Below, one piece after another: positions 1 through 64,000 of a stretch of DNA of 64,000 nt; position 1 is the first letter of the stretch, and every line of letters begins with the position of its first letter. Under the pieces are notes generated by a model that ran no database searches, was not told the origin of the DNA, and saw nothing but the letters and a program-made list of their open reading frames with translations. The DNA comes from a virus: the IMG/VR virus record IMGVR_UViG_3300032070_000632, positions 1-64,000 of that record. The stretch is one strand, 5' to 3'. Both the position numbers and the translations under genes were made by a program.

Positions 1-18
1 CGCTTTTTGTATTCGCTC

Positions 19-172
19 GGGCGTGGCGGAATTCCCCCCAAACCCCCCTTCCGCCACGCCCTCGCTGGGACGATTCTTTTTTTCGGCGGAATTTGAGGCT
101 GTATTTTGCAAAGCAAAATGCGCCACCAAAGGAGATGTTGCCCTTGACCCACCCAACCCATTCGCGGGCAAC
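19..172. repeat. Three consecutive hairpin-forming inverted repeats
   Basis: This gene-free left end is visibly richer in G and C than what follows. It holds three perfect inverted repeats: a 13-bp stem at 19-31/49-61 (GGGCGTGGCGGAA), a 7-bp stem at 103-109/113-119 (ATTTTGC) and a 7-bp stem at 137-143/166-172 (GTTGCCC). The first could be the terminator or an intergenic repeat belonging to a gene off the left edge. No coding region is convincing in bases 1-286. A poor TATAAT at 267-272 may serve the next gene. Confidence 0.5.
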
Positions 173-286
173 GCTAAGGAACTCCCTTTTTTCTTTACTA
201 ATATCAAATATTTTGGTAATATTAAATTGTTGGAAGTAAAATTGCTCATATATAAAGATACCACAATATAATATTACTAATAAATT

Positions 287-499
287 ATGACAGAGTCAAG
301 TAAAAACAACATATCAAAAATCGTAAAGCAATTACGAGAGAAAACGGGCTTATCTCAAGAGAAGTTAGCTCGGCTTGCTGATGTGTCTAATAATACGATT
401 ATTAACATTGAAGCAGGAAAACAAAATAATCCTACGATTGAAACATTGAAAAAAATCGCCAAAGCGCTTGAGGTTGGTGTTGATGATTTAATAAAGTAA
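287..499 (+). CDS. XRE-family HTH regulator (possible R-M controller)
   Basis: This 70-residue protein is almost entirely one lambda-repressor-like helix-turn-helix domain: the LSQEKLARLADVS helix pair at residues 22-34, the NNTIINIEAGKQ recognition helix and the closing LKKIAKALEV helix. It should bind operator DNA as a dimer. It lies 5 nt upstream of a radC-like gene and about 690 nt upstream of a type III methyltransferase. That position and size fit a controller (C) protein of a restriction-modification locus, but the binding target is not visible. A TATAAT-like -10 lies at 267-272 without a good -35. Confidence 0.8.
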   Translation: MTESSKNNISKIVKQLREKTGLSQEKLARLADVSNNTIINIEAGKQNNPTIETLKKIAKALEVGVDDLIK

Positions 500-504
500 A
501 AATT

Positions 505-1179
505 ATGCCAAAGATTAAAGATATTCCAAAAGTTGATAGGCCACGGGAAAAGCTGATTAAGTCCGGAGCAAAATTTCTAAAAGATTATGAACTTTTGGCT
601 ATTCTTTTAGGCACTGGCACAAAAGGCAAAAATGTTCTTGAGGTTGCTCAAGATATTCTTTCAAATTTCCCCAAAAAAAAGTTGCTTGGATTAGATTTTG
701 CGCAATTTAAAAAAATCAATGGCATTGGACCAGCCAAAGCAACACAAATTTTGGCCGCCTTTGAATTCGCTGGTAGAGTTTTAGAGGTTGATTCTTCAAA
801 TACTCTGCCGTTAGTCCAGACTACAAAAGACATAATTGCTCAAATTTCCTTTTTGCGTGAACATAAAAAAGAAAATTTTGTTGTTTTATATTTGAATTCA
901 CGCAACGAGCTATTAAATAAAGAGACCATTTCTGTTGGGACGCTGAATGCGAGCTTGGTACATCCGCGCGAAGTGTTTGAACCAGCGGCACGAATTTTTG
1001 CCGCTCAAATTATTTTAGCCCACAATCACCCCTCCGGGGATTCGACGCCGTCAGAAGATGATTTAGATTTAACAAAAAGAATGATAGAAGCTGGTAAAAT
1101 ATTAGGAATTGAAGTCGTTGATCATGTTATTATTTCAAATTTAAATTCATTCAGTTTTAAAGAAAAGAAATTGATATAA
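505..1179 (+). CDS. radC: RadC-family JAB/MPN domain protein
   Basis: At 224 residues this is normal RadC length. The N-terminal third carries a helix-hairpin-helix-like segment (INGIGPAKATQILAAFEFAGR). The C-terminal half is a JAB1/MPN metalloprotease-like domain with HNHPSGDSTPSEDD near residues 172-185, which supplies the metal-binding His-x-His...Asp set. The biochemical role of RadC is still uncertain. The family is common beside restriction-modification genes and on mobile DNA, which matches this setting. It starts 5 nt after the XRE gene and probably shares its transcript. Confidence 0.92.
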   Translation: MPKIKDIPKVDRPREKLIKSGAKFLKDYELLAILLGTGTKGKNVLEVAQDILSNFPKKKLLGLDFAQFKKINGIGPAKATQILAAFEFAGRVLEVDSSNTLPLVQTTKDIIAQISFLREHKKENFVVLYLNSRNELLNKETISVGTLNASLVHPREVFEPAARIFAAQIILAHNHPSGDSTPSEDDLDLTKRMIEAGKILGIEVVDHVIISNLNSFSFKEKKLI

Positions 1180-1186
1180 AAATACT

Positions 1187-2875
1187 ATGGAAAATAATCA
1201 AACAAAAGAAAAACTCCTTGCCGAAATTGAACGGCTGAAAAAGGAATTAAAGAAAAAAAAGAAATACGGTTTAGTTTGGGAAAACAAACCGGAAGATGTT
1301 GTTGAAATGTGCAAAGAAAAATTGCCGGTGCTAAAAGAAGTAAAGGGCAAGGAAATAATCACAGACAAAAACAAGCCAGTAAATCTACTTATTGAGGGCG
1401 ATAATTATCATGCACTTTCGGTTTTAAACTATACTCACGCCGGAAAGATAGATGTAATTTATATTGATCCACCATATAACACCGGTGCGAGGGATTGGAA
1501 GTATAACAATGATTATGTTGATAGTGAAGATGGATTTAGGCACAGTAAATGGATAAACATGATGTCTTCACGGCTAAATTTAGCAAGGAAACTTTTAACG
1601 GAAAAAGGCATAATAGCCATTGCAGTAGATCATAACGAGCTCTTCAATTTAGGCCTGCTGTGCGACCAAATTTTCCGGGAAGAGAATAGATTGGGCATTG
1701 TTGCAGTAGTACACAAGTCGGAAGGCAGAAATCAAGAAAAATTCTTTGGCACAAGCCACGAGTATATGTTTTTTTATGCGAAAAATAAGAAGGCGTGTGA
1801 TTTTCAAAAAATCGTTTTGGATGATTCGGTCGCCGCTAGCTTCGATAAAGAAGATGAGAAAGGCAAGTTTAGATTAAATAATTATATTAGAACGGGCGGA
1901 GGAGATCAAAATTTAAAGATTAATAAACAGCATTTCTTTTATCCAATTTATGTAAGTAAAGAGTTAAAAGACATTTCGTTAGAGAAGAAAACTGGATACA
2001 GCAAGGTGTTGCCGATTACGGGGAGTGGTCAAGAAAGAACATGGAAAACAACAAAAGAAACATTCCAAGACAGATTGGAAGATGGTGAAATATTGGCACA
2101 GAAAGATGATGGTGGTAATGTTCAAATTTACGAAAAATATAGAGAAGACCAAGTTATAAAAACCCATTGGATAGATGTCAGGTATCATGCCATTCATCAT
2201 GGAACAAAGGTTCTAGAAAATATATTAGGAGCAAAAATATTTGATTTCCCGAAGTCATTGTATTTGATATTCGATACATTGAAATTGACAGCCAAAAGTG
2301 ACGCCATAATTTTAGATTTTTTTGCTGGCTCCGGAACGACAGGGCATGCGGTTTTAGAATTAAATAAAAAAGATGGTGGTAACAGAAAATTTATATTATG
2401 CACAAACAACGAAAATAATATTGCTACGGATGTTAGTTACCCAAGAATTAAAAAAGTGATTGAGGGTTATAAAAATTTAAAAAAAGAAAATATTGTTGGT
2501 CTTGGTGGAAATTTAAAATATTTCAAAACTGATTTTGTTGATTATAAAGAATCAACCGACAGAAATAAAATTAAACTAACAAAAGAAGCTGTAGAAATGC
2601 TTTGTGTTAAAGAAGGAACATTTGAATCAGTATTAAATAATGAAGATTTTAAAATCTTTAAAAATCACAACCATTATACCGGAATAATTTTTGAGCAATT
2701 AGCGATTGAAGATTTCAAAAAAGAAATTAAGGGTATAAAAGATAAAATCAGCGTTTATATTTTCTCTCTTGGTGATGATTCATTTGAAGATGAGTTTGAA
2801 GATATAAAACAAAAAGTAAAATTATCGCCAATTCCCGAAGCGATCTTGAAAGTTTATAGAAGAATTTATAAATAA
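1187..2875 (+). CDS. mod: Type III restriction-modification DNA methyltransferase (Mod)
   Basis: The protein has 562 residues. Motif IV, DPPYNTG, lies near residue 94 and precedes the AdoMet-binding FAGSGTTGHAVLELN motif near residue 378. That order is typical of beta-class N6-adenine methyltransferases such as type III Mod subunits. An N-terminal coiled coil (EIERLKKELKKKKK) and the usual pre-domain phrase about a stored ligand ('NLLIEGDNYHAL') agree with the family. Mod gives DNA specificity and methylates host sites. It needs a Res partner to cut, and the downstream res gene here is only a stub, so a methylation-only system would remain unless res resumes outside the window. Confidence 0.93.
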   Translation: MENNQTKEKLLAEIERLKKELKKKKKYGLVWENKPEDVVEMCKEKLPVLKEVKGKEIITDKNKPVNLLIEGDNYHALSVLNYTHAGKIDVIYIDPPYNTGARDWKYNNDYVDSEDGFRHSKWINMMSSRLNLARKLLTEKGIIAIAVDHNELFNLGLLCDQIFREENRLGIVAVVHKSEGRNQEKFFGTSHEYMFFYAKNKKACDFQKIVLDDSVAASFDKEDEKGKFRLNNYIRTGGGDQNLKINKQHFFYPIYVSKELKDISLEKKTGYSKVLPITGSGQERTWKTTKETFQDRLEDGEILAQKDDGGNVQIYEKYREDQVIKTHWIDVRYHAIHHGTKVLENILGAKIFDFPKSLYLIFDTLKLTAKSDAIILDFFAGSGTTGHAVLELNKKDGGNRKFILCTNNENNIATDVSYPRIKKVIEGYKNLKKENIVGLGGNLKYFKTDFVDYKESTDRNKIKLTKEAVEMLCVKEGTFESVLNNEDFKIFKNHNHYTGIIFEQLAIEDFKKEIKGIKDKISVYIFSLGDDSFEDEFEDIKQKVKLSPIPEAILKVYRRIYK

Positions 2876-2886
2876 GGAATAAAAAT

Positions 2887-3456
2887 ATGCAACTAAAAAT
2901 ATATCAGGAAGATGCCATAGCCGATTTATTGGATAAAGCCAAAAAGCTTTTAAGCGCGGACGGCGGTAAGAAATTGGTTTTTAAAGCACCGACCGGTTCG
3001 GGCAAAACAATAATGATGGCGGGGGGATTGGTATTCGAACAAGTGTGTCTTGATTTGGAAGCCAGTGGTTACGAAGTCCAACCGTTTATTATTCCAGCTG
3101 TCGCCGTCAATGCTCCCCACCGGAGAGATAGGGTCTGGTTTATTGCCCACCGCAAGGACGACGGAGGCAGAGGGCGGGACGGTCAAAAATGCGGAAATGA
3201 TAAACGGAAGTTGGAGCCGGAAAAACAAGGACGGAATACGCCACGGCGTGAAAGTCAAAGACGCATTAGCTGGAGCGAAAACTGGCTTGAAGTTGCAACC
3301 AGCCTTTGTGGAATGGATGATGGGCTACCTATTGAATTGGACGGATTTAAACTCACCAAAGCAGGGCATAGAACGGAAAGATTAAAAGCGTTGGGAAACG
3401 CCATTGTTCCGCAGGTGGCGATTGAAATTTTGCAAGCAATTAAAAATTGTCAATAA
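2887..3456 (+). pseudogene. Res N-terminus fused to frameshifted C5-methyltransferase remnant
   Basis: The open frame begins as a type III Res helicase: Q-motif-like start, then Walker A FKAPTGSGKTIMMA ending near residue 45. At about 3020-3030 it switches without a break into C5-cytosine methyltransferase sequence (FEQVCLDLEASGYEVQPF, NAPHRRDRVWFIAH). From about 3170 to 3350 the methyltransferase reading continues in another frame (LKLQPAFVEWMMGY then NWTDL). It then returns to the first frame for the family's last motif (TERLKALGNAIVPQVA). The catalytic PCQ half is absent. Neither half can be functional as read. The join may be a prophage boundary, a recombination scar or an assembly error, and the run of six G bases beside it favours caution. 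Confidence 0.8.
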
Positions 3457-3460
3457 AAAT

Positions 3461-3661
3461 ATGATTTGCAAAATTTGCCATGTCAATCAAGTGGATACCA
3501 CTGAAGGCCGGTGTCGGTTTTGTTTTAATGAACAGGAAAAAATAATAAACCGTACGGATTTACCGTACAGTTGTACGCCAAGTTCGTACGATGGTAAGGG
3601 CAAGGATACCTTGGCTTTGGCTGGGCGTATTCCTGCCCTTGCCATTAATCAGCGGTTATAA
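3461..3661 (+). CDS. Small zinc-ribbon-like protein
   Basis: This is a 66-residue protein starting at the ATG after AATAAAAAT, in a better position than the upstream in-frame start inside the methyltransferase remnant. CxxC pairs (CKIC and CRFC, residues 3-6 and 18-21) look like one structural zinc site. The remaining 45 residues show no recognisable fold. It is the first intact gene right of the chimeric junction. Function is unknown. Confidence 0.5.
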   Translation: MICKICHVNQVDTTEGRCRFCFNEQEKIINRTDLPYSCTPSSYDGKGKDTLALAGRIPALAINQRL

Positions 3662-3693
3662 TATACTGTTAATATTAAATCTATTTTCACGGA

Positions 3694-3765
3694 CGCTCGG
3701 TGGAGAAACGGCATCTCGCCTCGCTCATAACGAGGAAACAGCGGGTTCGACTCCCGCCTGAGCAA
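3694..3765 (+). tRNA. tRNA-Met (CAT), initiator-like acceptor stem
   Basis: A full cloverleaf can be drawn by eye: acceptor 3694-3700 with 3758-3764, D stem GAGA/TCTC with a short GG-containing loop, anticodon stem CCTCG/CGAGG around loop CTCATAA (anticodon CAT), a 5-nt variable loop, and T stem GCGGG/CCCGC with loop TTCGACT. The first pair is a C1-A72 mismatch and the D stem has A11-T24, both hallmarks of initiator tRNA. The three G-C pairs expected at 29-31/39-41 of an initiator are not present. CCA is not encoded. It could serve initiation, elongation, or (if modified to lysidine) isoleucine. Confidence 0.85.
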
Positions 3766-3802
3766 CTAACCTTAAAATGGTTTTTTGGAGTGAGTCGCAA
3801 GA

Positions 3803-3829
3803 AAGTCCTGACGTTTTCAGGGCTTTTTT
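3803..3829 (+). terminator. Intrinsic terminator after tRNA
   Basis: A 9-bp stem (AAGTCCTGA with TCAGGGCTT, one G-T pair) around a 5-nt loop is followed by six T bases. It closes the tRNA transcript just before a strong promoter. Confidence 0.8.
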
Positions 3830-3838
3830 GTTTGCCTA

Positions 3839-3876
3839 TTGACTTTTTTTCAAAGATGGTATATAATGGTATTATA
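3839..3876 (+). promoter_or_regulatory. Sigma-70-type promoter with dyad over the -10 box
   Basis: TTGACT at 3839-3844 and TATAAT at 3862-3867 are separated by exactly 17 bp. The -10 box is the left arm of a dyad, TATAAT-GGT-ATTATA (3862-3876), a likely operator. About 45 bp here are nearly identical to the minus-strand promoter at 55040-55077, so the two are probably co-regulated. It drives the rightward accessory operon starting at 3898. Confidence 0.85.
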
Positions 3877-3897
3877 ATAATTTAAACTTCTAAATTT

Positions 3898-4125
3898 ATG
3901 ACCGAAGTAACCGGCACTTTAAGCGGAGCGACCGTGTCTTCTCCCCGAGAAGAATTGGAGAAGGCAGTCGCCGAGCCCAGGGAAAGAACTAAAAGATATT
4001 ATTTTACTCTGCGACCGTCGTTTATCAGGCAGGTTGACCATTACCGCAAGATTTGCGGAAAAAAATACACTAGCCGCTCCCAACTGGTGGTTGAGGCGAT
4101 GAAAAAATTTATGGATATTTTATGA
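3898..4125 (+). CDS. Small ribbon-helix-helix-like protein
   Basis: The protein has 75 residues. An unstructured N-terminus is followed by an RKRYYFTLRP-like strand (residues 35-44) and two helices (FIRQVDHYRKICGKK, SRSQLVVEAMKKFMDIL), the outline of a MetJ/Arc ribbon-helix-helix domain. As the first gene behind a promoter carrying a dyad over its -10 box, it is a reasonable candidate for the autorepressor acting on that dyad. That is inference from position. Confidence 0.6.
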   Translation: MTEVTGTLSGATVSSPREELEKAVAEPRERTKRYYFTLRPSFIRQVDHYRKICGKKYTSRSQLVVEAMKKFMDIL

Positions 4126-4331
4126 ATACTTTTTTAGTGTCTTTTATTCATGGTATTGGATTTGTATTATTGTGGGTAATTGGGATGTTCCTTATTCCGC
4201 TGGTTTGTACAATAGGTTATATTTTTTTTGTTGAATCTCATGACGAAGAATTTAATCACCTAATATTTTGGTCGCTGTTTATTCTCTATTGGATTGCCAC
4301 TGCTTTGTTTTTAATTTTCTTTAAATTATAA
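4122..4331 (+). CDS. Small two-span membrane protein
   Basis: This 69-residue protein overlaps the previous stop by 4 nt (ATGA). Two long hydrophobic stretches (about residues 8-33 and 45-68) are separated by a short acidic loop with a His-Asp-Glu-Glu cluster. There is no signal of enzymatic function. Phage genomes often carry such proteins for superinfection control or lysis, but nothing here decides between them. Confidence 0.6.
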   Translation: MNTFLVSFIHGIGFVLLWVIGMFLIPLVCTIGYIFFVESHDEEFNHLIFWSLFILYWIATALFLIFFKL

Positions 4332-4353
4332 TAGCAATATTGCTGGATAGCAT

Positions 4354-4821
4354 ATGTACATCATTTCTCCCCATTCCCTCCGCAGCCGAGAGGTTCAAGA
4401 AACTGATTTAATCAGATTGAAAAAAGAGGTTCCGCAAATGATTAATTTATTGAATAATCCCGAGTCTGGGCATCTGCACGGATATGCCTTGGCCCATTCG
4501 CAAGTCTGCAACGCGGACCCCCTGCGGTTTTTTGTTACCGAAACTGGGGTGGTCGTCTGCAATCCCCGCATTACTAGACATACTAATCAGATTATTTCCC
4601 GAAAAGAAGGTTGTCTGTCTTTCCCCTATGAACCAGTAATAATGGTGGGAAGATATAATAAATGCGAAGTGGAATATTATGAATTTATTGATGGAGGTTT
4701 GAGAGGACCGATTGTGAGTAATTTTTCCGGTCTGGATGCGGAAATATTCCAGCATGAAATTTCCCATATGAATGGACACTACATTTATGAGGATGGCGCT
4801 TGCGCCGAGCAGGTCTTATAA
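4354..4821 (+). CDS. def: Peptide deformylase
   Basis: This 155-residue protein removes the formyl group from N-terminal methionine of new proteins. The three metal-binding motifs are present in altered form: GYALAHSQV for GxGLAAxQ (near residue 47), EGCLSFP with the metal-binding Cys (near 88), and QHEISHMNG for HExxH (near 132). It is short at the C-terminus, like other phage-encoded deformylases reported from marine phages. It lies about 590 nt from a methionine tRNA with initiator features, suggesting the phage supplies parts of the translation-initiation machinery. Confidence 0.9.
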   Translation: MYIISPHSLRSREVQETDLIRLKKEVPQMINLLNNPESGHLHGYALAHSQVCNADPLRFFVTETGVVVCNPRITRHTNQIISRKEGCLSFPYEPVIMVGRYNKCEVEYYEFIDGGLRGPIVSNFSGLDAEIFQHEISHMNGHYIYEDGACAEQVL

Positions 4822-4837
4822 AATAAAAAAAATAATT

Positions 4838-5308
4838 ATGAAAGATTTTTTTAAACCAGTTATTCAATTTGTTTTAATTTTATTTTGCAGTTTTTTAATC
4901 ATGCTTGGGACTATCGTTATAGTTAATAAAATAAGAGAACCTATGGTTATCGTAAAAACTGAAATTAAATATGTTGGTTTACAGGAAATTTGTAGGGATA
5001 AAATAAAAGAACAGAAAAAACCTCCCTGTAAATTAAGTATCCTGGTAAGAAAAGATGATATGGAAGGATTTGTGGATAAAAATGGTATCTCACTTTTTGA
5101 AGAATATTTATTAGATGGAGAATTTTGTGAAACTTTAAATTGGAAAAGTCAGACTACTTACGGATTCAAGAATGGGGAAGTTTTTGTGGAGATGTATAAA
5201 TTGCCATGGACAACTTCTGATAATTTTTACGACCATGGAAAGAGATACAAAACTATATGGCCGGTAGAGAAAATTAATTTAAAAAAATGGGCAGAAAAGA
5301 AAGAATAA
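4838..5308 (+). CDS. Membrane-anchored protein of unknown function
   Basis: The protein has 156 residues, with the start at the ATG after AATAATT rather than an upstream in-frame start inside the deformylase gene. One N-terminal transmembrane segment (about residues 8-30) is followed by a roughly 125-residue extracytoplasmic domain with three scattered cysteines and many aromatic residues. No family is recognised. Confidence 0.6.
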   Translation: MKDFFKPVIQFVLILFCSFLIMLGTIVIVNKIREPMVIVKTEIKYVGLQEICRDKIKEQKKPPCKLSILVRKDDMEGFVDKNGISLFEEYLLDGEFCETLNWKSQTTYGFKNGEVFVEMYKLPWTTSDNFYDHGKRYKTIWPVEKINLKKWAEKKE

Positions 5309-5448
5309 AAATTTATCATATTTGCCAAAGCTGTCATCATGATAAAAAAACTCATAAATGGAACAGCAGTAGACCAACCGCCTGTCGGAGAATAGATTGT
5401 CATTGTATAATTTATCGAGACACGATAACATTTAAAAAACCGTCATAA
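5287..5448 (+). CDS. 53-residue Cys/His-rich small protein
   Basis: This short gene overlaps the previous one by 22 nt. It encodes a basic protein with CQSCHHDKKTH and a later C...CHC arrangement, enough ligands for one zinc site. The reading frame is open from ATG at 5287 to TAA at 5446-5448. Function is unknown. Support is only the frame, the tight packing and the zinc-like spacing. Confidence 0.4.
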   Translation: MGRKERIKIYHICQSCHHDKKTHKWNSSRPTACRRIDCHCIIYRDTITFKKPS

Positions 5449-5462
5449 AATTAATAATATTT

Positions 5463-5729
5463 ATGTTACAAATAACTGGAGAGCAGTATGAAAAAAATAA
5501 ATTTCCGGATGTTTTTATTGAAGTAACAGACCCATTAGGAACAGTGAGTGGTCTTAAATTAGAAATGCCGCTATTACAAAAGAAAGAAAAAGAAGTGATG
5601 GATAGCATGAGAAAAAGTTTATTACAAATTGCAAAAGGAAAATGTGGCAGACCAGCTAATTTAAGAGTTTTTTGGAAAATTGTTAATGGAACTAAAATGG
5701 AATATTTTAAAGAAAATATTTATTCTTAA
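5463..5729 (+). CDS. Conserved-looking small protein, unknown
   Basis: An 88-residue mixed alpha/beta protein that starts 14 nt after the previous gene. A central helix-rich basic stretch (KKEKEVMDSMRKSLLQIAKGK) is flanked by strands. No motif is recognised. Confidence 0.5.
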   Translation: MLQITGEQYEKNKFPDVFIEVTDPLGTVSGLKLEMPLLQKKEKEVMDSMRKSLLQIAKGKCGRPANLRVFWKIVNGTKMEYFKENIYS

Positions 5730-5733
5730 AAAA

Positions 5734-5964
5734 ATGGAGAATAATAAATTAAAAATAAGCGAAGTCTGTTTTCCTTGCGGTATAACCGCCAATTATTTGA
5801 CGTGTCTGAAAAAGTATGGCCGACCGCCGAAGAAGTTTGCGTTTGACGTATCAACATATCACAACGGAATCTGCGATGTCTGCGGACATAAAGACCAAGT
5901 GACCGAGACAAGAGACTTTTTCTATCCTGATTTTAATTTAATAATTGAAAAAATAAAATCTTAA
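5734..5964 (+). CDS. Small zinc-ribbon protein
   Basis: The protein has 76 residues from the ATG 4 nt after the previous stop. Cys pairs CFPC (about residues 12-15) and CDVC (about 47-50) with nearby His suggest one zinc ribbon. The C-terminus is acidic and helical. Function is unknown. Several neighbours are also tiny Cys-rich proteins, so this may be a set of nucleic-acid-binding or host-takeover proteins. Confidence 0.5.
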   Translation: MENNKLKISEVCFPCGITANYLTCLKKYGRPPKKFAFDVSTYHNGICDVCGHKDQVTETRDFFYPDFNLIIEKIKS

Positions 5965-5983
5965 TTAATTTATTTTAAATTTT

Positions 5984-6268
5984 ATGTATCAAAGAGACAA
6001 TGAACGCCGCAGTCCATTCCTCCGCGAGGCGTTAGAGGATAATGGAGATTTAGAAATGTTGGTTTGTGCCAAGACCGGTCGTGTCTGGATTGGCTATAAA
6101 GAAGACAGTTTTTCTAATTTTATTCCGACCAGAGTTTTTGTAGATTTAATTACTAAAAAAATAAAGCCGTTGCCGGAACGGCGGTTTGAAGGAGAACATT
6201 ATGAATATCCAAAATATCCTCCAGGAGGACACTATGAATATCCCAAATATCGCCGAAAAGAAGAATAA
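5984..6268 (+). CDS. Unknown protein with repeated HYEYPKY tail
   Basis: The protein has 94 residues. The C-terminus contains a near-perfect repeat, HYEYPKY-PPGG-HYEYPKY. The DNA behind it carries two Shine-Dalgarno-plus-ATG cassettes in another frame (GGAG...ATGAATATCC twice), so the amino-acid repeat is probably a by-product of a duplicated start region for the next gene. The body of the protein resembles no family I recognise. Confidence 0.5.
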   Translation: MYQRDNERRSPFLREALEDNGDLEMLVCAKTGRVWIGYKEDSFSNFIPTRVFVDLITKKIKPLPERRFEGEHYEYPKYPPGGHYEYPKYRRKEE

Positions 6269-6632
6269 AGACGAATTTCTCTATCCTGGAATTTTATTTT
6301 TTAAACATACGGCGATGGATAGGTTGTTTGCCGATGTTAATGATTTAATGCTGTGGCTTCGCCTGCGGGGAGCATATGCTTTAGAGCAGGAGTTGCGTCA
6401 CCGGAGCCGGCCTGCTTTGGAAAGCATAGAAAAAAGAGTGGCGGAAGAAAATAAAAACAGAATTAATTTGAAAGAGAAATGGGAATATGAATTAAAAAAA
6501 ATAGACGCTTCGGAAATTACCGCCGGTGATATTATAAAAGGAAAAACTGTTGCCAAAGATTTATTCGGTCCGCAACCTATTAAGCAAACTGGTTTTTTAA
6601 AATGGATGTGGGACAAATTGACAATTTGGTAA
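6234..6632 (+). CDS. Helical protein of unknown function
   Basis: The protein has 132 residues. The start at 6234 has a strong Shine-Dalgarno sequence (AGGAGG, 6 nt upstream). An alternative ATG at 6201 also has GGAG upstream, giving 11 more residues. The gene overlaps the previous one by 35 nt in another frame. The protein is rich in Lys/Glu helices, with a C-terminal WMWDKLTIW segment. No family is recognised. Confidence 0.55.
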   Translation: MNIPNIAEKKNKDEFLYPGILFFKHTAMDRLFADVNDLMLWLRLRGAYALEQELRHRSRPALESIEKRVAEENKNRINLKEKWEYELKKIDASEITAGDIIKGKTVAKDLFGPQPIKQTGFLKWMWDKLTIW

Positions 6633-6648
6633 TCTAAATTTTTCGCCT

Positions 6649-6819
6649 ATGAATTATAAAGCATTTTTTTTGGCTTGCTTATTTTGGAACATATTTTTCT
6701 TTCTTTTCTTCTTTGGCGGAAAATATTTGGAAAAAAGCAAGATTATCGGCACGGTCTGCCTGCTCACGGCCGGAGTTATCAATGGCGTATTATATTATAA
6801 GGCATTTTTAAATAAATAA
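6649..6819 (+). CDS. 56-residue two-span membrane protein
   Basis: This short open frame fills an otherwise empty gap and ends 10 nt before the next gene. Two hydrophobic segments (about residues 4-22 and 33-50) are joined by a Lys-rich turn. It is holin-sized but has no diagnostic feature. Confidence 0.5.
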   Translation: MNYKAFFLACLFWNIFFFLFFFGGKYLEKSKIIGTVCLLTAGVINGVLYYKAFLNK

Positions 6820-6829
6820 TTTTATTTTT

Positions 6830-7069
6830 ATGACTAAAGGAAAAGACCCGCAATCGGAAAATGAAATTGTCGGTTTGTTGCGGACGGCCGTTGTCCGTTC
6901 TAAAGTATCTAGCTTAAAAAGCCGGCAACGGCAGTATATTATCGATATTAAAATTGAAACCAGCGAACCCACCAATGCCACTTTTATGCTTTCTTCCCTG
7001 CTGGATAAAGTTGTCAGCGTGAAGATTGATAAAAAGCAATTGCAGTTCGGAGATATAAAATCAATATGA
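6830..7069 (+). CDS. Small protein of unknown function
   Basis: The protein has 79 residues with a basic N-terminal half (VVRSKVSSLKSRQRQ) and alternating hydrophobic strands after it. It overlaps the next start by 4 nt (ATGA), so translation is probably coupled. No family is recognised. Confidence 0.5.
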   Translation: MTKGKDPQSENEIVGLLRTAVVRSKVSSLKSRQRQYIIDIKIETSEPTNATFMLSSLLDKVVSVKIDKKQLQFGDIKSI

Positions 7070-7299
7070 TAAAAAATTGTAAAAAATGCGGGGAAGAATT
7101 ATCAAAAATTTTTGGAGCAATTCTCACATTAAACCATGATAAATATATTAATTTATTTATTTGCGGCAATAGATGTTGTGAAGATTTTGGAGTAGTTAAA
7201 GTTATTAGTGAATGCCCCGACCATTTAGACGGACATAGTTTTATTTCTTGTGATGATTTACCGGCGCCTTGTAGTTGTGGAGGACAAAATTATGAATAA
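7066..7299 (+). CDS. Small multi-cysteine zinc-binding protein
   Basis: The protein has 77 residues. CKKC at the N-terminus, CGNRCC in the middle and CSCGG at the C-terminus suggest two zinc sites. Its last codons overlap the start of the ATPase gene (ATGAATAA), linking their translation. Confidence 0.55.
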   Translation: MIKNCKKCGEELSKIFGAILTLNHDKYINLFICGNRCCEDFGVVKVISECPDHLDGHSFISCDDLPAPCSCGGQNYE

Positions 7300-8941
7300 A
7301 ATTAAATTAAATAATTCGCAAACATTAAATTTGGATGTTCTTTTAGATACCCGTCTCTTGGTCCAGGCAAATAGCGGTGGCGGAAAGTCATGGCTCTTGC
7401 GGCGGTTGCTTGAACAGTCGCATGGTCTGGTCCAGCACATAATCATTGACCTGGAAGGTGAATTTTCCACCCTGCGTGAAAAGTATGATTATGTTTTGGT
7501 AGGTAAAGGCGGCGACACGCCCGCAGATCCGCGCAATGCGGCCATGCTGGCTAAGAAATTACTGGAACTCAATGCCTCCGCCATTATAGACTTGTACGAA
7601 TTACACCATTACGAACGAAAACATTTTGTGAAGTTATTTTTAGAGGCGATGGTGAATGCTCCTAAGGAATTATGGCATCCCTGTCTGGTTATCATCGACG
7701 AGGCCCATATCTATTGCCCAGAAAAAGGACAGTCAGAAGCCATGGAGGCAGTAATAGATTTGGCCACCCGTGGCCGCAAGCGTGGTTATTGTGCGGTTTT
7801 AGCCACTCAAAGACTTTCTAAACTGCATAAAGACGCCGCGGCCGAGTGCAATAATAAACTCATCGGTCGGACTGGTTTGGACATTGACATGAAACGGGCA
7901 TCGGAGGAATTAGGATTTACTTCCAAAGAACAATATTTGTCTTTACGCAGTTTGGAAGCGGGCGAGTTTTTTGCCTTTGGTCCAGCCATCTCTACGGAGA
8001 TTAAAAAGGTTAAGATTGGCGAAGTGGAGACTACCCACCCTAAAGCCGGTTCCAGAATATCGCTTAAAGTTTCTCCGCCGACTTCTAAAGTTAAAGAAAT
8101 TTTGAAAAAGATGGGCGACTTGCCTGAGGAAGCCAAAAAGGAATTAAATACCATCACCGATTTAAAGATGGAAATTTCAAAATTGCATCAGCATCGTTGT
8201 CTAAAAGTTTCTTCTCAGGAAGACATAGACCGAGCGGTTAAAATCGCTATTAATAAAAAAGACAGGGAATTATTTAACGAACGGTCTAAATGGCAAAAAC
8301 AGATTGAAAATTTTTTTAGTATTCTCAGACAGATTGGAAATATTGTTAGCAAAGAATTGAAAAATAAAAATAATAAAAAAATAGAAGAAAAAACTCCGTT
8401 AAAAATTTATGAAGATAAAGAACCGTTTAAGACAATAAAAATTAACGTTTCTCAAGATGATGACGGGAAGAATTTAACCGGCGGGGCGTTGCGGATGCTG
8501 CAAGTTTTGGTTTCTCGGTATCCAATAAAATTAACAAAAGTACAATTGGCCACTTTCGCCAGATTAAAGTCATCAAGTGGAACTTTTGGCACTTATTTGT
8601 CAACTTTAAGAAGCAATGAGTTTATTGAAATGGAAGGAAATTTATTTTTTGCCTCGGAAAGAGGACTGGATTATATCGGTCGAGATAATATCCGGCCACC
8701 ATCAACCTCGGAAGAAGTCATCCAACAATGGCAGTCTATTTTAAAAGGCGGAGCACGGCGGATGTTTGATATTTTAGTCGGACAATATCCTAATACTTTA
8801 AACAGGGAAGAACTTGGAGAATTGACCGGATTAGCGTCTAACAGCGGAACGTTTGGAACATATTTAAGCACATTACGGAGTAATAATTTAATTGAGATAG
8901 CCAATAATAGCATAATGGCATCGGAGGATTTATTTTTATGA
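7292..8941 (+). CDS. HerA/DUF87-type ATPase with tandem winged-helix tail
   Basis: The protein has 550 residues, starting at the ATG that overlaps the previous stop. Walker A (ANSGGGKSW, near residue 28) and Walker B (LVIIDEAH, near residue 140), with a GRKRGYCAVLATQR sensor-like segment, place it in the HerA/FtsK superfamily of DNA-translocating ATPases. The second half has a coiled coil and then two homologous winged-helix-like units (GGALRMLQVL... and GGARRMFDIL..., each ending GTFGTYLSTLRSN). It may move or sense DNA during replication, segregation or defence. Terminase is encoded separately, so packaging is less likely. Confidence 0.82.
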   Translation: MNKIKLNNSQTLNLDVLLDTRLLVQANSGGGKSWLLRRLLEQSHGLVQHIIIDLEGEFSTLREKYDYVLVGKGGDTPADPRNAAMLAKKLLELNASAIIDLYELHHYERKHFVKLFLEAMVNAPKELWHPCLVIIDEAHIYCPEKGQSEAMEAVIDLATRGRKRGYCAVLATQRLSKLHKDAAAECNNKLIGRTGLDIDMKRASEELGFTSKEQYLSLRSLEAGEFFAFGPAISTEIKKVKIGEVETTHPKAGSRISLKVSPPTSKVKEILKKMGDLPEEAKKELNTITDLKMEISKLHQHRCLKVSSQEDIDRAVKIAINKKDRELFNERSKWQKQIENFFSILRQIGNIVSKELKNKNNKKIEEKTPLKIYEDKEPFKTIKINVSQDDDGKNLTGGALRMLQVLVSRYPIKLTKVQLATFARLKSSSGTFGTYLSTLRSNEFIEMEGNLFFASERGLDYIGRDNIRPPSTSEEVIQQWQSILKGGARRMFDILVGQYPNTLNREELGELTGLASNSGTFGTYLSTLRSNNLIEIANNSIMASEDLFL

Positions 8942-9345
8942 AAATAGACATTGGAAAATTAATTGACGAGTGGTCAATTTTAAAACTCAAGGTCGAACGG
9001 ATAGGAGATAAATACAGTCAGGAAAAAATAAAAGAATATGAGGAAGTAATTGTTACTTTAAAAGAGAAGCATCCTAATATTGACTGGGGTCAATTTCAGA
9101 GTATCCTTGTAAGTATAAATAGTTATATTTGGCAGTTAGAGGCCGGTCTAAAAGGCGAAAAAGAGCATCTGCCTAATCCAGACTATCTTTTTGACGAACA
9201 TAATAACAGTGTCTTGCGGAAATTCGGTCTGACGGTATTGATTATTCGTAATTTTAATAATTTGCGAGTGCAAATTAAGAATATAATCAATTCTTTAATC
9301 GGAGAGTCATATCAAGACATCCGAAAAGACCACTTAAATAATTAA
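8938..9345 (+). CDS. Helical protein of unknown function
   Basis: The protein has 135 residues, predicted mostly helical, starting 4 nt inside the ATPase stop (ATGA overlap). The opening (IGKLIDEWSILKLKVERIGD) resembles small helical proteins found beside glycosyltransferases, but I cannot assign a family with confidence. Coupling to the ATPase gene suggests a shared role. Confidence 0.5.
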   Translation: MKIDIGKLIDEWSILKLKVERIGDKYSQEKIKEYEEVIVTLKEKHPNIDWGQFQSILVSINSYIWQLEAGLKGEKEHLPNPDYLFDEHNNSVLRKFGLTVLIIRNFNNLRVQIKNIINSLIGESYQDIRKDHLNN

Positions 9346-9347
9346 AT

Positions 9348-9446
9348 ATGAAAAATTCAACTAATTTTTTTATTCCTTTGACTATAATTATTGGAGTAAT
9401 ATGTATTATTGCCTTTGTTATTAAAGAGGAAATTAAAAAAAAATAA
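9348..9446 (+). CDS. 32-residue single-span membrane peptide
   Basis: An open frame 2 nt after the previous stop encodes one hydrophobic helix (about residues 8-25) capped by a basic KEEIKKK tail. This is the size of a phage lysis or membrane-targeting peptide. It is supported only by position and composition. Confidence 0.4.
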   Translation: MKNSTNFFIPLTIIIGVICIIAFVIKEEIKKK

Positions 9447-9460
9447 ATAATTATAAACAT

Positions 9461-9625
9461 ATGACGAATTTTAATCCTACGGTCAAAGAATTTTTGGAAA
9501 AAAAACAAGATTTGACCTTGATTGGTTTATATTGGGCCGGTTATTGGCGATTCTTTGTCGCCGTTTGGGGAATTGTATTTTTAGTGACATTATTTTTTGC
9601 CATTATGGGCAAAATATTAAGTTAA
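9461..9625 (+). CDS. 54-residue membrane protein
   Basis: An amphipathic N-terminus (TVKEFLEKKQDLTLI) is followed by an aromatic-rich hydrophobic segment (about residues 20-50). It sits in a run of three tiny membrane or lipoprotein genes, which in phages often form a lysis cassette. Confidence 0.45.
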   Translation: MTNFNPTVKEFLEKKQDLTLIGLYWAGYWRFFVAVWGIVFLVTLFFAIMGKILS

Positions 9626-9629
9626 AATT

Positions 9630-9812
9630 ATGAAAATGTTTAAAATTTTAGCAATGTTGTTTTTGATTGTGTTTTTATCCGGTTGCGTAAGCACTACTGA
9701 CTTTAAAAGAGCGAAAAAACAAGCAGACCAATGCGAAAAAGCCGGACTTGACTATGAAATATCAATCCAAAATGGATGTACCATTTATGGAATAGAATGT
9801 AAAGTAGAATAG
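9630..9812 (+). CDS. Small lipoprotein
   Basis: The protein has 60 residues. A classic signal peptide II (MKMFKILAMLFLIVFLSGC) ends in lipobox LSGC, with the acylated Cys at residue 19. The mature part is about 42 residues with three further cysteines. Size and position after two tiny membrane proteins recall Rz1-like spanin lipoproteins, but the usual Pro-rich tail is absent. Confidence 0.65.
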   Translation: MKMFKILAMLFLIVFLSGCVSTTDFKRAKKQADQCEKAGLDYEISIQNGCTIYGIECKVE

Positions 9813-9822
9813 GAGAAAAATA

Positions 9823-9900
9823 GTGAACAAAAAAGCGAGAAAGACACGGAGAAAGGCGGGACGGACGAGATTTTATAACCGGAGGCATAGAAAAAAATGA
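9823..9900 (+). CDS. 25-residue arginine/lysine-rich peptide
   Basis: A GTG start at 9823 follows a clear AGGAG Shine-Dalgarno. The frame ends in TGA overlapping the next ATG (ATGA). Fourteen of 25 residues are Lys or Arg, with clusters KKARKTRRK and RRHRKK. This looks like an arginine-rich nucleic-acid-binding peptide. It could also be a leader peptide that only couples translation. The good ribosome site is the main argument that it is made. Confidence 0.4.
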   Translation: MNKKARKTRRKAGRTRFYNRRHRKK

Positions 9901-10262
9901 TTAATGCCATCGCCACCAGTTCTTTGCGGACGCCGGAAACGTTTGCTCGTTATGAAGAGTTTAAAAAACAGTTTCCGGCGAATGGGAAATGCCGTTTTTG
10001 CGGATTGCAATACGTCCACAAGTTTGGATTTTGGAAAATCTGCGAAAACGCATTTCCCTATGACGCCGTTTTCAGCGTCAGTCATTTGCTCATTCCCATC
10101 CGCCACGTCGAGCGGACCAGCGATATTTCCCTGGCGGAATTGTTTGAATTGAACGTCTTGCGTAATTCCTATCTGGAAGATAACTATCATTTAATCATGG
10201 AGAATTTAGGAAAACGCCGGTCAATCGACCACGTTCATTTTCATCTGCTGGTGTACAAATAG
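9897..10262 (+). CDS. HIT-domain protein
   Basis: The protein has 121 residues. The C-terminal HVHFHLL matches the catalytic HxHxH of histidine-triad nucleotide hydrolases/transferases. CRFC near residue 33 with later His could hold a structural zinc. The family acts on nucleoside phosphoramidates, dinucleotide polyphosphates or sugar nucleotides. Given the sugar-modifying genes elsewhere in the genome a nucleotide-sugar role is possible, but the substrate cannot be read from sequence. Confidence 0.8.
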   Translation: MINAIATSSLRTPETFARYEEFKKQFPANGKCRFCGLQYVHKFGFWKICENAFPYDAVFSVSHLLIPIRHVERTSDISLAELFELNVLRNSYLEDNYHLIMENLGKRRSIDHVHFHLLVYK

Positions 10263-10300
10263 GGAAATCGCTAAACGGTTTCCCTATACTTTTAATAAAT

Positions 10301-10897
10301 ATGAACAAAATAATTTTATATCACGGCACTAATGAACGGTTATTGGCTAAAATTTTAAAATATGGCTTAAAACCAAGGGGAGAGAGAAAATCTAATTTTG
10401 ATGGGGCCATGGGAGAATCAAGGAATGATTTGGTTTATCTGACTAATTGTTATGCTCCTTATTATGCCGGATTATCATGCCTAAAAAAGAATGATGTCCC
10501 AGTAATTATTAAATTATCCATTGACCCAGACAAAACTAAGTTGTATTTAGATGAGGAATTTATTTTTAGACTAATAATCGGCGAGAAAAAGAATAGACAG
10601 CAAATAACAAATAAAGAAATTTCTAAAATTTATAAAAGCATTAATCCTAAAACAGCCGGAAAAAAATTTTGGAATAAAAAAGAAGAAAGAAATATCGATT
10701 GGCGTGATTCACTTAATTTTATGGGGACGGTAGCTTGCAGTTATGTTAGTAGAAAAGATTTAATCGGCGTGGCCAGGGAGAAAAGAAAATTAGAATTTGT
10801 CTTAAATTGCGACCCTTCGATTACTCCTATCAACTATGAAATTTGCGGTCCGCGATATAAAAAATATTTAGATAGTTTAAAATTTTTATCTATATGA
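10301..10897 (+). CDS. ADP-ribosyltransferase-like protein
   Basis: The protein has 198 residues. The opening IILYHGTNERLLAKILKYGLKPRG carries the YHGT...IL..GL.P signature of the KptA/PARP-like ADP-ribosyltransferase fold (NAD-binding His in HGT). It is followed by LVYLT with Tyr after 100 residues or fewer. The third catalytic residue is not obvious. Phages use such enzymes to modify host proteins or to blunt toxin and defence systems, and a KptA-like RNA role is the alternative. It overlaps the next gene by 4 nt. Confidence 0.6.
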   Translation: MNKIILYHGTNERLLAKILKYGLKPRGERKSNFDGAMGESRNDLVYLTNCYAPYYAGLSCLKKNDVPVIIKLSIDPDKTKLYLDEEFIFRLIIGEKKNRQQITNKEISKIYKSINPKTAGKKFWNKKEERNIDWRDSLNFMGTVACSYVSRKDLIGVAREKRKLEFVLNCDPSITPINYEICGPRYKKYLDSLKFLSI

Positions 10898-11322
10898 AAA
10901 AGAAAATTATAGCCGTTTCCGGGTACTTTAATCCTTTACATAAAGGCCATATTGAAATGATTAACGAGGCCGCCAAACTAGGTGATGTTTTAGTTATTGT
11001 GAATAATGACCGGCAGGTTAAATTAAAAGGGAGCGTGCCCTTTATGGATGAAAATGAAAGGCGTTTTATAGTTGGCAGTTTGAAGAAAGTAAGATGGACG
11101 GTGATTTCTCTTGATGATGACCGCAGCGTTTGCCGGACGTTAGCCGCGATGAATCCTGATATTTTTGCCAACGGCGGAGATGTCACCGACAAAAATATTC
11201 CGGAAAAGAAAATTTGCAAACAACTGGGAATCAAATTACTTTTTGGCGTCGGCGGAGGGAAAGTACAGAGTTCATCGCAACTAATTGGAAATGCCATAAA
11301 ATACGATAAAAAGAAAAAATAA
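10894..11322 (+). CDS. HxGH nucleotidyltransferase (cytidylyltransferase-like)
   Basis: The protein has 142 residues. SGYFNPLHKGHIEMI (residues 9-23) carries the HxGH nucleotide-binding motif. FANGGDVTDKNIPE is the second conserved block of the TagD/RfaE-type cytidylyl- and adenylyltransferases. The reaction would be transfer of a nucleotide onto a phosphorylated small molecule such as glycerol-3-phosphate or a sugar phosphate. A second, different HxGH protein begins at 63664, so this genome carries two. Confidence 0.82.
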   Translation: MKKKIIAVSGYFNPLHKGHIEMINEAAKLGDVLVIVNNDRQVKLKGSVPFMDENERRFIVGSLKKVRWTVISLDDDRSVCRTLAAMNPDIFANGGDVTDKNIPEKKICKQLGIKLLFGVGGGKVQSSSQLIGNAIKYDKKKK

Positions 11323-11326
11323 TCTT

Positions 11327-11833
11327 ATGCCCATTAGGAAAGTGCCAATAGAAAAAATAACTGAAATTTTGCGTCTGCGTTCGGAACAGAAGATGATATA
11401 CGATGATATTGGCATAAAGTTTGGCATCACTAGGGAACGGGTTAGGCAAATTTGTTGTGAACATGGATTGACTGAAAGATATTATATTCCTTGTGATAAA
11501 TGCGGCGAAGAAAATTCTCCTACCAGGATGTGCGGCAAGACAAGATTTTGCCGGCAATGCCGGAGAGAAAGACAAAAAAATTATTTTGATTTAAAGGCCG
11601 GCAAGAGATGGACGGTAAAATTTAAGCGTTGTTGCGTTTGCGGTCAGACTGAATATAAACATGCCCGTCATGGCATTTGCGTTCGTTGTTCACAAAAATA
11701 TTATTATAATCTGCCGAATAATGCTGAATATAGAAAAAAACGAGCCACATATTCTAAAAAGCATTATTTATTACACAAAGAAAGATGTTTAGAGACTATG
11801 CGGAAATATCGTTTGCGGAAAAAAATAGATTAA
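11327..11833 (+). CDS. HTH and zinc-finger DNA-binding protein
   Basis: The protein has 168 residues. Residues 8-45 look like a sigma-70 region-4 type helix-turn-helix (FGITRERVRQICCEHG). Two CxxC-CxxC zinc modules follow (CDKCGEENS... CRQCRRE; CCVCGQ... CVRC). The C-terminus is very basic. It could be a transcription factor or an HNH-less homing-type protein. The sigma-like helix makes a regulator of late or middle transcription worth considering. Confidence 0.6.
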   Translation: MPIRKVPIEKITEILRLRSEQKMIYDDIGIKFGITRERVRQICCEHGLTERYYIPCDKCGEENSPTRMCGKTRFCRQCRRERQKNYFDLKAGKRWTVKFKRCCVCGQTEYKHARHGICVRCSQKYYYNLPNNAEYRKKRATYSKKHYLLHKERCLETMRKYRLRKKID

Positions 11834-11844
11834 TTACATTAGAT

Positions 11845-12246
11845 ATGTATTTAAAAGCGTTAAAAATAGCCCATCGAGCGCATAAGAGTCAAACCAGAAA
11901 AGATAGTTGCGTGCCCTACATTGTCCACCCCATTAGAGTCAGCGGATATTTTAACGATGACCTTCGTAAAACTATCGCCATTCTGCATGATATTATTGAG
12001 GATACTGCCGTAACGTTAGGGGATTTGGCCAAAGTATTTCCTGATAATGTTGTGGTGGTAGTTGGCTTGCTGTCAAAGAAAAAAGAAGAAAAGTATTTTG
12101 ATTATATTAAAAAAATTGCTCTTCACGAAACGGCTACGGAAATAAAAATAGCGGATATTGTTGATAATTTATCAGATACCATTTCCATAATTTCTCCGTC
12201 AATGATAGACCGGTACGTAAAAGCGTTAAATATTTTAATTAAATAA
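11845..12246 (+). CDS. HD-domain alarmone hydrolase-like protein (SpoT/MESH1-like)
   Basis: The protein has 133 residues from ATG 11845, 11 nt after the preceding stop. The first helix AHRAHKSQTRKDSCVPYIVHP and the metal-binding motif LHDIIEDT match the HD hydrolase domain of RelA/SpoT and the stand-alone small alarmone hydrolases. IKIADIVDNLSDT supplies the later Asp. It lacks a synthetase domain. The likely role is removing (p)ppGpp or a related nucleotide, which could protect phage growth from the stringent response or an alarmone toxin. It is shorter than typical stand-alone enzymes. Confidence 0.78.
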   Translation: MYLKALKIAHRAHKSQTRKDSCVPYIVHPIRVSGYFNDDLRKTIAILHDIIEDTAVTLGDLAKVFPDNVVVVVGLLSKKKEEKYFDYIKKIALHETATEIKIADIVDNLSDTISIISPSMIDRYVKALNILIK

Positions 12247-12247
12247 T

Positions 12248-12808
12248 ATGTTTATTTTCCCCCACAATTTAGTGGCCATTGATTTGGAGACGACTGACAT
12301 TGACCCAGTGAAAGGTTCAATCGTGCAGATTGGTGCCATTAAATTAAACAAACAATTTGAGATAGAAGACGAGTTTCAAACTTACATCATGCCACTGGAC
12401 GGTCATTTTTCTCCCGAGGCACAAAAGGTTAATAAAATTACCATTGAGCTGCTGAAAGAAAATAACGCTCCAGATTTGAATAATGCTTTAGGGAAGTTTG
12501 AATTATTCTGCCATGACTGCACGCATCTCGGTGCCTGGGCCGCCAATTTTGATATTACTTTTTTAGAGGAACAGTATAAAAAGATAAACCGCAAGTTTAT
12601 TTTTTCCCACCGGCAGTTTGACATGCGGCCGATAGCCATGTGGGAGATGGCAAAAATCGGTAAGTCGATAGCTTATCGAATTGATATGTTTTTACAATTA
12701 TTGGGCAAAAAATTTCAGGGCGGAAAGCATGATGCTTTAAATGACGTTCGCAACGCTATTTACATATTACAGAATTTTAGAGATAAATATTATGATACAA
12801 ATGAATAG
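12248..12808 (+). CDS. DnaQ-like 3'-5' exonuclease
   Basis: The protein has 186 residues with the DEDD exonuclease motifs: Exo I VAIDLETTDID (Asp10/Glu12), Exo II WAANFDITFLE, and Exo III GGKHDALNDVRNA (DEDDh type). It acts in proofreading, RNA or DNA trimming, or host nucleic-acid turnover. It overlaps the next gene by 17 nt. Confidence 0.88.
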   Translation: MFIFPHNLVAIDLETTDIDPVKGSIVQIGAIKLNKQFEIEDEFQTYIMPLDGHFSPEAQKVNKITIELLKENNAPDLNNALGKFELFCHDCTHLGAWAANFDITFLEEQYKKINRKFIFSHRQFDMRPIAMWEMAKIGKSIAYRIDMFLQLLGKKFQGGKHDALNDVRNAIYILQNFRDKYYDTNE

Positions 12809-13070
12809 ATTTGTCAATAATCAGGAATTTAAGATGTGCATGGCTTGCAAAGAATGGAAAGAAATTGATTGTTTTGACAAAGAGATGTATGAGTTTGGCG
12901 TCGGAGCCAGGCAATCGGATTTACGGATAAATTTAAGATGCAAGCAATGCAAGAGCGAACTACCCAAAAGAAGACTGCATTTTTGCGGATTCGTTATCAC
13001 TAAAAAAGACAGGGAAGAAAACAGAAAAAAGCAGACAGAATTTTTAAAATCTAAAATGGTAAAAATATGA
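12792..13070 (+). CDS. Small zinc-finger protein
   Basis: The protein has 92 residues. CMACKEWKEIDCF and CKQC form one likely zinc site, in the style of small HNH-like proteins whose catalytic part has been lost. The C-terminus is Lys-rich. Start choice between 12792 and 12801 is uncertain. Function is unknown. Confidence 0.5.
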   Translation: MIQMNRFVNNQEFKMCMACKEWKEIDCFDKEMYEFGVGARQSDLRINLRCKQCKSELPKRRLHFCGFVITKKDREENRKKQTEFLKSKMVKI

Positions 13071-13576
13071 CGGAAATATTATCCATAATTTTGGCTTTCC
13101 TGTTAATCGGCGGCTCGTCTTTATTTAATGGACCGGCGGATATTGGGGGAATGACCAAACCGAAGTCATTGCCTAAGTCTTATGAAGTTAGCAACGCTAA
13201 AGATGTTGACGCCAATAAAATAATTGATTTAATAAACGAATACCGGACGGGAAAAGGATTAAATAAATTATCAAAAAACGATACGCTTAAATCCAGCAGT
13301 AAATTAAAGGTCGCTGACATGGACGCCAATGATTATTTTGGCCATTACAGCCCGAGCGGAGAAAAATGGTCGGTTAATTTTAAGAAAGCCGGTTATAAAT
13401 ATAAAACTTCGGGCGAAGTCCTGGCGATTGGTTATGCCACGCCGGCGGAGATAGTGATTGGCTGGGAAAATTCTCCATCCCATAACAATATTTTAATTTA
13501 TGCCAATTATAAAGAAATTAATTGTGCGAGCATTAAAACATTGGTGGCTTGCCATTTCGGCGAACCAACTGATTAA
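13067..13576 (+). CDS. Secreted CAP-superfamily (SCP-like) protein
   Basis: The protein has 169 residues. An N-terminal hydrophobic segment (about residues 3-22) suggests export. A CAP domain follows: IIDLINEYRTGKGLNKL, KVADMDANDYFGHYSPSGE with the conserved His, and WENSPSHNNIL. CAP proteins in bacteria are extracellular and mostly of unknown biochemical role. On a phage it may act at the host envelope. It overlaps the previous gene by 4 nt. Confidence 0.82.
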   Translation: MTEILSIILAFLLIGGSSLFNGPADIGGMTKPKSLPKSYEVSNAKDVDANKIIDLINEYRTGKGLNKLSKNDTLKSSSKLKVADMDANDYFGHYSPSGEKWSVNFKKAGYKYKTSGEVLAIGYATPAEIVIGWENSPSHNNILIYANYKEINCASIKTLVACHFGEPTD

Positions 13577-13580
13577 ACTT

Positions 13581-14009
13581 ATGCTAAACATATTTTTCAA
13601 CGTCAAAAAGAAAGAGGTAGAACCGAAGATATATTCCATTTTATATCGGATTGATTTTAACAACCGAAATTTTGTTCAAGCATTATGGACGGGCATCGCT
13701 TATTCTTTAGAGGAAGCGGCCGAGTATGCTTTGCAAACTACCAAAAAAGAAAATCCTAATATTCAAGCGATAAACCATACTGTTTTAGCTCATAACATCA
13801 TTACCTTGAAAGATTTGCACGCCATGTTATCCGCCGCGGGAGCGATGGAAGTTATTATGACCGAGGATAAAATTGAGATTGAACTGGATGATAAACAGAA
13901 ATTAATGAAAACCATAATCAGTAAAAAAGATTCCGAGATGTTAAAACAAAACCAGACTAAATTCTCTAAAGCGGAAGTGAAATATATTGAGGAAGAAATA
14001 AAAAAATAA
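13581..14009 (+). CDS. Protein of unknown function
   Basis: The protein has 142 residues starting 5 nt after the previous stop. An alpha/beta N-terminal half is followed by a long charged helix (KDSEMLKQNQTKFSKAEVKYIEEEIKK). No motif is recognised. Confidence 0.55.
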   Translation: MLNIFFNVKKKEVEPKIYSILYRIDFNNRNFVQALWTGIAYSLEEAAEYALQTTKKENPNIQAINHTVLAHNIITLKDLHAMLSAAGAMEVIMTEDKIEIELDDKQKLMKTIISKKDSEMLKQNQTKFSKAEVKYIEEEIKK

Positions 14010-14020
14010 TAAATTATCGT

Positions 14021-14548
14021 ATGATGGAAATGACGGTTGAAGCGCCAATTTGGGGAGCTGGGTGTCCCAAGATGTTTGGCTGGCAACAACACGGTTTCGG
14101 CCGGTTGGGCGTGGGCGTGCGAGAAGATATTTTACGCCAGCATAGCCAGGTGAAGATTAATTTTAAACAAGGAAGCATTAAGGGAATATTGGTTGATTGC
14201 CAAACGGCTTTGAAATACGCCGAGACGTATAAATCTTTTCAATATCTTCGGGGCGGGATAAAAATAATCATTTTTCCGGTATTGGCGTTTCAAATTATTA
14301 AGGAAGAAAAACCAGAGATAGACGAATGGGACTTAAATTCAATTCGTTATCCGGAACTTGATTATAAGGAAGTTTATTCTTTGCGTTTATTTTTTAAAGG
14401 AAAAACCAAAGAAGAAATTATTGCCGTTGGAGAAAAAACAAAAGATGAGTGGTGGGATGCCTTTTTAGCTAAAAATTTTGAACGAGCCGATAAAATAGCC
14501 AAACGACTTAATTATTGGCGGAAACTTTATGAGGAAACATTTTGTTAA
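14021..14548 (+). CDS. Protein of unknown function
   Basis: The protein has 175 residues, opening with Gly/Trp/His-rich sequence (APIWGAGCPKMFGWQQHGFG), then alternating strands and helices. No family is recognised. A promoter-like sequence follows immediately. Confidence 0.55.
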   Translation: MMEMTVEAPIWGAGCPKMFGWQQHGFGRLGVGVREDILRQHSQVKINFKQGSIKGILVDCQTALKYAETYKSFQYLRGGIKIIIFPVLAFQIIKEEKPEIDEWDLNSIRYPELDYKEVYSLRLFFKGKTKEEIIAVGEKTKDEWWDAFLAKNFERADKIAKRLNYWRKLYEETFC

Positions 14549-14575
14549 TTGACTTTTTTTCGTTTTTATTATAAA
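14549..14575 (+). promoter_or_regulatory. Possible promoter
   Basis: TTGACT with a T-run (14549-14554), as in the stronger promoters of this genome, and TATAAA at 14570-14575. The spacing is only 15 bp, so activity is uncertain. The next gene has a good AGGAG ribosome site and starts at 14591. Confidence 0.35.
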
Positions 14576-14590
14576 TTAAATACAAGGAGT

Positions 14591-14878
14591 ATGTTTAAAT
14601 TTAAAGAACCAGTAAAAATAGAGGTCATGGTAACGCCTCGGCTGGGCAAAGATGCTTTAATTACCACCTCAGTATTTTCTGGAAAAAATGAAGGATTGAA
14701 TTTAGAAGCAATATTTTTCATTTTTCATTCACTGTACAAATCAATCTTGCACAATACTTTTATGAAGAGCAAGGATATAAATTTACAGCAATTTTGCGAA
14801 AAAATAAATGAAAAAATTGTCACGGAAGAAGTTAATGTGGAAACATTCAAAGAATTAAAAAAATTATTTACTACTTAA
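14591..14878 (+). CDS. Protein of unknown function
   Basis: The protein has 95 residues, with the start chosen at the ATG after AAGGAGT. It is a mixed alpha/beta protein with no recognised motif. It lies in the group of three small genes directly ahead of terminase, the usual place for a small terminase subunit, but none shows a clear DNA-binding fold. Confidence 0.55.
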   Translation: MFKFKEPVKIEVMVTPRLGKDALITTSVFSGKNEGLNLEAIFFIFHSLYKSILHNTFMKSKDINLQQFCEKINEKIVTEEVNVETFKELKKLFTT

Positions 14879-14885
14879 AAAAAAT

Positions 14886-15356
14886 ATGTATTTTCACAAA
14901 ACAACCAACAATCAATATCCGCAAGGATTTTATTTAAGCGACATTCGCCTGTTCGCCATTGGCATAAAACATTTTGCCGCTGGCGGTGGTCAGATTGACA
15001 TTCTTTATCGCCAGATAAATTGGAATGTTATTTTTTCCCTTCCATTATCCGCTCCCTCTCGGGAATCAGCGATAACTGTTTTGGCAAAAGTGCAACAGAC
15101 GTTATTCGGCGTATCGACCAAGAGCAGTGATGCGATGGTTGATATTTTAAAAAGTAAATTTTCCGAATCGGAAAAGAAAAAAATAGAGGAACCAAGAGAT
15201 GAAGATGAAGTTGAAACTCATGATTACAAGGAAGCAAAAATAAACGAGGAGGTTGAAAAGGAAATTTTAGATGATAACGGGGCATCGTCCGGAGAAGCGA
15301 CAATAGAGGCGGAAAAGAAAGAAGAAACGGAAGACGTCCAAACAGAAAAAGAATAA
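14886..15356 (+). CDS. Unknown protein with acidic C-terminal half
   Basis: The protein has 156 residues. Residues 1-95 form a compact alpha/beta region. Residues 96-156 are a Glu/Asp-rich, probably disordered tail. Candidate roles next to terminase include small terminase or assembly factor, but I see no direct evidence. Confidence 0.55.
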   Translation: MYFHKTTNNQYPQGFYLSDIRLFAIGIKHFAAGGGQIDILYRQINWNVIFSLPLSAPSRESAITVLAKVQQTLFGVSTKSSDAMVDILKSKFSESEKKKIEEPRDEDEVETHDYKEAKINEEVEKEILDDNGASSGEATIEAEKKEETEDVQTEKE

Positions 15357-15363
15357 AATAAAT

Positions 15364-15777
15364 ATGAAATTGCATAAGTTTCTTAAAGAAGAGACATTCT
15401 TGAAGTATCTTGATAAAAAATCAATTCATTTTTATCAAATTACTCCAAAACAAAGCAACTTATTAAAAAAGATAAGAAATTTTTTCTTGTCTTTTTTATT
15501 TGAAAATCATATTCAACTGCCAATCTTCACCAAAGAAGGCGGAGTTGATAAAAATGTTTTGTTGTATGATTGTTTTTTCAGCAATGTTTTTTTAAATTTA
15601 ATCGTTGCCAAAAAAGAAACTTGCTGGATTTTACTGGGAATGCCGCAAACGCACAATGAAAAAGTTTTTGCCGTAAAAATGAAAGCGGAAAGGAATGTTC
15701 AAAATAATACAGTACATTGGCATTTCATTCAGACGCCGATAATGAACAAAGATGAAGTTAAAATAAACAGCAGATAG
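15364..15777 (+). CDS. Protein of unknown function
   Basis: The protein has 137 residues, Lys/Phe-rich, with a run of hydrophobic strands in the centre (LLYDCFFSNVFLNLIVAKK). No family is recognised. It is the last gene before the terminase leader. Confidence 0.5.
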   Translation: MKLHKFLKEETFLKYLDKKSIHFYQITPKQSNLLKKIRNFFLSFLFENHIQLPIFTKEGGVDKNVLLYDCFFSNVFLNLIVAKKETCWILLGMPQTHNEKVFAVKMKAERNVQNNTVHWHFIQTPIMNKDEVKINSR

Positions 15778-15800
15778 AAATTAATCGCTGATATTTTTAT

Positions 15801-15836
15801 GAACTGCCGGACAGTCTGTTGTGGCTGTCTTTTTTT
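15801..15836 (+). promoter_or_regulatory. Leader motif with terminator-like hairpin before terminase
   Basis: GAACTGC-CG-GACAGTC (15801-15816) is followed by a GACAG/CTGTC stem (15810-15814/15825-15829) and seven T bases, ending 8 nt before the terminase ATG. The same 16-nt motif recurs at 22532 and 36852, each time ahead of a terminator-like structure at the start of a late module. A conventional promoter upstream is not clear here. Confidence 0.6.
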
Positions 15837-15844
15837 AAAAAAAT

Positions 15845-18800
15845 ATGCCACGACCAAGAAAAAACATAAAGCCAAAGTATAAGACGATTGAAAGCCGAGC
15901 GGTTATTTATCCGCCTTTCTCTAAAATAAAAGACTTGACCGAGAAGCAAAAAAATCGTTTGAATTTTTTGCGTCAATACGGCCAGTTTTTTGATGAGCCG
16001 CCGGTAACGATTGGCGAATTTATCAATTCTCCGGATTATCTTAATTTGGAAGGAGTTTGCCGCCAGCGTATCCGCAGGGAATTAATAAATATCTTCGGTG
16101 ATGAAGTTGACCCTTACAGTTTATCAAAAAATTTGTATGCTTTAATCACGGGCGGAATCGGGTTGGGAAAATGCCATAAAAAAGGCACGCAAATTTTAAT
16201 GTATGATGGTTCTCTTAAAAAAGTGGAAGACATTAAAATCGGCGATTTATTAATGGGAGATGATGGCGATTATCGCACTGTTTTAAATTTAAGTAGGGGC
16301 AAGGAAATGATGTATTGGGTAAGACAAAAAAAGGGTATGGATTATTGCGTTAATGAATCGCATATTTTAAGTTTAAAAAAACATAATGGAGATATTGTTG
16401 ATATAGATATAAAAACATACCTGTCTTTGAATAATAGAGAAAAATTACATGGGTGGAAATCAATTTTATCCGATAAAAAAATAATTTTTACTGATATAAA
16501 ATTAGAAAAAGACTGTGTTGATAAGTATTATGGATTTGAATTAGATAAAAACCATAGATATTTATTAAAAGATTTCACTGTTTGCCATAACAGTTTTGCT
16601 GGTGGCATTATATTCTCATATTTGGTTTATCGTTTGCTTTGTATAAAAAATCCTCAAGCATTTTACGGTTTTGCTCCCAATACCCGCCTTTCTTTCATGA
16701 ATATGTGTCTTGATGGTGACGAAGAAGTTTATTTATCAGACGGTAGTAGGTTGAAAATGAAAGATATTGATTTATTAAAAAATAAAAATGTTTTATCAAT
16801 ATCTAATATTGATAAATACAATAAGAATAATGCCGTTATTGATGTTAAAAAAATAAAAAAATCTGTATATACCGGATATAAAAAGGCATATAAATTATCT
16901 CTAAAAAACGGCACTTCTATAATTGCCACAAATAATCATCCCTTTTTTGTAAAAAATAAAGGCTGGACCGCATTAAGCGATTTAATTATTGGCGAAGATG
17001 AATTAATGACCGTTAATTTTTTACCAATTAATGGCAAAAAAGAAATACCAGAAAATGAAGTAAAGATATTAGCCTATTTAATTGGCAACGGTTGTACTAA
17101 AAATCCATCCGTTTCATTTAGTTCAAGCAATAAAAAAGTGTTGAAGGAGTATGAGGAAGCGTGCTTATTATATCCAGATATAAAACACGTCAGAAAAGTA
17201 TTAAAAAAGAATAAAAAAACTTTTGAACTTATCACGGCAATAAAAAAGATGGGAAATAGATTTATAAAGAGAGAAAATCCGATAAAAACTCTTTGTATTA
17301 AATATGGTTTATATGGCAAAACGGCATTAAAGAAAAGAATACCAGCAAAAATATTTCAATTAAATGACAATTTATTAAAAATATTTATTTCTCGGTTATG
17401 GGCTACTGATGGATGTATTTATGCTCGTGATAATGAAAGTTGTTGTTTAGTGTATTCTACATCATCTCCGGAACTGGCATTAGACGTTAAAAATATAATG
17501 ATGTATTTTAACATACCAATGAGAATATTAGAAAGAAGAACTGATTATGGATTTACTAAAGGAAAAAAAACAAACAAAGGATACCAAGTATATTGCGGGG
17601 AACAATGGGCGATAAAAAAATTTATTGAAGAAATAGGAATTTTTGGCAGAGAAGAAAAATGTCAAAAATTTCTTAAAATGATTAAGATTAAAAAAGAATA
17701 TAAAAATAAAAAAATTACTTATAGCGGAATTAAATCAATAAAATTTATTGGAAAAAGGAAGGTATATGATGTTGAAGTAGAAGATACTCATAATTTTATT
17801 GTTAATGGCATTGTTTGCCATAATTCAACTAGCAAGAATAATGCCATGGACGTACTTTTCGGAGAAGTGAAAGCCCGCATTGAAACATCGCCCTGGTTTA
17901 TGAAAGGCAAATATTTGCCTGACCCAAGATTCACTAACATTTTAAAATTTCCTAAAAATGTTTTCGTTATTCCTGGCGACTCTTCGGAAACTACTTTTGA
18001 AGGTTATAATATTATTGGCGGAATCCTCGATGAAGCCGATTCGCATAAAATTACTTCTCGCAAAGATTACGCCGACCAGGGATTTGATACCATTAAAATT
18101 CGCGTTACCTCCCGTTCCAATCCTAAATTTGGCCACATTGGTTTTTTATTGGTAATCGGTTCAAAGAAAAAACAAAAAGGATTTATCGCCAGAAAGTACG
18201 AGGAGTTTAAAAATATGCCGGATGCTTATGCCGTGCATTTGCCGATTTGGGAAGCCAGGGATAAATCAGATTTTACCAGAAAGAAAAATTTTTATTTTAA
18301 CGTCTTAACTAAAGAACCATGCGAATTTAGAGATTGGAACAGCGGAAACAATCCGATTGTTTTAAAGATACCGATTGAATACGGCCATGATTTTCTTACC
18401 AATCCAGACAAAGCCCTGCGTGACTTGGCCGGTTATCCGCCATATGCCAGACAGCCATTTTTTTCCTTAGTGGAAAAAATACAAACCATTGGTTCTTCCG
18501 GCGTAATACAGAATCCGGTCAAACAAGCCGTATCCACGGAAATTGTCTTTCATAACTGGTTTATTGGCGGAAATCATAAATATTATGTTCATTTCGATTT
18601 AGGTTTGAATAAAGATGGCGGAGATTTCTGCGGCATGGCAATGGGGCATTTGGCTGATTATCAAAAAGTTGATAATGAAATGAAACCAATCGTGCATATG
18701 GATTTGATGTTGCGGATTGAAGCTTCGCCCGCCGGAGAAATAATTATTTCTCAGTTGCGAAGGGTAATTTATGATTTAAAAGACAATCATGGATTCAATA

Positions 18801-20047
18801 TTGTTGCCGTTACTTTTGACGGCTGGGAGTCTTCCGAGAGCATCCAGCAACTTAAAAAGAAAAGAATCAACGCCAAAATAATTTCCATTGACCGGACTAA
18901 TGAATGTTATGATGATTTGAAAGACGTACTCTATGAAGACCGGTTCGTCAGTTATTATTATCAGCCTTTTATTGACGAATGTTTGGAATTAGAACATACT
19001 GATAGTGGGAAGATTGACCATCCAGCATTTGGATGTTTTACTGGAGAAACAAGAGTGGCTTTAGCTGACGGCACTAACCCAACTTTTAAGGAACTTGCGG
19101 AAAGAAAAAAAGAATTTTATGTTTATTCTATAAATAAAGAAGGCATTTGCATAACTGAAGCCAGAAATGCCAGAATAACAAAAAAGGCGACTGAACTTGC
19201 CGAAATAGTATTAGATAATTTTCAAGTCATAAGATGCACGCCTGAACATTTGTTTATGACTTTAGATGGTGGATGGATACAAGCAAAGAATCTTACTATG
19301 GATATTCCAATAATGCCATTATATAGAGCAAGGTGTTATAAAGGCGGTTATGCTGATTATGAACGGGTATGGTGTCCAATAAAAAGAAAAAGAATTTTAA
19401 CTCATCATTTAGCAGTCGGCGGATGTTCGAAGGGAATGGTTGTTCATCATAAAGATGAAATAAAACACAATAATAACCCTAAAAATTTGCAATTAATGAC
19501 CATTAGCGAACATTATTATTATCATGGTAATAATAATTGGGATAAAAAAGAAAAAAAGATGCGGAAAGGACACGAGAAATATCGTAATGATAAAAATGCA
19601 CAATTAAAACACTCGGAAAGAATGAAAAAAAAATGGCAGGAAGGTGTTTATGGAGAAAAGGCAAAAAAATGTGCGATTGAAAATTGTGAAAATATTTCTG
19701 AGGCAAGAGGATTATGCGATTTACATTATCAGCGTGCGAAACGGGCAAAAATACTTCCAGAAACAATAGGAAAAACTAAAAAAAATCATCGTATTTTATC
19801 TGTAAAAATAGTTAATGTAAATGAGGATGTTTATGATTTAACCGTTCCTAAAACTGAAAATTTTGCTTTAACTTCTGGAGTATTTGTTCATAATTCAAAA
19901 GATGTGGCCGATGCCGTGGCATCCGTCACGCACCAGATTGTTTTAAACCGACGCCGAGCGTCAATGGTTATAAATCAGCCGATTATTTTAGGCGATAACC
20001 GGATGGTTATGTCTAATAATAAATTTTATGAAAAAATCAATCGTTAA
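15845..20047 (+). CDS. terL: Terminase large subunit containing three inteins
   Basis: The precursor has 1400 residues. Removing three inteins leaves a 600-residue packaging ATPase-nuclease of normal size. Walker A is GGIGLGK-S, split by intein 1 exactly before the Ser. Walker B is GILDEAD. The nuclease acidic residues are in HFDLGLNKDGGDF, VTFDGWESS and SKDVADAVA, the last following intein 3. Extein pieces are residues 1-109, 250-287, 661-1063 and 1351-1400. The protein translocates DNA into proheads and cuts concatemers. The stop overlaps the portal start by 20 nt. Confidence 0.95.
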   Translation: MPRPRKNIKPKYKTIESRAVIYPPFSKIKDLTEKQKNRLNFLRQYGQFFDEPPVTIGEFINSPDYLNLEGVCRQRIRRELINIFGDEVDPYSLSKNLYALITGGIGLGKCHKKGTQILMYDGSLKKVEDIKIGDLLMGDDGDYRTVLNLSRGKEMMYWVRQKKGMDYCVNESHILSLKKHNGDIVDIDIKTYLSLNNREKLHGWKSILSDKKIIFTDIKLEKDCVDKYYGFELDKNHRYLLKDFTVCHNSFAGGIIFSYLVYRLLCIKNPQAFYGFAPNTRLSFMNMCLDGDEEVYLSDGSRLKMKDIDLLKNKNVLSISNIDKYNKNNAVIDVKKIKKSVYTGYKKAYKLSLKNGTSIIATNNHPFFVKNKGWTALSDLIIGEDELMTVNFLPINGKKEIPENEVKILAYLIGNGCTKNPSVSFSSSNKKVLKEYEEACLLYPDIKHVRKVLKKNKKTFELITAIKKMGNRFIKRENPIKTLCIKYGLYGKTALKKRIPAKIFQLNDNLLKIFISRLWATDGCIYARDNESCCLVYSTSSPELALDVKNIMMYFNIPMRILERRTDYGFTKGKKTNKGYQVYCGEQWAIKKFIEEIGIFGREEKCQKFLKMIKIKKEYKNKKITYSGIKSIKFIGKRKVYDVEVEDTHNFIVNGIVCHNSTSKNNAMDVLFGEVKARIETSPWFMKGKYLPDPRFTNILKFPKNVFVIPGDSSETTFEGYNIIGGILDEADSHKITSRKDYADQGFDTIKIRVTSRSNPKFGHIGFLLVIGSKKKQKGFIARKYEEFKNMPDAYAVHLPIWEARDKSDFTRKKNFYFNVLTKEPCEFRDWNSGNNPIVLKIPIEYGHDFLTNPDKALRDLAGYPPYARQPFFSLVEKIQTIGSSGVIQNPVKQAVSTEIVFHNWFIGGNHKYYVHFDLGLNKDGGDFCGMAMGHLADYQKVDNEMKPIVHMDLMLRIEASPAGEIIISQLRRVIYDLKDNHGFNIVAVTFDGWESSESIQQLKKKRINAKIISIDRTNECYDDLKDVLYEDRFVSYYYQPFIDECLELEHTDSGKIDHPAFGCFTGETRVALADGTNPTFKELAERKKEFYVYSINKEGICITEARNARITKKATELAEIVLDNFQVIRCTPEHLFMTLDGGWIQAKNLTMDIPIMPLYRARCYKGGYADYERVWCPIKRKRILTHHLAVGGCSKGMVVHHKDEIKHNNNPKNLQLMTISEHYYYHGNNNWDKKEKKMRKGHEKYRNDKNAQLKHSERMKKKWQEGVYGEKAKKCAIENCENISEARGLCDLHYQRAKRAKILPETIGKTKKNHRILSVKIVNVNEDVYDLTVPKTENFALTSGVFVHNSKDVADAVASVTHQIVLNRRRASMVINQPIILGDNRMVMSNNKFYEKINR
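16172..16591 (+). other. Intein 1: mini-intein in terminase Walker A
   Basis: Residues 110-249 (140 aa). It begins with Cys in the block-A-like CHKKGTQILMYDGS and ends VCHN followed by extein Ser, the standard penultimate His and terminal Asn. A block-B-like VNESHILSL is present. There is no room for a homing endonuclease. Insertion between GK and S of the P-loop means ATPase activity requires splicing. Confidence 0.93.
16706..17824 (+). other. Intein 2: LAGLIDADG-type intein in terminase
   Basis: Residues 288-660 (373 aa). The N-terminal block is CLDGDEEVYLSDGS, block B is IIATNNHPFF, and the C-terminal block is VYDVEVEDTHNFIVNG then VCHN before Ser. The centre carries two LAGLIDADG-like helices, LAYLIGNGCT and SRLWATDGCIYAR, so the homing nuclease may be intact. 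It is inserted after FMNM, 38 extein residues downstream of intein 1. Confidence 0.93.
19034..19894 (+). other. Intein 3: HNH-type intein in terminase nuclease domain
   Basis: Residues 1064-1350 (287 aa). It starts CFTGETRVALADG. The splicing His is in IRCTPEHLFMT, and it ends FALTSGVFVHN before Ser. The central insert is an HNH endonuclease (MVVHHKDEIKHNNNPKNLQL) rather than LAGLIDADG, plus a CxxC/C..H cluster. It interrupts HPAFG-SKDVADAVA next to the last catalytic Asp of the nuclease. Confidence 0.93.
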
Positions 20048-22247
20048 AGTTGAAAAATTTAAAAAAGTTTCAACTAAATCCAGCAAAGAAAAAGCGATAA
20101 AAGTCAACGAGGATGTTTCTTTATCGCCTAATGATTCTTTGGAATATTCAGACATCCGCTGGAAGTTGCCGGATGGCAGTCCTTTTATCCCCGACACTTC
20201 CGGTCTTTCCTTGGCTGATTATTACAAAATGACGAAAGATTATCAGGTATCGGCCTGCATAAACACGATTGCTTTCACCATTCAACAAATAGACTGGGAT
20301 ATTAAATGCGAAGACCAAAAAGTTAGAGACTTTTTGGTTTTTGCGTTTGGGAAAATTTGGAATCAGTTAATCCGCGGCATTTCCCAGGCATACTGGGCCG
20401 GATTTTCGCCAATGGTTAAAGTTTTTACGCAGGTGGAAAATGGACCCTATGCCGGCAAAATAATCATTAAAAAGTTAAAAGATTTGGACCCGACTGAAAT
20501 TGAAGTGTCTAAAAGCAAAGAAGACGGTTCGTTCGAGGGTATGAAAAAGGGCACTGATTTAATTTCAGCCGAATATTGTTTTTGGTACACTTTTTTAATG
20601 AAAAACGGCAATTATTACGGCACCTATCTTTTAGAGGCCGCTTACATGCCCTATTATTATTCGCAGGTAATTCATTTATTCGCTAACCGTTATTATGAAA
20701 GATTCGGCGAACCATTAGTGAAGGGAATGTATCCGGAAGACAAAAAAGTCAATTATAATGGGGATGAGGTTGATGCCCATGACTACATGGCGGATATAGT
20801 GAAAAAACTCCGCAATCATTCCTCAGTGACGATGCCGTCAACCAGAGACGAAAGCAACAATCCCGACTGGGTATTGGAATATCTGGAATCAAACATGCGA
20901 GGCGTTGATTTTGAAACTTATTTAAAACGTCTGGATATTGAAAAAGCCAGGGCTATTTTTGTGCCGGATTTGCTGTTCGGCTCGGGTCGGGTAGGTTCTT
21001 ATAAATTGGGCGACCGCCATACCAATACTTTTTTAACTTTATTAAATTCTTTGATTGGCGACATTAAAGACCATATTGATAAATATATTTTGCCGCAATT
21101 GGTTGATTATAATTTTTCTAAAAAAGTTGATGCGTTCTGGTCGCCGGAACAACTTGGTCGTTCTAATGCGGAAATGCTGGAAACGATTGTTCGGGAAATG
21201 ATACGCCAGGGAATGGCCACCGTCAATGTGGTGGAACTTGGCCGCCGCATCGGACTTGATTTGAAAGTGGTGGAAAAAATTGTCAATGAAGAAACAATTA
21301 AAAATGAAACCATTAAAAAAGAAAAAGTAAAAGGCGGAATCAAGCAGACGGCGGTGCCGGATAAAAAAACAAAAGAAAAACAACCGGTTCCCAAAGAGAA
21401 ACAGCAAAAAAAAAACTATTTTTTTCGCCAATTCGCTGGCAAGAATCTGACCGAGCGGGAAGCGTCCGTTAATTTTTCATTGTTGCAGAAAACTTACGAT
21501 GAAAATGAAAAAGAAATGCGGTCCGCTTTAATAGAAGTCGTTTCTAAACAGCAAGAACGGGTAGAGGAGACGGTTAAAAAAGCCTATAACGAAGGCAACG
21601 GAAAGATAAAACAGATTAAATTGGGTTATCGGGGGGCTTACGAAAAGATTTGGCAATCAATGGTTTTGGCTCTTTACTTGGTGGGAGCGGAAGAAGAGAT
21701 AAAACGGTCTGACTTGAAAGTTAAAGACATAATCACTAAAGAGGAGCGAAATTTTTTAGAAGACAATGCGGCTTTAATCGCTAAAACCCAACTGGATGAT
21801 TTGGAAAATAAAATCAATGAAAAAATATTGCAGATAAATGACTTAAAGGTGGCAAAAACGGCCGCTCTGGCGATAATCGCTTCCGTCTTCAATGAATTTT
21901 CGGCTGATAACAGTTCGCTGGACAAGTCATTACGCCGGTCAGTCGTCTGGGGAGTGCGTCAGGGCAAGGTGGCCGTGGCGGAACGTTCCGGCAAAGAAAT
22001 AATGGCTAAAGTTTGGTCGGCGATATTAGACGACCATGTTTGCCCGTTATGCGAGAAATTGCACGGTTCATACATTAAAACTGATTCGGAATATTTTTCC
22101 GCTCTAGTGCCGCCGGCTCACTACTTTTGCCGATGCGAGGAAATAATAGTTTACGAAGGACAGGAAAAAAACAGCGATGAAAAAAAGTTCGTCAAGCCGT
22201 CAAAAGAATTAATTAATAAATATGGAGGATTATTGCCTTCAATATAG
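20028..22247 (+). CDS. Portal protein fused to MuF-like minor head protein
   Basis: The protein has 739 residues. Residues about 40-430 match portal proteins (entry IRWKLPDG..., then the long helical wing). Residues about 450-620 are a charged helical linker. Residues about 630-715 resemble the phage Mu gpF/SPP1 gp7 domain (SAILDDHVCPLCEKLHG then PPAHYFCRCEE, zinc-type Cys set). The portal forms the DNA channel at a capsid vertex. The fused MuF part is normally a separate gene. The ATG overlaps terL. Confidence 0.88.
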   Translation: MKKSIVKVEKFKKVSTKSSKEKAIKVNEDVSLSPNDSLEYSDIRWKLPDGSPFIPDTSGLSLADYYKMTKDYQVSACINTIAFTIQQIDWDIKCEDQKVRDFLVFAFGKIWNQLIRGISQAYWAGFSPMVKVFTQVENGPYAGKIIIKKLKDLDPTEIEVSKSKEDGSFEGMKKGTDLISAEYCFWYTFLMKNGNYYGTYLLEAAYMPYYYSQVIHLFANRYYERFGEPLVKGMYPEDKKVNYNGDEVDAHDYMADIVKKLRNHSSVTMPSTRDESNNPDWVLEYLESNMRGVDFETYLKRLDIEKARAIFVPDLLFGSGRVGSYKLGDRHTNTFLTLLNSLIGDIKDHIDKYILPQLVDYNFSKKVDAFWSPEQLGRSNAEMLETIVREMIRQGMATVNVVELGRRIGLDLKVVEKIVNEETIKNETIKKEKVKGGIKQTAVPDKKTKEKQPVPKEKQQKKNYFFRQFAGKNLTEREASVNFSLLQKTYDENEKEMRSALIEVVSKQQERVEETVKKAYNEGNGKIKQIKLGYRGAYEKIWQSMVLALYLVGAEEEIKRSDLKVKDIITKEERNFLEDNAALIAKTQLDDLENKINEKILQINDLKVAKTAALAIIASVFNEFSADNSSLDKSLRRSVVWGVRQGKVAVAERSGKEIMAKVWSAILDDHVCPLCEKLHGSYIKTDSEYFSALVPPAHYFCRCEEIIVYEGQEKNSDEKKFVKPSKELINKYGGLLPSI

Positions 22248-22256
22248 GATGCTCAT

Positions 22257-22502
22257 ATGATTGAAGTTCCAAACAAGGAAAAGGTATATGAACATCGCTG
22301 TTTTTGCCGACCGCAAGTGTTGCTAGGCATAGTAGGATTAGATTATTACGAATTTAAGGCTAATAAACCGAAACATTATTTAAAATTTATCGGCGATGGA
22401 GTGGTTGAAGTGATGTGCAATAATTGTTTTCGCCTGCATCGTTTTCATTTATCCGACCTGAGAAAAAAATTGTCAGAGCCGAAAATTGACACAAAAGAAT
22501 AA
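22257..22502 (+). CDS. Small Cys/His protein
   Basis: The protein has 81 residues, with CFCRPQ near the N-terminus and CNNCFRLHRFH in the second half suggesting a zinc site. It lies between portal and the next promoter. Function is unknown. Confidence 0.5.
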   Translation: MIEVPNKEKVYEHRCFCRPQVLLGIVGLDYYEFKANKPKHYLKFIGDGVVEVMCNNCFRLHRFHLSDLRKKLSEPKIDTKE

Positions 22503-22515
22503 AACGTTATATAAT
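22486..22515 (+). promoter_or_regulatory. Sigma-70-type promoter for the head module
   Basis: TTGACA (22486-22491) and TATAAT (22510-22515), 18-bp spacer, lying over the end of the preceding gene. Transcription would start just ahead of the leader motif at 22532. Confidence 0.75.
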
Positions 22516-22531
22516 ATATTCATAAGCCCTC

Positions 22532-22593
22532 GAACTGCATGACAGTCAAAAAGGCTATATTCCTATTTTTGATTTATTTATGCAGTTTTTTTA
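22532..22593 (+). promoter_or_regulatory. Leader motif with long terminator-like hairpin
   Basis: GAACTGC-AT-GACAGTC at 22532-22547. AACTGCAT (22533-22540) pairs perfectly with ATGCAGTT (22580-22587), followed by T bases. The loop can form a second A-rich/T-rich stem. This is the second of three copies and lies between a promoter and the first gene of the head module, as an attenuator would. Confidence 0.6.
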
Positions 22594-22594
22594 T

Positions 22595-22762
22595 ATGGAA
22601 GAATTTTTAAAAGCAGTAGCCAATTTCGGTTTTCCGATTGTGGTAGCCGTCTATTTGCTTTTCCGAATGGAAAAAAAAATGGAACAATTGAGCGGCGAAA
22701 TAGGAAATTTAAGTAAAACTATTATTTCTTTATGCGAAAAGATAGATAGTTTGCGGAGATAA
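22595..22762 (+). CDS. YvrJ-like small membrane protein (holin-like)
   Basis: The protein has 55 residues from the second ATG (22595). The upstream in-frame ATG lies inside the terminator hairpin. A single transmembrane helix (FGFPIVVAVYLLFRM) is followed by a coiled coil (MEKKMEQLSGEIGNLSKTI). This is the layout of YvrJ-family proteins, often annotated as holin-like. It is adjacent to another membrane protein. Confidence 0.6.
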   Translation: MEEFLKAVANFGFPIVVAVYLLFRMEKKMEQLSGEIGNLSKTIISLCEKIDSLRR

Positions 22763-22766
22763 CCAT

Positions 22767-23078
22767 ATGTTTGATGCTTTATTTTCGGTCATGCAAACTC
22801 CATATTTCTGGCAATCGCTGGGAATGGTGAGTGCCACTTCTTTGTTCATTTCTCCGATTTTGTACAATGGCGACTATAAAGCTGCCACCAAGACGGTAAT
22901 TTGCATAGGTTTATACGGATTTTACATAGCTTTGCTTAGTTTCTTCCATTTATTGGAGGAAGGGAAAAATATGACTTCATGGATGCAACCGATTGACATT
23001 GTTGTCTTTGTGACAGTCGCTTACGTATTTGGATTGTATTTAGGAATTTTTTTACAAAGAAAAATACTTAGAAAATAA
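22767..23078 (+). CDS. Three-span membrane protein, possible holin
   Basis: The protein has 103 residues with three hydrophobic segments (about 12-32, 43-62, 75-97) and a basic C-terminus (QRKILRK). Size, topology and the YvrJ-like neighbour fit a holin. The head-module location is unusual for lysis genes, so a structural membrane role remains possible. Confidence 0.5.
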   Translation: MFDALFSVMQTPYFWQSLGMVSATSLFISPILYNGDYKAATKTVICIGLYGFYIALLSFFHLLEEGKNMTSWMQPIDIVVFVTVAYVFGLYLGIFLQRKILRK

Positions 23079-23089
23079 CCAATAATTTT

Positions 23090-23338
23090 ATGCCATACCC
23101 AGGCGTATCTCCATCTCAAACAGCTAAAGTAGAAAGTTGCGTCAGTGATTTGATGGCTGACCCAAAGTTCAAACCACGCAAAAAAGGTCAAACTAAAAAG
23201 AGTGCCGCCGTGGCAGTCTGCGTTTCTTCCGTTAAGGGCGATAAAAAGTCCAAGGATTATCAAGAAGAAATTTTTGATAAATACGTGGCCACGCCCGAAG
23301 CGGAAGATTTTGTTAAACGAACGGAAACATATGAATAA
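23090..23338 (+). CDS. Small basic protein ahead of prohead protease
   Basis: The protein has 82 residues. The pattern of a CV...LM..P.F...K.G..KK.AAVAVCVSSV core is common in short phage proteins near prohead proteases. The exact role is unknown. The last codons overlap the protease start (ATGAATAA). Confidence 0.55.
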   Translation: MPYPGVSPSQTAKVESCVSDLMADPKFKPRKKGQTKKSAAVAVCVSSVKGDKKSKDYQEEIFDKYVATPEAEDFVKRTETYE

Positions 23339-25145
23339 AGAAAAAATAATTTATCGCTACTTCATGACTGCCGAGGGATTTTCCGCCGGTAAATCATTGA
23401 AAAACGTGGAAATTTTTAAAGCCGGAACCTATCGTGGCCGGACGTATGTTGTCAATGATTTAAAAAAGATGGTCCGAAATTTCAATTTTTTGAAAAAGAA
23501 CAATATTTTTCCCAATGTTCCGGTAAGAGTTGACCATTCGGCCTCCGCTTACGATGTGGCCGGTTATATTGAGGCAGTCAGGGTGAAAGGAGACAAGTTA
23601 TTGGCGGACATGGCGATTACGGAAGAAGGCGTCTATAAAAAAATCAAACGGACGACTTTACGCAGTCGTTCGATTGAAATAGGAGAATACGAAGATAATA
23701 AAGGAAACGTGTATTCTCCGGTTATCTATGGAGTCGCCTGGGTGGACATCCCACAGGTCGAAGGATTGGCTCCGGTTCTTGCCGCCGCATACGGCAAGGA
23801 CACTAAAATAATTAATTTAAACGAACTAACCGATATGTCTAAACTAAATAAAGAAAAATTTGATAAAAAAGAAGAAATTGAAGAGGATGAAGAAGACGAA
23901 GAGGAAGACGACGATAGTAAAGAGGACGCAACCGAAGATGAGGACGAAGAGGATGATAAAAAGGAGGATGAGGAGGATAAAGAGGAAGATGAAGAAGAGG
24001 ATAAGGAAGGCGACGAAAATAAAGACGGCGAAGATGAGGAAGAAAAAGAGGAGGAGGACGATGACTCTAAAGGAGGAGACGAGGAAGAAGATGACGAAGA
24101 TGAAGAAGAAGAAAATGAAGATGATAAAAAAGAAGAAGAAGAGGATGACGATACTGAATCTTTGGTAAAAGAATTAGATACCAGAATCGCCGGTGGCGAA
24201 AAAGGGGATTTTGTCGATGATTCCGATTTTAAGAAAAAATTTCAAAAAGTCATTAAAATGGCTAACAGCATCAAAGTCGGAGACATTAAAAAATTATTAA
24301 CCTCTTTAAAGTCAGTGGCAAAAGGATTGATTGATAATGGGAAATATTACTCAGCGGGAAGAGTGGGTGAATTACTTGCTTCTTTAGAGAGTATTGTTTC
24401 CAGTGATAGTCCGACTTTTTCCCAAGAAGAATTGAAAAAGAAAGAAGACTCTGAAAAATGGACTAAAGATTACGTCAACGACCTTCCCGATTCTTCCTTT
24501 GCCGTCATCGAACCTGATTTTACCGCCGGTAAAACTAAAGATAAAAATTGCCGGCACCTTCCTTATAAAGACAAAGATGGCAAAGTTGATTTGGTCCATC
24601 TGCGAAATGCTTTAACCGAATTGGACCAATCAGAACCAGTCACCGATTCAATTTCCCTTCAAGAATTAAAATTAAAAGCGAAGACTGTATTGACTAAAAT
24701 GGCAAAACGCTATTTAAAATCAACTCAGTTTGCCAAGACGGTTTCCAACGAGAAATCAGGCAAATTTGTGCAGCTTCGCCGTGAAGATTTCGATTCCCTG
24801 ATAAGGGATTCGGAACTCGCCGACGAATTCCGTCACAAGACGGACGAAGTGAAGCGTGAAAATAAACGCCTCACTATCCAGCAATTTGCTAAGGATGGCA
24901 AAACCACCCCAGCGATGCTGGAGATAGAACAGGAACTTGTTTCTGCTCTTTCCGATGAGCAGATGGCTCTTTACCAAAAGGTAAAAGAGGCAACGCCGAC
25001 AATCGTTCAGCTCAATAAAGAGCACGTTGCCAACCATGATAAAAAGCCGTCAACTGAAAAGTCGAACTCAAAAGAAGAAACAGAAAAAGTTGCCGATGAT
25101 TTTGTAAAACGAACTGACCCAATATCTGCTCCAAGCGAAGAATAA
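23331..25145 (+). CDS. Prohead protease/scaffold with long polyacidic tract
   Basis: The protein has 604 residues from the ATG overlapping the previous stop. Residues about 1-150 resemble Mu-I-like phage head proteases (VPVRVDHSASAYDVAGYIEAV, LRSRSIEIGEY). Residues about 178-277 are almost only Glu, Asp and Lys. A domain with LPDSSFAVIEPDF and RHLPYKDKDGKVDLVHLRNAL and a scaffold-like coiled coil complete it. It probably guides capsid assembly and is then cleaved. The acidic tract may occupy the prohead interior in place of DNA. Confidence 0.82.
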   Translation: MNKEKIIYRYFMTAEGFSAGKSLKNVEIFKAGTYRGRTYVVNDLKKMVRNFNFLKKNNIFPNVPVRVDHSASAYDVAGYIEAVRVKGDKLLADMAITEEGVYKKIKRTTLRSRSIEIGEYEDNKGNVYSPVIYGVAWVDIPQVEGLAPVLAAAYGKDTKIINLNELTDMSKLNKEKFDKKEEIEEDEEDEEEDDDSKEDATEDEDEEDDKKEDEEDKEEDEEEDKEGDENKDGEDEEEKEEEDDDSKGGDEEEDDEDEEEENEDDKKEEEEDDDTESLVKELDTRIAGGEKGDFVDDSDFKKKFQKVIKMANSIKVGDIKKLLTSLKSVAKGLIDNGKYYSAGRVGELLASLESIVSSDSPTFSQEELKKKEDSEKWTKDYVNDLPDSSFAVIEPDFTAGKTKDKNCRHLPYKDKDGKVDLVHLRNALTELDQSEPVTDSISLQELKLKAKTVLTKMAKRYLKSTQFAKTVSNEKSGKFVQLRREDFDSLIRDSELADEFRHKTDEVKRENKRLTIQQFAKDGKTTPAMLEIEQELVSALSDEQMALYQKVKEATPTIVQLNKEHVANHDKKPSTEKSNSKEETEKVADDFVKRTDPISAPSEE

Positions 25146-25172
25146 ATCGTTTGAGGCAGTAAAAGTATTTTT

Positions 25173-25580
25173 ATGCCTATTTACGAAAAAACAACGGGCA
25201 CAAAAAAATACGAATACCTTAAATCTCAAGAAGGCATCTTTCTGCCAATCACTTTGGCAGAAGGAGCTGTTTCCGCTGATGCCGATGGCAATAAAATTGT
25301 CATCCCTGGAACCGTCTTAGCCATCATTACTTCCGGTACTGATGCCGATAAGTACGGGCCTTACAGCACGACAGCGGCCGACGGACGCCAGACAACTAGC
25401 AATATCAAGTGTTTGCTTGATACCTATGCTAATTTGAAAGACGGCGACCTTGAGGTTGGAGGATTGTTTGAGGGCCATGTTGAGACAGCGAAGGTCACTT
25501 CTGATGGCGTTAAGGGCACGGTATCTGATGCCGTGAAAAATGCCTTGCGTTCTCAGACTTCCGACGTTCACTTCCATTAA
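25173..25580 (+). CDS. Head decoration protein
   Basis: The protein has 135 residues. Position directly before the major capsid gene, size and the phrase pattern 'PGTVLAIIT...YGPY...AADGRQT...LL' match lambda gpD-like decoration proteins, which trimerise on the capsid surface and stabilise it. Confidence 0.82.
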   Translation: MPIYEKTTGTKKYEYLKSQEGIFLPITLAEGAVSADADGNKIVIPGTVLAIITSGTDADKYGPYSTTAADGRQTTSNIKCLLDTYANLKDGDLEVGGLFEGHVETAKVTSDGVKGTVSDAVKNALRSQTSDVHFH

Positions 25581-25585
25581 TCCTT

Positions 25586-26635
25586 ATGTTTAACAGACAA
25601 CCGCCTTTATTGCAAAAAGCTACTTTGACCAGAGTGGTGAATAAGATAAAAATCTCATCTCACCTGGGCGAAGAGTTTTTGCCGTTTAAACCGGTGCCAA
25701 CTGAGAAAACAATTTGGGATGTCGTGGAAGCGGACATGGGAATGGCGAAATTTGTGGCTCCTGACGCTGAATCGCCTTTGGTTGATAAACGAAAAATCGA
25801 CCAGGTGATTGCGACTATCGCTTCCATTCGTGAAAAGGAAAGATTCATCGAATCCGACCTTCGAGCGATTAGAGAAGCGGGTGAGCTTCCGATAGTGGAG
25901 GATTCTCCGACACTAATGAACGCTCTCAAGACCCAAGCCGAACAGCGGCTTCGTGATTCTCTCACACGGCTTAAAAACAGGGTAGCGAACAGACTAGAGT
26001 GGATGCGATGGCAAGCGATGTTAGGTACCGTCAGCTATGACGATGGCGATGTAATATTCTCCGTCGATTATGGCATCCCAGCGGCTAATAAAGTTACCTT
26101 ATCAGGTACGGCCGTCTGGAGCGATACTACCAACGCCGACCCGCTAAAGAATATCAATGACTGGATTGATACCTACATTGATAATCAAAGCGGTCTTGCT
26201 CCGACCCGCATGGTCATGTCCCGCAAATCATTAGGTTACATTGCTCAAAACGCCAAAATTCGGGATTTATTGAAGTATAACAACAACATTAATCCGGAAG
26301 TTTTTGGTTCGCCGAAGATGGCCCAACAGTTGATTCTCAACTTGACGGACATCGTTAAAATTCACGTATATGATTCTTTTTATGAAGATGCCTCAGGGAC
26401 CTCTTTGAGATACCTGGCTCAAAATAAAATTATCATGCTGCCTGAACCAGTAACGAACGGCGAAACTTTGGGCGACGTTGCCGATGGTCCTCATCCGCAC
26501 AACAACTACAAACCAGGTCTTTATACTTGGACTGAAACCAAGAAAGACCCCTATACAACGTTTGTGGGAGTTGGCCGTGAGTGCTTCCCTCGTATTTTCC
26601 ATCCAGATTGGATTTTTGTGGCAACCGTATATTAA
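25586..26635 (+). CDS. Major capsid protein (lambda gpE-like)
   Basis: The protein has 349 residues. The helical E-loop region (SLTRLKNRVANRLEWMRWQAM), the central RMVMSRKSLGYIAQN block and the C-terminal YTWTETKKDPYTTFVGVGRECFP... segment fit gpE-type HK97-fold capsid proteins. It is 5 nt after the decoration gene, and structured RNA follows the stop. Confidence 0.93.
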   Translation: MFNRQPPLLQKATLTRVVNKIKISSHLGEEFLPFKPVPTEKTIWDVVEADMGMAKFVAPDAESPLVDKRKIDQVIATIASIREKERFIESDLRAIREAGELPIVEDSPTLMNALKTQAEQRLRDSLTRLKNRVANRLEWMRWQAMLGTVSYDDGDVIFSVDYGIPAANKVTLSGTAVWSDTTNADPLKNINDWIDTYIDNQSGLAPTRMVMSRKSLGYIAQNAKIRDLLKYNNNINPEVFGSPKMAQQLILNLTDIVKIHVYDSFYEDASGTSLRYLAQNKIIMLPEPVTNGETLGDVADGPHPHNNYKPGLYTWTETKKDPYTTFVGVGRECFPRIFHPDWIFVATVY

Positions 26636-26643
26636 GGAGTGGC

Positions 26644-26722
26644 GGGACCGGCTCTTTTACTCAGCGGTCCCAAATGGTTGTTGGATATACTACCCTAAGT
26701 GGCATATCCAACACACTTAGGG
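26644..26722 (+). promoter_or_regulatory. Structured intergenic RNA after capsid gene
   Basis: The 107-nt gap after the capsid gene contains a GGGACC/GGTCCC hairpin with an inner GCT/AGC extension (26644-26671). Two interleaved inverted repeats follow: 10 bp (26679-26688 with 26704-26713) and 9 bp (26693-26701 with 26714-26722). The two long stems cross like a pseudoknot, but no loop separates the last two arms, so they are more likely alternatives. No T-run follows. Confidence 0.6.
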
Positions 26723-26742
26723 AATCATTAATTAATAAATTT

Positions 26743-27018
26743 ATGTCTATTAAAATTGACATTCATCGCAATTCAAGAATTTGGAAAATAGGAGATAATA
26801 AGGGATTATTTTTCGGACAATTTAAAGAAGAGGCTATCGCTGGCTTGTTCGGCAAAGGAATTATATCGGAAAATCCGGAAAATGATTCCAAAACAACCGC
26901 CTCTTTGGGAAAGATTATTGATGCCAGATTTTTCAGCCAGATTCCGGAAATTGCGAAGGAAATCAGCCGACGGGTTTTAACTTATCCGATTATCGTTGAG
27001 ACTTTGAATGAGTTATAA
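26743..27018 (+). CDS. Small head-region protein, unknown
   Basis: The protein has 91 residues with the start at ATG after AATTT. It is a mixed fold with no recognised motif. It lies where head-completion proteins are often found. It overlaps the next gene by 11 nt. Confidence 0.5.
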   Translation: MSIKIDIHRNSRIWKIGDNKGLFFGQFKEEAIAGLFGKGIISENPENDSKTTASLGKIIDARFFSQIPEIAKEISRRVLTYPIIVETLNEL

Positions 27019-27547
27019 ATTAATAGGCATAGTTAAAGTCAAAGATATGCAACCAAAAACCGTTCCCGAGGGAACTAAAATTGATTACGATAAAGATAAA
27101 TTTTCAGAATTTATTTGCGTTAATTGCAACCGAACTTTTATCGCTGATAAAGATTCCGGCCGGATATTATGTGGCGAACATGAGTGTATTAAAGAACATG
27201 GAAAAATTGTTTTTGCACAGACGATAATGCAAAGAAAAAAAATAAAAGAAATGAAAAGGCCGCAAACTATAATTTTGGACAAGAAACCTGATAAAAGGTC
27301 AGTTAAGGAAAGAAAACGCGAAGTGTTGCTTGCCATTAGAAATTATACGATTAAAAACAGAAAAGAATTGAAAGGTTCTTATCCAACGATGGCACAATGG
27401 ATGGCAGACAGGATGACACCGACTCCCAGGGTTATATTGAGAATATTCAGTTCCTGGGTTGAAGTGATTAAAGAAGTAAAAAAAATGCCCCGACCGTTCG
27501 TTTATACGCTGGAAAGAAATAAAGAAATAAAGTTAAGCAATAAATAA
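27008..27547 (+). CDS. Zinc-ribbon protein with C-terminal helical repeat
   Basis: The protein has 179 residues. CVNC...CGEHEC forms a zinc ribbon near residues 37-60. A basic linker is followed by a helical unit (YPTMAQWMADRMTPTPRVILRIFSSWVEVIKEV) resembling the repeats attached to some homing endonucleases and phage DNA-binding proteins. A role in DNA binding is likely. The specific function is unknown. Confidence 0.55.
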   Translation: MSYKLIGIVKVKDMQPKTVPEGTKIDYDKDKFSEFICVNCNRTFIADKDSGRILCGEHECIKEHGKIVFAQTIMQRKKIKEMKRPQTIILDKKPDKRSVKERKREVLLAIRNYTIKNRKELKGSYPTMAQWMADRMTPTPRVILRIFSSWVEVIKEVKKMPRPFVYTLERNKEIKLSNK

Positions 27548-27566
27548 TTAAGCCAAAGTTAAAGAT

Positions 27567-28637
27567 ATGAACATTTTATTTATAGCGGATGACAAAAAAG
27601 GCACCGGCTTCTATCGCATGATGATGCCGGCCAATGAAATCCGCAAAGCCAACATGGCCAACGTGAGACTTTGTTTCGCCGTTGACCAAAATGACATTCA
27701 ATGGGCAGACATCGTGGTAGTCCAGCGGGCACACCATCCGTCAATGTTTGAAATGTTTGACTGGGCGAAATCAATCGGCAAAGTAATGGTGTACGAAATT
27801 GATGATTACTTGCAGGGAGTTGACCCGACCAATCCGGCCTATCGCAGTTGGACGCCGGCCGGACCGCACTTACAGCGGGCACTGGCTTTGATGGAAAAAG
27901 CGGATGCGATGACGGTGACTACCGACCGGTTGCAGAGAGAATATGCTCCTTGGAATAAAAACATTTTCGTCATCCCGAATTTTCTGGATAAAACCTTGTT
28001 TCCGCCGGCGAAAAAAGTTTATAAAGATAAATTAATTAGAATTGGTTATACCGGATTTTCTTCCCACCAGAAAGACTTGGAATTGATTGATGATATAATG
28101 ACGAAGATATGCGAGAAGTATCCGGAAGTGAGATTTAAGGTAATGGGAATAATTCCCGAGCATGCGTTCAAAAGAATACCGCAATATAATTATAAATATC
28201 GGGGAGTAAAGATAAAATCGCAGTTGGAATATATTAGCGGAACGGACATTACGGCTTACTTTTATAAGTTGGCCGACCAAGGATGGGATATTGGATTGGC
28301 ACCATTGATTGATAATTCATTCAATGCCTGCAAATCAGACCTGAAAATAAAGGAATATGGCGCATTGAGCATACCGGTCGTGGCTTCCAACGTCTATCCA
28401 TACCAGAAAGCGATAAAACAGGGATACAACGGCTTTTTAGCCTCCACGGGCAAGGAATGGTACGAAGCGATAGAAAAATTGATTCTGGACAAAAAATTGA
28501 GACAGGAAATAGGCAATAACAACCTGGTATGGGTGAATGAAAACGGTTGGATTCAGGATAATGTCGCTGTCTGGATTAATACTTATCAACATATTTATGA
28601 TAATATGTTAAAAGCGACGGGAATAACGCCGCAATAA
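27567..28637 (+). CDS. Glycosyltransferase (GT-B, family 4-like)
   Basis: The protein has 356 residues. The opening ADDKKGTGFYRMMMPANEI, the central donor-site block (RIGYTGFSSHQKDLELIDDI) and the C-terminal KIKEYGALSIPVVAS with a Glu in the donor-binding helix fit GT-B glycosyltransferases. Position among virion genes suggests a substrate that is a structural protein or an attached glycan, rather than host cell wall. Confidence 0.87.
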   Translation: MNILFIADDKKGTGFYRMMMPANEIRKANMANVRLCFAVDQNDIQWADIVVVQRAHHPSMFEMFDWAKSIGKVMVYEIDDYLQGVDPTNPAYRSWTPAGPHLQRALALMEKADAMTVTTDRLQREYAPWNKNIFVIPNFLDKTLFPPAKKVYKDKLIRIGYTGFSSHQKDLELIDDIMTKICEKYPEVRFKVMGIIPEHAFKRIPQYNYKYRGVKIKSQLEYISGTDITAYFYKLADQGWDIGLAPLIDNSFNACKSDLKIKEYGALSIPVVASNVYPYQKAIKQGYNGFLASTGKEWYEAIEKLILDKKLRQEIGNNNLVWVNENGWIQDNVAVWINTYQHIYDNMLKATGITPQ

Positions 28638-28676
28638 AGGTCGAAAGAATTAATAAATAGAAAGGAAATAAATTTT

Positions 28677-29751
28677 ATGGCTGCAACATTTAGTGATTAA
28701 GTTTATGAAAAATATAAAACATCATGATGTAGTTGATATAAAAATGGAAAAAATATATCAAGAAATAAAAAAACTTAATCATTAACTAAGTGTTGAATAT
28801 TTGGCAACAAATATTAAGAAACTCCGTAAATTCAGGGAAAGTCCTCAATAAATTTAGCCAGAGGATAACCCTGAGCCAAACCCTATTAGGGGAGGTGCAG
28901 AGACTATAATCGGAGAATCCTATATTTAGGATTAAGGGATAGTCCGAACTGTATAGTAATATACAGAGCTAAACAGAAATGTTTTAGCCCTCTATTAAAG
29001 AGAGTAACAAAATGTTAAATGGGCACAAACCAATGGTGCTGGTGTGGTAGTCACGGAACTTGGTCCGTCGGGCAATCTTTTCAATTTTAAAAATGCCGAC
29101 AATGCTGTTCCGTCTGATTACACCAGTTATCCGGTTACTGCCGGTAGAAACTCTTATCGAGTTTATTTAAGACCAAAGTTTAAAGGTGTAGGTTCATTCA
29201 ACAAGATAAATTTTTGTGTCTTGTATAAATCTCTTCTGATTAATGGGGAAACTCTTATCGCTAAGACGAAGACAACCCTCAACAAGCAGATTATGAAAAT
29301 AATCGTGCAGTTGCAACGACTGAGTGAAGAGACTCTTGTTAAATTAACAAGGGAAGCGACAGTCTGAACTTTATGGAAACATAGAGAGGCAAGCAGAAAT
29401 GACTTGTCCATAATTGCATATAGAGTGCAATTATAGTAACAATGTTGTCAAAATATTCAATTTTGGAAATCAGCCGGTGCCTATGGCACGGGTGAAGTAA
29501 TTAAGTGGGACCCAACTACCCCGACCGCATTTGCGACGCCAATTACTGGTGCGATTGCCGGCGGAGCGAATATCCCCACTGCCGACCCTGGTGCGGCCAA
29601 CGTCTCAATCGGCGGTGCGGCACCTTCGGCGTCAGAATTAACCACGACTGGTTATTCCGACTATCTCGTATTGCAATTCCAAACCACGACGGGTGCGGAG
29701 GCAGGTGACACTAATACATTCACGTACAGCCTCCAGTATGATGAAAATTAG
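28677..29751 (+). CDS. Virion protein gene interrupted by two group I introns
   Basis: Reading across two introns joins exons 28677-28689, 29015-29207 and 29448-29751 into a 169-residue protein. It begins MAATFKWAQTNGAG and contains GSFNKIQNIQFWKSAGAYG across the second junction. The total of 510 nt is in frame with no internal stop. The ATG has an AAGGAAAT ribosome site. The product is beta-rich with Thr/Gly/Ala and ends in FTYSLQYDEN, like small virion or tail-fiber proteins. Without splicing only short fragments would be made, so the split gene is easily missed. Confidence 0.8.
28690..29014 (+). ncRNA. Group I intron 1
   Basis: The core elements are readable: P (AAATTCAGGGAAA, 28828-28840), Q (AACCCTGAGCCAA, 28867-28879), R (GTGCAGAGACTA, 28895-28906) and S (AAGGGATAGTCC, 28934-28945), with P7 pairing GACTAT/ATAGTC. 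P1 pairs exon CAACAT with guide GTGTTG (28790-28795), placing the required U-G pair at the 5' splice site. A 15-16-bp helix (28690-28704/28771-28785) extends P1. The intron ends in G. No homing endonuclease is present, only a 26-codon frame in the P1 loop. Confidence 0.87.
29208..29447 (+). ncRNA. Group I intron 2
   Basis: 240 nt without an endonuclease gene. P1 pairs exon end ACAAGAT with guide GTCTTGT (29217-29223), including the splice-site U-G wobble. P7 pairs AGACT (29330-29334) with AGTCT (29361-29365), around a P8 hairpin CTTGTTA/TAACAAG. A TAATTGCA/TGCAATTA hairpin lies near the 3' end. The 3' end could be 3 nt earlier and stay in frame. The shared tail with intron 1 (AGTAACAA..ATG) suggests related origin. 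Confidence 0.8.
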
Positions 29752-29759
29752 AAAACAAT

Positions 29760-29775
29760 TTGACTAATTAGTCAA
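29760..29775. promoter_or_regulatory. Perfect 16-bp palindrome
   Basis: TTGACTAATTAGTCAA lies just after the split virion gene. It could be an operator or a -35-containing element (TTGACT). No matching -10 at good spacing is evident. Confidence 0.4.
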
Positions 29776-29816
29776 GTAATTACTCTTATGCGTAAGCCCA
29801 AATACAATTGGCGGTT

Positions 29817-29857
29817 AAACTGGGAAACGAATACTAAAAATTCGCCCCAGTTTTTAT
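29817..29857 (+). terminator. Intrinsic terminator
   Basis: AAACTGGG (29817-29824) pairs with CCCAGTTT (29846-29853), with an inner CGAAT/ATTCG stem, and is followed by a T-rich run. It would end transcription of the head and glycosyltransferase segment. Confidence 0.75.
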
Positions 29858-29880
29858 TTATTTAAGTTAAAGTTAAAGAT

Positions 29881-30330
29881 ATGCAAAATAAATATCATTT
29901 CGTTTGGCGGGCACATTTTAAAGATGGTTCCATTCTTAATCAAATTGAGGGCGAACAGGAAAAAACTTACAGGGACATAGACCAGCATCCGGAAAAAGTA
30001 AAAAAGTTTGAATTAATAAACGTGCAGAATCCGGAAAAAATTTATAGCGTTGATTTGGAGACGGGAGACTTTAATTTCAATGGCGTAATTTTTAAAAACA
30101 ACATTGACGTTTCCGACTGCCAGTTGCGGTGCATCTATTTTCGTCGCCGGCAAAAAATAATGTTTTCCGCCATTCCCGATATTATTTCCGCTTATCTTCT
30201 GGGTTGGCAGACGACTAAAAATAACATTAATATTAAGAAAGAATATATTATTTCTCCTGATTGCAGTATTAAAGAAATAATACAAAAAGGAAAAAGATTA
30301 ATCAGTTCTAATATAAAAATAATAAAATAA
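29881..30330 (+). CDS. Protein of unknown function
   Basis: The protein has 149 residues with a beta-rich start (YHFVWRAHFKDGSI), resembling small proteins encoded among phage structural genes. No catalytic motif. It lies between a terminator and the repeat-protein gene. Confidence 0.5.
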   Translation: MQNKYHFVWRAHFKDGSILNQIEGEQEKTYRDIDQHPEKVKKFELINVQNPEKIYSVDLETGDFNFNGVIFKNNIDVSDCQLRCIYFRRRQKIMFSAIPDIISAYLLGWQTTKNNINIKKEYIISPDCSIKEIIQKGKRLISSNIKIIK

Positions 30331-30356
30331 AAGTTTTTATATAATTTGTTAAATTT

Positions 30357-32192
30357 ATGGCAAATCCTGGTACAACAGGCGTTAATACGATAGTAGGCAC
30401 AAAAACTTGGGTTAATACTAACAATGTTAAAGTAAGCGATAATGTTTATGCAAATGCTTATACTGGCGCGAATTGGAGTAATATTTTTACCTACACGACT
30501 AATGCGACTGCTACTTTAGTAACTGCTTGGATAGGAGCGGCAATTAATACCTCACCAACCATTCCAGCTGTGATAAATGGACAAGCAACTATAGTCAATG
30601 CCAATTCCACTTTTAGGGCAAATACTGCTTTAACTAATTGTTTTATAAACGCTAATGTAGCATTTGTGTCTAATATTATGACAGATGCTTTTAATGCGTG
30701 CAGTAATTTAGTAGGCGTAGATGCTATCCCAAACAGTGTGACGAGTATGGATTCTACTTTCTATTCCTGCACCAATCTTGTCAACGCTCCGACTATCGGT
30801 GTGAATGTGACGAGTATGTATTTTACTTTCTATTCCTGCACCAATCTTGTCAACGCTCCGACTATTCCTAACAGTGTGACGAATATGGATTTTACTTTCC
30901 GGTCCTGCACCAATCTTGTCAACGCTCCGACTATTCCTAACAGTGTGACGAATATGGATTCTACTTTCCGGTCCTGCACCAATCTTGTCAACGCTCCGAC
31001 TATTCCTAACAGTGTGACGAATATGGATTCTACTTTCGCTTCCTGCTCCGGCATTGTCAACGCTCCGACTATCGGTGTGAATGTGACGAGTATGACTTAT
31101 ACTTTCTATTCCTGCACCAATCTTGTCAACGCTCCGACTATTCCTAACAGTGTGACGAGTATGGATTCTACTTTCTATTCCTGCACCAATCTTGTCAACG
31201 CTCCGACTATCGGTGTGAATGTGACGAGTATGACTTATACTTTCTATTCCTGCACCAATCTTGTCAACGCTCCGACTATTCCTAACAGTGTGACGAGTAT
31301 GGATTCTACTTTCTATTCCTGCACCAATCTTGTCAACGCTCCGACTATCGGTGTGAATGTGACGAGTATGTATTTTACTTTCTATTCCTGCACCAATCTT
31401 GTCAACGCTCCGACTATTCCTAACAGTGTGACGAATATGGATTTTACTTTCCGGTCCTGCACCAATCTTGTCAACGCTCCGACTATTCCTAACAGTGTGA
31501 CGAATATGGATTCTACTTTCCGGTCCTGCACCAATCTTGTCAACGCTCCGACTATTCCTAACAGTGTGACGAATATGGATTCTACTTTCGCTTCCTGCTC
31601 CGGCATTGTCAACGCTCCGACTATCGGTGTGAATGTGACGAGTATGACTTATACTTTCTATTCCTGCACCAATCTTGTCAACGCTCCGACTATTCCTAAC
31701 AGTGTGACGAGTATGGATTCTACTTTCTATTCCTGCACCAATCTTGTCAACGCTCCGACTATCGGTGTGAATGTGACGAGTATGACTTATACTTTCTATT
31801 CCTGCACCAATCTTGTCAACGCTCCGACTATTCCTAACAGTGTGACGAGTATGGCTTATACTTTTAATTCCTGCACCAATCTTGTCAACGCTCCGACTAT
31901 TCCTAACAGTGTGACGAATATGGCTTATACTTTCGCTTCCTGCTCCGGCATTGTCAATGCTCCGACTATCGGTGTGAATGTGACGAGTATGGGTTATACT
32001 TTCTATTTCTGCACCAACCTCGCTGGTAATATAACCATAGTAAATGCCAATGTAACCAATTTTACTGCGTGTTTTACTGGATGTAATGCTTCTATTGCTA
32101 AAACATTAAGATGTCCTACTGGTTCAGCAAGTTATAATTTAGCGATAAATGTTTGCAATGGAATAAACGGCGTTACTGTCGTAGCTTATTAA
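30357..32192 (+). CDS. BspA/DUF285-like repeat surface protein
   Basis: The protein has 611 residues. An N-terminal cap of about 120 residues is followed by 19 tandem 23-residue units of the form TIPNSVTxMxxTFxSCTNLVNAP or TIGVNVTSM..., then a short C-terminal cap (MTYTF/GYTFYFCTNL to NVCNGINGV). This is the BspA-type leucine-rich-repeat pattern (DUF285-like) that forms a long curved solenoid. It is unusual inside a phage virion gene block and probably serves as a fiber or adhesin that can change length by repeat recombination. Confidence 0.82.
   Translation: MANPGTTGVNTIVGTKTWVNTNNVKVSDNVYANAYTGANWSNIFTYTTNATATLVTAWIGAAINTSPTIPAVINGQATIVNANSTFRANTALTNCFINANVAFVSNIMTDAFNACSNLVGVDAIPNSVTSMDSTFYSCTNLVNAPTIGVNVTSMYFTFYSCTNLVNAPTIPNSVTNMDFTFRSCTNLVNAPTIPNSVTNMDSTFRSCTNLVNAPTIPNSVTNMDSTFASCSGIVNAPTIGVNVTSMTYTFYSCTNLVNAPTIPNSVTSMDSTFYSCTNLVNAPTIGVNVTSMTYTFYSCTNLVNAPTIPNSVTSMDSTFYSCTNLVNAPTIGVNVTSMYFTFYSCTNLVNAPTIPNSVTNMDFTFRSCTNLVNAPTIPNSVTNMDSTFRSCTNLVNAPTIPNSVTNMDSTFASCSGIVNAPTIGVNVTSMTYTFYSCTNLVNAPTIPNSVTSMDSTFYSCTNLVNAPTIGVNVTSMTYTFYSCTNLVNAPTIPNSVTSMAYTFNSCTNLVNAPTIPNSVTNMAYTFASCSGIVNAPTIGVNVTSMGYTFYFCTNLAGNITIVNANVTNFTACFTGCNASIAKTLRCPTGSASYNLAINVCNGINGVTVVAY
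30723..32033 (+). repeat. Nineteen 69-bp tandem repeats with a 552-bp duplication
   Basis: Units of 69 bp run in frame through the BspA-like gene. Units 2-8 recur as units 10-16, an offset of 552 bp (8 units), with near-identical DNA. The copies are therefore recent, produced by unequal exchange or slippage. Mirror-image antisense frames at 30830-31060 and 31382-31612 are by-products of this. Confidence 0.9.
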
Positions 32193-32215
32193 ATTTAATA
32201 ATTAACATAAAATTT

Positions 32216-32575
32216 ATGGAATTTAGAATTTTGAATAATGATTTGTGGATTAACAAAGAAGGCAACCACGAATTATTCTTACAGATAGAGATAAATGACG
32301 GTAAAGAAATCTGGAGAAAAGCCGCCAGACTTCCTGCGGAAGAAGTAGCTTTAGTCGTGGCTGATGCAAAAGCTATCAACGATATAGCTTTACGAATGGC
32401 GAACAGGGCGGTAATAACCAGACCGCAAGAAAAAATAGACGAAGAAAACGAACGAATTTATAGATTAGAACAAATCAGATTAGAAGCGGCGCAAGAAGAA
32501 TCTAAAGTGGAACAGATTAAACTTGATACTGCCAAAGAATTGGTTAGATTAGAAAACTTAAAAGCAACGAAATAA
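32216..32575 (+). CDS. Small protein with C-terminal coiled coil
   Basis: The protein has 119 residues from ATG 32216. A beta-rich N-terminal half (FRILNNDLWINKEGNHELFL) is followed by a long charged coiled coil (residues about 70-115). It may link fiber proteins. No family is recognised. Confidence 0.5.
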   Translation: MEFRILNNDLWINKEGNHELFLQIEINDGKEIWRKAARLPAEEVALVVADAKAINDIALRMANRAVITRPQEKIDEENERIYRLEQIRLEAAQEESKVEQIKLDTAKELVRLENLKATK

Positions 32576-32576
32576 T

Positions 32577-34142
32577 ATGAATGAAGACAAAAAAGAATTG
32601 CCCGATGGTTGGTTTCACGACGGCGATATAAAACAATATCGTTCTTTAGCAGAGCAAGTGCCTAATAACGGGTCAATTATTGAATTAGGCGTATGGAAAG
32701 GCAGAAGTTTATGCTCTATTGCCGACATAATAAATAGAAAAAATTTAAAAGTATTCGCGGTAGATACTTTTAAAGGTACGCCGGGCGAAGATAAAGAACA
32801 TAAAGAAGCCAAAAAAATAGATTTGCGGAAAGTTTTTGAAGAGAATATGAGAAAATTTGGCATTGCCGTTCAGATTTACGCAATGACTACGGATGAAGCG
32901 GCGGAAAAGATAACAGATAAGTTTGATTTAATTTTTATAGATGCCGACCATTCTTTTGAAGCTATCACTAAAGATTTAGCTAACTGGGTTCCTAAATGCA
33001 AAGGCATTATAGCGGGGCACGATTATGAAAAAGACAGCATTAAAAAAGCAGTTGATAAAATATTTCCTAATGTTAATTATTTGCATTGTTTCACCGACCC
33101 CGGACGAGGGACAATGTGGTGGAATGATTGTAGAAAAATAACTATGAGCACAAAAAAGTTAGATGTGATTATTCCCGCGTATAAAGCGCAAAATACCATA
33201 GAACGAACTTTGGCTTCTATTGTGATGCAATCCGTGGTGGATAAGATAACTGTTACTATCGTGAATGACGCTGACGGGATTGGCTATGACAAGTTTGTCA
33301 AGCAGTTTGCCGACTATATGGATATTAAAGAAATAACAATGAAAGTTAATGGCGGTCCTGGTGTAGCTCGGCAATACGGGATAGACAATACTATCTCGCC
33401 ATATTTTACCTGCATAGACGCTGACGATACTTTCGCTGGAGCATTTGCTTTAGAAATACTATTAAGGGGCATAGAAGCTAATCCTGGGTATCATACGGTA
33501 GTTGGCAGTTTTGCCGAACAACATAATTTTTTGACTTTTATCAATCATCAGAATGATATGGTTTGGATGTTTGGCAAGTTATACACTAGAACTTTTTGCG
33601 AGAAATATAAAATTAGATTTAACGACACCAGAGCCAATGAAGATAACGGTTTTAACACTATTATCAGATTAGTAAGTTCGCCCGAAGAAAAAGTTATGTT
33701 TTTGCCTGACATAGTTTATTTTTGGCATCATAAAGAAGATTCAATTACCAGAATAAATAACGCCCAGTATTCATACGACCAAAGTTTTTGCGGATATACC
33801 GACAACATGATTTACGCCATTAAGCACGCCAAGAGAATAAAACCGTTTAATAATTACATCGATATGTGGGCAATTCAGACTATGGCGCAATTATATAATT
33901 ATTATTATCAGACTGTTAAAAGAGATCCCAGGTTCACGGAACAAAACTATTCTTATTGCGTTAAATATTATCAGGAAGTTTTTAAGGATATGTATGAAAG
34001 AATGGACAAGTCAAATTTTGATGACATATTCGCTCAGACTTTATCGGAACAAGCCATTAACATGAAGGACAATGTGCCTGATAAAACTATTTATCAGTTT
34101 ATTGAAGAATTAAAAAATTATGGCGGCAGTAACATCATTTAG
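32577..34142 (+). CDS. Methyltransferase-glycosyltransferase fusion
   Basis: The protein has 521 residues. Residues about 1-185 are a class I AdoMet methyltransferase (GSIIELGVWKGRSLCSIADI, DLIFIDADHSFEAI). Residues about 190-480 are a GT-A family 2 glycosyltransferase (LDVIIPAYKAQNTIERTLAS, DADDTF as the metal-binding DxD, EDNGF). The fusion would both add and methylate a sugar. It lies between two repeat proteins in the virion block, so a glycosylated fiber is a natural target. It overlaps the next start by 23 nt. Confidence 0.87.
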   Translation: MNEDKKELPDGWFHDGDIKQYRSLAEQVPNNGSIIELGVWKGRSLCSIADIINRKNLKVFAVDTFKGTPGEDKEHKEAKKIDLRKVFEENMRKFGIAVQIYAMTTDEAAEKITDKFDLIFIDADHSFEAITKDLANWVPKCKGIIAGHDYEKDSIKKAVDKIFPNVNYLHCFTDPGRGTMWWNDCRKITMSTKKLDVIIPAYKAQNTIERTLASIVMQSVVDKITVTIVNDADGIGYDKFVKQFADYMDIKEITMKVNGGPGVARQYGIDNTISPYFTCIDADDTFAGAFALEILLRGIEANPGYHTVVGSFAEQHNFLTFINHQNDMVWMFGKLYTRTFCEKYKIRFNDTRANEDNGFNTIIRLVSSPEEKVMFLPDIVYFWHHKEDSITRINNAQYSYDQSFCGYTDNMIYAIKHAKRIKPFNNYIDMWAIQTMAQLYNYYYQTVKRDPRFTEQNYSYCVKYYQEVFKDMYERMDKSNFDDIFAQTLSEQAINMKDNVPDKTIYQFIEELKNYGGSNII

Positions 34143-36819
34143 TTCAGTAAAACTAATAAAAGGCGGGGTAATAAGTGGAGATGAAAAAGCCACGGGAGCG
34201 ATAACTACTTCCGATGCTTATTATTCGTTTGGTGGTTCTGTAGATTTGTGGAGATTAAGTTTGTCTCCCGCGGATATAAATGCTTCTACTTTTGGAGTAG
34301 CGGTGTCATTAGTTGGAAGTGATTATGAAGCGGAAAATCTTACGACAAATTATGTTACGGCCACTAATTTTGGATTCACGATTCCTGTTGGGAGTACGGT
34401 AAATGGCGTTCTAGCGGAAGTTGAAGTAAAAGAAACTGCTGGCGTTACCAGTATAGACCACATCCGTATTACGGTTTATTATATTACAACTACTTTGAAA
34501 ACAATTCAGTCAAATATTAATATAAAATCTAAATTAACTAAGTCAATCCAATCAAAAACCAGCATTTCAATTATCGGAATAACAAAAAGTGTCCAGTCTA
34601 AAACAAGGATTGAAAAAATAAATCAAGCGACGGTTTCTAGTAAGACTCGAATAGAGCAAAATTTACAAAAAAGCATTTCTTCACTCGCTAATGTAAAAAA
34701 TACTTTTACCAAAACAACATTTTCGTTAGTGAGAATAGAACAAAGTCGAGAGAAAACAGCATCTTCTAAATTAAATATTAAACAAACTAAAACCAAATCA
34801 GTAAATTCCAATGCTGATGTGGTTATTTTAGGTACGCATAAAACGATACAAAGCATTGTTAGAATCCAAAAAAATAATGTTTCAAAAAACATTTCTTCAT
34901 TGGCAAGGATAGAAAAGACATTTTTAAAAATTATCCAGTCGAAAGCAAATTTAATTACTTTCATTACCAGAGATAAAACAATATCCTCATTAGTTCGGAT
35001 TCAAAAAATATTTTTAACTTCATTACAATCTAAAGTTAATATTTTAGCGGCAAAAGAAAAGCAAATTTCCAGCAAGACCAGAATAAAGATACTTTCAATT
35101 ACCAAATCAATTTCTTCATTAACTGATATTAAAAACCTGGCAATAACCAAAACTCTGTCATCGTTAGGTCGTGTTCAGGTTACAACCAACCAATCAATAG
35201 AATCTGTTTGCCGTGTTGAAAAAATTGGCATAAATAAATATATCTCAAGCAAGGCGGATATATTTAAAACTCAACAACGGCAAATAAACAGTTTAGCGAG
35301 AATAGAAAATACAAAAAATAAGCAAATTCAAAGCATTATTGACATTGCTAAAATCGGCAATAAAACTATTTTATCAAAATTGGATATTGCCAAAACTTCA
35401 TTAAAACAAATATCTTCAAAGGCAAGGTTGCAGATGCCGGCGGTGAACCAGTCAATCAGTTCCAAAGTTGATATTGCCAAACTGCAAACCAAGACTGTTT
35501 CTTCTCTTTCTTCAATATTTAAGACTGGAAATAAATTATTGTCTTCTAAGACTAATATTTTATTGCATCGGTTAAAAACGGTTTATTCGTTGATTGATAT
35601 TTTTAAGACTTCAATTAAGAATATCAATGGCATCGCACGGATTCAAACCACGGAATTAAAAGAAATAAATTCCAAAGCAAGAATTAATCGCATTGAATCA
35701 AGACAAATATTTTCTTTGGCGAATATCAAGGCGACGATAGAAAAAAATATCACTTCTAAGGCCAGAATAAAAATAATTTCAATCACTAAAATAATTTCTT
35801 CCCTGGTTAGAATAGAAAACACGAAGATAAAAAATTTGTCTTCATTATCCAGAATACAGACAAATGAAATTAAAAATGTAAGTTCGCTGGCAAGAATGCA
35901 AAGAATTGAAAGCGAGACAATTCAATCAAAAGGACGGATAAAAATTGCCGGCGTGGTTAAAAGCGTCCAATCAAAAACAAACATTAAAGCGATTTTAGAT
36001 AAAAATATTCAAAGTTTAGCCAGAATAGAAAAAACTGAAAATGTATATATTTCCTCTTTAGCGAGAATACAACAGGCAAGATTAAAAATTATTGAAAGTT
36101 TGGCTAATATTAAGAGTATAATTAGTAAATATATTCAGTCAAAGTTGAATATTTTAGCAATCAATAATGTACAGATTCAATCTAAGGTTAATATCAGAGC
36201 CATTCAAATAAAATCGCTCGATTCAAAAACGATGGTTAAGGTAAGTAAAGAGAAAAACGTCCAATCAGTGACAAACATTAAGGCGACTGTCAGTCGGCAA
36301 ATAAACAGTTTAGTTAGAATATTAACGACCGAAAATAAACAGATTGAAAGCAAATCCAGAATTAAGATACTCTCCATAACCAAATCAATCGAATCTAAAA
36401 CGGCAATAAATTTATTACGCACAAAGGCAATTTCATCTCGGGCAAACATTAAAGAAACTTTTAAAAAGAACATATCTTCTCGGACTTCAATCAGATTAGT
36501 TTTCTCTAAATTTATTTCCTCAGTCATTGATATATTTAGAGTGCAGACTAAGCAAATTACTTCCCAAGGATGCGTAACCAGAGGCAGAACAAAAAATATA
36601 TCGTCAAAAGCGAGAATAATGTCCATTGGCGTCACCGCCATCATTTCCAGCAAGGTCAGAATAAATGTCATTAACACCACAACCATCCAGTCCATCTGCA
36701 AGATAAAACCTTATTATCGCCGGTTGGTGCCGGATGACATTTTAGCCGAGGACAGTTATATCTCTAATGACATTTTAGCCGAGGACAGTTATAAACCGGA
36801 TGAAATATTCGTAGATTGA
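34120..36819 (+). CDS. Long fibrous repeat protein
   Basis: The protein has 899 residues. Residues 1-128 form a beta-sandwich-like head. Residues about 128-860 are roughly forty degenerate repeats of 14-18 residues built on ISSLARI/IQSKxxI (Ser, Ile and Lys rich, few aromatics). The C-terminus repeats DDILAEDSY and NDILAEDSY. This is a phage fiber in outline, but the repeat matches no fold I know. The repeats are diverged at DNA level, unlike the BspA-like gene. The phrase TINSKARI also opens the baseplate protein at 45371. Confidence 0.7.
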   Translation: MAAVTSFSSVKLIKGGVISGDEKATGAITTSDAYYSFGGSVDLWRLSLSPADINASTFGVAVSLVGSDYEAENLTTNYVTATNFGFTIPVGSTVNGVLAEVEVKETAGVTSIDHIRITVYYITTTLKTIQSNINIKSKLTKSIQSKTSISIIGITKSVQSKTRIEKINQATVSSKTRIEQNLQKSISSLANVKNTFTKTTFSLVRIEQSREKTASSKLNIKQTKTKSVNSNADVVILGTHKTIQSIVRIQKNNVSKNISSLARIEKTFLKIIQSKANLITFITRDKTISSLVRIQKIFLTSLQSKVNILAAKEKQISSKTRIKILSITKSISSLTDIKNLAITKTLSSLGRVQVTTNQSIESVCRVEKIGINKYISSKADIFKTQQRQINSLARIENTKNKQIQSIIDIAKIGNKTILSKLDIAKTSLKQISSKARLQMPAVNQSISSKVDIAKLQTKTVSSLSSIFKTGNKLLSSKTNILLHRLKTVYSLIDIFKTSIKNINGIARIQTTELKEINSKARINRIESRQIFSLANIKATIEKNITSKARIKIISITKIISSLVRIENTKIKNLSSLSRIQTNEIKNVSSLARMQRIESETIQSKGRIKIAGVVKSVQSKTNIKAILDKNIQSLARIEKTENVYISSLARIQQARLKIIESLANIKSIISKYIQSKLNILAINNVQIQSKVNIRAIQIKSLDSKTMVKVSKEKNVQSVTNIKATVSRQINSLVRILTTENKQIESKSRIKILSITKSIESKTAINLLRTKAISSRANIKETFKKNISSRTSIRLVFSKFISSVIDIFRVQTKQITSQGCVTRGRTKNISSKARIMSIGVTAIISSKVRINVINTTTIQSICKIKPYYRRLVPDDILAEDSYISNDILAEDSYKPDEIFVD

Positions 36820-36844
36820 CATTAGCCGTTTAAATATCTATAAT
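36816..36844 (+). promoter_or_regulatory. Sigma-70-type promoter for the tail module
   Basis: TTGACA (36816-36821) and TATAAT (36839-36844) with a 17-bp spacer, starting at the stop codon of the fibrous-repeat gene and followed by the third leader motif. Confidence 0.85.
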
Positions 36845-36851
36845 ATAATCA

Positions 36852-36896
36852 GAACTGCTTGACAGTCAAAGATTATATTTAACTGTCAAATTTTTT
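36852..36896 (+). promoter_or_regulatory. Leader motif with terminator-like hairpin before tail module
   Basis: GAACTGC-TT-GACAGTC (36852-36867). TTGACAGT (36859-36866) pairs with ACTGTCAA (36882-36889) and is followed by ATTTTTT, ending at the ATG of the next gene. This is the third copy of the leader. Confidence 0.65.
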
Positions 36897-37211
36897 ATGA
36901 CAGAGGAAAAGAAAAAAGAAAAAGAGGCATTTTCCTTAATTCTAATGAAAGACTGGGAAAAATGGCTTAATATTAAAGACCCAGACTTAGCGGAAGCATT
37001 AGACGATTTCTCCGGCAGTTTGAATATGGAGATGCGGAAGATGACGGCGATAATTTGCAAAACATTGGAAGACGCCAGCATTAAAGATTCGCCGAAACAA
37101 GAGGTAAAAGATGCCATCAATAAATGCTGGTATGACATTAATTCGCATCAAAAAGTTGGTAATAGCAAATTATGCTTTATCATAAAAAAATATTTAAAAA
37201 ATGATATATGA
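36897..37211 (+). CDS. Small helical protein at start of tail module
   Basis: The protein has 104 residues, charged and mostly helical. It overlaps the next gene by 4 nt. First gene of the connector/tail operon. Function is unknown. Confidence 0.55.
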   Translation: MTEEKKKEKEAFSLILMKDWEKWLNIKDPDLAEALDDFSGSLNMEMRKMTAIICKTLEDASIKDSPKQEVKDAINKCWYDINSHQKVGNSKLCFIIKKYLKNDI

Positions 37212-37987
37212 TAGACCAAGCACGACAAAATAGTAATGAACGCCTTGAGGTAATGTTTAAAGCATTATCCGGCGGCGTTTATACCAACATCACTCCCGAC
37301 ATCTGCACTCTTTTATTAAGAAATTTAGACACTAATTTAATTATTGCTTCCGGCTTGGCGGTTAATTTAGGCCAGCCTTGCTATTATGACCTAACTCCAC
37401 TCTTAACTGACGTTTTAGGTCAATACGAGGCTGTCTGGACGGCGGAGATAGGCACGCAGGAAATAGAACATGTCCAGTATTATGAAGTGATAAAACGTAA
37501 AACCAGATACGCCAACGTGAAAGATGTCATCGAGAGAACGAAAGAAATAGAATTTCCCTCGGGATTGGACATCACTAGATATATCATCGGAGCCGAAGAT
37601 GACATTGATTTATATTTAGGCGAAGTTTATTCCGTGCCGATAGATTTAAAAAGCACTTCACTCACTAAAAAGGATATTCAAACGATTGAGGATTTGGCGG
37701 CGGATTTGTCCACCGGTCGGCTGATAAACGGCTTATCGATGGCGAGCGGTTCCCGCAACGAAGTAGCGAGTGATATTGAAAAAACCGCTTGGAAAAAATT
37801 AATGGACATCAAAGATGGAAAATTGGAATTAGAAAGCGTTACTAAACGTTCAACCGCCACCCGTAAAGATTTGCCGAAAGTCAGCGAGGACCATCCTGAT
37901 TATATTGATAATGAAATTGATGATAATAGTTTTTTCGGTAATACTGATAAAATCGGGTCGCAGAATATTTGGCGGACGCCATACTAA
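37208..37987 (+). CDS. Head-tail connector candidate
   Basis: The protein has 259 residues, mixed helical, with an N-terminal helical third and a disordered acidic C-terminus. It is placed immediately before a gpG-like morphogenesis protein and a tail terminator candidate. Order suggests the head-tail adaptor. The sequence itself gives no specific motif. Confidence 0.5.
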   Translation: MIDQARQNSNERLEVMFKALSGGVYTNITPDICTLLLRNLDTNLIIASGLAVNLGQPCYYDLTPLLTDVLGQYEAVWTAEIGTQEIEHVQYYEVIKRKTRYANVKDVIERTKEIEFPSGLDITRYIIGAEDDIDLYLGEVYSVPIDLKSTSLTKKDIQTIEDLAADLSTGRLINGLSMASGSRNEVASDIEKTAWKKLMDIKDGKLELESVTKRSTATRKDLPKVSEDHPDYIDNEIDDNSFFGNTDKIGSQNIWRTPY

Positions 37988-37989
37988 TT

Positions 37990-38514
37990 ATGCCCATCCA
38001 AATTGACATAAAAGTTGATGATAGTCAGGTGAGAGGATTGCTGGAGAGAATGGAAAGCATCACCAGCAAAACGGCAAAGTTTTTATCATCTTCGGCCGCG
38101 CCTTACATGCGAGAGAGTTTTCAGAAAAATTTTGAAGCCGAAGGACGACCAAAGTGGCCGGCATTGGCTCCGGCAACGGCGGAATTTAGGCGTAAGGGCA
38201 GAGAACAGGGCTGGTGGGACGCCGGTGATACTTCTCCCATTCTCCACCGCACCGGAGATTTAATGAAAATGGTTGTTTCCACCGAAGAAAAAATAGAGGA
38301 AAATACCGGAGAAATAGTAATGGAAATGAATCCGGAAGATATGCTGGGAAAATTTATCGGTTCGCCACATGGCGGAGCAACATCATATTTAAAACATCAG
38401 TTGGGCGAAGGAAAATTAAAACAGAGACAGATGGTGCTTTTCCAAAACGAAGACATTGAATGGCTAAGCAAACGCTATCAAGATTTTATAACTGAAACAA
38501 TTCAAAATGATTGA
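37990..38514 (+). CDS. Virion morphogenesis protein (Mu gpG-like/tail completion)
   Basis: The protein has 174 residues from ATG 37990. FEAEGRPKWPALAPATAEFRRK...LHRTGDLMKMV is the signature of the phage virion morphogenesis family (HK97 gp10/Mu gpG-like), which completes the tail or head-tail joint. It overlaps the next gene by 8 nt. Confidence 0.82.
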   Translation: MPIQIDIKVDDSQVRGLLERMESITSKTAKFLSSSAAPYMRESFQKNFEAEGRPKWPALAPATAEFRRKGREQGWWDAGDTSPILHRTGDLMKMVVSTEEKIEENTGEIVMEMNPEDMLGKFIGSPHGGATSYLKHQLGEGKLKQRQMVLFQNEDIEWLSKRYQDFITETIQND

Positions 38515-38983
38515 TAAAATTGTTGACAAATTAATAGAAGTTTTAAATACGGAATTGGGTCCAAATTCTTCGGCGTCAATTAAATTAGGATTGGTGACTA
38601 ATAAATCATTAACCGATTTATCACCGAATAAAACAGTGGCGGTGATTGAGGGACAGATAGAACCTCAGATATTTGAGATAGGAATAAAACAACCGGCGAC
38701 TTGGCTTTATCAGCCGATTGAATTGCAATTATTATGCAAGGGGACGGAAAATGAAGGCAAATCAGCCAGGCGGGAATTAATTTCTTTAATCAGGCAGACA
38801 ATTTATAAAGATAGCGTCAACAGTCAGTTATTGGCTTTGGAAGATACTATCGGCGATGAAAAAGAAAAGGTTTTAAAATATAACATTATAAGAATCCGGA
38901 CTGATTCCGGATTATTAAAAGGGCAGTTTATCTATATTGCCGTATTTCAATTATCTTTTACGACGGAGATAAATGTTATTTAA
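38507..38983 (+). CDS. Tail terminator candidate
   Basis: The protein has 158 residues. Size, an alpha/beta pattern beginning with helix IVDKLIEVLNTEL and the position just before the tail tube fit a tail terminator (lambda gpU-like). Confidence 0.65.
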   Translation: MIDKIVDKLIEVLNTELGPNSSASIKLGLVTNKSLTDLSPNKTVAVIEGQIEPQIFEIGIKQPATWLYQPIELQLLCKGTENEGKSARRELISLIRQTIYKDSVNSQLLALEDTIGDEKEKVLKYNIIRIRTDSGLLKGQFIYIAVFQLSFTTEINVI

Positions 38984-39054
38984 TTGAAGTACGGCAATAG
39001 AGAAAAATTAAAAGGTCGTTCTCTAAGCAAATTTAATAAACGAAGATTACAAAT

Positions 39055-40041
39055 ATGTCCTATTCATCACAAACTGGCCATTTTGGGGCCAGAAAACAAG
39101 ACAGTAAAGGAACTTACAAAACTCCGTTATTCTTCTTCAAGTTGACGGCTGGCGGTTTGGGTTCTAATTCGGAATTATTGGTTCCGGACCCGGAAATCGG
39201 TGGCGGTCGTGATATTGATGAAGCGGCCGTGGGAGCAATTTCTTACGGAGGCACGTATGAATTTAATTTTCGTTCCGAAGATATTGGCGTTTTATTGTAT
39301 GCCGCTTTAGGTGCGGTAACTGTATCCGGTTTGGGAGGCGGTGCTTATAAGCATACTTTCACTCCGGCCAATACTTTACCTTGGTTATCGATTGAGGAAA
39401 AAATATCCGATACTTACGATACTTTCCAATATACCGATGCCAGAGTTTCATCTTTGGAATTAAATTCAGACGCTAACGCTTTCTTGAACGGTTCGTGCGA
39501 TATGATTGCCATTACGCAATCAGGCAATGCTACTGCATCATCGCCGACGTTTGACGCTTCCCCGATTTTAACCGCTCATACCGGTTATATCAGTTTGGAA
39601 GGTGCCCAAATTTACGTCCGCAGTGCGAAATTCTCTTTCAATAATAATTTGGAAGATGACGATTTCCGCGTTGGACGCCGCACGCTGGGAGATATTCCCG
39701 AGCATCGCCGTGAGTTATCCGCTACTTTAACTATTCGCCCCGATAGCAACGCCCTATATCGCAAAGCCGTTTATGGCAATGCTTCGGCTCACGTTCCAAC
39801 CAATGACGTCTATTCCGGTGAATTGATAATGCAGTGGGATTCCGGTTCAAACGTGATTGGTTCCACCGCCTATCCTTACAAACTCAAAGTCACTGTTCCT
39901 AATGCGTATTTCCGCCCGTTCACCATTGAACCGTCCGGAGACGACATTATTGAACACGATTTGGAACTTTTACCAGTTGCTTTGTCAGGGAACATCGTCA
40001 CAATTGAATTGTGGAATGGAGTGGCGAGTTTTGAGGCATAA
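39055..40041 (+). CDS. Tail tube protein
   Basis: The protein has 328 residues. Beta-rich with the layout of phage tail tube proteins (YGGTYEFNFRSEDIGVLLYAALG, HTFTPANTLPWLSIEE, QYTDARVSSLELNSD), followed by the chaperone pair and the tape measure as expected. It polymerises into the hollow tube. Confidence 0.88.
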   Translation: MSYSSQTGHFGARKQDSKGTYKTPLFFFKLTAGGLGSNSELLVPDPEIGGGRDIDEAAVGAISYGGTYEFNFRSEDIGVLLYAALGAVTVSGLGGGAYKHTFTPANTLPWLSIEEKISDTYDTFQYTDARVSSLELNSDANAFLNGSCDMIAITQSGNATASSPTFDASPILTAHTGYISLEGAQIYVRSAKFSFNNNLEDDDFRVGRRTLGDIPEHRRELSATLTIRPDSNALYRKAVYGNASAHVPTNDVYSGELIMQWDSGSNVIGSTAYPYKLKVTVPNAYFRPFTIEPSGDDIIEHDLELLPVALSGNIVTIELWNGVASFEA

Positions 40042-40093
40042 TAAGTTGTAATCTTCTCAACTTCAAACCCTTAAATAATCTAAAGATAAATAT

Positions 40094-40564
40094 ATGGGAG
40101 AAGAAAGTGTGAAAGATTCGCAGACACCAGAAAATAAACCGGCGGAAAAAACTCCGAAGGTTTATTTTGGTGTTCATCAAACAAACGTATTTCGTTTTCC
40201 GGAAGATGAAAATCAATTCATCGAGTTCAAAAAACTGAACGAAGGAGAACGCCAACTCTACGAAGACCGCACTGGCCGCCAATTGTCAATGGATAAAAAT
40301 TCCGATAACGTCAAAATGGATTTATCCGCCGGCAAGGACCGTGCGGTTTTGTTTTCCTTGGTGATGACAAAATACAGTTTTTATATCATGGAAAATGACA
40401 AGCCGGTATTAAAACAAGGAGACAGCAAAAACAGAGCCGAGTGGGAACAATTGGTTAAAGAGATGGACGGAGAATTAGCCCAGTCATTTTTTGAAGAAGT
40501 AAAAAGATTAAACGTCTGGATTAAAGCCAATGAAACCGAGGTAAAGGTTGAGCAAAAAAAATAG
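40094..40564 (+). CDS. Tail assembly chaperone, short form
   Basis: The protein has 156 residues. It lies between tail tube and tape measure and ends in a run of eight A bases followed by TAG, the setup for the lambda gpG-type chaperone. It binds and stabilises the tape measure protein during tail assembly. Confidence 0.8.
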   Translation: MGEESVKDSQTPENKPAEKTPKVYFGVHQTNVFRFPEDENQFIEFKKLNEGERQLYEDRTGRQLSMDKNSDNVKMDLSAGKDRAVLFSLVMTKYSFYIMENDKPVLKQGDSKNRAEWEQLVKEMDGELAQSFFEEVKRLNVWIKANETEVKVEQKK

Positions 40565-40818
40565 TTGAACTCAGGAGACAGGCTAACTATTGGGCGAAGG
40601 GAATAAAAATTTCCAATCCCGACCCAGTGTTATCGCTTTATTCTTTGTGTAAAGAGTTTAATATTCTTCCCAATGCGGGAGGATTATATGAACAGTCTCC
40701 TGAGGTGGTATTCTATTTTTCCGTTATCGCCGGAGAAGTCAATAAGGTTGAATCGGAAAAAGCCAAAGAAATGGAACGAAAAAATAAGTTTTCAGGCAGA
40801 GGGATACGCCACAGGTAA
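40554..40818 (+). CDS. Frameshift extension of tail assembly chaperone (gpGT-like)
   Basis: A -1 slip on A8 (40554-40561), a classical A-AAA-AAA site, moves ribosomes into a frame open from ATA 40561 to TAA 40816-40818. That adds about 85 residues (KIVELRRQANYWAKGIK... to GRGIRHR). The internal GTG at 40627 is an unlikely independent start. The G/GT pair before the tape measure is the conserved arrangement in long-tailed phages. Confidence 0.8.
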
Positions 40819-40846
40819 AGCCTAAAAAATTTAGGTTGATTTAATT

Positions 40847-43800
40847 ATGGCTGACACACAAGCCACCTTGGTATTAAAAGTTAATATTGCCGAAATTGCC
40901 AAATTAAAAGAAGTGGCAAAGAATTTAGATACCATAAAAGAAAAAGCCAAGGCGTTTAATTCCGTTAGCCGAGAGGCATCCACGGCTAAAACATCAATCA
41001 AAGAAATGACCACGGCGGTTTCCACCGCCCAAAGTGCCATGGGAAAATTAGAGAGAGGAATGGCATCGGCGAATACCAGCATCGCCACTTGGCGGCAAGG
41101 ATTATTTTCCTGGTCGGAACGGATGATAGACGTTAATAAAAAACTATTGGGATTTGGCAAAAATATCCAATGGACCGGCCGTCAGCTTACTTATGGTTTT
41201 TCTCTGCCGATTGCTCTTGCCGGATTTTTAGCGGTCAAGACCGCTATGGGTATAGAAAGTTCATGGATTAGAGTTAAAAAAGTTTATGGCGATACGGCGA
41301 CGGAAGCCACTTCTTTTGCGGAAGTGCAGGAAAAAATATTAAGTCCGGCGGTTGACCGGCTTTCTTTAGTTTTTGCCCAAAGCAAAAATGACATAGTAGA
41401 TATTATGGCTAGTTGGGCGGCGATGGGAGTTACTGGAAAAGATTTGGCGAATATCACACAAGAGACAATGAGTTATATGGTCGCCGGCGACATTGATGCG
41501 GCGAAGGCGACGGAATATCTGTCTTCTGCCGTAGCAATTTTTAATTTAAACACGGAACAAGCCCACACATCTATGGCTCAGCTTAACGCCGTAGAAAATG
41601 CCACAAAAGCGACGATGGTTGATTTAGGCGAGGCAATTATGCGTGTCGGCGAATCAGCCAGCCAAGCTGGATTAAGCATCGCTGATACGGCGGCTTATGT
41701 CGCTCAATTGCGTTCCTCGGGTGCGACTGCCACGGTATCCGGCCGTGCGTTGCGAAGCGTCATTGGCAGTTTGGCTAAACCAACCTCTGAGGCGATAAAA
41801 TTAGTAAGCGCATTATCGCAAAAATATTTAGGAGTAGGTTTGAATATGAACAGTGCCGCTTTTCAATCAATGTCATTTAAAAAAAGAATGGAGGAACTAG
41901 GCAGAGTTTATGAAAAATTATCCGAGGCTCAAAAAAATCAATTAGCATTGGTCGTCGCCGGCAAAGACCAGTTTGCCAGGTTTTCATCTTTATTAAAAGG
42001 CGTGGTTGATGAAACGTCCGCTTATCATATCACTTTGGCGGCCGCTTTGGACCCGTCAGTAGTCGCTAACTATGAAAAAGAAGTAGTGACCGTATTGGAA
42101 TCAGCTCCAATGATGTGGCAGGGATTAAAAGTGGCGGTGGAAAATATGGCGGCTTCATGGGGAGGGATTATTTCTCAGACATTAATGCCGTTAGTTCAGT
42201 GGCTGATTGGTTTGGCATCGGCTTTTAGAAAAATATCTCCCGAAGTGCAAAGAAACATTACTATTTTTTTAGCATTGGCGGCAGTACTCGGACCGGTCTT
42301 GATGTATATTGGTTTCATCGCCCAAGGTTTGGCTGTATTAAAAATAGCCTTCTTTTCTTTGACGAAAATGATTGGATTGAGTACTGGTTCATTTCTTATT
42401 TTTTTATCAGTATTAATGGCTTTATGCGCCGCCTTCAAATTAAACATCGGCGGTATGGGCGATTGGGTAAAAGGATTGATGAATAACATTAAAGAGTTGA
42501 CTTATAGTATTGGTGATATTGGCAAAGTGGTGGATGAAAGTGCCACCGGCTTAAAATCTTTAGGCGGAGTAATGAATAAGACTGGCGAAGACATGGCGGA
42601 TGGTATCGGCGAGGGTTTAGGTGAAGGATTATCCAGTCTGACTAATTCCAATATTAGAAATCAAATGGAAACGTTTGGTATGGCTTTGCAGAAAAATTTT
42701 TTAAAAGGATTTTCCGAAGTTGACACTGGCATGTTAAGCACCGCCATTAGTTTGATAAAAGATTATTATAATGATTTGATTCAATCAAACGAAATGTCGG
42801 TTGAAAACGCTTTGAGCGGAATAAAATCATCAATTAATTCCGTCGCCGAAGCGATTGCCAACAGCAACGCCACTAAATCAGTGCTTAATATTTACGACGC
42901 CTTAAAAGATAAAATCGGTGCGGTCAACGCTGAGATGTTAAACAGCGTTTTGGCCGCCCAGCAAAAAGTGGGAAAACTTGACGCTGAATTGGAAGCTCAT
43001 AAAAAAATATATGAGGCGGCTAAAAGCGAATACGAAGCACAAAAAGAGTATGTTGATTTTTTAACTCAAAGCAACAAAGACATCAGTATCGAAGTAACAA
43101 CCAGTGAAAAAAATAGAATGTGGGAAATCAAGGCAAAAATAAAAGAAGTCTCTAAAGCTAATTTAGAGGAATTGCAGGCGGAAAAAAGAAAAGCATTAAT
43201 ATTGGCTAAAGGAATGAAAGACCAGGAAAAAGATATTAAAAAACGAGAGGAAGAATTAAACGCGGCTAAAGATTTGCTAAAAATAGAACAAGAACTAATG
43301 CAAATTAGAAGAAGCATGCTGGATATGGTTCAAGTTACGTCAACTGCCGGCGGATTAACTGCGACGACTGGTTTAACCGATGTTGCCGCTACCATGCCCG
43401 ATTTAGGCGGGACGTTGGGTGGATTAAGTGAATTTGGTGCGGTTAGCGGTGAATTTGATAAGAATGTTGACGGCATGATGGATAAGTTAAAAGATTTAGG
43501 CAAAGTAGCCGAAGTAGTCGGTCTAGCATTATTAGGCGGTGCTCTTAATAGGGCGGTTAAAACAATATTCGGCGTAAGTATGGTCGAATATGCCAAGAGC
43601 ATTTTAGGTTTGACTTCCGCCTTGAAAATACTTGCCGGTTTGGGAGTGGCGGCGGCGACTATTTATACGATTAGCGTAATTTTTAAATTTTGGAAAGGAA
43701 CGGAAGAAATAAAAACAAATATAGAGGATGCTTTGAGCGGCACTTTACAATTAATGGATAATTTAAGAAAACAAGGAAATTATCAGGCGGCGATTGAAAT

Positions 43801-44890
43801 CGGTGTTAAATTCAGTTTGGATATGCAAAATTTAGATAAAATGCTGGCGGGTGCTCAAGAAAAAATAATAACGTCTTTTGGTTTATTATTAGGCGGGGCG
43901 GTCATTGCTTTATTAGGTCTGGGCACTGGCGGTGCGGCTCCATTAATTGCTTTAACTTTAGGAACATTGATGGCCACAATTCCGTTTGTCTTTGATATGA
44001 AAGACGTGACGGTAAAAGATTGGTCGAAAGAATTTGTTAATTTGGCGTGGGATTTAATAAAAAGTCTTGGTAATTTTAATCCTTTTGACGTCATCTTTGA
44101 TACTGGAAAATTGCGAGAACAAATAACCGAAGCTATAAGAAATTTACCGTCAACTATCAGCAGTGCTTTCAGCAGTATAAAGCCAGTGATTGACAATGTC
44201 GTAAATTGGTTTGCTGAATTGCCAGGACGAATATGGAACGCTACAGATGATATTTTAACTTCATGGAAAAAACTTCCTCAAAATTTAAGAGAAGTTTGGA
44301 GTGATATAAAAACTAAATTTTCTACATGGATTTCCGAGATGAGTATTGGAGCAAATTTTTCAAGTATAGTTAATAATATTTTAACATCATTTAAAAATCT
44401 TCCCCAAAATTTAGCAGAAATTTGGGACAAAATAAAAAGTGGTTTTTTAGGCATATTTAGTAATGCTAATTTTAGTATTAATTTAGAACCATTAAAAACT
44501 AAATTTAATGAGTTAGTTACTTTTTTTAAAGAAATACCAAATAGAATAAAAAATACATTAAGAACTTATGGCGGTTGGCTTGGAACTTTTATTGCTGACC
44601 ATTTTCAAACTGGAGGTTTGGTATCAGGTAATTTTTCTCAGGCGGTTCCGGTTATAGCCCATGGAGGAGAAATGATTTTAAACAGGCATCAACAATCGGA
44701 ATTATTTAATCAATTAAATAATCCATCGCCGATGTCTTATGAAAAAAATAATGGTAATAATCAAATTAATTATACCATTGAGTTTAATGTGGGGAATATG
44801 ATTTGTAGTGAAGCGGAAAAGAGAGAATTTGCTAGGTCAATACAACGTAGTCTTCAACAGGATGTCAGAAGAATCGGCCCGGCGTTATAG
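40847..44890 (+). CDS. Tail tape measure protein
   Basis: The protein has 1347 residues, the longest uninterrupted frame here. The N-terminal coiled coil, a TP901-type core (VKKVYGDTATEATSF, VENATKATMVDLGEAIMRVG), hydrophobic segments around residues 445-550 and 900-1060, and a C-terminal TGGLVSG...VIAHGGEMILN block are all typical. It sets tail length, implying a tail on the order of 200 nm at the usual ratio, and may help DNA cross the membrane. Confidence 0.93.
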   Translation: MADTQATLVLKVNIAEIAKLKEVAKNLDTIKEKAKAFNSVSREASTAKTSIKEMTTAVSTAQSAMGKLERGMASANTSIATWRQGLFSWSERMIDVNKKLLGFGKNIQWTGRQLTYGFSLPIALAGFLAVKTAMGIESSWIRVKKVYGDTATEATSFAEVQEKILSPAVDRLSLVFAQSKNDIVDIMASWAAMGVTGKDLANITQETMSYMVAGDIDAAKATEYLSSAVAIFNLNTEQAHTSMAQLNAVENATKATMVDLGEAIMRVGESASQAGLSIADTAAYVAQLRSSGATATVSGRALRSVIGSLAKPTSEAIKLVSALSQKYLGVGLNMNSAAFQSMSFKKRMEELGRVYEKLSEAQKNQLALVVAGKDQFARFSSLLKGVVDETSAYHITLAAALDPSVVANYEKEVVTVLESAPMMWQGLKVAVENMAASWGGIISQTLMPLVQWLIGLASAFRKISPEVQRNITIFLALAAVLGPVLMYIGFIAQGLAVLKIAFFSLTKMIGLSTGSFLIFLSVLMALCAAFKLNIGGMGDWVKGLMNNIKELTYSIGDIGKVVDESATGLKSLGGVMNKTGEDMADGIGEGLGEGLSSLTNSNIRNQMETFGMALQKNFLKGFSEVDTGMLSTAISLIKDYYNDLIQSNEMSVENALSGIKSSINSVAEAIANSNATKSVLNIYDALKDKIGAVNAEMLNSVLAAQQKVGKLDAELEAHKKIYEAAKSEYEAQKEYVDFLTQSNKDISIEVTTSEKNRMWEIKAKIKEVSKANLEELQAEKRKALILAKGMKDQEKDIKKREEELNAAKDLLKIEQELMQIRRSMLDMVQVTSTAGGLTATTGLTDVAATMPDLGGTLGGLSEFGAVSGEFDKNVDGMMDKLKDLGKVAEVVGLALLGGALNRAVKTIFGVSMVEYAKSILGLTSALKILAGLGVAAATIYTISVIFKFWKGTEEIKTNIEDALSGTLQLMDNLRKQGNYQAAIEIGVKFSLDMQNLDKMLAGAQEKIITSFGLLLGGAVIALLGLGTGGAAPLIALTLGTLMATIPFVFDMKDVTVKDWSKEFVNLAWDLIKSLGNFNPFDVIFDTGKLREQITEAIRNLPSTISSAFSSIKPVIDNVVNWFAELPGRIWNATDDILTSWKKLPQNLREVWSDIKTKFSTWISEMSIGANFSSIVNNILTSFKNLPQNLAEIWDKIKSGFLGIFSNANFSINLEPLKTKFNELVTFFKEIPNRIKNTLRTYGGWLGTFIADHFQTGGLVSGNFSQAVPVIAHGGEMILNRHQQSELFNQLNNPSPMSYEKNNGNNQINYTIEFNVGNMICSEAEKREFARSIQRSLQQDVRRIGPAL

Positions 44891-45020
44891 TTTATTATTA
44901 AATTAATAAGAATAAAGCATAAAAAACGATTAACCAATAAACCAATTCTTTTAAATTTTTACGAGGATTCAAATCTAATTTCATATATATAAATTAATAA
45001 TATAATTATATCATAAAAAT
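44891..45020. other. 130-bp AT-rich gap
   Basis: The only sizeable break within the tail module. It is very AT-rich, with TATATATA near 44985. No convincing promoter pair, hairpin or gene is seen. Confidence 0.4.
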
Positions 45021-45368
45021 ATGTCTTGGGCAACACTTGGAAGCGTACAACTTGATAATCCAAATAGTTTAAGAGAGAGTAATATCGTGCACGGAGCGGA
45101 TACGACTACTCTAAACGGCACTACTCGCCGTGCCATTCGGGCAATAAAAAAAGCCTGGACGTTTTCTTATAATTATTTAAGCGTATCAAAATATGACGAA
45201 ATTTACGCCTTAGTCTCCGCCGGCGATGCCGTTATTTTTTCTATCATTGATACGAGTGTTGTTAATATACAAAATAAAACTGTTTTTATTAATATGGACG
45301 CCAGAGAATTTGTCGCCGGCAATCCCAGTTATTTAGCCGGAGTCACTATCACTTTGACGGAAGAATAA
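45021..45368 (+). CDS. Small tail/baseplate protein
   Basis: The protein has 115 residues, beta-rich. It directly follows the tape measure, where distal-tail or baseplate proteins lie. It has conserved-looking short strands (WTFSYNYLSVSKYDEIY). The specific family is unclear. Confidence 0.6.
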   Translation: MSWATLGSVQLDNPNSLRESNIVHGADTTTLNGTTRRAIRAIKKAWTFSYNYLSVSKYDEIYALVSAGDAVIFSIIDTSVVNIQNKTVFINMDAREFVAGNPSYLAGVTITLTEE

Positions 45369-45370
45369 TA

Positions 45371-47347
45371 ATGCCTACCAATAATTCAACAATTAATTCC
45401 AAGGCGCGGATAAACGTTTCTTACGCCAAAGCCATTGAAGCACCCACCCGTTTTCCGAGTGCTAAAATTTTTTTTTCCTGGGATAGGTCGCGTAATTTGA
45501 CGGCTGATGGCTGGCAATTTTTAAACGAAAGCGAACACTTATCGGGCGTGGAAGTTTTTGACGAATTAGAAGGTTCAGTCGGGGAATCGGTGATTACCGA
45601 AGCTGATATTTCTTTGGATAATATAGATGAGAGATTCTTGCCAGGCGATTTTAAAAATAAATTAAAAAATCCTTCTTTTGAATTAAACGCCACGGCGACT
45701 TACTGGACGACAATCTCCGGCGGCGGAGCGATAAACACCAGTGAAGTAAAAACACGTTTGCGAAGTTATAAAATACAGACCGTGGCGGCAAAGTTGTTAT
45801 CCGACAATATGTTCATCGCTTCCGGTTTGGGGGAAGAGTATATTAATCAGGACGAAAATTGGGTGTTTTCTTTATACATGAAAGGAAGTGGCAATGCCGC
45901 CTTGCGATTGTATGCGTTTGACGTCACTAATTCCGGCGGGACTGATTATGCAACCGGCTTATTAGCGTCCGCTTCGACTACTGGAATCGCCCTAACCGGC
46001 AGTTTTGCCAGGTCAAACGTGTCTTTAGTGGTTCCATCAGGTACCGCTTCTTTGCGGGCACTATTTGAACTTGAATCCGGCGTTAATTTATACGCCGATG
46101 ACGGCATGGTGGAACGGGGAAGCGTAGCGACTGATTTTTTTGACATTGACGAATATATCCGGCACTTAATTTTGCCTAACCGACCAGTGGTTGTTGATAT
46201 TGGTTTTTCCACCCAAGGAATTACCGCCTCAGGTACCGGCATTACTTATAAAAGAGTTTTTAACGGATTGACTGATTCGCTAAAACCAAATCTAAAAGAA
46301 GAAACCATCGCTATTCATTGTCTTGATTGGGCGTCAAAATTAGAGGAGATGCAAGCCCCGTCAATCATGTATGAAAATAAAAGGACGGATGAATTATTAG
46401 AATATCTCGCTTTAGCGGCCGGGCTGACTATCACTGAATATGATTTTGAAGTCGGAGTATTAACCATTCCTTTCTGTTGGTTCAGCGATGAGGAAGACCA
46501 AAGTATTTGGTGGTGGATGAAAAAAATAGCGGAGGCGGAAAACGGCCGGATATTTTTTGACACGGATGGCATTTTAAAATTTTGGAACAGAAACCATTAT
46601 AAAAATAATAAAACATCTCAATATGTTTATAATTTTGACAGTAATACTGATGACATAAATTTTGAAGTTTCACCGGAAAAAATAATCAATCACGTTAAAG
46701 TCATCGCCAAGCCTCGGGCGGTCCAGCCAAATCAAATTATTTGGATTTTACAAAGTTATGAAACCATACCGGCTGGAGAATCACTGGATTACGAAATAAC
46801 AGTTGACGACCCTTGCTATGCCATGAGTACGCCGGTCGCCAGCATTGATTATTTGGGAAACAGCGAAAGCGATGGCAGTGGCACTGATTTAACCGCTTAT
46901 CTGACTATTACTGATTTCGTCGTCAAAGCAAAAAAAGCGACGATGAAGATAAATAATATTCATCCGACTGATATTGTTTATCTGACGTTTTTTCAAGTCA
47001 AAGGAGAACCGGCTACTATTTTGCAGGAAATGGAAGTGGAGGTAAAAGATACGGAATCAATTTCTTTATATCGTGATAAATATTTGGAAATTGAAAATGA
47101 GTATATTCAGGATTTGGATGAAGCGGAGGCGTTGGCAAAAAGAATTATTATTGAACGCCGCAATCCCTTGACTTTTATTGAAATTGAAGCGGTCGGCAAT
47201 CCGGAAATAAACGTGGGCGACGTAGTCACCGTGCAGGATAATTATGACGGCACTACTAAAGATTTATTTGTGGTAGGCAACAGATTAAGTTTTTCCGGCG
47301 ATGTCATTCAAAATTTAAGATTAGAATCAAAAATTTTAGATTATTAA
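45371..47347 (+). CDS. Baseplate/tail-hub protein with carbohydrate-binding-like domain
   Basis: The protein has 658 residues. After the opening TINSKARI phrase shared with the fibrous protein, residues about 30-100 resemble a hub entry. Residues about 95-260 look like a jelly-roll CBM (NPSFELNATATYW... VERGSVATDF). The rest, including KTLWWWMKKIAEAENG-type sequence and INVGDVVTVQDNY, resembles phage tail hub proteins. It likely anchors fibers and binds glycans. Confidence 0.65.
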   Translation: MPTNNSTINSKARINVSYAKAIEAPTRFPSAKIFFSWDRSRNLTADGWQFLNESEHLSGVEVFDELEGSVGESVITEADISLDNIDERFLPGDFKNKLKNPSFELNATATYWTTISGGGAINTSEVKTRLRSYKIQTVAAKLLSDNMFIASGLGEEYINQDENWVFSLYMKGSGNAALRLYAFDVTNSGGTDYATGLLASASTTGIALTGSFARSNVSLVVPSGTASLRALFELESGVNLYADDGMVERGSVATDFFDIDEYIRHLILPNRPVVVDIGFSTQGITASGTGITYKRVFNGLTDSLKPNLKEETIAIHCLDWASKLEEMQAPSIMYENKRTDELLEYLALAAGLTITEYDFEVGVLTIPFCWFSDEEDQSIWWWMKKIAEAENGRIFFDTDGILKFWNRNHYKNNKTSQYVYNFDSNTDDINFEVSPEKIINHVKVIAKPRAVQPNQIIWILQSYETIPAGESLDYEITVDDPCYAMSTPVASIDYLGNSESDGSGTDLTAYLTITDFVVKAKKATMKINNIHPTDIVYLTFFQVKGEPATILQEMEVEVKDTESISLYRDKYLEIENEYIQDLDEAEALAKRIIIERRNPLTFIEIEAVGNPEINVGDVVTVQDNYDGTTKDLFVVGNRLSFSGDVIQNLRLESKILDY

Positions 47348-47348
47348 T

Positions 47349-49256
47349 ATGGCGGATGAGACAACAATTGAAACTAATACCAAACGGCATGATGGAGCCG
47401 TCTGGATTAATGGTGGTCGGTTGTATGCCACGACGGCGGCCGGAATTTTAGCTATTCGTGCCGGCGAAATTTTAGGTTCGGGAATCGCTTTAAAAACAAT
47501 CAGTGAAAGCAATATCGCCGACCGAGCGATAACGACCGTTAAAGTGGCTTTAGGAGCCATTCAAGAGTCATTAATCGCCGCTGGAGCGGTTACGGAGACT
47601 AAAATTGATGATGATGCCATTACTTCCCCTAAAATCTTCGCTGGGGCGGTGGTAGCGGGCAAGATAGGGGCAAATGCCGTCTATGCCAATAATATCATCG
47701 CTGGGGCCGTCACAACCGTTAAAATAGCCGTCTCAGGTGTGGCGGCGGACCGGATTGCGGCCAATGCTATTGTTTCATCTAAAATCGCCGCCAACGCCAT
47801 CCAGTCAATTCATATCGCCGCTTATCAAGTGATAGCGGAAAAAATCGGTTCCGGGACTATTGATACGCAAAAAATAACTCTATCCGGCACCGGAGCGAAT
47901 GGCATTATTGAAATAGATGCCCAGACGTCAAATAACAGACCAACAATTAGAGTTGCTAAACAAGGAGTTAATTTGGCTTTGTTTGGAAATTTAAAAGAGG
48001 AGACTGGCGTGGAAGAATATGGTTTATGGGTAAAATCGGGAGCGGCCTATATCGGCGGTTATCGTTTATACGAAGCGGTGGTTGACGCCGGCGGAGATGG
48101 CGATTACACGACAATCAAAGATGCGGTTGATGCCGGCAAGACTAGAATTTTTGTCCGAAACGGAACATATACTCTCGCCGCCGACATAACCATCAGCAAT
48201 AATGACGTGACGATTATCGGAGAAAGCAGGGACGGAGTAATCATAAATTCCGGCGCGACTTCAACAAAATATAAAATATTAGTCACTGGACATCGATGCA
48301 CTCTCAGTAATTTTACAAAAGACCGGGGACCAAGCAGTGAATGGAGTATTAAAGCCAGCGGAGACGATTGCCATATTTATAACGTAAAAATAGAAGACAG
48401 TGATTCTCATTCACGAGGAATTTATTTTGCCGTTGGCGCTGATAACGGCATTGTTAATAATTGCATTATAAAAGTGGCCGTCTGGGGGATTTATTGCGCT
48501 GGAGATTTTACAAAAATTACCGATAATTATTTTGACAGCGGTGACGGCGGAGAATTGATGATTTCAGGAGATAATAATGTATTTTCCAGAAATACCTGCA
48601 AGAGAACTGGTTCGACTAACACTGCCGGCATTGATATAACCGGAATTAATAATATTTGTGCGGATAATTACGTTTATCATTCGTCAACCACTAATGTTGG
48701 AATTTACGTTAACGGCAATTACAATAAAATTTCCAATAATTATATTGAAAATTTTGAGAAGGGAATATACGTCGGCGGGGATATTGGCATTACCATAACC
48801 AATAATACGATTTATAATAGTGCCGTTACTGGAATATACGTCATTTCTTCCAGCACCGCCGGAGAAGGATTTTATACTATCTCAAACAATGTGGTTTATA
48901 GTTCTGGAACCACCGGCATTAAACTTTCTTATGGATTTAGAATAGTTTGCACTTCCAACGCGGTATATGGTTCGGGAGGAAATGGAATTGAACGTGAAGA
49001 TGTGACTTTTAGAGAAGCGATTATTTCAAATAATATGGTGCAAGGATGCGCTGGGGCTGGATTTTCATTCCGAGGGACATATCAGGCAATCAGATGTTCA
49101 TTTGTCGGCAATATGTCGCTTGACAATGGCACTTACGGATTTGACATAAAGGATTACGAGTGCGTTATCGGCAATAATTTAGCTAACGGAAACGGAACGG
49201 CTAATTATAATGTCGATGCCGATGCTTCTACTATTTATGCTCACAACTATGGTTAA
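47349..49256 (+). CDS. Tail fiber with right-handed beta-helix domain
   Basis: The protein has 635 residues. The N-terminal 170 residues are Ala/Ile-rich repeats (IAANAIVSSKIAANAI) typical of fiber shafts. DAGGDGDYTTIKDAVDAG opens a pectate-lyase-like parallel beta helix with many N-N-x-I turns (NNCIIKV, ISNNYIENF, ITNNTIYNS). Such domains bind or cut surface polysaccharides. No catalytic residues can be assigned. Confidence 0.82.
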   Translation: MADETTIETNTKRHDGAVWINGGRLYATTAAGILAIRAGEILGSGIALKTISESNIADRAITTVKVALGAIQESLIAAGAVTETKIDDDAITSPKIFAGAVVAGKIGANAVYANNIIAGAVTTVKIAVSGVAADRIAANAIVSSKIAANAIQSIHIAAYQVIAEKIGSGTIDTQKITLSGTGANGIIEIDAQTSNNRPTIRVAKQGVNLALFGNLKEETGVEEYGLWVKSGAAYIGGYRLYEAVVDAGGDGDYTTIKDAVDAGKTRIFVRNGTYTLAADITISNNDVTIIGESRDGVIINSGATSTKYKILVTGHRCTLSNFTKDRGPSSEWSIKASGDDCHIYNVKIEDSDSHSRGIYFAVGADNGIVNNCIIKVAVWGIYCAGDFTKITDNYFDSGDGGELMISGDNNVFSRNTCKRTGSTNTAGIDITGINNICADNYVYHSSTTNVGIYVNGNYNKISNNYIENFEKGIYVGGDIGITITNNTIYNSAVTGIYVISSSTAGEGFYTISNNVVYSSGTTGIKLSYGFRIVCTSNAVYGSGGNGIEREDVTFREAIISNNMVQGCAGAGFSFRGTYQAIRCSFVGNMSLDNGTYGFDIKDYECVIGNNLANGNGTANYNVDADASTIYAHNYG

Positions 49257-49282
49257 AAATTTATTTAATAATTTTAGAATAT

Positions 49283-49492
49283 ATGAAAAAATATCTTAAA
49301 CAAGACGGCAAATATTATACCATTTCCCAAGAGGTTAAAGAAATTGACGAGGTTAAAAAAATCAATGACCAGCTTATTTTTTTAAAAAAACGGCATGATG
49401 AAGAAATTAATAGAATCGAAACAAAATATCAAGAACAAATCAATGAATTAAAACAAAATTTAATAGAATTAAATAATTTAGAATTAACTTAA
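49283..49492 (+). CDS. Small coiled-coil protein
   Basis: The protein has 69 residues, almost entirely one charged coiled coil (residues 20-65). It lies between the fiber and peptidase genes. Perhaps a fiber chaperone or lysis accessory. Confidence 0.5.
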   Translation: MKKYLKQDGKYYTISQEVKEIDEVKKINDQLIFLKKRHDEEINRIETKYQEQINELKQNLIELNNLELT

Positions 49493-49496
49493 ATAT

Positions 49497-50237
49497 ATGC
49501 CAAATTTTCAATTAAAAAAACCGCTTGATTATTGCGTAGTCACACAGCCTTTTGGCGTCAACTATGTAGATTTTTATCAGAAAAATTTTAATCCGCCAAT
49601 GAACGGCCATAACGGAACTGATTTTCGCACAAATGGAGATAAAGTCTATGCTTGTTTTGATGGTTTTGCTATTTTTGCCGGCACATACAGCGACGGTGGA
49701 ATCGGAGTAGAGATGGTCAGCGACCACATTGAAGAAGAAAAAAGGTATAAGGCAATATATTATCATTTAAAATCAGTAAACGTTAAAATAGACGACTGGA
49801 TAAAAGCCGGAGATTTGATAGGAATTTCCGATAACACTGGTCTTATGACTACCGGTTCTCATTTGCATTTAGGATTAAAAATTTGCGATGCCTATACGCC
49901 ATTTGCCACTCTGAATAAAGACAACGGATATTATGGCTGTATTGACCTTGTGCCTTTAATGGAAGAAGGTTGGGATAAGTTGCCGGTTGATTTATATTAC
50001 GGCAAACAAAGAAATTGGTATGCCGAATGGCTGTTAAGATTTAAAAATGCGTGGGTCCATCGCCGGCTGATTCAGGTTTATCATCGTGGTCCGTTATCGT
50101 TGACAAACCGAGAAATGTCGGCCATAGTTTATGGTAGTTGGGGATTTGATGAAGTATTAAATCCTGCCTTATGGCCAATTTGGGCAATGGTTACAAAATC
50201 AGATTGGGAAATAAATAAAAAAGTTCCCTATTGTTAA
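49497..50237 (+). CDS. M23-like peptidase (endolysin or tail peptidase)
   Basis: The protein has 246 residues. HNGTDFRTNGD supplies the His and Asp of the M23/LytM HxxxD zinc motif near residue 39. GSHLHLGLKI near residue 120 supplies the HxH. The C-terminal 100 residues are Trp/Tyr-rich and may bind the wall. It is the last gene of the tail module and would cut peptidoglycan cross-bridges for entry or lysis. Its 3' end overlaps a convergent minus-strand gene. Confidence 0.85.
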   Translation: MPNFQLKKPLDYCVVTQPFGVNYVDFYQKNFNPPMNGHNGTDFRTNGDKVYACFDGFAIFAGTYSDGGIGVEMVSDHIEEEKRYKAIYYHLKSVNVKIDDWIKAGDLIGISDNTGLMTTGSHLHLGLKICDAYTPFATLNKDNGYYGCIDLVPLMEEGWDKLPVDLYYGKQRNWYAEWLLRFKNAWVHRRLIQVYHRGPLSLTNREMSAIVYGSWGFDEVLNPALWPIWAMVTKSDWEINKKVPYC

Positions 50238-50646
50238 TTCTATCAATAGAGGTATTATCTTTTCCAAATTGTTCACAATGTTTTGAATAACTTTTGTACA
50301 TATCATTCTTAAAATCATTAAAATTTTTCCATAAACATTTTATCCCACGAGCACCATAATATTTATAAGAAATATCATTTTTATTATAACATCTTTTTAT
50401 TATTAAATAATAAATATTATAAAATTGCGTGCCGGACATTTTATGAATAATATGTTTTTGTGCACTGTTATAAATTGAACAATCACGACAATTTTTTTTA
50501 AATTTCAAAACATCACCTCTAGCAGAAAATTTTTTACCACATTTGCATTCACAAAGCCAATATATATGACCATTTTTTTTAAAATTAATTTTTTTAACAA
50601 TAATCTTACCAAATTTTTTATTAGTTAAATCAATTATTTTTTTCAT
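50191..50646 (-). CDS. Homing-endonuclease-like protein, C-terminally truncated
   Basis: The protein has 151 residues. It has the Cys-rich N-terminal module (CECKCGKKF..., CRDC) and the phrase YKYYGARGIKC..W..F..F. Then comes DNTSIDRINN, where related AP2/HNH homing enzymes continue GNY..ENCRW. Here it stops within 10 residues after a divergent NRELFYLF, inside the end of the M23 gene. It is probably a decayed or truncated mobile nuclease. It overlaps the zinc-finger gene by 4 nt. Confidence 0.7.
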   Translation of the reverse strand: MKKIIDLTNKKFGKIIVKKINFKKNGHIYWLCECKCGKKFSARGDVLKFKKNCRDCSIYNSAQKHIIHKMSGTQFYNIYYLIIKRCYNKNDISYKYYGARGIKCLWKNFNDFKNDMYKSYSKHCEQFGKDNTSIDRINNRELFYLFPNLIL

Positions 50647-51461
50647 ATATAATTTTTAAGAAAATTTATCGCTTCATAAAATGGCATTTCGTATTTATCC
50701 ATCACAAATCTAATCGCCCCTCCGCCCCGTCCGCAACCATAACAATAAAATCCTTTTCCCTCGTTGTAAATGGCACAAGACGGGGTTTTTTCATTATGGA
50801 AAGGACAGTCTATTTTTTCTCCTCCGGAAAAAGGAAATTTTTTATGGTATTCGTTAAAGAAAGACAGAATATAAACCGCATCGCAGTCATCAATTACTGA
50901 TTGGTCTATCTCTTTATTTTTAAAACCGAATAACTGTCCTTCCAATCTTATCAGTTCATTTTCATATTTTGGATAATCATTAAAATCATTAAAAATATCC
51001 AATAACCATTGGGGACAATTTGAATTTTTTAATTTTTTATAAGATTCTTTTATTTGATTAGTTTGCAATTTTAAAAAGTTTATTCTGTCAATCAAATATT
51101 CCGACTTTCTGGCGGACGACCATTCTTGGTCTATTTCCAATTCCAATTCGGCTAAATAATTTTTTATTTTAGGAATTTCAATTTTCTCATACCACTTTTC
51201 TATTTCCAATTCCAAACCATTGCCGTCGGCATAATTTAAATCAAATTGGCAGATTATATCGGAGAAACTTTTTGCTAATTCTTGCCATCCATTGGCATCA
51301 GCCATTCCCCAAAAGCGATAAGCAGTCTGGACTAAAGTATATCTGTCTGCCCAACGAATAAAATATTTGTCGGCGTCGCGTTCATTATAAAAATATATCT
51401 TATCCCAGTCTTTTTTTCTTTTGTTATAAACATAAAAACTTTGGAGAAATTGGTTGGTCAT
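50643..51461 (-). CDS. CHC2 zinc-finger (primase-type) protein
   Basis: The protein has 272 residues. A C-terminal CHC2-like module (CPFHNEKTPSCAIYNEGKGFYCYGCGRGG, here split as CPFHNEKTPSC and FYCYGCGRGG) is the DNA-binding zinc finger of DnaG-like primases. The N-terminal 200 residues are helical, and no TOPRIM or AEP catalytic domain is visible. The finger is at the wrong end for DnaG. It may work with the adjacent DnaB-like helicase and the host primase. Confidence 0.75.
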   Translation of the reverse strand: MTNQFLQSFYVYNKRKKDWDKIYFYNERDADKYFIRWADRYTLVQTAYRFWGMADANGWQELAKSFSDIICQFDLNYADGNGLELEIEKWYEKIEIPKIKNYLAELELEIDQEWSSARKSEYLIDRINFLKLQTNQIKESYKKLKNSNCPQWLLDIFNDFNDYPKYENELIRLEGQLFGFKNKEIDQSVIDDCDAVYILSFFNEYHKKFPFSGGEKIDCPFHNEKTPSCAIYNEGKGFYCYGCGRGGGAIRFVMDKYEMPFYEAINFLKNYI

Positions 51462-51464
51462 AAA

Positions 51465-52937
51465 TTATCCAAGGCTATTAACAAAATCAATCGCCTCTTC
51501 TTCCGGTATTTCTCGGTCTATTTTCCAGAGATACCTGTTTCTTGTTTTAGTGCAATGATGCGTAAAAAATTCAAATATGGCCACTCCTGGCCTGGCATGC
51601 CTAACTTTATTGACATAGGCGGTTATAAACTCGTCGTCATCACGCTCTAGGAAGCCACTGGAGCCATCAGGATTCTTTCTCATGGCAAAAAGGGGATTCT
51701 CTATGTTACTGCCGAATTTCTCGCTGTACTTGTCTCGTATGCGTGGGGATATGCCCTTCTGGAGCCAGATACCGACGTCAGTGATGTTCTTTATTTCACC
51801 CGCTCCCTTAAATGACATCATTTTGTCTCCAGTCTCCCGTGATTCGTTATCAGACAGCTGGGAAACGTTTATCAGACTAATGTCGTTGCTTAAGGCACAT
51901 TGTTGCAAAGCCATGGCAACTTTGCTCATTTGCGTAAAAATATCTTTTTCCCAACTATTAAGATTTTGCATGTAATCTATTAAAACAATATCGCACTCAT
52001 TTCGCAGTTTGTGCATGGAAATTAAAGAAATTATTTGATTGGCGTCAAAAATTTTATCGTAGATAATCAACGGGCAATCTTCCAAGTCATGAAAGTGCAT
52101 ATCCACGTTCGCTTTTTGTTCTTCGTTTAAATTATTGGTTTTGATGTCAATAAAATCATAACCGGTTCTTGCTCCCACCAAACGATAAAGATTATCTAAG
52201 GCACTATTTTCAGTGGAAAATATTACTGCCTTTAATCTTGGTTTTCCATCATCGCCAATGCTGTTGGTGAGCAAATCGCTCAATAATTGCAAAGCAAAAA
52301 AACTTTTTCCCGTGCCGGAATGTCCGCCAATAGTCCAGATGTGATGAGGAAAAATGCCTTTGGTTATTTCGCCTAAATTGCTAAAAGAAGACGGTAATAG
52401 TATTTTTTTCTTGTTTAAAGAAAAATCATTCATTTCCTTTATCGCCAGCGGAACCAAGTATTTAACCGAGGCGTTTGTTTTCTCGTCTATTTGGCTGTTG
52501 ATTAAGTTTAATTCCGATTGCAGATGGTTTATCATCATTTCCGAATCGGAACTTAATGCTTTTCTTTTTGATTTCTTCAACAAGACTGATATTTTACGCC
52601 GGAGATAATTTTCTTTTACTTTCAAGGCGACATCTTTAATGGTCGAACCACTGGAAGCGACCAATGTTTTGGCATGCTGGATTATTGTCCGGTCGATAAT
52701 TCCGATGGTAAGTTCATCCGTGTTGGGAGCTTTTTTCAATAATGCTTCGTAAATCAGTCTAAATTTGTCATATTCAAAATATTCCGGTTTGACAATTTCA
52801 ATTATTTCCAGCAATCTTTCACGGTTATCAATCAGCAAAGATACGAGTTCAAGCTCTTTAGTGCTGTGTTTTTGCATGCTTTCTTTCTCAACCTCTTCGT
52901 CGCTTTTTCTTTTTTCTTCTAAATTAGTTTGAATCAT
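51465..52937 (-). CDS. dnaB: DnaB-like replicative helicase
   Basis: The protein has 490 residues from ATG 52937 (the longer frame would need a TTG start). The DnaB N-terminal helical domain (ELELVSLLIDNRERLLEII) is followed by a RecA-like ATPase: Walker A IGGHSGTGKSFFA, Walker B DIVLIDYMQN, and Gln/Arg-finger segments NVSQLSDNESRE. It unwinds DNA at the phage fork. It precedes the zinc-finger gene by 3 nt and lies beside the candidate origin. Confidence 0.9.
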   Translation of the reverse strand: MIQTNLEEKRKSDEEVEKESMQKHSTKELELVSLLIDNRERLLEIIEIVKPEYFEYDKFRLIYEALLKKAPNTDELTIGIIDRTIIQHAKTLVASSGSTIKDVALKVKENYLRRKISVLLKKSKRKALSSDSEMMINHLQSELNLINSQIDEKTNASVKYLVPLAIKEMNDFSLNKKKILLPSSFSNLGEITKGIFPHHIWTIGGHSGTGKSFFALQLLSDLLTNSIGDDGKPRLKAVIFSTENSALDNLYRLVGARTGYDFIDIKTNNLNEEQKANVDMHFHDLEDCPLIIYDKIFDANQIISLISMHKLRNECDIVLIDYMQNLNSWEKDIFTQMSKVAMALQQCALSNDISLINVSQLSDNESRETGDKMMSFKGAGEIKNITDVGIWLQKGISPRIRDKYSEKFGSNIENPLFAMRKNPDGSSGFLERDDDEFITAYVNKVRHARPGVAIFEFFTHHCTKTRNRYLWKIDREIPEEEAIDFVNSLG

Positions 52938-53024
52938 ATTTTCGGCGGAATTAATAAAAAAATACTTTTCAACAATAAAAAATAAGGGGATAGATAATAT
53001 ACTTGACAAAAACGTCTAAAAGTG

Positions 53025-53121
53025 TTTGTTCGTCTACACGAACAAATGATATTAATATAATTAATAATTATATAATTAATAATATATATATATATATATA
53101 ATATGTTCGTCTACACGAACA
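53025..53121. other. Candidate replication origin/operator pair
   Basis: Two copies of a dyad, TGTTCGT-CTAC-ACGAACA (53025-53046 with 9-bp arms, and 53104-53121), flank 57 bp that are almost purely A/T, including a TATATATA run. The outer sequences also mirror each other (AAAAGTGTTT / AAACACTTTT). Position between helicase and winged-helix genes fits an origin with initiator sites and an unwinding element, or a strong double operator. Confidence 0.6.
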
Positions 53122-53210
53122 AACACTTTTTTGACAATTCCGTCAAGTTTGTGTTTTAATATATGATTTTTTAAATAAACAATTAATTGACAATTTATAA
53201 AGTTTATATT

Positions 53211-53600
53211 CTAATAATCAATTCCAACTACTTTTAATTTTTTTCCGGTAAAATTTTCATACCCAAATCCTTTAACATAACGCAATTTATCCACCTTCTC
53301 TGTCAACTTGACAAAAATTGTTTGATGTTGTTTTTTAATAATTTTTATAAAACCAGATTGTTCAATTTTTTTAATTCTTGGCGTGATTGAACTTTTTGTT
53401 TTTATTCCTAATAATGGCAATGATTGCATTAAATTTTCATAATCAATCCAGGTAAAACCATTTATTCTTTTATTGATAATATATTTATTTTGTGACGTGC
53501 AAATATCAATAATATAATCCAAAATACTTAGGTCTTTAAAATCAAGTTTTGTCTTTAATTTTAAGACCGCAAACTGATTGATGATGATGTTATATTTCAT
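53211..53600 (-). CDS. Winged-helix protein, candidate replication initiator
   Basis: The protein has 129 residues. Helices LDFKDLSILDYIIDIC and FTWIDYENLMQSLPLLGIK, the recognition-like SSITPRIKKIEQSGFI and a beta wing (FIKIIKKQHQTIFVKL) form a winged helix. It lies directly beside the dyad/AT-rich region and upstream of helicase in the same direction, the usual place of a phage initiator or replisome organiser. Autorepression is the alternative. Confidence 0.6.
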   Translation of the reverse strand: MKYNIIINQFAVLKLKTKLDFKDLSILDYIIDICTSQNKYIINKRINGFTWIDYENLMQSLPLLGIKTKSSITPRIKKIEQSGFIKIIKKQHQTIFVKLTEKVDKLRYVKGFGYENFTGKKLKVVGIDY

Positions 53601-53626
53601 AATTTTGTCTTAGTGAATAAAAATAA

Positions 53627-53718
53627 ATAACCTTCATTAATTTTTGGCGGGGGCAATTTGGCATCACTCACAGACACCAACACGACAAGCGTGTCCGCCA
53701 AAAATTAATAAAGGTTAT
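53627..53718. repeat. Long inverted repeat with GC-richer insert
   Basis: A 24-bp stem with one mismatch (53627-53650 with 53695-53718) encloses 44 nt that are richer in G+C than the surroundings and contain a small ACACG/CGTGT hairpin. It occupies the 141-bp gap between two minus-strand genes. It could be a leader RNA, a bidirectional terminator without clear T-run, or a small mobile element. Confidence 0.6.
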
Positions 53719-53741
53719 GGTGAGTATTATTTTATTGCCAC

Positions 53742-54194
53742 TTAAATATTACCAGTTTTTTTAGAAATAATCAACGGTCTGTCGCTGTAATCAAATTTGA
53801 AAGGGCGACCTTGCTTTAGTTTTTTTATTGTCTTTCCTTCTTTTTTTGCCAGATAAATTTTACTGCCGCGTTCTTTCCACCACTTTTTTTTTCTAGCCGA
53901 TACTATTTCTTTATTTTTTTGATAATATTTTTTCATGGCCTTATTAGACCTTTCGTTCAGTATTTTTCTTCTTTCTGGATTATTTGATACTTCATCGTGA
54001 TATTTTGTCCGATATTTTTTTCTGATTTCTTCTCGATGCTTATGATAAAATTTGGCATTGTATTTTCTGTTTCTGATTTTACGGCAATTAGAAGAACACC
54101 ATCGTCTGGTTCGTTCGGGATTTTTTCCTTTTTTTGCCAGGAACGTCTTTCCGCAGATAACGCATCGTTGCTTTATTTTAGCGATATATTTCAT
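53742..54194 (-). CDS. Basic zinc-finger protein
   Basis: The protein has 150 residues. CVICGKTF...RWCSSNCRKIRNRKY forms a zinc finger at residues 11-44, followed by about 80 highly basic helical residues and a GRPFKFDYSDRP tail. It probably binds nucleic acid. The lack of a His-Asn-His set argues against an active HNH nuclease. Confidence 0.6.
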   Translation of the reverse strand: MKYIAKIKQRCVICGKTFLAKKGKNPERTRRWCSSNCRKIRNRKYNAKFYHKHREEIRKKYRTKYHDEVSNNPERRKILNERSNKAMKKYYQKNKEIVSARKKKWWKERGSKIYLAKKEGKTIKKLKQGRPFKFDYSDRPLIISKKTGNI

Positions 54195-54214
54195 ATTTGA
54201 GACAGTTTATTGCC

Positions 54215-55021
54215 TCAAAATGGTATTTTGGGTCCGTCTTCTTTACCTTCAACTTCGCCTTCATTGTCAATTTCTATGGTTGGCAATTCTTCTTGAGTAT
54301 TTTCTGTTTCTTCTTTTTTATTTTTTTCTTCCGGTTCAAATTCACTGTCTTCTTGGACTTTAGCTTTGCTGGTGAAATCTTGTTTATATACTGAAAATTC
54401 TTCAATTTCTTCCACTGTGGCTTCCCGCACTGTATTTAAAATATAAATATAATATTTTCCTTTGCCGCCGATAACTAATTCCGGCACCAACTTAATAATA
54501 TAATTATATAAAGGTTTTTTCGTCCTGACGCATTTATTGATTAATAATTTTGCCTGTTTGAAAGATGCCCCTCCAACCGACATTAAAAATGGCTGGCGAG
54601 TTTCCATTACTATTCCCAGAAAATTATATTTTAAATTGCACTCCGGCTTGCTACTGCCATTCCACATGGCATAAGGGCAGACGGAACAATCTCCGCCAGG
54701 ATTGCCTTGGCCATTGCGGGAATCATTTGACCGGCAAACTGGCGGTTCTTTTAAATTAACGGTGCCATCGTCATTAATCAGCCATCTCACTCGGCTTTTG
54801 TGGACGGCTAAAAATACTATTTCCAGTTCTTTAAATTCCTCTCCGGTGGCTACATTGTAAATTGTGCCGGCGGTCGCTCCCATTTGTGAAGTTGGCTGTA
54901 CTATTTGCAGACGGGGGATAATTAAATCGCTGGCGTCAATATCTTCCAACCCGTCTAATCCGCTGATTGGGTTAGCTATCGATTGGTTGTTTTGCACAGC
55001 TACGGCTTTTTGTTCTTCCAT
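54215..55021 (-). CDS. SSB-like protein with acidic C-terminal tail
   Basis: The protein has 268 residues from ATG 55021. The N-terminal and central part (DASDLIIPRLQIVQPTSQM, CSVCPYAMW) matches a phage family seen with recombination/replication genes. A long Glu-rich segment then ends in GPKIPF, close to the SSB tail DDDIPF that docks other replication proteins. A Cys cluster (CRSN...CSVC...C) may bind metal. Expressed from the strong promoter at 55049. Confidence 0.6.
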   Translation of the reverse strand: MEEQKAVAVQNNQSIANPISGLDGLEDIDASDLIIPRLQIVQPTSQMGATAGTIYNVATGEEFKELEIVFLAVHKSRVRWLINDDGTVNLKEPPVCRSNDSRNGQGNPGGDCSVCPYAMWNGSSKPECNLKYNFLGIVMETRQPFLMSVGGASFKQAKLLINKCVRTKKPLYNYIIKLVPELVIGGKGKYYIYILNTVREATVEEIEEFSVYKQDFTSKAKVQEDSEFEPEEKNKKEETENTQEELPTIEIDNEGEVEGKEDGPKIPF

Positions 55022-55039
55022 AGAAAAAAAATTAATTGT

Positions 55040-55077
55040 TATAATACCATTATACAGTATCTTTGAAAAAAAGTCAA
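55040..55077 (-). promoter_or_regulatory. Strong minus-strand promoter with dyad over -10
   Basis: On the minus strand TTGACT (55072-55077) and TATAAT (55049-55054) are 17 bp apart, with the dyad TATAAT-GGT-ATTATA. It is nearly identical over 45 bp to the plus-strand promoter at 3839. It drives the SSB/replication operon leftward. Confidence 0.85.
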
Positions 55078-55083
55078 TACACA

Positions 55084-55110
55084 ACAAAGACCGCTATTAA
55101 CGGTCTTTGT
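55084..55110 (-). terminator. Hairpin terminator between membrane gene and replication promoter
   Basis: A perfect 10-bp stem, ACAAAGACCG with CGGTCTTTGT (55084-55093/55101-55110), 7-nt loop. It lies just downstream of the minus-strand membrane gene and just upstream of the next promoter. The T-tract is weak. Confidence 0.6.
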
Positions 55111-55131
55111 TTAAATCTTTAGTTCAAGTTA

Positions 55132-55425
55132 TCAACTTGCCTGCGTGTCAGCGGTTTCTGATTTCTTTGCTTTTATTTTTCCTTCCCAGTAATAAACATA
55201 TACCGCTTGCGACACGGTGGCCGTAGCGGTGACTGTGGCGATAACCTGGGAAACGCTTTCAAAAGCGGTTGCCAGCATAACTAAGATGCCGGCCGCTATT
55301 GAAGTCGCTAAGGCGATAGTATAGCGTTTCTTTTTGTCCGCTACTTTGGCATTGACATATGCAATCGCCGGAGGTAAAATAATTCCAAGTAGAGATGAAA
55401 TGCTGACTGGTATTAATTCATTCAT
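55132..55425 (-). CDS. Two-span membrane protein, holin-like
   Basis: The protein has 97 residues with two hydrophobic segments (about residues 7-27 and 36-58, with a third weaker Ala/Val/Thr-rich stretch at 60-78) and a charged C-terminal tail. It stands alone with its own promoter and terminator. Holin is the favoured guess. Confidence 0.55.
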   Translation of the reverse strand: MNELIPVSISSLLGIILPPAIAYVNAKVADKKKRYTIALATSIAAGILVMLATAFESVSQVIATVTATATVSQAVYVYYWEGKIKAKKSETADTQAS

Positions 55426-55460
55426 ATTTTTATTAAATTAAAAGAACTGACCCTGATTTA

Positions 55461-55490
55461 ATTCTATTCCCATCAGCCGGTTCATGTCAA
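55461..55490 (-). promoter_or_regulatory. Minus-strand promoter of divergent pair
   Basis: On the minus strand TTGACA (55485-55490) and TAGAAT (55461-55466), 18-bp spacer, for the membrane gene. Its -35 shares the palindrome GTCAATATTGAC (55486-55497) with the divergent plus-strand promoter. Confidence 0.65.
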
Positions 55491-55492
55491 TA

Positions 55493-55521
55493 TTGACTTT
55501 TTTTAAAAGATGGTGTATAAT
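55493..55521 (+). promoter_or_regulatory. Plus-strand promoter, apparently leaderless
   Basis: TTGACT (55493-55498) and TATAAT (55516-55521), 17-bp spacer. The ATG at 55528 is where transcription should begin, so the message would have little or no 5' leader. It appears to be the only promoter for the whole 55.5-64 kb operon. Confidence 0.8.
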
Positions 55522-55527
55522 GACAAT

Positions 55528-56463
55528 ATGGTATCAGGCAAAGCAAAAGCAAAAGATAAAATAGATTTCAACGACAAGAAGCTTATCAGTTATACCCGCT
55601 TCTCGTCGTTTATGAATTGTCCCTATAAATTCAGTCTAAAATATAAAAAAGGGATAAGACCGGAAAAAGAATCTGTTAAATATTCTTTTGGAAAAGCCAT
55701 GCACGCCGCATTGGCTTATTTTTATGAAACGAAATGCACGGAAGAAATGGCGATTGAATATTTTTCTTTAATTTGGGAGGAGATGACTAAAAGCGAAGCG
55801 ATTGATTATGGCACTAAAAAAGTGACTAAGGCGATGGTTAAAGAAGACCCAGGACTAGCTGATGAAGAGCATGTGGCTATCACGCCAGCTTATTATCTTG
55901 ATTTGGGGGCAAGGATGCTGATGAGTTATTTTGAAACTTATCGGGGAGAAAAAATAGAGGTTGTCGGGGTGGAACAATCATTTACTTGTCCGTTTAAAAA
56001 TCCGGACACTAATTATAAAAACAGAAGATGGGAATTAACCGGCGTGATTGATTTATTGTTAAAAAATGAAGATGGAACTTATGAATTTTGGGACCATAAA
56101 ATGATGGGGAAAAAAGTCAGTGCCGGCGTATTTCAACTTTCTCATCAGGTTCCGGCTTATATTTTAGGGGCCGCTTTTTTGCTTCAAATTCCCATTGATA
56201 AAATTAAAAGATGCGTTTTTAATATTATTTATAAAACCGGAGATTTAGAATGTGAACGGATAGAGGTGACGAGGACTAAGGAAGAAATGACCATGTTTTT
56301 TAAACAATTGACGCATGTCGCTAAGGCGATTGATAATGATAAAATTTTTCAAAATTTTAGTTTTGCCTGTGCTTCTTGCGAATATCTTAATTATTGTTTG
56401 GGGAAAAAGGATAAATATCTCGATACGATATTTTCCGATGCCGAAGACCCCGATGAATTATAA
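55528..56463 (+). CDS. PD-(D/E)XK nuclease (RecB/Cas4-like)
   Basis: The protein has 311 residues from ATG 55528. An upstream in-frame ATG falls within the -10 region and cannot be used by this promoter. SYTRFSSFMNCPYKFSLKYK, AMHAALAYF, the catalytic TGVIDLLL and EFWDHKM (Asp, Asp/Glu, Lys) and a C-terminal Cys set (CASCEYLNYC, with an earlier CPYKF) fit RecB-family nucleases with an iron-sulfur cluster. It probably processes DNA ends in phage recombination. Confidence 0.85.
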   Translation: MVSGKAKAKDKIDFNDKKLISYTRFSSFMNCPYKFSLKYKKGIRPEKESVKYSFGKAMHAALAYFYETKCTEEMAIEYFSLIWEEMTKSEAIDYGTKKVTKAMVKEDPGLADEEHVAITPAYYLDLGARMLMSYFETYRGEKIEVVGVEQSFTCPFKNPDTNYKNRRWELTGVIDLLLKNEDGTYEFWDHKMMGKKVSAGVFQLSHQVPAYILGAAFLLQIPIDKIKRCVFNIIYKTGDLECERIEVTRTKEEMTMFFKQLTHVAKAIDNDKIFQNFSFACASCEYLNYCLGKKDKYLDTIFSDAEDPDEL

Positions 56464-56465
56464 AT

Positions 56466-56756
56466 ATGTTATATTATACCCCGCCAACAAACGAACAATT
56501 TAATGAGGTTAAAGAAAAATCTATTCAACTTTGGAAAGAGATTGATACTGATAATGACAAATATGGATATGCCAGCAGTAAAATAAACAGAATCAAAGAC
56601 CTTGAAAATATTAGTGATAATTTTATGGTTATGGTGGCGATGTTTAGTATTAATAATCAAGCCACACTTGCCAGTAAATTAAAAGAAGAAACAAGGACGG
56701 CAATAAAAGAAAGAATGATTGAAGACAGAAATTTTGGTAAAGAATTTGTTTTTTAA
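56466..56756 (+). CDS. Small helical protein, unknown
   Basis: The protein has 96 residues, charged and helical, 2 nt after the nuclease gene. No motif is recognised. Confidence 0.55.
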   Translation: MLYYTPPTNEQFNEVKEKSIQLWKEIDTDNDKYGYASSKINRIKDLENISDNFMVMVAMFSINNQATLASKLKEETRTAIKERMIEDRNFGKEFVF

Positions 56757-56764
56757 TTTTTTAT

Positions 56765-57169
56765 ATGGAAAGAATAACTTTAAATTCAGTATCAGTCGGC
56801 AAACAGGTCAGAAGAGTTCCTCATAACAATAGCAATATGCGGATGCACTGGACTGTAAAAAATCAATGGAAACACGCCTGGCAGAAAGAAATTGAAATGC
56901 AGATAATGATTAATCGCAAGAAATTAGGAAAGTTACCCTTGATAAAACCGGAAATAAAATTTATATTTTATATGTGCAAACCATATGACTTGGATGGGGC
57001 ATATAATGCGGCCAAACCGTTGTTGGACAGTTTAAAAATTTGGAAAAGCAAAAATAATCCTGGTATGGGAATAATTACGGATGATGATGATAAAAATTTA
57101 TCTTATTGCGTTTTGACAAAGAAAGTTTATAGCGTAAAAGAGGAGCGAGTAGAATTAATCATTAATTAA
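56765..57169 (+). CDS. RusA-like Holliday junction resolvase
   Basis: The protein has 134 residues. PYDLDGAYNAAKPLLDSLK and GIITDDDDKNL carry the Asp cluster of RusA-type crossover junction endonucleases. It would resolve branched DNA before packaging. Position after the RecB-like nuclease supports a recombination module. Confidence 0.82.
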   Translation: MERITLNSVSVGKQVRRVPHNNSNMRMHWTVKNQWKHAWQKEIEMQIMINRKKLGKLPLIKPEIKFIFYMCKPYDLDGAYNAAKPLLDSLKIWKSKNNPGMGIITDDDDKNLSYCVLTKKVYSVKEERVELIIN

Positions 57170-57175
57170 ATAATT

Positions 57176-57979
57176 ATGCCAAGCGAAACTGTTAAACAGT
57201 CAGTGGGAATAATCGGTATGGGTGTATTAGGCCGTGCGATTAAGAATTATTATAAAAATGCTCTCGTATTTGACATCAATCCGGAAATCGATTCCAATGA
57301 TTTTAATTTGGTCGCCCAACGAGACTGGGTTTTTGTTTGCGTCCCCACTCCATCAACCGCAGATGGAAAAATTGATTTATCGGCGATAGAGGAAACGATA
57401 GAAAGATTGAGCAAGACGGCTATTTATGAAAAAACTAAAATAGTCATTAAATCAACCGTCGTTCCTGGCACCGCCCAACGATTGCAGGACCAGTATCCGC
57501 ATTTACAGATTATTTCCTGTCCGGAATTTTTAACGGAGAACACGGCTTGTGAAGATTTTGCTTATCCGGACAAAAATATAATCGGTACTACCAGGCAATA
57601 CCCGCGGCTCGGAGCAGACCTGGCCAGAATATTGCCGGTGGCACCGGTTTTAATTATGACTTCAACGGAAGCGGAAATGGTTAAGTATGCCATTAATTCT
57701 TATTACGCCATGAAAGTTATTTTTGCGAATGAATTGTATGATTTATGCGAGGCATTGGATGCAAATTATAATGCCGTGCATCGAGGATTGGTGGCTGATA
57801 AGAGAATTAATGATTCTCATTTTTCTATCTTTCACGGCACGCATCGTGGTTTCGGCGGAAAATGTTTAACAAAAGATACTATGGCTATTGTTGAAAAGGG
57901 CAAAGAGCTTGGAATTGATATGGGTCTGTTAAAACAGGTTTTAGAATTAAATAAAAAATTTATTAAGATAACTTTTTAA
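57176..57979 (+). CDS. Nucleotide-sugar dehydrogenase, C-terminally short
   Basis: The protein has 267 residues. The NAD-binding start VGIIGMGVLGRAI, VFVCVPTPST, and the catalytic block GGKCLTKD with the active-site Cys fit the UDP-glucose/GDP-mannose 6-dehydrogenase family. The usual C-terminal NDP-sugar-binding domain (about 130 residues) is missing. First of the sugar genes, 6 nt after the resolvase gene. The substrate is unknown, and a short phage form may use a different acceptor. Confidence 0.85.
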   Translation: MPSETVKQSVGIIGMGVLGRAIKNYYKNALVFDINPEIDSNDFNLVAQRDWVFVCVPTPSTADGKIDLSAIEETIERLSKTAIYEKTKIVIKSTVVPGTAQRLQDQYPHLQIISCPEFLTENTACEDFAYPDKNIIGTTRQYPRLGADLARILPVAPVLIMTSTEAEMVKYAINSYYAMKVIFANELYDLCEALDANYNAVHRGLVADKRINDSHFSIFHGTHRGFGGKCLTKDTMAIVEKGKELGIDMGLLKQVLELNKKFIKITF

Positions 57980-57995
57980 ATATTAATAAAAATAT

Positions 57996-58238
57996 ATGGG
58001 AATACCATCGATTAAAATAGTGGAGAGTGAAGAAAATGAGAAAGAAAAAATACTTTCTCATGGCAACATTCACTCTATCAGAAAAGATATTGACGGAATA
58101 ATCAAGAGAGTGAAAGAAATACAATTATCAACTCCCGATTCACGCCAGAATGACCTTGCTTATCAGCGGACGATAGAACACGCCATTGTCGGGCTGATTG
58201 AAGCTAAAATGTGGCTCGGCGAATATATAGTGTTATGA
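57996..58238 (+). CDS. Acb2-like helical protein (candidate cyclic-nucleotide sponge)
   Basis: The protein has 80 residues. A helix (IRKDIDGIIKRVKEI) leads to TPDSRQNDLAYQRTIEHAI and AKMWLGEYI, resembling the PDSRE.SLA.T.L..A.MWA..AI pattern of the Acb2/Tad1-hairpin family. Those proteins bind CBASS or Thoeris signal molecules and block host defence. The match is from memory of the family pattern and is not proof. It overlaps the next start by 4 nt. Confidence 0.45.
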   Translation: MGIPSIKIVESEENEKEKILSHGNIHSIRKDIDGIIKRVKEIQLSTPDSRQNDLAYQRTIEHAIVGLIEAKMWLGEYIVL

Positions 58239-58909
58239 TTGAAGTATGCTTCTGCGTTTATAAAAGATGGCAGCGTGTGCCGGATATTTTGCAAAATTTA
58301 TTAAACCAAACAAATCAAGATTTTAAAGTTAATATTTGGAATAACAGCGGTCAGAATCTGGATGTCAGCAAATTTCCCGCCGGTCGGATTCAAGTGATTG
58401 ATTTGGGATGCAATCTTGGTTCGGCCGCCAGATTTAAAATAGTGCCACGGACAATGGGAAATCCAATAATATTTTTTGATGATGATGAAATTTTAGATAA
58501 TGATTTTGTTGATTATTATTGGAAACAATATCAGAAATTCGGACCAGATTATATTTTAGGATGGTTCACGAGAATTTTTAACCAAGAACATTATTGGCAC
58601 TCAATTCCTTATTCTATTTATGGCACGGAGGTTGATTATGTCGGTACTGGCGGAATGATATTAGACCGGAAAATTTTTGACCAGGAACAGTCTTTAGCGG
58701 ATATACCGGAAGAGTTTAGCCGAGTCGAAGATTTGTATTTAGGTTATATTGCCAGAATGAAATATGGCATGAAATTATCGGCGATTGAGAAAAAATGTTC
58801 TATTATGGTAGATGTCCATGACCAATTCCGGTCGTTGACTGATTATAAACAAAAAACCTTTTTATTCATGCGACAGAAAGGGTGGAAAATTTTAAAAGAT
58901 AAAATATGA
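58235..58909 (+). CDS. GT-A family 2 glycosyltransferase
   Basis: The protein has 224 residues from ATG 58235. NLLNQTNQDFKVNIWNNSG, the metal-binding FFDDDEI and VGTGGMILDRKIF with EEFSRVEDLYLG fit GT-A glycosyltransferases. It would add a sugar to a growing glycan. Overlaps both neighbours by 4 nt. Confidence 0.85.
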   Translation: MIEVCFCVYKRWQRVPDILQNLLNQTNQDFKVNIWNNSGQNLDVSKFPAGRIQVIDLGCNLGSAARFKIVPRTMGNPIIFFDDDEILDNDFVDYYWKQYQKFGPDYILGWFTRIFNQEHYWHSIPYSIYGTEVDYVGTGGMILDRKIFDQEQSLADIPEEFSRVEDLYLGYIARMKYGMKLSAIEKKCSIMVDVHDQFRSLTDYKQKTFLFMRQKGWKILKDKI

Positions 58910-59493
58910 ATATTGAAAAAGAAAAAGAATATTGGAATAAAAGATACGCCAGCAATAAAACCAGTGGTGGCGGTTCATATGGAGAAGAGGCTGAATTTAA
59001 GTTAAAATCAATTAATGAATTTATTATCGATAAAGAAAAAATAAGAACAATAGTTGATGTTGGTTGCGGGGACTTCAATATTGGTTCGCAATTCATTAAA
59101 TTTTTTCCCAACGCCAAATATTTAGGATTGGATGTTTCTAACGAGATAATCAAAAGACATCAAAAAAAATACATATCAGATAATTTACGGTTTGACGTAA
59201 TTAACGAAAATAGAGGATTGATTTTCTTCTGTCCGGATATTCTTATTTGTTTTGATATGTTGTTTCATGTGATGGATGACGAAACTTATAATAATATTTT
59301 AGAAAATTTAAAAAAATCATGGAGAAACTATCTTTTAATTGCTACCTATAACGATACCAGATTGGATATGCCGTATGATTTGAATTATATAAAAAAGAGA
59401 AAATTTGACCCTAAATTTTTTGCTGAGGAATGGAAAGAAATTTTAATCCCTTTCTACGATGGAAATAAATCATTATATTTTTTCACTAAATAA
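58906..59493 (+). CDS. Class I methyltransferase
   Basis: The protein has 195 residues. IVDVGCGDFNIGSQ is the AdoMet-binding motif I, and LICFDMLFHVMDDETY is the post-motif region. Small stand-alone methyltransferases in glycan operons commonly O-methylate sugars or their substituents. The substrate is unknown. Confidence 0.82.
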   Translation: MNIEKEKEYWNKRYASNKTSGGGSYGEEAEFKLKSINEFIIDKEKIRTIVDVGCGDFNIGSQFIKFFPNAKYLGLDVSNEIIKRHQKKYISDNLRFDVINENRGLIFFCPDILICFDMLFHVMDDETYNNILENLKKSWRNYLLIATYNDTRLDMPYDLNYIKKRKFDPKFFAEEWKEILIPFYDGNKSLYFFTK

Positions 59494-59496
59494 TTT

Positions 59497-60090
59497 ATGC
59501 CCATAGCCAGACCAGATGTGATACCGTTCGTTTGCGAATGGTTTAGCCAAAAAAGCATTAAAGAAATAAAAAGCGTTTTGGATGTGGGGAGCGGTTTTGG
59601 CTTGTGGGGATTTTTAGCCAGGCAATATATTCAGATTTGGCAGCCAGGAATAAAAGAAGATGACTACATAAATTTTAAAAATAAGATGAGAGTTGATGCG
59701 ATTGAGATAGTTGATTTTTACGTTACCGACATCCAGCGTCAAATTTACAATAACATTTATTGTGCCGACATGCGGATAAACTTGCCATCGTTAAGCTGGT
59801 ATGACCTTATAATCTGCGGCGATATTTTAGAACATATCAATTTTACTGACGGACTAAAACTTTTAGAGGAAATGAGAAGGCGGTCAAGATGGGTAATAAT
59901 AACTATGCCTGATTATTTTGCCAGAGGAAATGAGATAATGGGGCAGATAAGCGATTTGCACGAATATGTCTGGAAAGACAATGATTTCCCCGACCGGCCA
60001 GTTGTTACCCATATTAACAAACAAAAAGTAATTATTTACGAAGATTCTAATTATGCCGACAAAAGAAAACTCTTTGAAAAATCTCGTTGA
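59497..60090 (+). CDS. Class I methyltransferase
   Basis: The protein has 197 residues. SVLDVGSGFGLWGFLARQY is motif I and DLIICGDILEHINF the catalytic-side motif. Its last 38 nt are shared with the LicD-like gene in another frame. Together with its neighbour it gives the operon two distinct methyl transfers. Confidence 0.82.
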   Translation: MPIARPDVIPFVCEWFSQKSIKEIKSVLDVGSGFGLWGFLARQYIQIWQPGIKEDDYINFKNKMRVDAIEIVDFYVTDIQRQIYNNIYCADMRINLPSLSWYDLIICGDILEHINFTDGLKLLEEMRRRSRWVIITMPDYFARGNEIMGQISDLHEYVWKDNDFPDRPVVTHINKQKVIIYEDSNYADKRKLFEKSR

Positions 60091-60673
60091 TTTTAAAAAA
60101 GTAATGGACGAACTAAAGATATTTTTTTGGTTAGATTCCGGCACTTTACTCGGGGCTTATCGTGATAAAAATATTATTACCGGCGACGAGGATGACAGCG
60201 ATATTTGCATGTGGAAAGACAATGCGGTCCGCAGTCCTGAATTTCTAAAAAAATTAAGAGAAGCCGGATTTTCCATTCTGCATGATTGGCGGTTTGTCAA
60301 TGCCACTTCCGAAGGAATTGGCATTAAAAGGGATGGCAATAAGATTGATATTGTCATGATGCACCGCAAGAAAAACGAACATGGCGATGTGGCGTTTTAT
60401 TTGTCCAGAAATTTTAGCGGACAAATGGGTTCAATGCCCTATTATGCCTTTGTCTTCCCTGGAAAACTGTATGATGAATTTAATGAAATAGAATTAGGCG
60501 GAGTTAAATATAATTGTCCTAAAGATGTTGAGGGATATTTAGTGGCTCGCTACGGCCAAAATTGGAATATTCCAATTTTACGTGGACAGGGTTGGAATCC
60601 TATCGACCCGTCTAATAATCCTTGTCATCGCACTAACTGGAAATATGACGACCCAAAAGCAATGCTCTACTAG
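60053..60673 (+). CDS. LicD-like phospho-group transferase
   Basis: The protein has 206 residues. FFWLDSGTLLGAYRDKN followed by DEDDSDICMW is the nucleotidyltransferase-fold GS...DxD signature of LicD/fukutin proteins, with IDIVMM giving the third acid. LicD enzymes transfer phosphocholine, phosphoethanolamine or related groups from a CDP/CMP carrier to glycans. Next to a phosphonate pathway, transfer of a phosphonate from its CMP ester is the natural proposal. Confidence 0.83.
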   Translation: MPTKENSLKNLVDFKKVMDELKIFFWLDSGTLLGAYRDKNIITGDEDDSDICMWKDNAVRSPEFLKKLREAGFSILHDWRFVNATSEGIGIKRDGNKIDIVMMHRKKNEHGDVAFYLSRNFSGQMGSMPYYAFVFPGKLYDEFNEIELGGVKYNCPKDVEGYLVARYGQNWNIPILRGQGWNPIDPSNNPCHRTNWKYDDPKAMLY

Positions 60674-61514
60674 GGTTGATTCCCTTTATGAGCTTTTACA
60701 AAAAAATAAATTTGTCAGAGTGCTTGAGGCCCATAATGGCTTGTCTGGTTTAATTGTGGAAAATTCAGACTTTGATGCCATTTGGGAGAGTTCATTGACT
60801 GATTCGGCTTCTAAGGGCTTGCCGGACATCGAACTGGTTAGTATGGATTCCAGGATGGAAACTATCAGGCAGATTATTGACGTGACCACCAAGCCGATTA
60901 TTGTTGATGGCGACACCGGCGGCCAGATTGACCATTTTCCGTATTGGGTAAATAAAATGGAGAAGGCTGGCGTATCAGCCGTGATTATTGAAGATAAAGC
61001 ATTTCCTAAAAGGAATAGTCTGGATGAAAGTGCCCAACATCAGTTAGAAGAAGTGGATATTTTTGCTAAAAAGATTGAAGCCGGAGTAAAAGCGAAGATG
61101 AACGATAAATTTATGATTATCGCCCGTTTGGAAAGTTTGATTGCCCAGCATTCAGTTTATGAAGCGTTAATCAGAGCCGAGGCATTTTTGAAAGCTGGCG
61201 TGGACGGGATTATGATTCATTCTAAAGAAAAAATTTCTGCCACGGAAGTTTTTGAGTTTGCAAGAAGATTTAAAATGATGTCAAAAAAACCATTGGTTTG
61301 CGTACCTACCACTTATAATGATATTTTTGAACAACAATTACAGGAGGCGGGATTTAATATAGTTATTCATGCCAACCACTTATTGCGGGCATCTTTTAAA
61401 GCAATGGAGAAAGCAGCGGAAAAAATTTCCGTCAATCACCGCAGTAAGGAATTGGATGATGATATTTCTTCGGTGAAAGAAATATTTAACATTGTCGGTT
61501 ATGATAAATTATAA
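60645..61514 (+). CDS. aepX: Phosphoenolpyruvate phosphomutase
   Basis: The protein has 289 residues from ATG 60645. The isocitrate-lyase-like barrel carries IVDGDTGGQIDHF and IEDKAFPKRNSL; EDK-xxxK-NS is diagnostic of true PEP mutases and separates them from lyase relatives. It turns PEP into phosphonopyruvate, the committed C-P bond-forming step. Overlaps the LicD-like gene by 29 nt and the decarboxylase by 14 nt. Confidence 0.94.
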   Translation: MTTQKQCSTRVDSLYELLQKNKFVRVLEAHNGLSGLIVENSDFDAIWESSLTDSASKGLPDIELVSMDSRMETIRQIIDVTTKPIIVDGDTGGQIDHFPYWVNKMEKAGVSAVIIEDKAFPKRNSLDESAQHQLEEVDIFAKKIEAGVKAKMNDKFMIIARLESLIAQHSVYEALIRAEAFLKAGVDGIMIHSKEKISATEVFEFARRFKMMSKKPLVCVPTTYNDIFEQQLQEAGFNIVIHANHLLRASFKAMEKAAEKISVNHRSKELDDDISSVKEIFNIVGYDKL

Positions 61515-62682
61515 AAAAATTATTGAGTGTTTAAAGGAAAATGAAATTAAATTTATTACTGGCGTTCCAGACAGTACGCTTAAGCACATAATCTGTGCTA
61601 TCGCCGACGATAAAGATTTTCAACACGTTCCAGCCACTAATGAAGGAGAGGCCGTGGCCTTGGCAGCCGGATATTTTTTTGCCACAGGAAAAGTTCCCAT
61701 GGTATATATGCAAAATGATGGATTATTTAATGCTGCTAATGCTTTAGCTTCGTTATGCAGTTTTAATGTTTATGACGTCCCGATGCTTTTAATGATTGGC
61801 AAACGTGGCATTGAAGGCGATGAGCCACAACATTTAATGGCAGGAGAAATGTTGGAAGATTTTTTAAAATTATTACATATCCCCTGTAATTATCAACATA
61901 TAGAAAATAATGAAAATATTGAAGATGAAATTTTGGAAGACCTTAGTTCAGCAATAATTTACGCTCGCCGAGAAATACGTCCGGCAGCCATTATTTTTCA
62001 AAAAGGAAGTATCTATGATTTAGAAGAAAAAAATAAAATTGGAACGACGGAACCATCAATGCGGGAGAAGTGCCTTGATATTTTATTGAACTATATCGGT
62101 ATAGGTATAGTTGTTTCCACTACTGGTTTAACTTCTCGTGAATTGTATGAATTGAGGAAAAAAAGAGGTGAAAAAACAGATGATATTTTAATGGTTGGTT
62201 CTATGGGATGTGCTTCGGCGATTGGTTTAGGCGTAGCACTTCAAGAAAATAACGATTATCAGCACGATAAGTCGAGTTACCGCAATGTTTATGTTCTGGA
62301 TGGTGATGGAGCGGCTTTAATGATGTTGGGAAATATGGCTACTATCGGTTATTATCTGCCGGAAAATTTAGTGCATATTATTTTTGACAATGGCGGTTAT
62401 GTCAGCACGGGCAAACAACAACGGATAGGTGATAGAATTAATTGGCAAATGCTCGCCCAGGGATTGGGATATTATACTTTTAAAGAGGTTGACGGCCGAA
62501 GCATGGCTGAAACTAAATGTTTCGGTAAATTGGGTGAAATATTGGATTTTCATAAAATGCCTATGCCGGCATTGATAGTGATTAAAATTGACCAGTCGGT
62601 CCGTGGTGATTTAGGCAGACCAAAAGATTTAAAGGAAATCAGAAAAAATTTTATGATTAAAATTTTTAACAAAGACATATGA
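61501..62682 (+). CDS. aepY: Phosphonopyruvate decarboxylase
   Basis: The protein has 393 residues. A ThDP-dependent enzyme: the N-terminal Glu region (ATNEGEAVALAAGY) and C-terminal ThDP motif (VLDGDGAALMMLGNMATIG... then DNGGY) are intact, and the length matches the family. It makes the unfavourable mutase step irreversible by decarboxylating phosphonopyruvate to phosphonoacetaldehyde. Confidence 0.94.
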   Translation: MINYKKIIECLKENEIKFITGVPDSTLKHIICAIADDKDFQHVPATNEGEAVALAAGYFFATGKVPMVYMQNDGLFNAANALASLCSFNVYDVPMLLMIGKRGIEGDEPQHLMAGEMLEDFLKLLHIPCNYQHIENNENIEDEILEDLSSAIIYARREIRPAAIIFQKGSIYDLEEKNKIGTTEPSMREKCLDILLNYIGIGIVVSTTGLTSRELYELRKKRGEKTDDILMVGSMGCASAIGLGVALQENNDYQHDKSSYRNVYVLDGDGAALMMLGNMATIGYYLPENLVHIIFDNGGYVSTGKQQRIGDRINWQMLAQGLGYYTFKEVDGRSMAETKCFGKLGEILDFHKMPMPALIVIKIDQSVRGDLGRPKDLKEIRKNFMIKIFNKDI

Positions 62683-63674
62683 TTCTATACGGAGATTTCA
62701 AAGAAAAAATTAAAAAAATAACAAAGAGAGAATTTGGCGTGGAAATGCTGGTTTTAACTAATGATGTTTTTAAAGAATTTATTTTGGAAAATCCTAATGG
62801 GTTGACAGTGCCTGCCAATCCGACTGATAAATTTTTAGATAAAGCCAGAAGTTTCGCCAGCGACCGATTTTATAAAGGACCATTCAAATTTATTGTTTCC
62901 ATCGGCGGCGGGTCGGTAATTGACGTGGGAAAAATATTATCAGTATTATTTGAAATTCCGCACATTGTCGTGCCTACCACCTGCGGAAGCGGAAGCGAAG
63001 CAACTTCCTATGCGGTGATAATAGAAAAAGAAAAAAAGGAAACAATAACTAATAAAGAGTTTTTGCCTAAATATGTGGTTTATGATGAATATTTTTTAAA
63101 AGAAATTGACCATAATAAAGAGGCAATAGCATTAATAGCTGGAGTATTTGATGTATTATGCCATTGCGTTGAATCTTATCTTTCGCCAAAATCAACTCCA
63201 GTAAGTGAAAAATATGTCCATAAGGCGATAAATTTATGGAAAAGATTTTCTTGGCAATGGTTGGATGGACAAAAAAAAGCATCATTGGAAATGTTTGAAG
63301 CGGCATTTTATGCCGGCAAAGCGATTGATATTACGCAGACTGGAATTTGCCATGCTGTTTCTTATCCACTAACAACAAAATATGGCATACCACATGGCTT
63401 GGCGGCCGCATCCATGCTGGCAACTTTAATTTTTTATATCGACCAATTAGATAAAAAAGCGGAAGAAAGATTCTATCAGTTATTTTCCAAAAAAGAAAGA
63501 TACGGATTGCTCGGGTTGATAAGTATTTACTGCAAAATGGAAGAAATGAAAAAACTTTTTAAAAAAATTGATATTGAATATGTTATGAAAGAGGCAAAAA
63601 AATCTTCCAGATTTAAGAATAGTATTTTAAAATTGCCACCTAAATTTATTTATTTTTTCAATTATGTTAAATAG
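62679..63674 (+). CDS. Iron-type alcohol dehydrogenase, likely phosphonoacetaldehyde reductase
   Basis: The protein has 331 residues. IVSIGGGSVIDVGKIL (NAD(P)-binding), PTTCGSGSEATSYAV and metal ligands in FDVLCHCVES, CHAVSYPL and YGIPHGLAA fit the group III metal-dependent alcohol dehydrogenases. After mutase and decarboxylase the expected reaction is phosphonoacetaldehyde to 2-hydroxyethylphosphonate. No transaminase for aminoethylphosphonate is seen, though one could lie right of the window. Confidence 0.88.
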   Translation: MILYGDFKEKIKKITKREFGVEMLVLTNDVFKEFILENPNGLTVPANPTDKFLDKARSFASDRFYKGPFKFIVSIGGGSVIDVGKILSVLFEIPHIVVPTTCGSGSEATSYAVIIEKEKKETITNKEFLPKYVVYDEYFLKEIDHNKEAIALIAGVFDVLCHCVESYLSPKSTPVSEKYVHKAINLWKRFSWQWLDGQKKASLEMFEAAFYAGKAIDITQTGICHAVSYPLTTKYGIPHGLAAASMLATLIFYIDQLDKKAEERFYQLFSKKERYGLLGLISIYCKMEEMKKLFKKIDIEYVMKEAKKSSRFKNSILKLPPKFIYFFNYVK

Positions 63675-64000
63675 AATAGGTTATCTCCCAATGACGGCTG
63701 ATTTGTTGCATGTCGGGCACATTCACGCCATTTCTCAAAGTCTTGTTTTTTGCCGTCATTTAATAATTGGCTTATTAAACGACAAAGCGATTGAAGATTA
63801 TAAAGAAAAACCGCCAGTAATACCATTTAAAGAAAGAAAAGCGATGTTGGAATATGTTTTGCCGTTTTTTTCAAAACATACCGGTCAGACTACCCAAATT
63901 GTTGAACAAGATAATATTGATTTTACCGAAAATTTAAAAAAATATAAACCGGATTGCGTATTGAGCGGGGATGGCTGGCAAGAAGAAGAAAGAAAATCTG
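63664..64000 (+). CDS. HxGH nucleotidyltransferase, runs off the right edge
   Basis: At least 112 residues are visible. PMTADLLHVGHIHAI carries the HxGH motif, and CVLSGDGW is the family's second block, as in ethanolamine/choline-phosphate cytidylyltransferases. In this operon the likely role is making the CMP ester of the phosphonate for the LicD-like transferase. The ATG overlaps the reductase stop by 11 nt. The end is outside the window. Confidence 0.82.
   Translation, partial: MLNRIGYLPMTADLLHVGHIHAISQSLVFCRHLIIGLLNDKAIEDYKEKPPVIPFKERKAMLEYVLPFFSKHTGQTTQIVEQDNIDFTENLKKYKPDCVLSGDGWQEEERKS

Follow-up and report, generated by a model that had tools for sequence, protein, structure and literature searches.

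Why would a tailed phage carry the genes to make a phosphonate and attach it to a glycan? Phosphonate synthesis has hitherto been regarded as a cellular trait, and phosphonate-glycan pathways have so far been described essentially only in cells. The window, a 64,000-nucleotide stretch of an IMG/VR virus record (IMGVR_UViG_3300032070_000632), raises this question near its 3′ end, where a first-pass annotation had recognized an operon for glycan decoration and phosphonate synthesis. Every enzyme named there is present, with family scores far above chance. That annotation also knew of no described phage with the full gene set, and our search of the open-access literature for a phage with PEP mutase (PepM), phosphonopyruvate decarboxylase (Ppd), or 2-hydroxyethylphosphonate (HEP) likewise returned no such pathway. 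Sequence comparison and a structural model support the identities of the enzymes and their location in a phage; what each enzyme acts on in this phage, which molecule receives the HEP, and what the phage gains are what we infer below. In our assessment, the chances are about even that the phage encodes in this operon a phosphonoglycan pathway that places HEP, most likely, on a virion protein and thereby alters adsorption or recognition.

A Phosphonate Operon in a Complete Phage Genome

The record is 77,054 bp long and carries an exact 127-bp repeat at both termini (positions 1-127, no strand assigned, matching 76928-77054), and because of this repeat it is a whole phage genome. The major capsid protein, a phage hallmark, is encoded at 25586-26635 (+ strand; phrog_29 7e-66, PF03864 8e-38), and the genome also contains DNA methyltransferase genes. 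Phage genes lie on either side of the operon. Immediately 5′ are an exonuclease gene, a small ORF, and a RusA-like ORF (55510-57169, +); the exonuclease matches phrog_1218 (5e-27) and the RusA-like ORF has no HMM match, so that only the former of the "recombination nucleases" first placed at the operon start is confirmed. Past the operon end come a tyrosine integrase gene and further genes, the integrase-like gene being convergent with the operon. A crossing of the contig from phage into a host capsule locus before 57 kb had been named as a result that would refute the reading; with the terminal repeats and with the integrase and other genes beyond the operon, it does not, and the operon is not a host capsule locus but belongs to the phage, as first proposed. 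Codon usage in the operon and in the structural genes is similar (RSCU, r 0.92), and Bacteroidota-type promoters occur no more often than chance. No terminase was found in the record by PF03237 or phrog_2, nor in a 1400-aa intein-bearing ORF searched in pieces. The region 7250-8941 was set aside as terminase support, since HerA/Zot ATPases match it as well as phrog_2666, and the phage call is not based there.

The operon is a tight run of 19 genes spanning 57176-70263. It does not end with the window at 64000 but continues through genes for three further glycosyltransferases of family 2 (GT2s), a GT4, and a probable GT-B protein, together with an FkbM methyltransferase and a PIG-L deacetylase. 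The description of it as gapless holds within the window, where gaps are at most 16 nt and most neighbors overlap, but not beyond, where a 156-nt gap occurs at 65531-65688. Together with PepM, Ppd, an Fe-type reductase, a cytidylyltransferase, and a LicD protein, the operon encodes four GT2s, two GT-B-type glycosyltransferases (one of them putative), three methyltransferases, and the deacetylase; the bacterial phosphonoglycan gene set of PepM, Ppd, cytidylyltransferase, transferase, and glycosyltransferases is thus found in one place. By a simple hydropathy scan, the sole transmembrane protein of the operon is 94 aa long with one membrane span, the remainder are soluble enzymes, and no multi-TM flippase, polymerase, or lipid-carrier protein is predicted. 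Genes for lipid-linked export (Wzx/Wzy, PglC/PglL) were not seen in the operon, and its lack of any multi-TM protein in the same scan sets it apart from the gtr lysogenic-conversion set with its GtrA flippase and membrane GtrB/GtrC. Host lipid carriers could provide functions absent from the operon, a point that would count against a virion destination.

Predicted Enzymes of Phosphonate Synthesis and Transfer

PepM (60645-61514, +) would open the pathway by converting PEP to phosphonopyruvate. It scores 347 bits against TIGR02320 (cut-off 319.6) and 6e-55 against PF13714, and its closest solved relatives are 5unc and the Mytilus PepM. Grouping with isocitrate-lyase-like hydrolases had been considered as a way in which the assignment might fail. 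The protein keeps the mutase motif EDKx5NS (as EDKAFPKRNS), where the phosphonopyruvate hydrolase 2dua has TS, and reaches only 173 bits with the hydrolase model (cut-off 374). Its start is more likely the ATG at 60645, which makes it overlap the LicD gene by 29 nt, than the listed GTG at 60582. Ppd (61492-62682, +), which would yield phosphonoacetaldehyde, passes the TIGR03297 cut-off narrowly (313.0 against 312.5 bits). The next gene (62679-63674, +) encodes a member of the Fe-dependent alcohol dehydrogenase family (PF00465 1.7e-20) with metal ligands Asp/His/His/His by alignment to 1vhd. It is predicted, from family membership alone, to reduce phosphonoacetaldehyde to HEP; against the PsrA family TIGR03405 it scores 96 bits, with a cut-off of 424. 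The HxGH cytidylyltransferase (63664-64000 in the window, full gene 63664-64101, +; CTP_transf_like 1e-7 to 2e-8) has the motif HVGH, and its best PDB match is 5x3d, the HEP-activating cytidylyltransferase domain of Fom1 (3e-15). Judging from these relatives, its substrates would be HEP and CTP and its product CMP-HEP.

Transfer of HEP from CMP-HEP onto a sugar of the glycan is the predicted role of the LicD-type protein (60053-60673, +; PF04991 1.3e-8), with the substrate again suggested by its relatives. The protein carries the GTLLG...R...D.D.D signature, and residues G30, L33, G34, R37, D45, and D50 are invariant across 16 viral LicDs. Its AlphaFold2 model (pLDDT 79) finds FKRP as best PDB match, including the CMP and CDP-ribitol complexes (E 1e-6). 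The phosphonate chemistry of the operon is a prediction well supported by sequence, and enzyme family and fold agree with the HEP pathway and LicD transfer first put forward.

The 5′ part of the operon would supply the glycan. A compact UDP-sugar dehydrogenase (57176-57979, +; PF00984 1.8e-23, PF03721 2.4e-20, phrog_9148 4e-45) corresponds to the sugar dehydrogenase originally called; it has the NAD-binding and central domains only, with no match to the UDP-binding C-terminal domain. Phmmer finds similar proteins in two phage contigs (L006, G010). An 80-aa ORF without family matches (57996-58238, +) and a GT2 (58211-58909, +; PF00535 7e-8) follow. One of the two methyltransferases reported next is borne out by PF13649 (58906-59493, +; 7e-7, phrog_3382 3e-19), and the other (59497-60090, +), without a Pfam match, is a probable class I enzyme on the motifs DVGSGFG and CGDILEHI read from its sequence. 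The soluble glycosyltransferases could assemble the glycan in the cytoplasm, with trimming by the methyltransferases and the deacetylase.

Related Cassettes and Known Systems

A search for PepM/Ppd/LicD neighborhoods across viral genomes, suggested with the first-pass annotation, shows that the cassette recurs. An alignment scan located mutase-like genes in 23 other IMG/VR contigs, at least 10 of which carry terminase or gp23 genes; a single-protein scan, whose patterns fell on variable stretches, gave none. Across the 24 contigs, Ppd is found in 22, the HxGH cytidylyltransferase in 20, the reductase in 17, LicD in 10, and an aminotransferase in 4. Several phages unrelated to one another carry the cassette within the head gene module: between the capsid gene and an SU10-type neck adaptor in G012, between capsid and head-tail adaptor in G016, and directly 5′ of the genes for the gp21 protease and the gp23 capsid protein in the T4-like G013/L018. 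The complete phage MW202801 has a glycan cluster without PepM in the same place. Three others (G017, G020, G021) encode a CDP-alcohol phosphotransferase and multi-TM membrane proteins, so that lipids or the envelope may be the target in at least some phages. The PepM tree calls for four or more virus-cell changes, and within it the window PepM groups with its two nearest viral relatives, those of G002 and G012, in a virus-only clade (SH-aLRT 95). It is a tentative proposal, with slightly less than an even chance of being right, that several unrelated tailed phage lineages independently gained complete HEP/AEP pathways for C-P-bonded, phosphatase-resistant virion glycans, which would be an undescribed class of coat. 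Not counted were L029, a methylisocitrate-lyase-like protein (EDQ...CGH), and two "Bacteriophage sp." records (MT837901, MT836947) that have CyT-PepM and Ppd yet look bacterial.

Cellular systems offer the closest comparisons. Bacterial phosphonoglycan/Pnt clusters share with the operon an EDKx5NS PEP mutase, cytidylyl activation, LicD, and nearby glycosyltransferases (Rice 2019, PMC6697681), but they are cellular, serve cell-surface glycans, and mostly use AEP with a MobA-type PntC (PMC6697681), whereas here the genes lie in a complete phage genome, follow the HEP branch, and encode the HxGH enzyme separately. The fosfomycin pathway, with its cytidylyltransferase-PepM fusion Fom1, shares PepM, Ppd, a reductase, and a CTP:HEP cytidylyltransferase with the operon but leads to a small-molecule antibiotic; in the operon no later fosfomycin enzymes were noted, and LicD and glycosyltransferases stand instead. 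Prochlorococcus and SAR11 phosphonoglycoprotein clusters also place PepM beside glycan assembly genes, but contain PglC, Wzx, and PglL (PMC8931226), none of which is seen in the window operon. Borg elements of Methanoperedens are extrachromosomal and carry, in the midst of glycan genes, a protein predicted to fuse PepM with a cytidylyltransferase (PMC12660748), although they are huge archaeal elements rather than a tailed phage.

Destination of the Phosphonate

The head module of the window phage has glycan genes of its own. A GT4 glycosyltransferase gene (27567-28637, +; phrog_7162 8e-46, PF00534) lies just 3′ of the capsid gene, its relatives in G002, G012, and MW202801 are likewise adjacent to the capsid gene, and the head-neck island includes a fused Methyltransf_24 methyltransferase and GT2 (32577-34142, +; PF13578 7e-16, PF00535 2e-17) and closes with head-tail adaptor and Neck1 genes (37208-38514, +; phrog_195 1.5e-5, phrog_26 9e-12). 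The phosphonate genes are elsewhere, between exonuclease and integrase. Such intervals are often occupied by lysogenic conversion genes, and this placement outside the head module is an observation against a virion destination. Mycobacteriophage Corndog resembles the related cassettes in having glycosyltransferase and methyltransferase genes within the head module, for which its authors suggested capsid modification (PMC4351075), and the capsid and tail tube of mycobacteriophages have been reported to bear glycans (Freeman 2023, as cited in PMC12619734). Phosphonate genes are not described for mycobacteriophage virion glycosylation, and the window phage differs further in having its glycan genes only partly in the head module.

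Virion, DNA, and infected cell had all been named as destinations, and comparative gene order favors, rather than proves, the virion. Several of the related cassettes sit in the head module, where the window phage has its GT4 and MT-GT2 genes, and the operon, unlike the Prochlorococcus clusters, has no predicted multi-TM flippase, polymerase, or lipid carrier. The likeliest acceptor would be a virion protein such as the capsid and head-neck proteins encoded beside these two genes (27.5-34.1 kb), and a charged phosphonate coat on the virion could then alter adsorption or recognition. It is rather unlikely that CMP-HEP instead decorates an envelope glycan of the infected or lysogenic cell, blocking other phages or changing host recognition: the convergent integrase-like gene, the phosphotransferase and multi-TM proteins of the three related phages, and the role in cell-surface decoration ascribed to cellular pepM-LicD clusters (PMC6697681, PMC8931226) all fit this arrangement, but the operon has no predicted flippase, lipid-carrier glycosyltransferase, or multi-TM protein, and the relatives' genes are placed among late head genes.

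We regard as improbable that the phage DNA receives sugars and HEP on modified bases as protection against restriction. Phage glycosyltransferase clusters are known to hypermodify DNA (Pyle 2024, as cited in PMC12619734), and the DNA methyltransferase genes would suit it; however, the record yielded no thymidylate-synthase homologue and no TET/JBP match (in a search whose positive control also gave no signal), and the relatives' cassettes are grouped with head rather than replication genes. Secreted natural products are also made with PepM and Ppd, so that a small phosphonate for phosphorus economy or storage in host or phage, or for use as an inhibitor, has some precedent, yet it is very improbable with LicD and six glycosyltransferase-type genes in the same operon and cytidylyl activation pointing toward transfer. 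That assembly joined a phage contig with a capsule or phosphonoglycan locus of the host is scarcely credible. Bacteria commonly carry such clusters, and the two "Bacteriophage sp." PepM records look bacterial, but the exact terminal repeat, the phage genes on both flanks, and the place of PepM in a virus-only clade, beside phages that have the cassette within the head module, all stand against it.

Phages that share phosphonate chemistry would reverse the hypothesis that cells coat themselves with phosphonates against phages (PMC8931226), and a virus of this kind may imitate the coat, mask it, or turn it to its own use. They would also offer C-P chemistry a viral route from host to host and might be a source of dissolved phosphonate. 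In a set of 50,697 phage records, Vibrio phage Va2 (MW073017) was the one cultured phage to show a mutase-like gene near a decarboxylase-like gene; the former is annotated as a PEP mutase, the latter is TPP decarboxylase-like. Its mutase is divergent (EDKx6NS), sits on a long branch, and differs in its C-terminal part, and no LicD was noted nearby. That Va2 is the lone cultured example may be the reason that the trait has escaped notice.

A predicted phosphonate and glycan operon in phage DNA

The full record spans 77,054 bp, of which the window covers bases 1-64000, and its numbering is kept beyond the window. The phosphonate and glycan operon that the first-pass annotation had described from 57176 to 64000 is confirmed and continues beyond the window to 70263. 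It comprises 19 plus-strand ORFs, none with an internal stop, that overlap or are spaced by at most 21 nt apart from a single 156-nt gap. From 57176 onward, the genes encode a UDP-sugar dehydrogenase, an 80-aa ORF, a GT2, a methyltransferase, a probable methyltransferase, LicD, PEP mutase (PepM), phosphonopyruvate decarboxylase (Ppd), an Fe-ADH, an HxGH cytidylyltransferase, an FkbM methyltransferase, a PIG-L deacetylase, a 94-aa one-TM protein, a GT2, a 60-aa ORF, two further GT2s, a probable GT-B protein called only by eye (67982-68890), and a GT4. A tyrosine recombinase (70214-71032) follows on the opposite strand.

The record is firmly phage DNA. It opens and closes with the same 127 bases, the mark of an assembly that is terminally redundant or closed into a circle, and it carries genes for a portal, head protease, major capsid protein, tail tube, tape measure, DnaB helicase, and exonuclease. 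To the left of the operon lie genes for phage replication and recombination, to its right lies the integrase, and codon usage in the operon and structural genes is alike (r 0.92). The chimera with a host capsule locus that the first reading had raised is not borne out, given the identical ends and the phage genes on both flanks. The 1400-aa ORF directly before the portal gene (15845-20047) combines intein-splicing, Hint, LAGLIDADG, and HNH domains and is probably a terminase or similar gene that an intein interrupts; a search with its pieces returned no terminase match.

Predicted chemistry

The mutase motif, EDKAFPKRNS, aligns with the Mytilus and Streptomyces PEP mutases; in phosphonopyruvate hydrolase, TS replaces the NS. 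The enzyme scores over the PEP mutase equivalog cut-off and under those for the hydrolase and lyase, so its original assignment as a mutase stands. The decarboxylase narrowly passes its own equivalog, and the Fe-ADH, whose exact substrate we infer, keeps its metal ligands in an alignment to 1vhd. The closest solved relative of the cytidylyltransferase is 5x3d, the 2-hydroxyethylphosphonate (HEP) cytidylyltransferase domain of Fom1. The fold predicted for LicD together with 15 relatives from viruses has a mean pLDDT of 79 and matches FKRP in a structure search, including its CMP and CDP-ribitol complexes, which would fit transfer from a CMP-linked donor. The route would run from PEP through phosphonopyruvate, phosphonoacetaldehyde, HEP, and CMP-HEP to an HEP-glycan, and we regard this phosphonate chemistry as likely. 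Sets of the PepM, cytidylyltransferase, and LicD type have been tied to cell-surface glycans (PMC6697681).

Viral relatives

An alignment scan of IMG/VR viral contigs found 24 with PepM-family genes. Ppd accompanies the gene in 22 of these, an HxGH cytidylyltransferase in 20 (often as a PepM fusion), Fe-ADH in 17, LicD in 10, and a PhnW-type aminotransferase (the AEP branch) and a CDP-alcohol phosphotransferase in four each. Ten contain a terminase (one weak) and two gp23. One contig, L029, proved lyase-like. The PepM tree requires at least four virus-cell changes; it groups the window mutase with those of contigs G002/L007 and G012/L017 (SH-aLRT 95) and contains an eight-row virus clade in which the motif is altered, mostly to EDN or QDD. 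In this tree, the mutase of a T4-like phage (L018:9995-10891) falls closest to that of the mussel Mytilus (support 100), and the two share 59% identity over the kept columns.

True-mutase candidates among the collected phage records are Vibrio phage Va2 and two bacterial-looking gut contigs, GenBank 'Bacteriophage sp.' records (L003, MT837901; L004, MT836947) with CyT-PepM and Ppd. The Va2 mutase (L005:7890-9194) has EDKx6NS and a C-terminal part without a PF13714 match. A second phage cassette type (L120:8111-8863, L022, L026) places PepM, Fe-ADH, and the cytidylyltransferase beside a CDP-alcohol phosphotransferase and multi-TM proteins, and is perhaps a phosphonolipid route. The parts of the phosphonate and glycan pathway are already known; no description of their union in tailed phages, recurrent in several lineages, turned up in a limited library of open-access papers.

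Destination of the glycan

Given the predicted chemistry, the balance leans modestly toward the virion as acceptor. The main argument is that cassettes and glycan clusters sit in head modules, which is gene order and not proof. In G012, the cassette (6583-18175) lies between the capsid gene (4715-5659) and an SU10-type adaptor (18200-18910); G002 shows this arrangement too, with a connector assigned solely from its position. G016 carries protease and capsid, cassette, head-tail adaptor, and tape measure on one strand. The AEP-type cassette of L018/G013 (PepM, Ppd, methyltransferase, MobA-type nucleotidyltransferase, aminotransferase) is followed by genes resembling gp21 (protease) and gp23 (capsid). 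The complete phage MW202801 lacks PepM but carries the closest phage relative of the window GT4, and its glycan cluster is placed between capsid and stabilization protein. In the window phage, the matching slot between capsid (26635) and adaptor (37208) contains a GT4, a leucine-rich repeat protein, an MT-GT2 fusion, and a repeat protein of 899 aa. For Corndog, capsid modification was proposed as the role of the methyltransferase and glycosyltransferase genes that lie between its portal and protease (PMC4351075), and glycans on mycobacteriophage capsids and tail tubes are reported in work cited by PMC12619734.

Modification of the host envelope remains a serious rival because the operon adjoins the integrase and contigs G017, G020, and G021 carry CDP-alcohol phosphotransferases and membrane proteins, although the window operon lacks predicted export machinery. 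Nothing speaks positively for decoration of DNA except that glycosyltransferases and methyltransferases are present, and a phosphonate kept as storage or a free metabolite would leave LicD and the glycosyltransferases unexplained.

Within the head-neck island of the window phage, the leucine-rich repeat protein (30357-32192) is BspA-type and rich in Asn, Ser, and Thr. The 899-aa protein (34120-36819), flanked by the MT-GT2 gene on one side and the neck genes on the other, consists of dozens of ~20-residue repeats (ISSLARIEKT..K.IQSK) and is possibly a head fiber and glycan acceptor. A Shine-Dalgarno signal is missing from the whole record (4 of 69 starts versus 2.6 expected); it is likewise absent in G002, G012, and L018 and present in G016 and G010, a pattern that hints at the host group.
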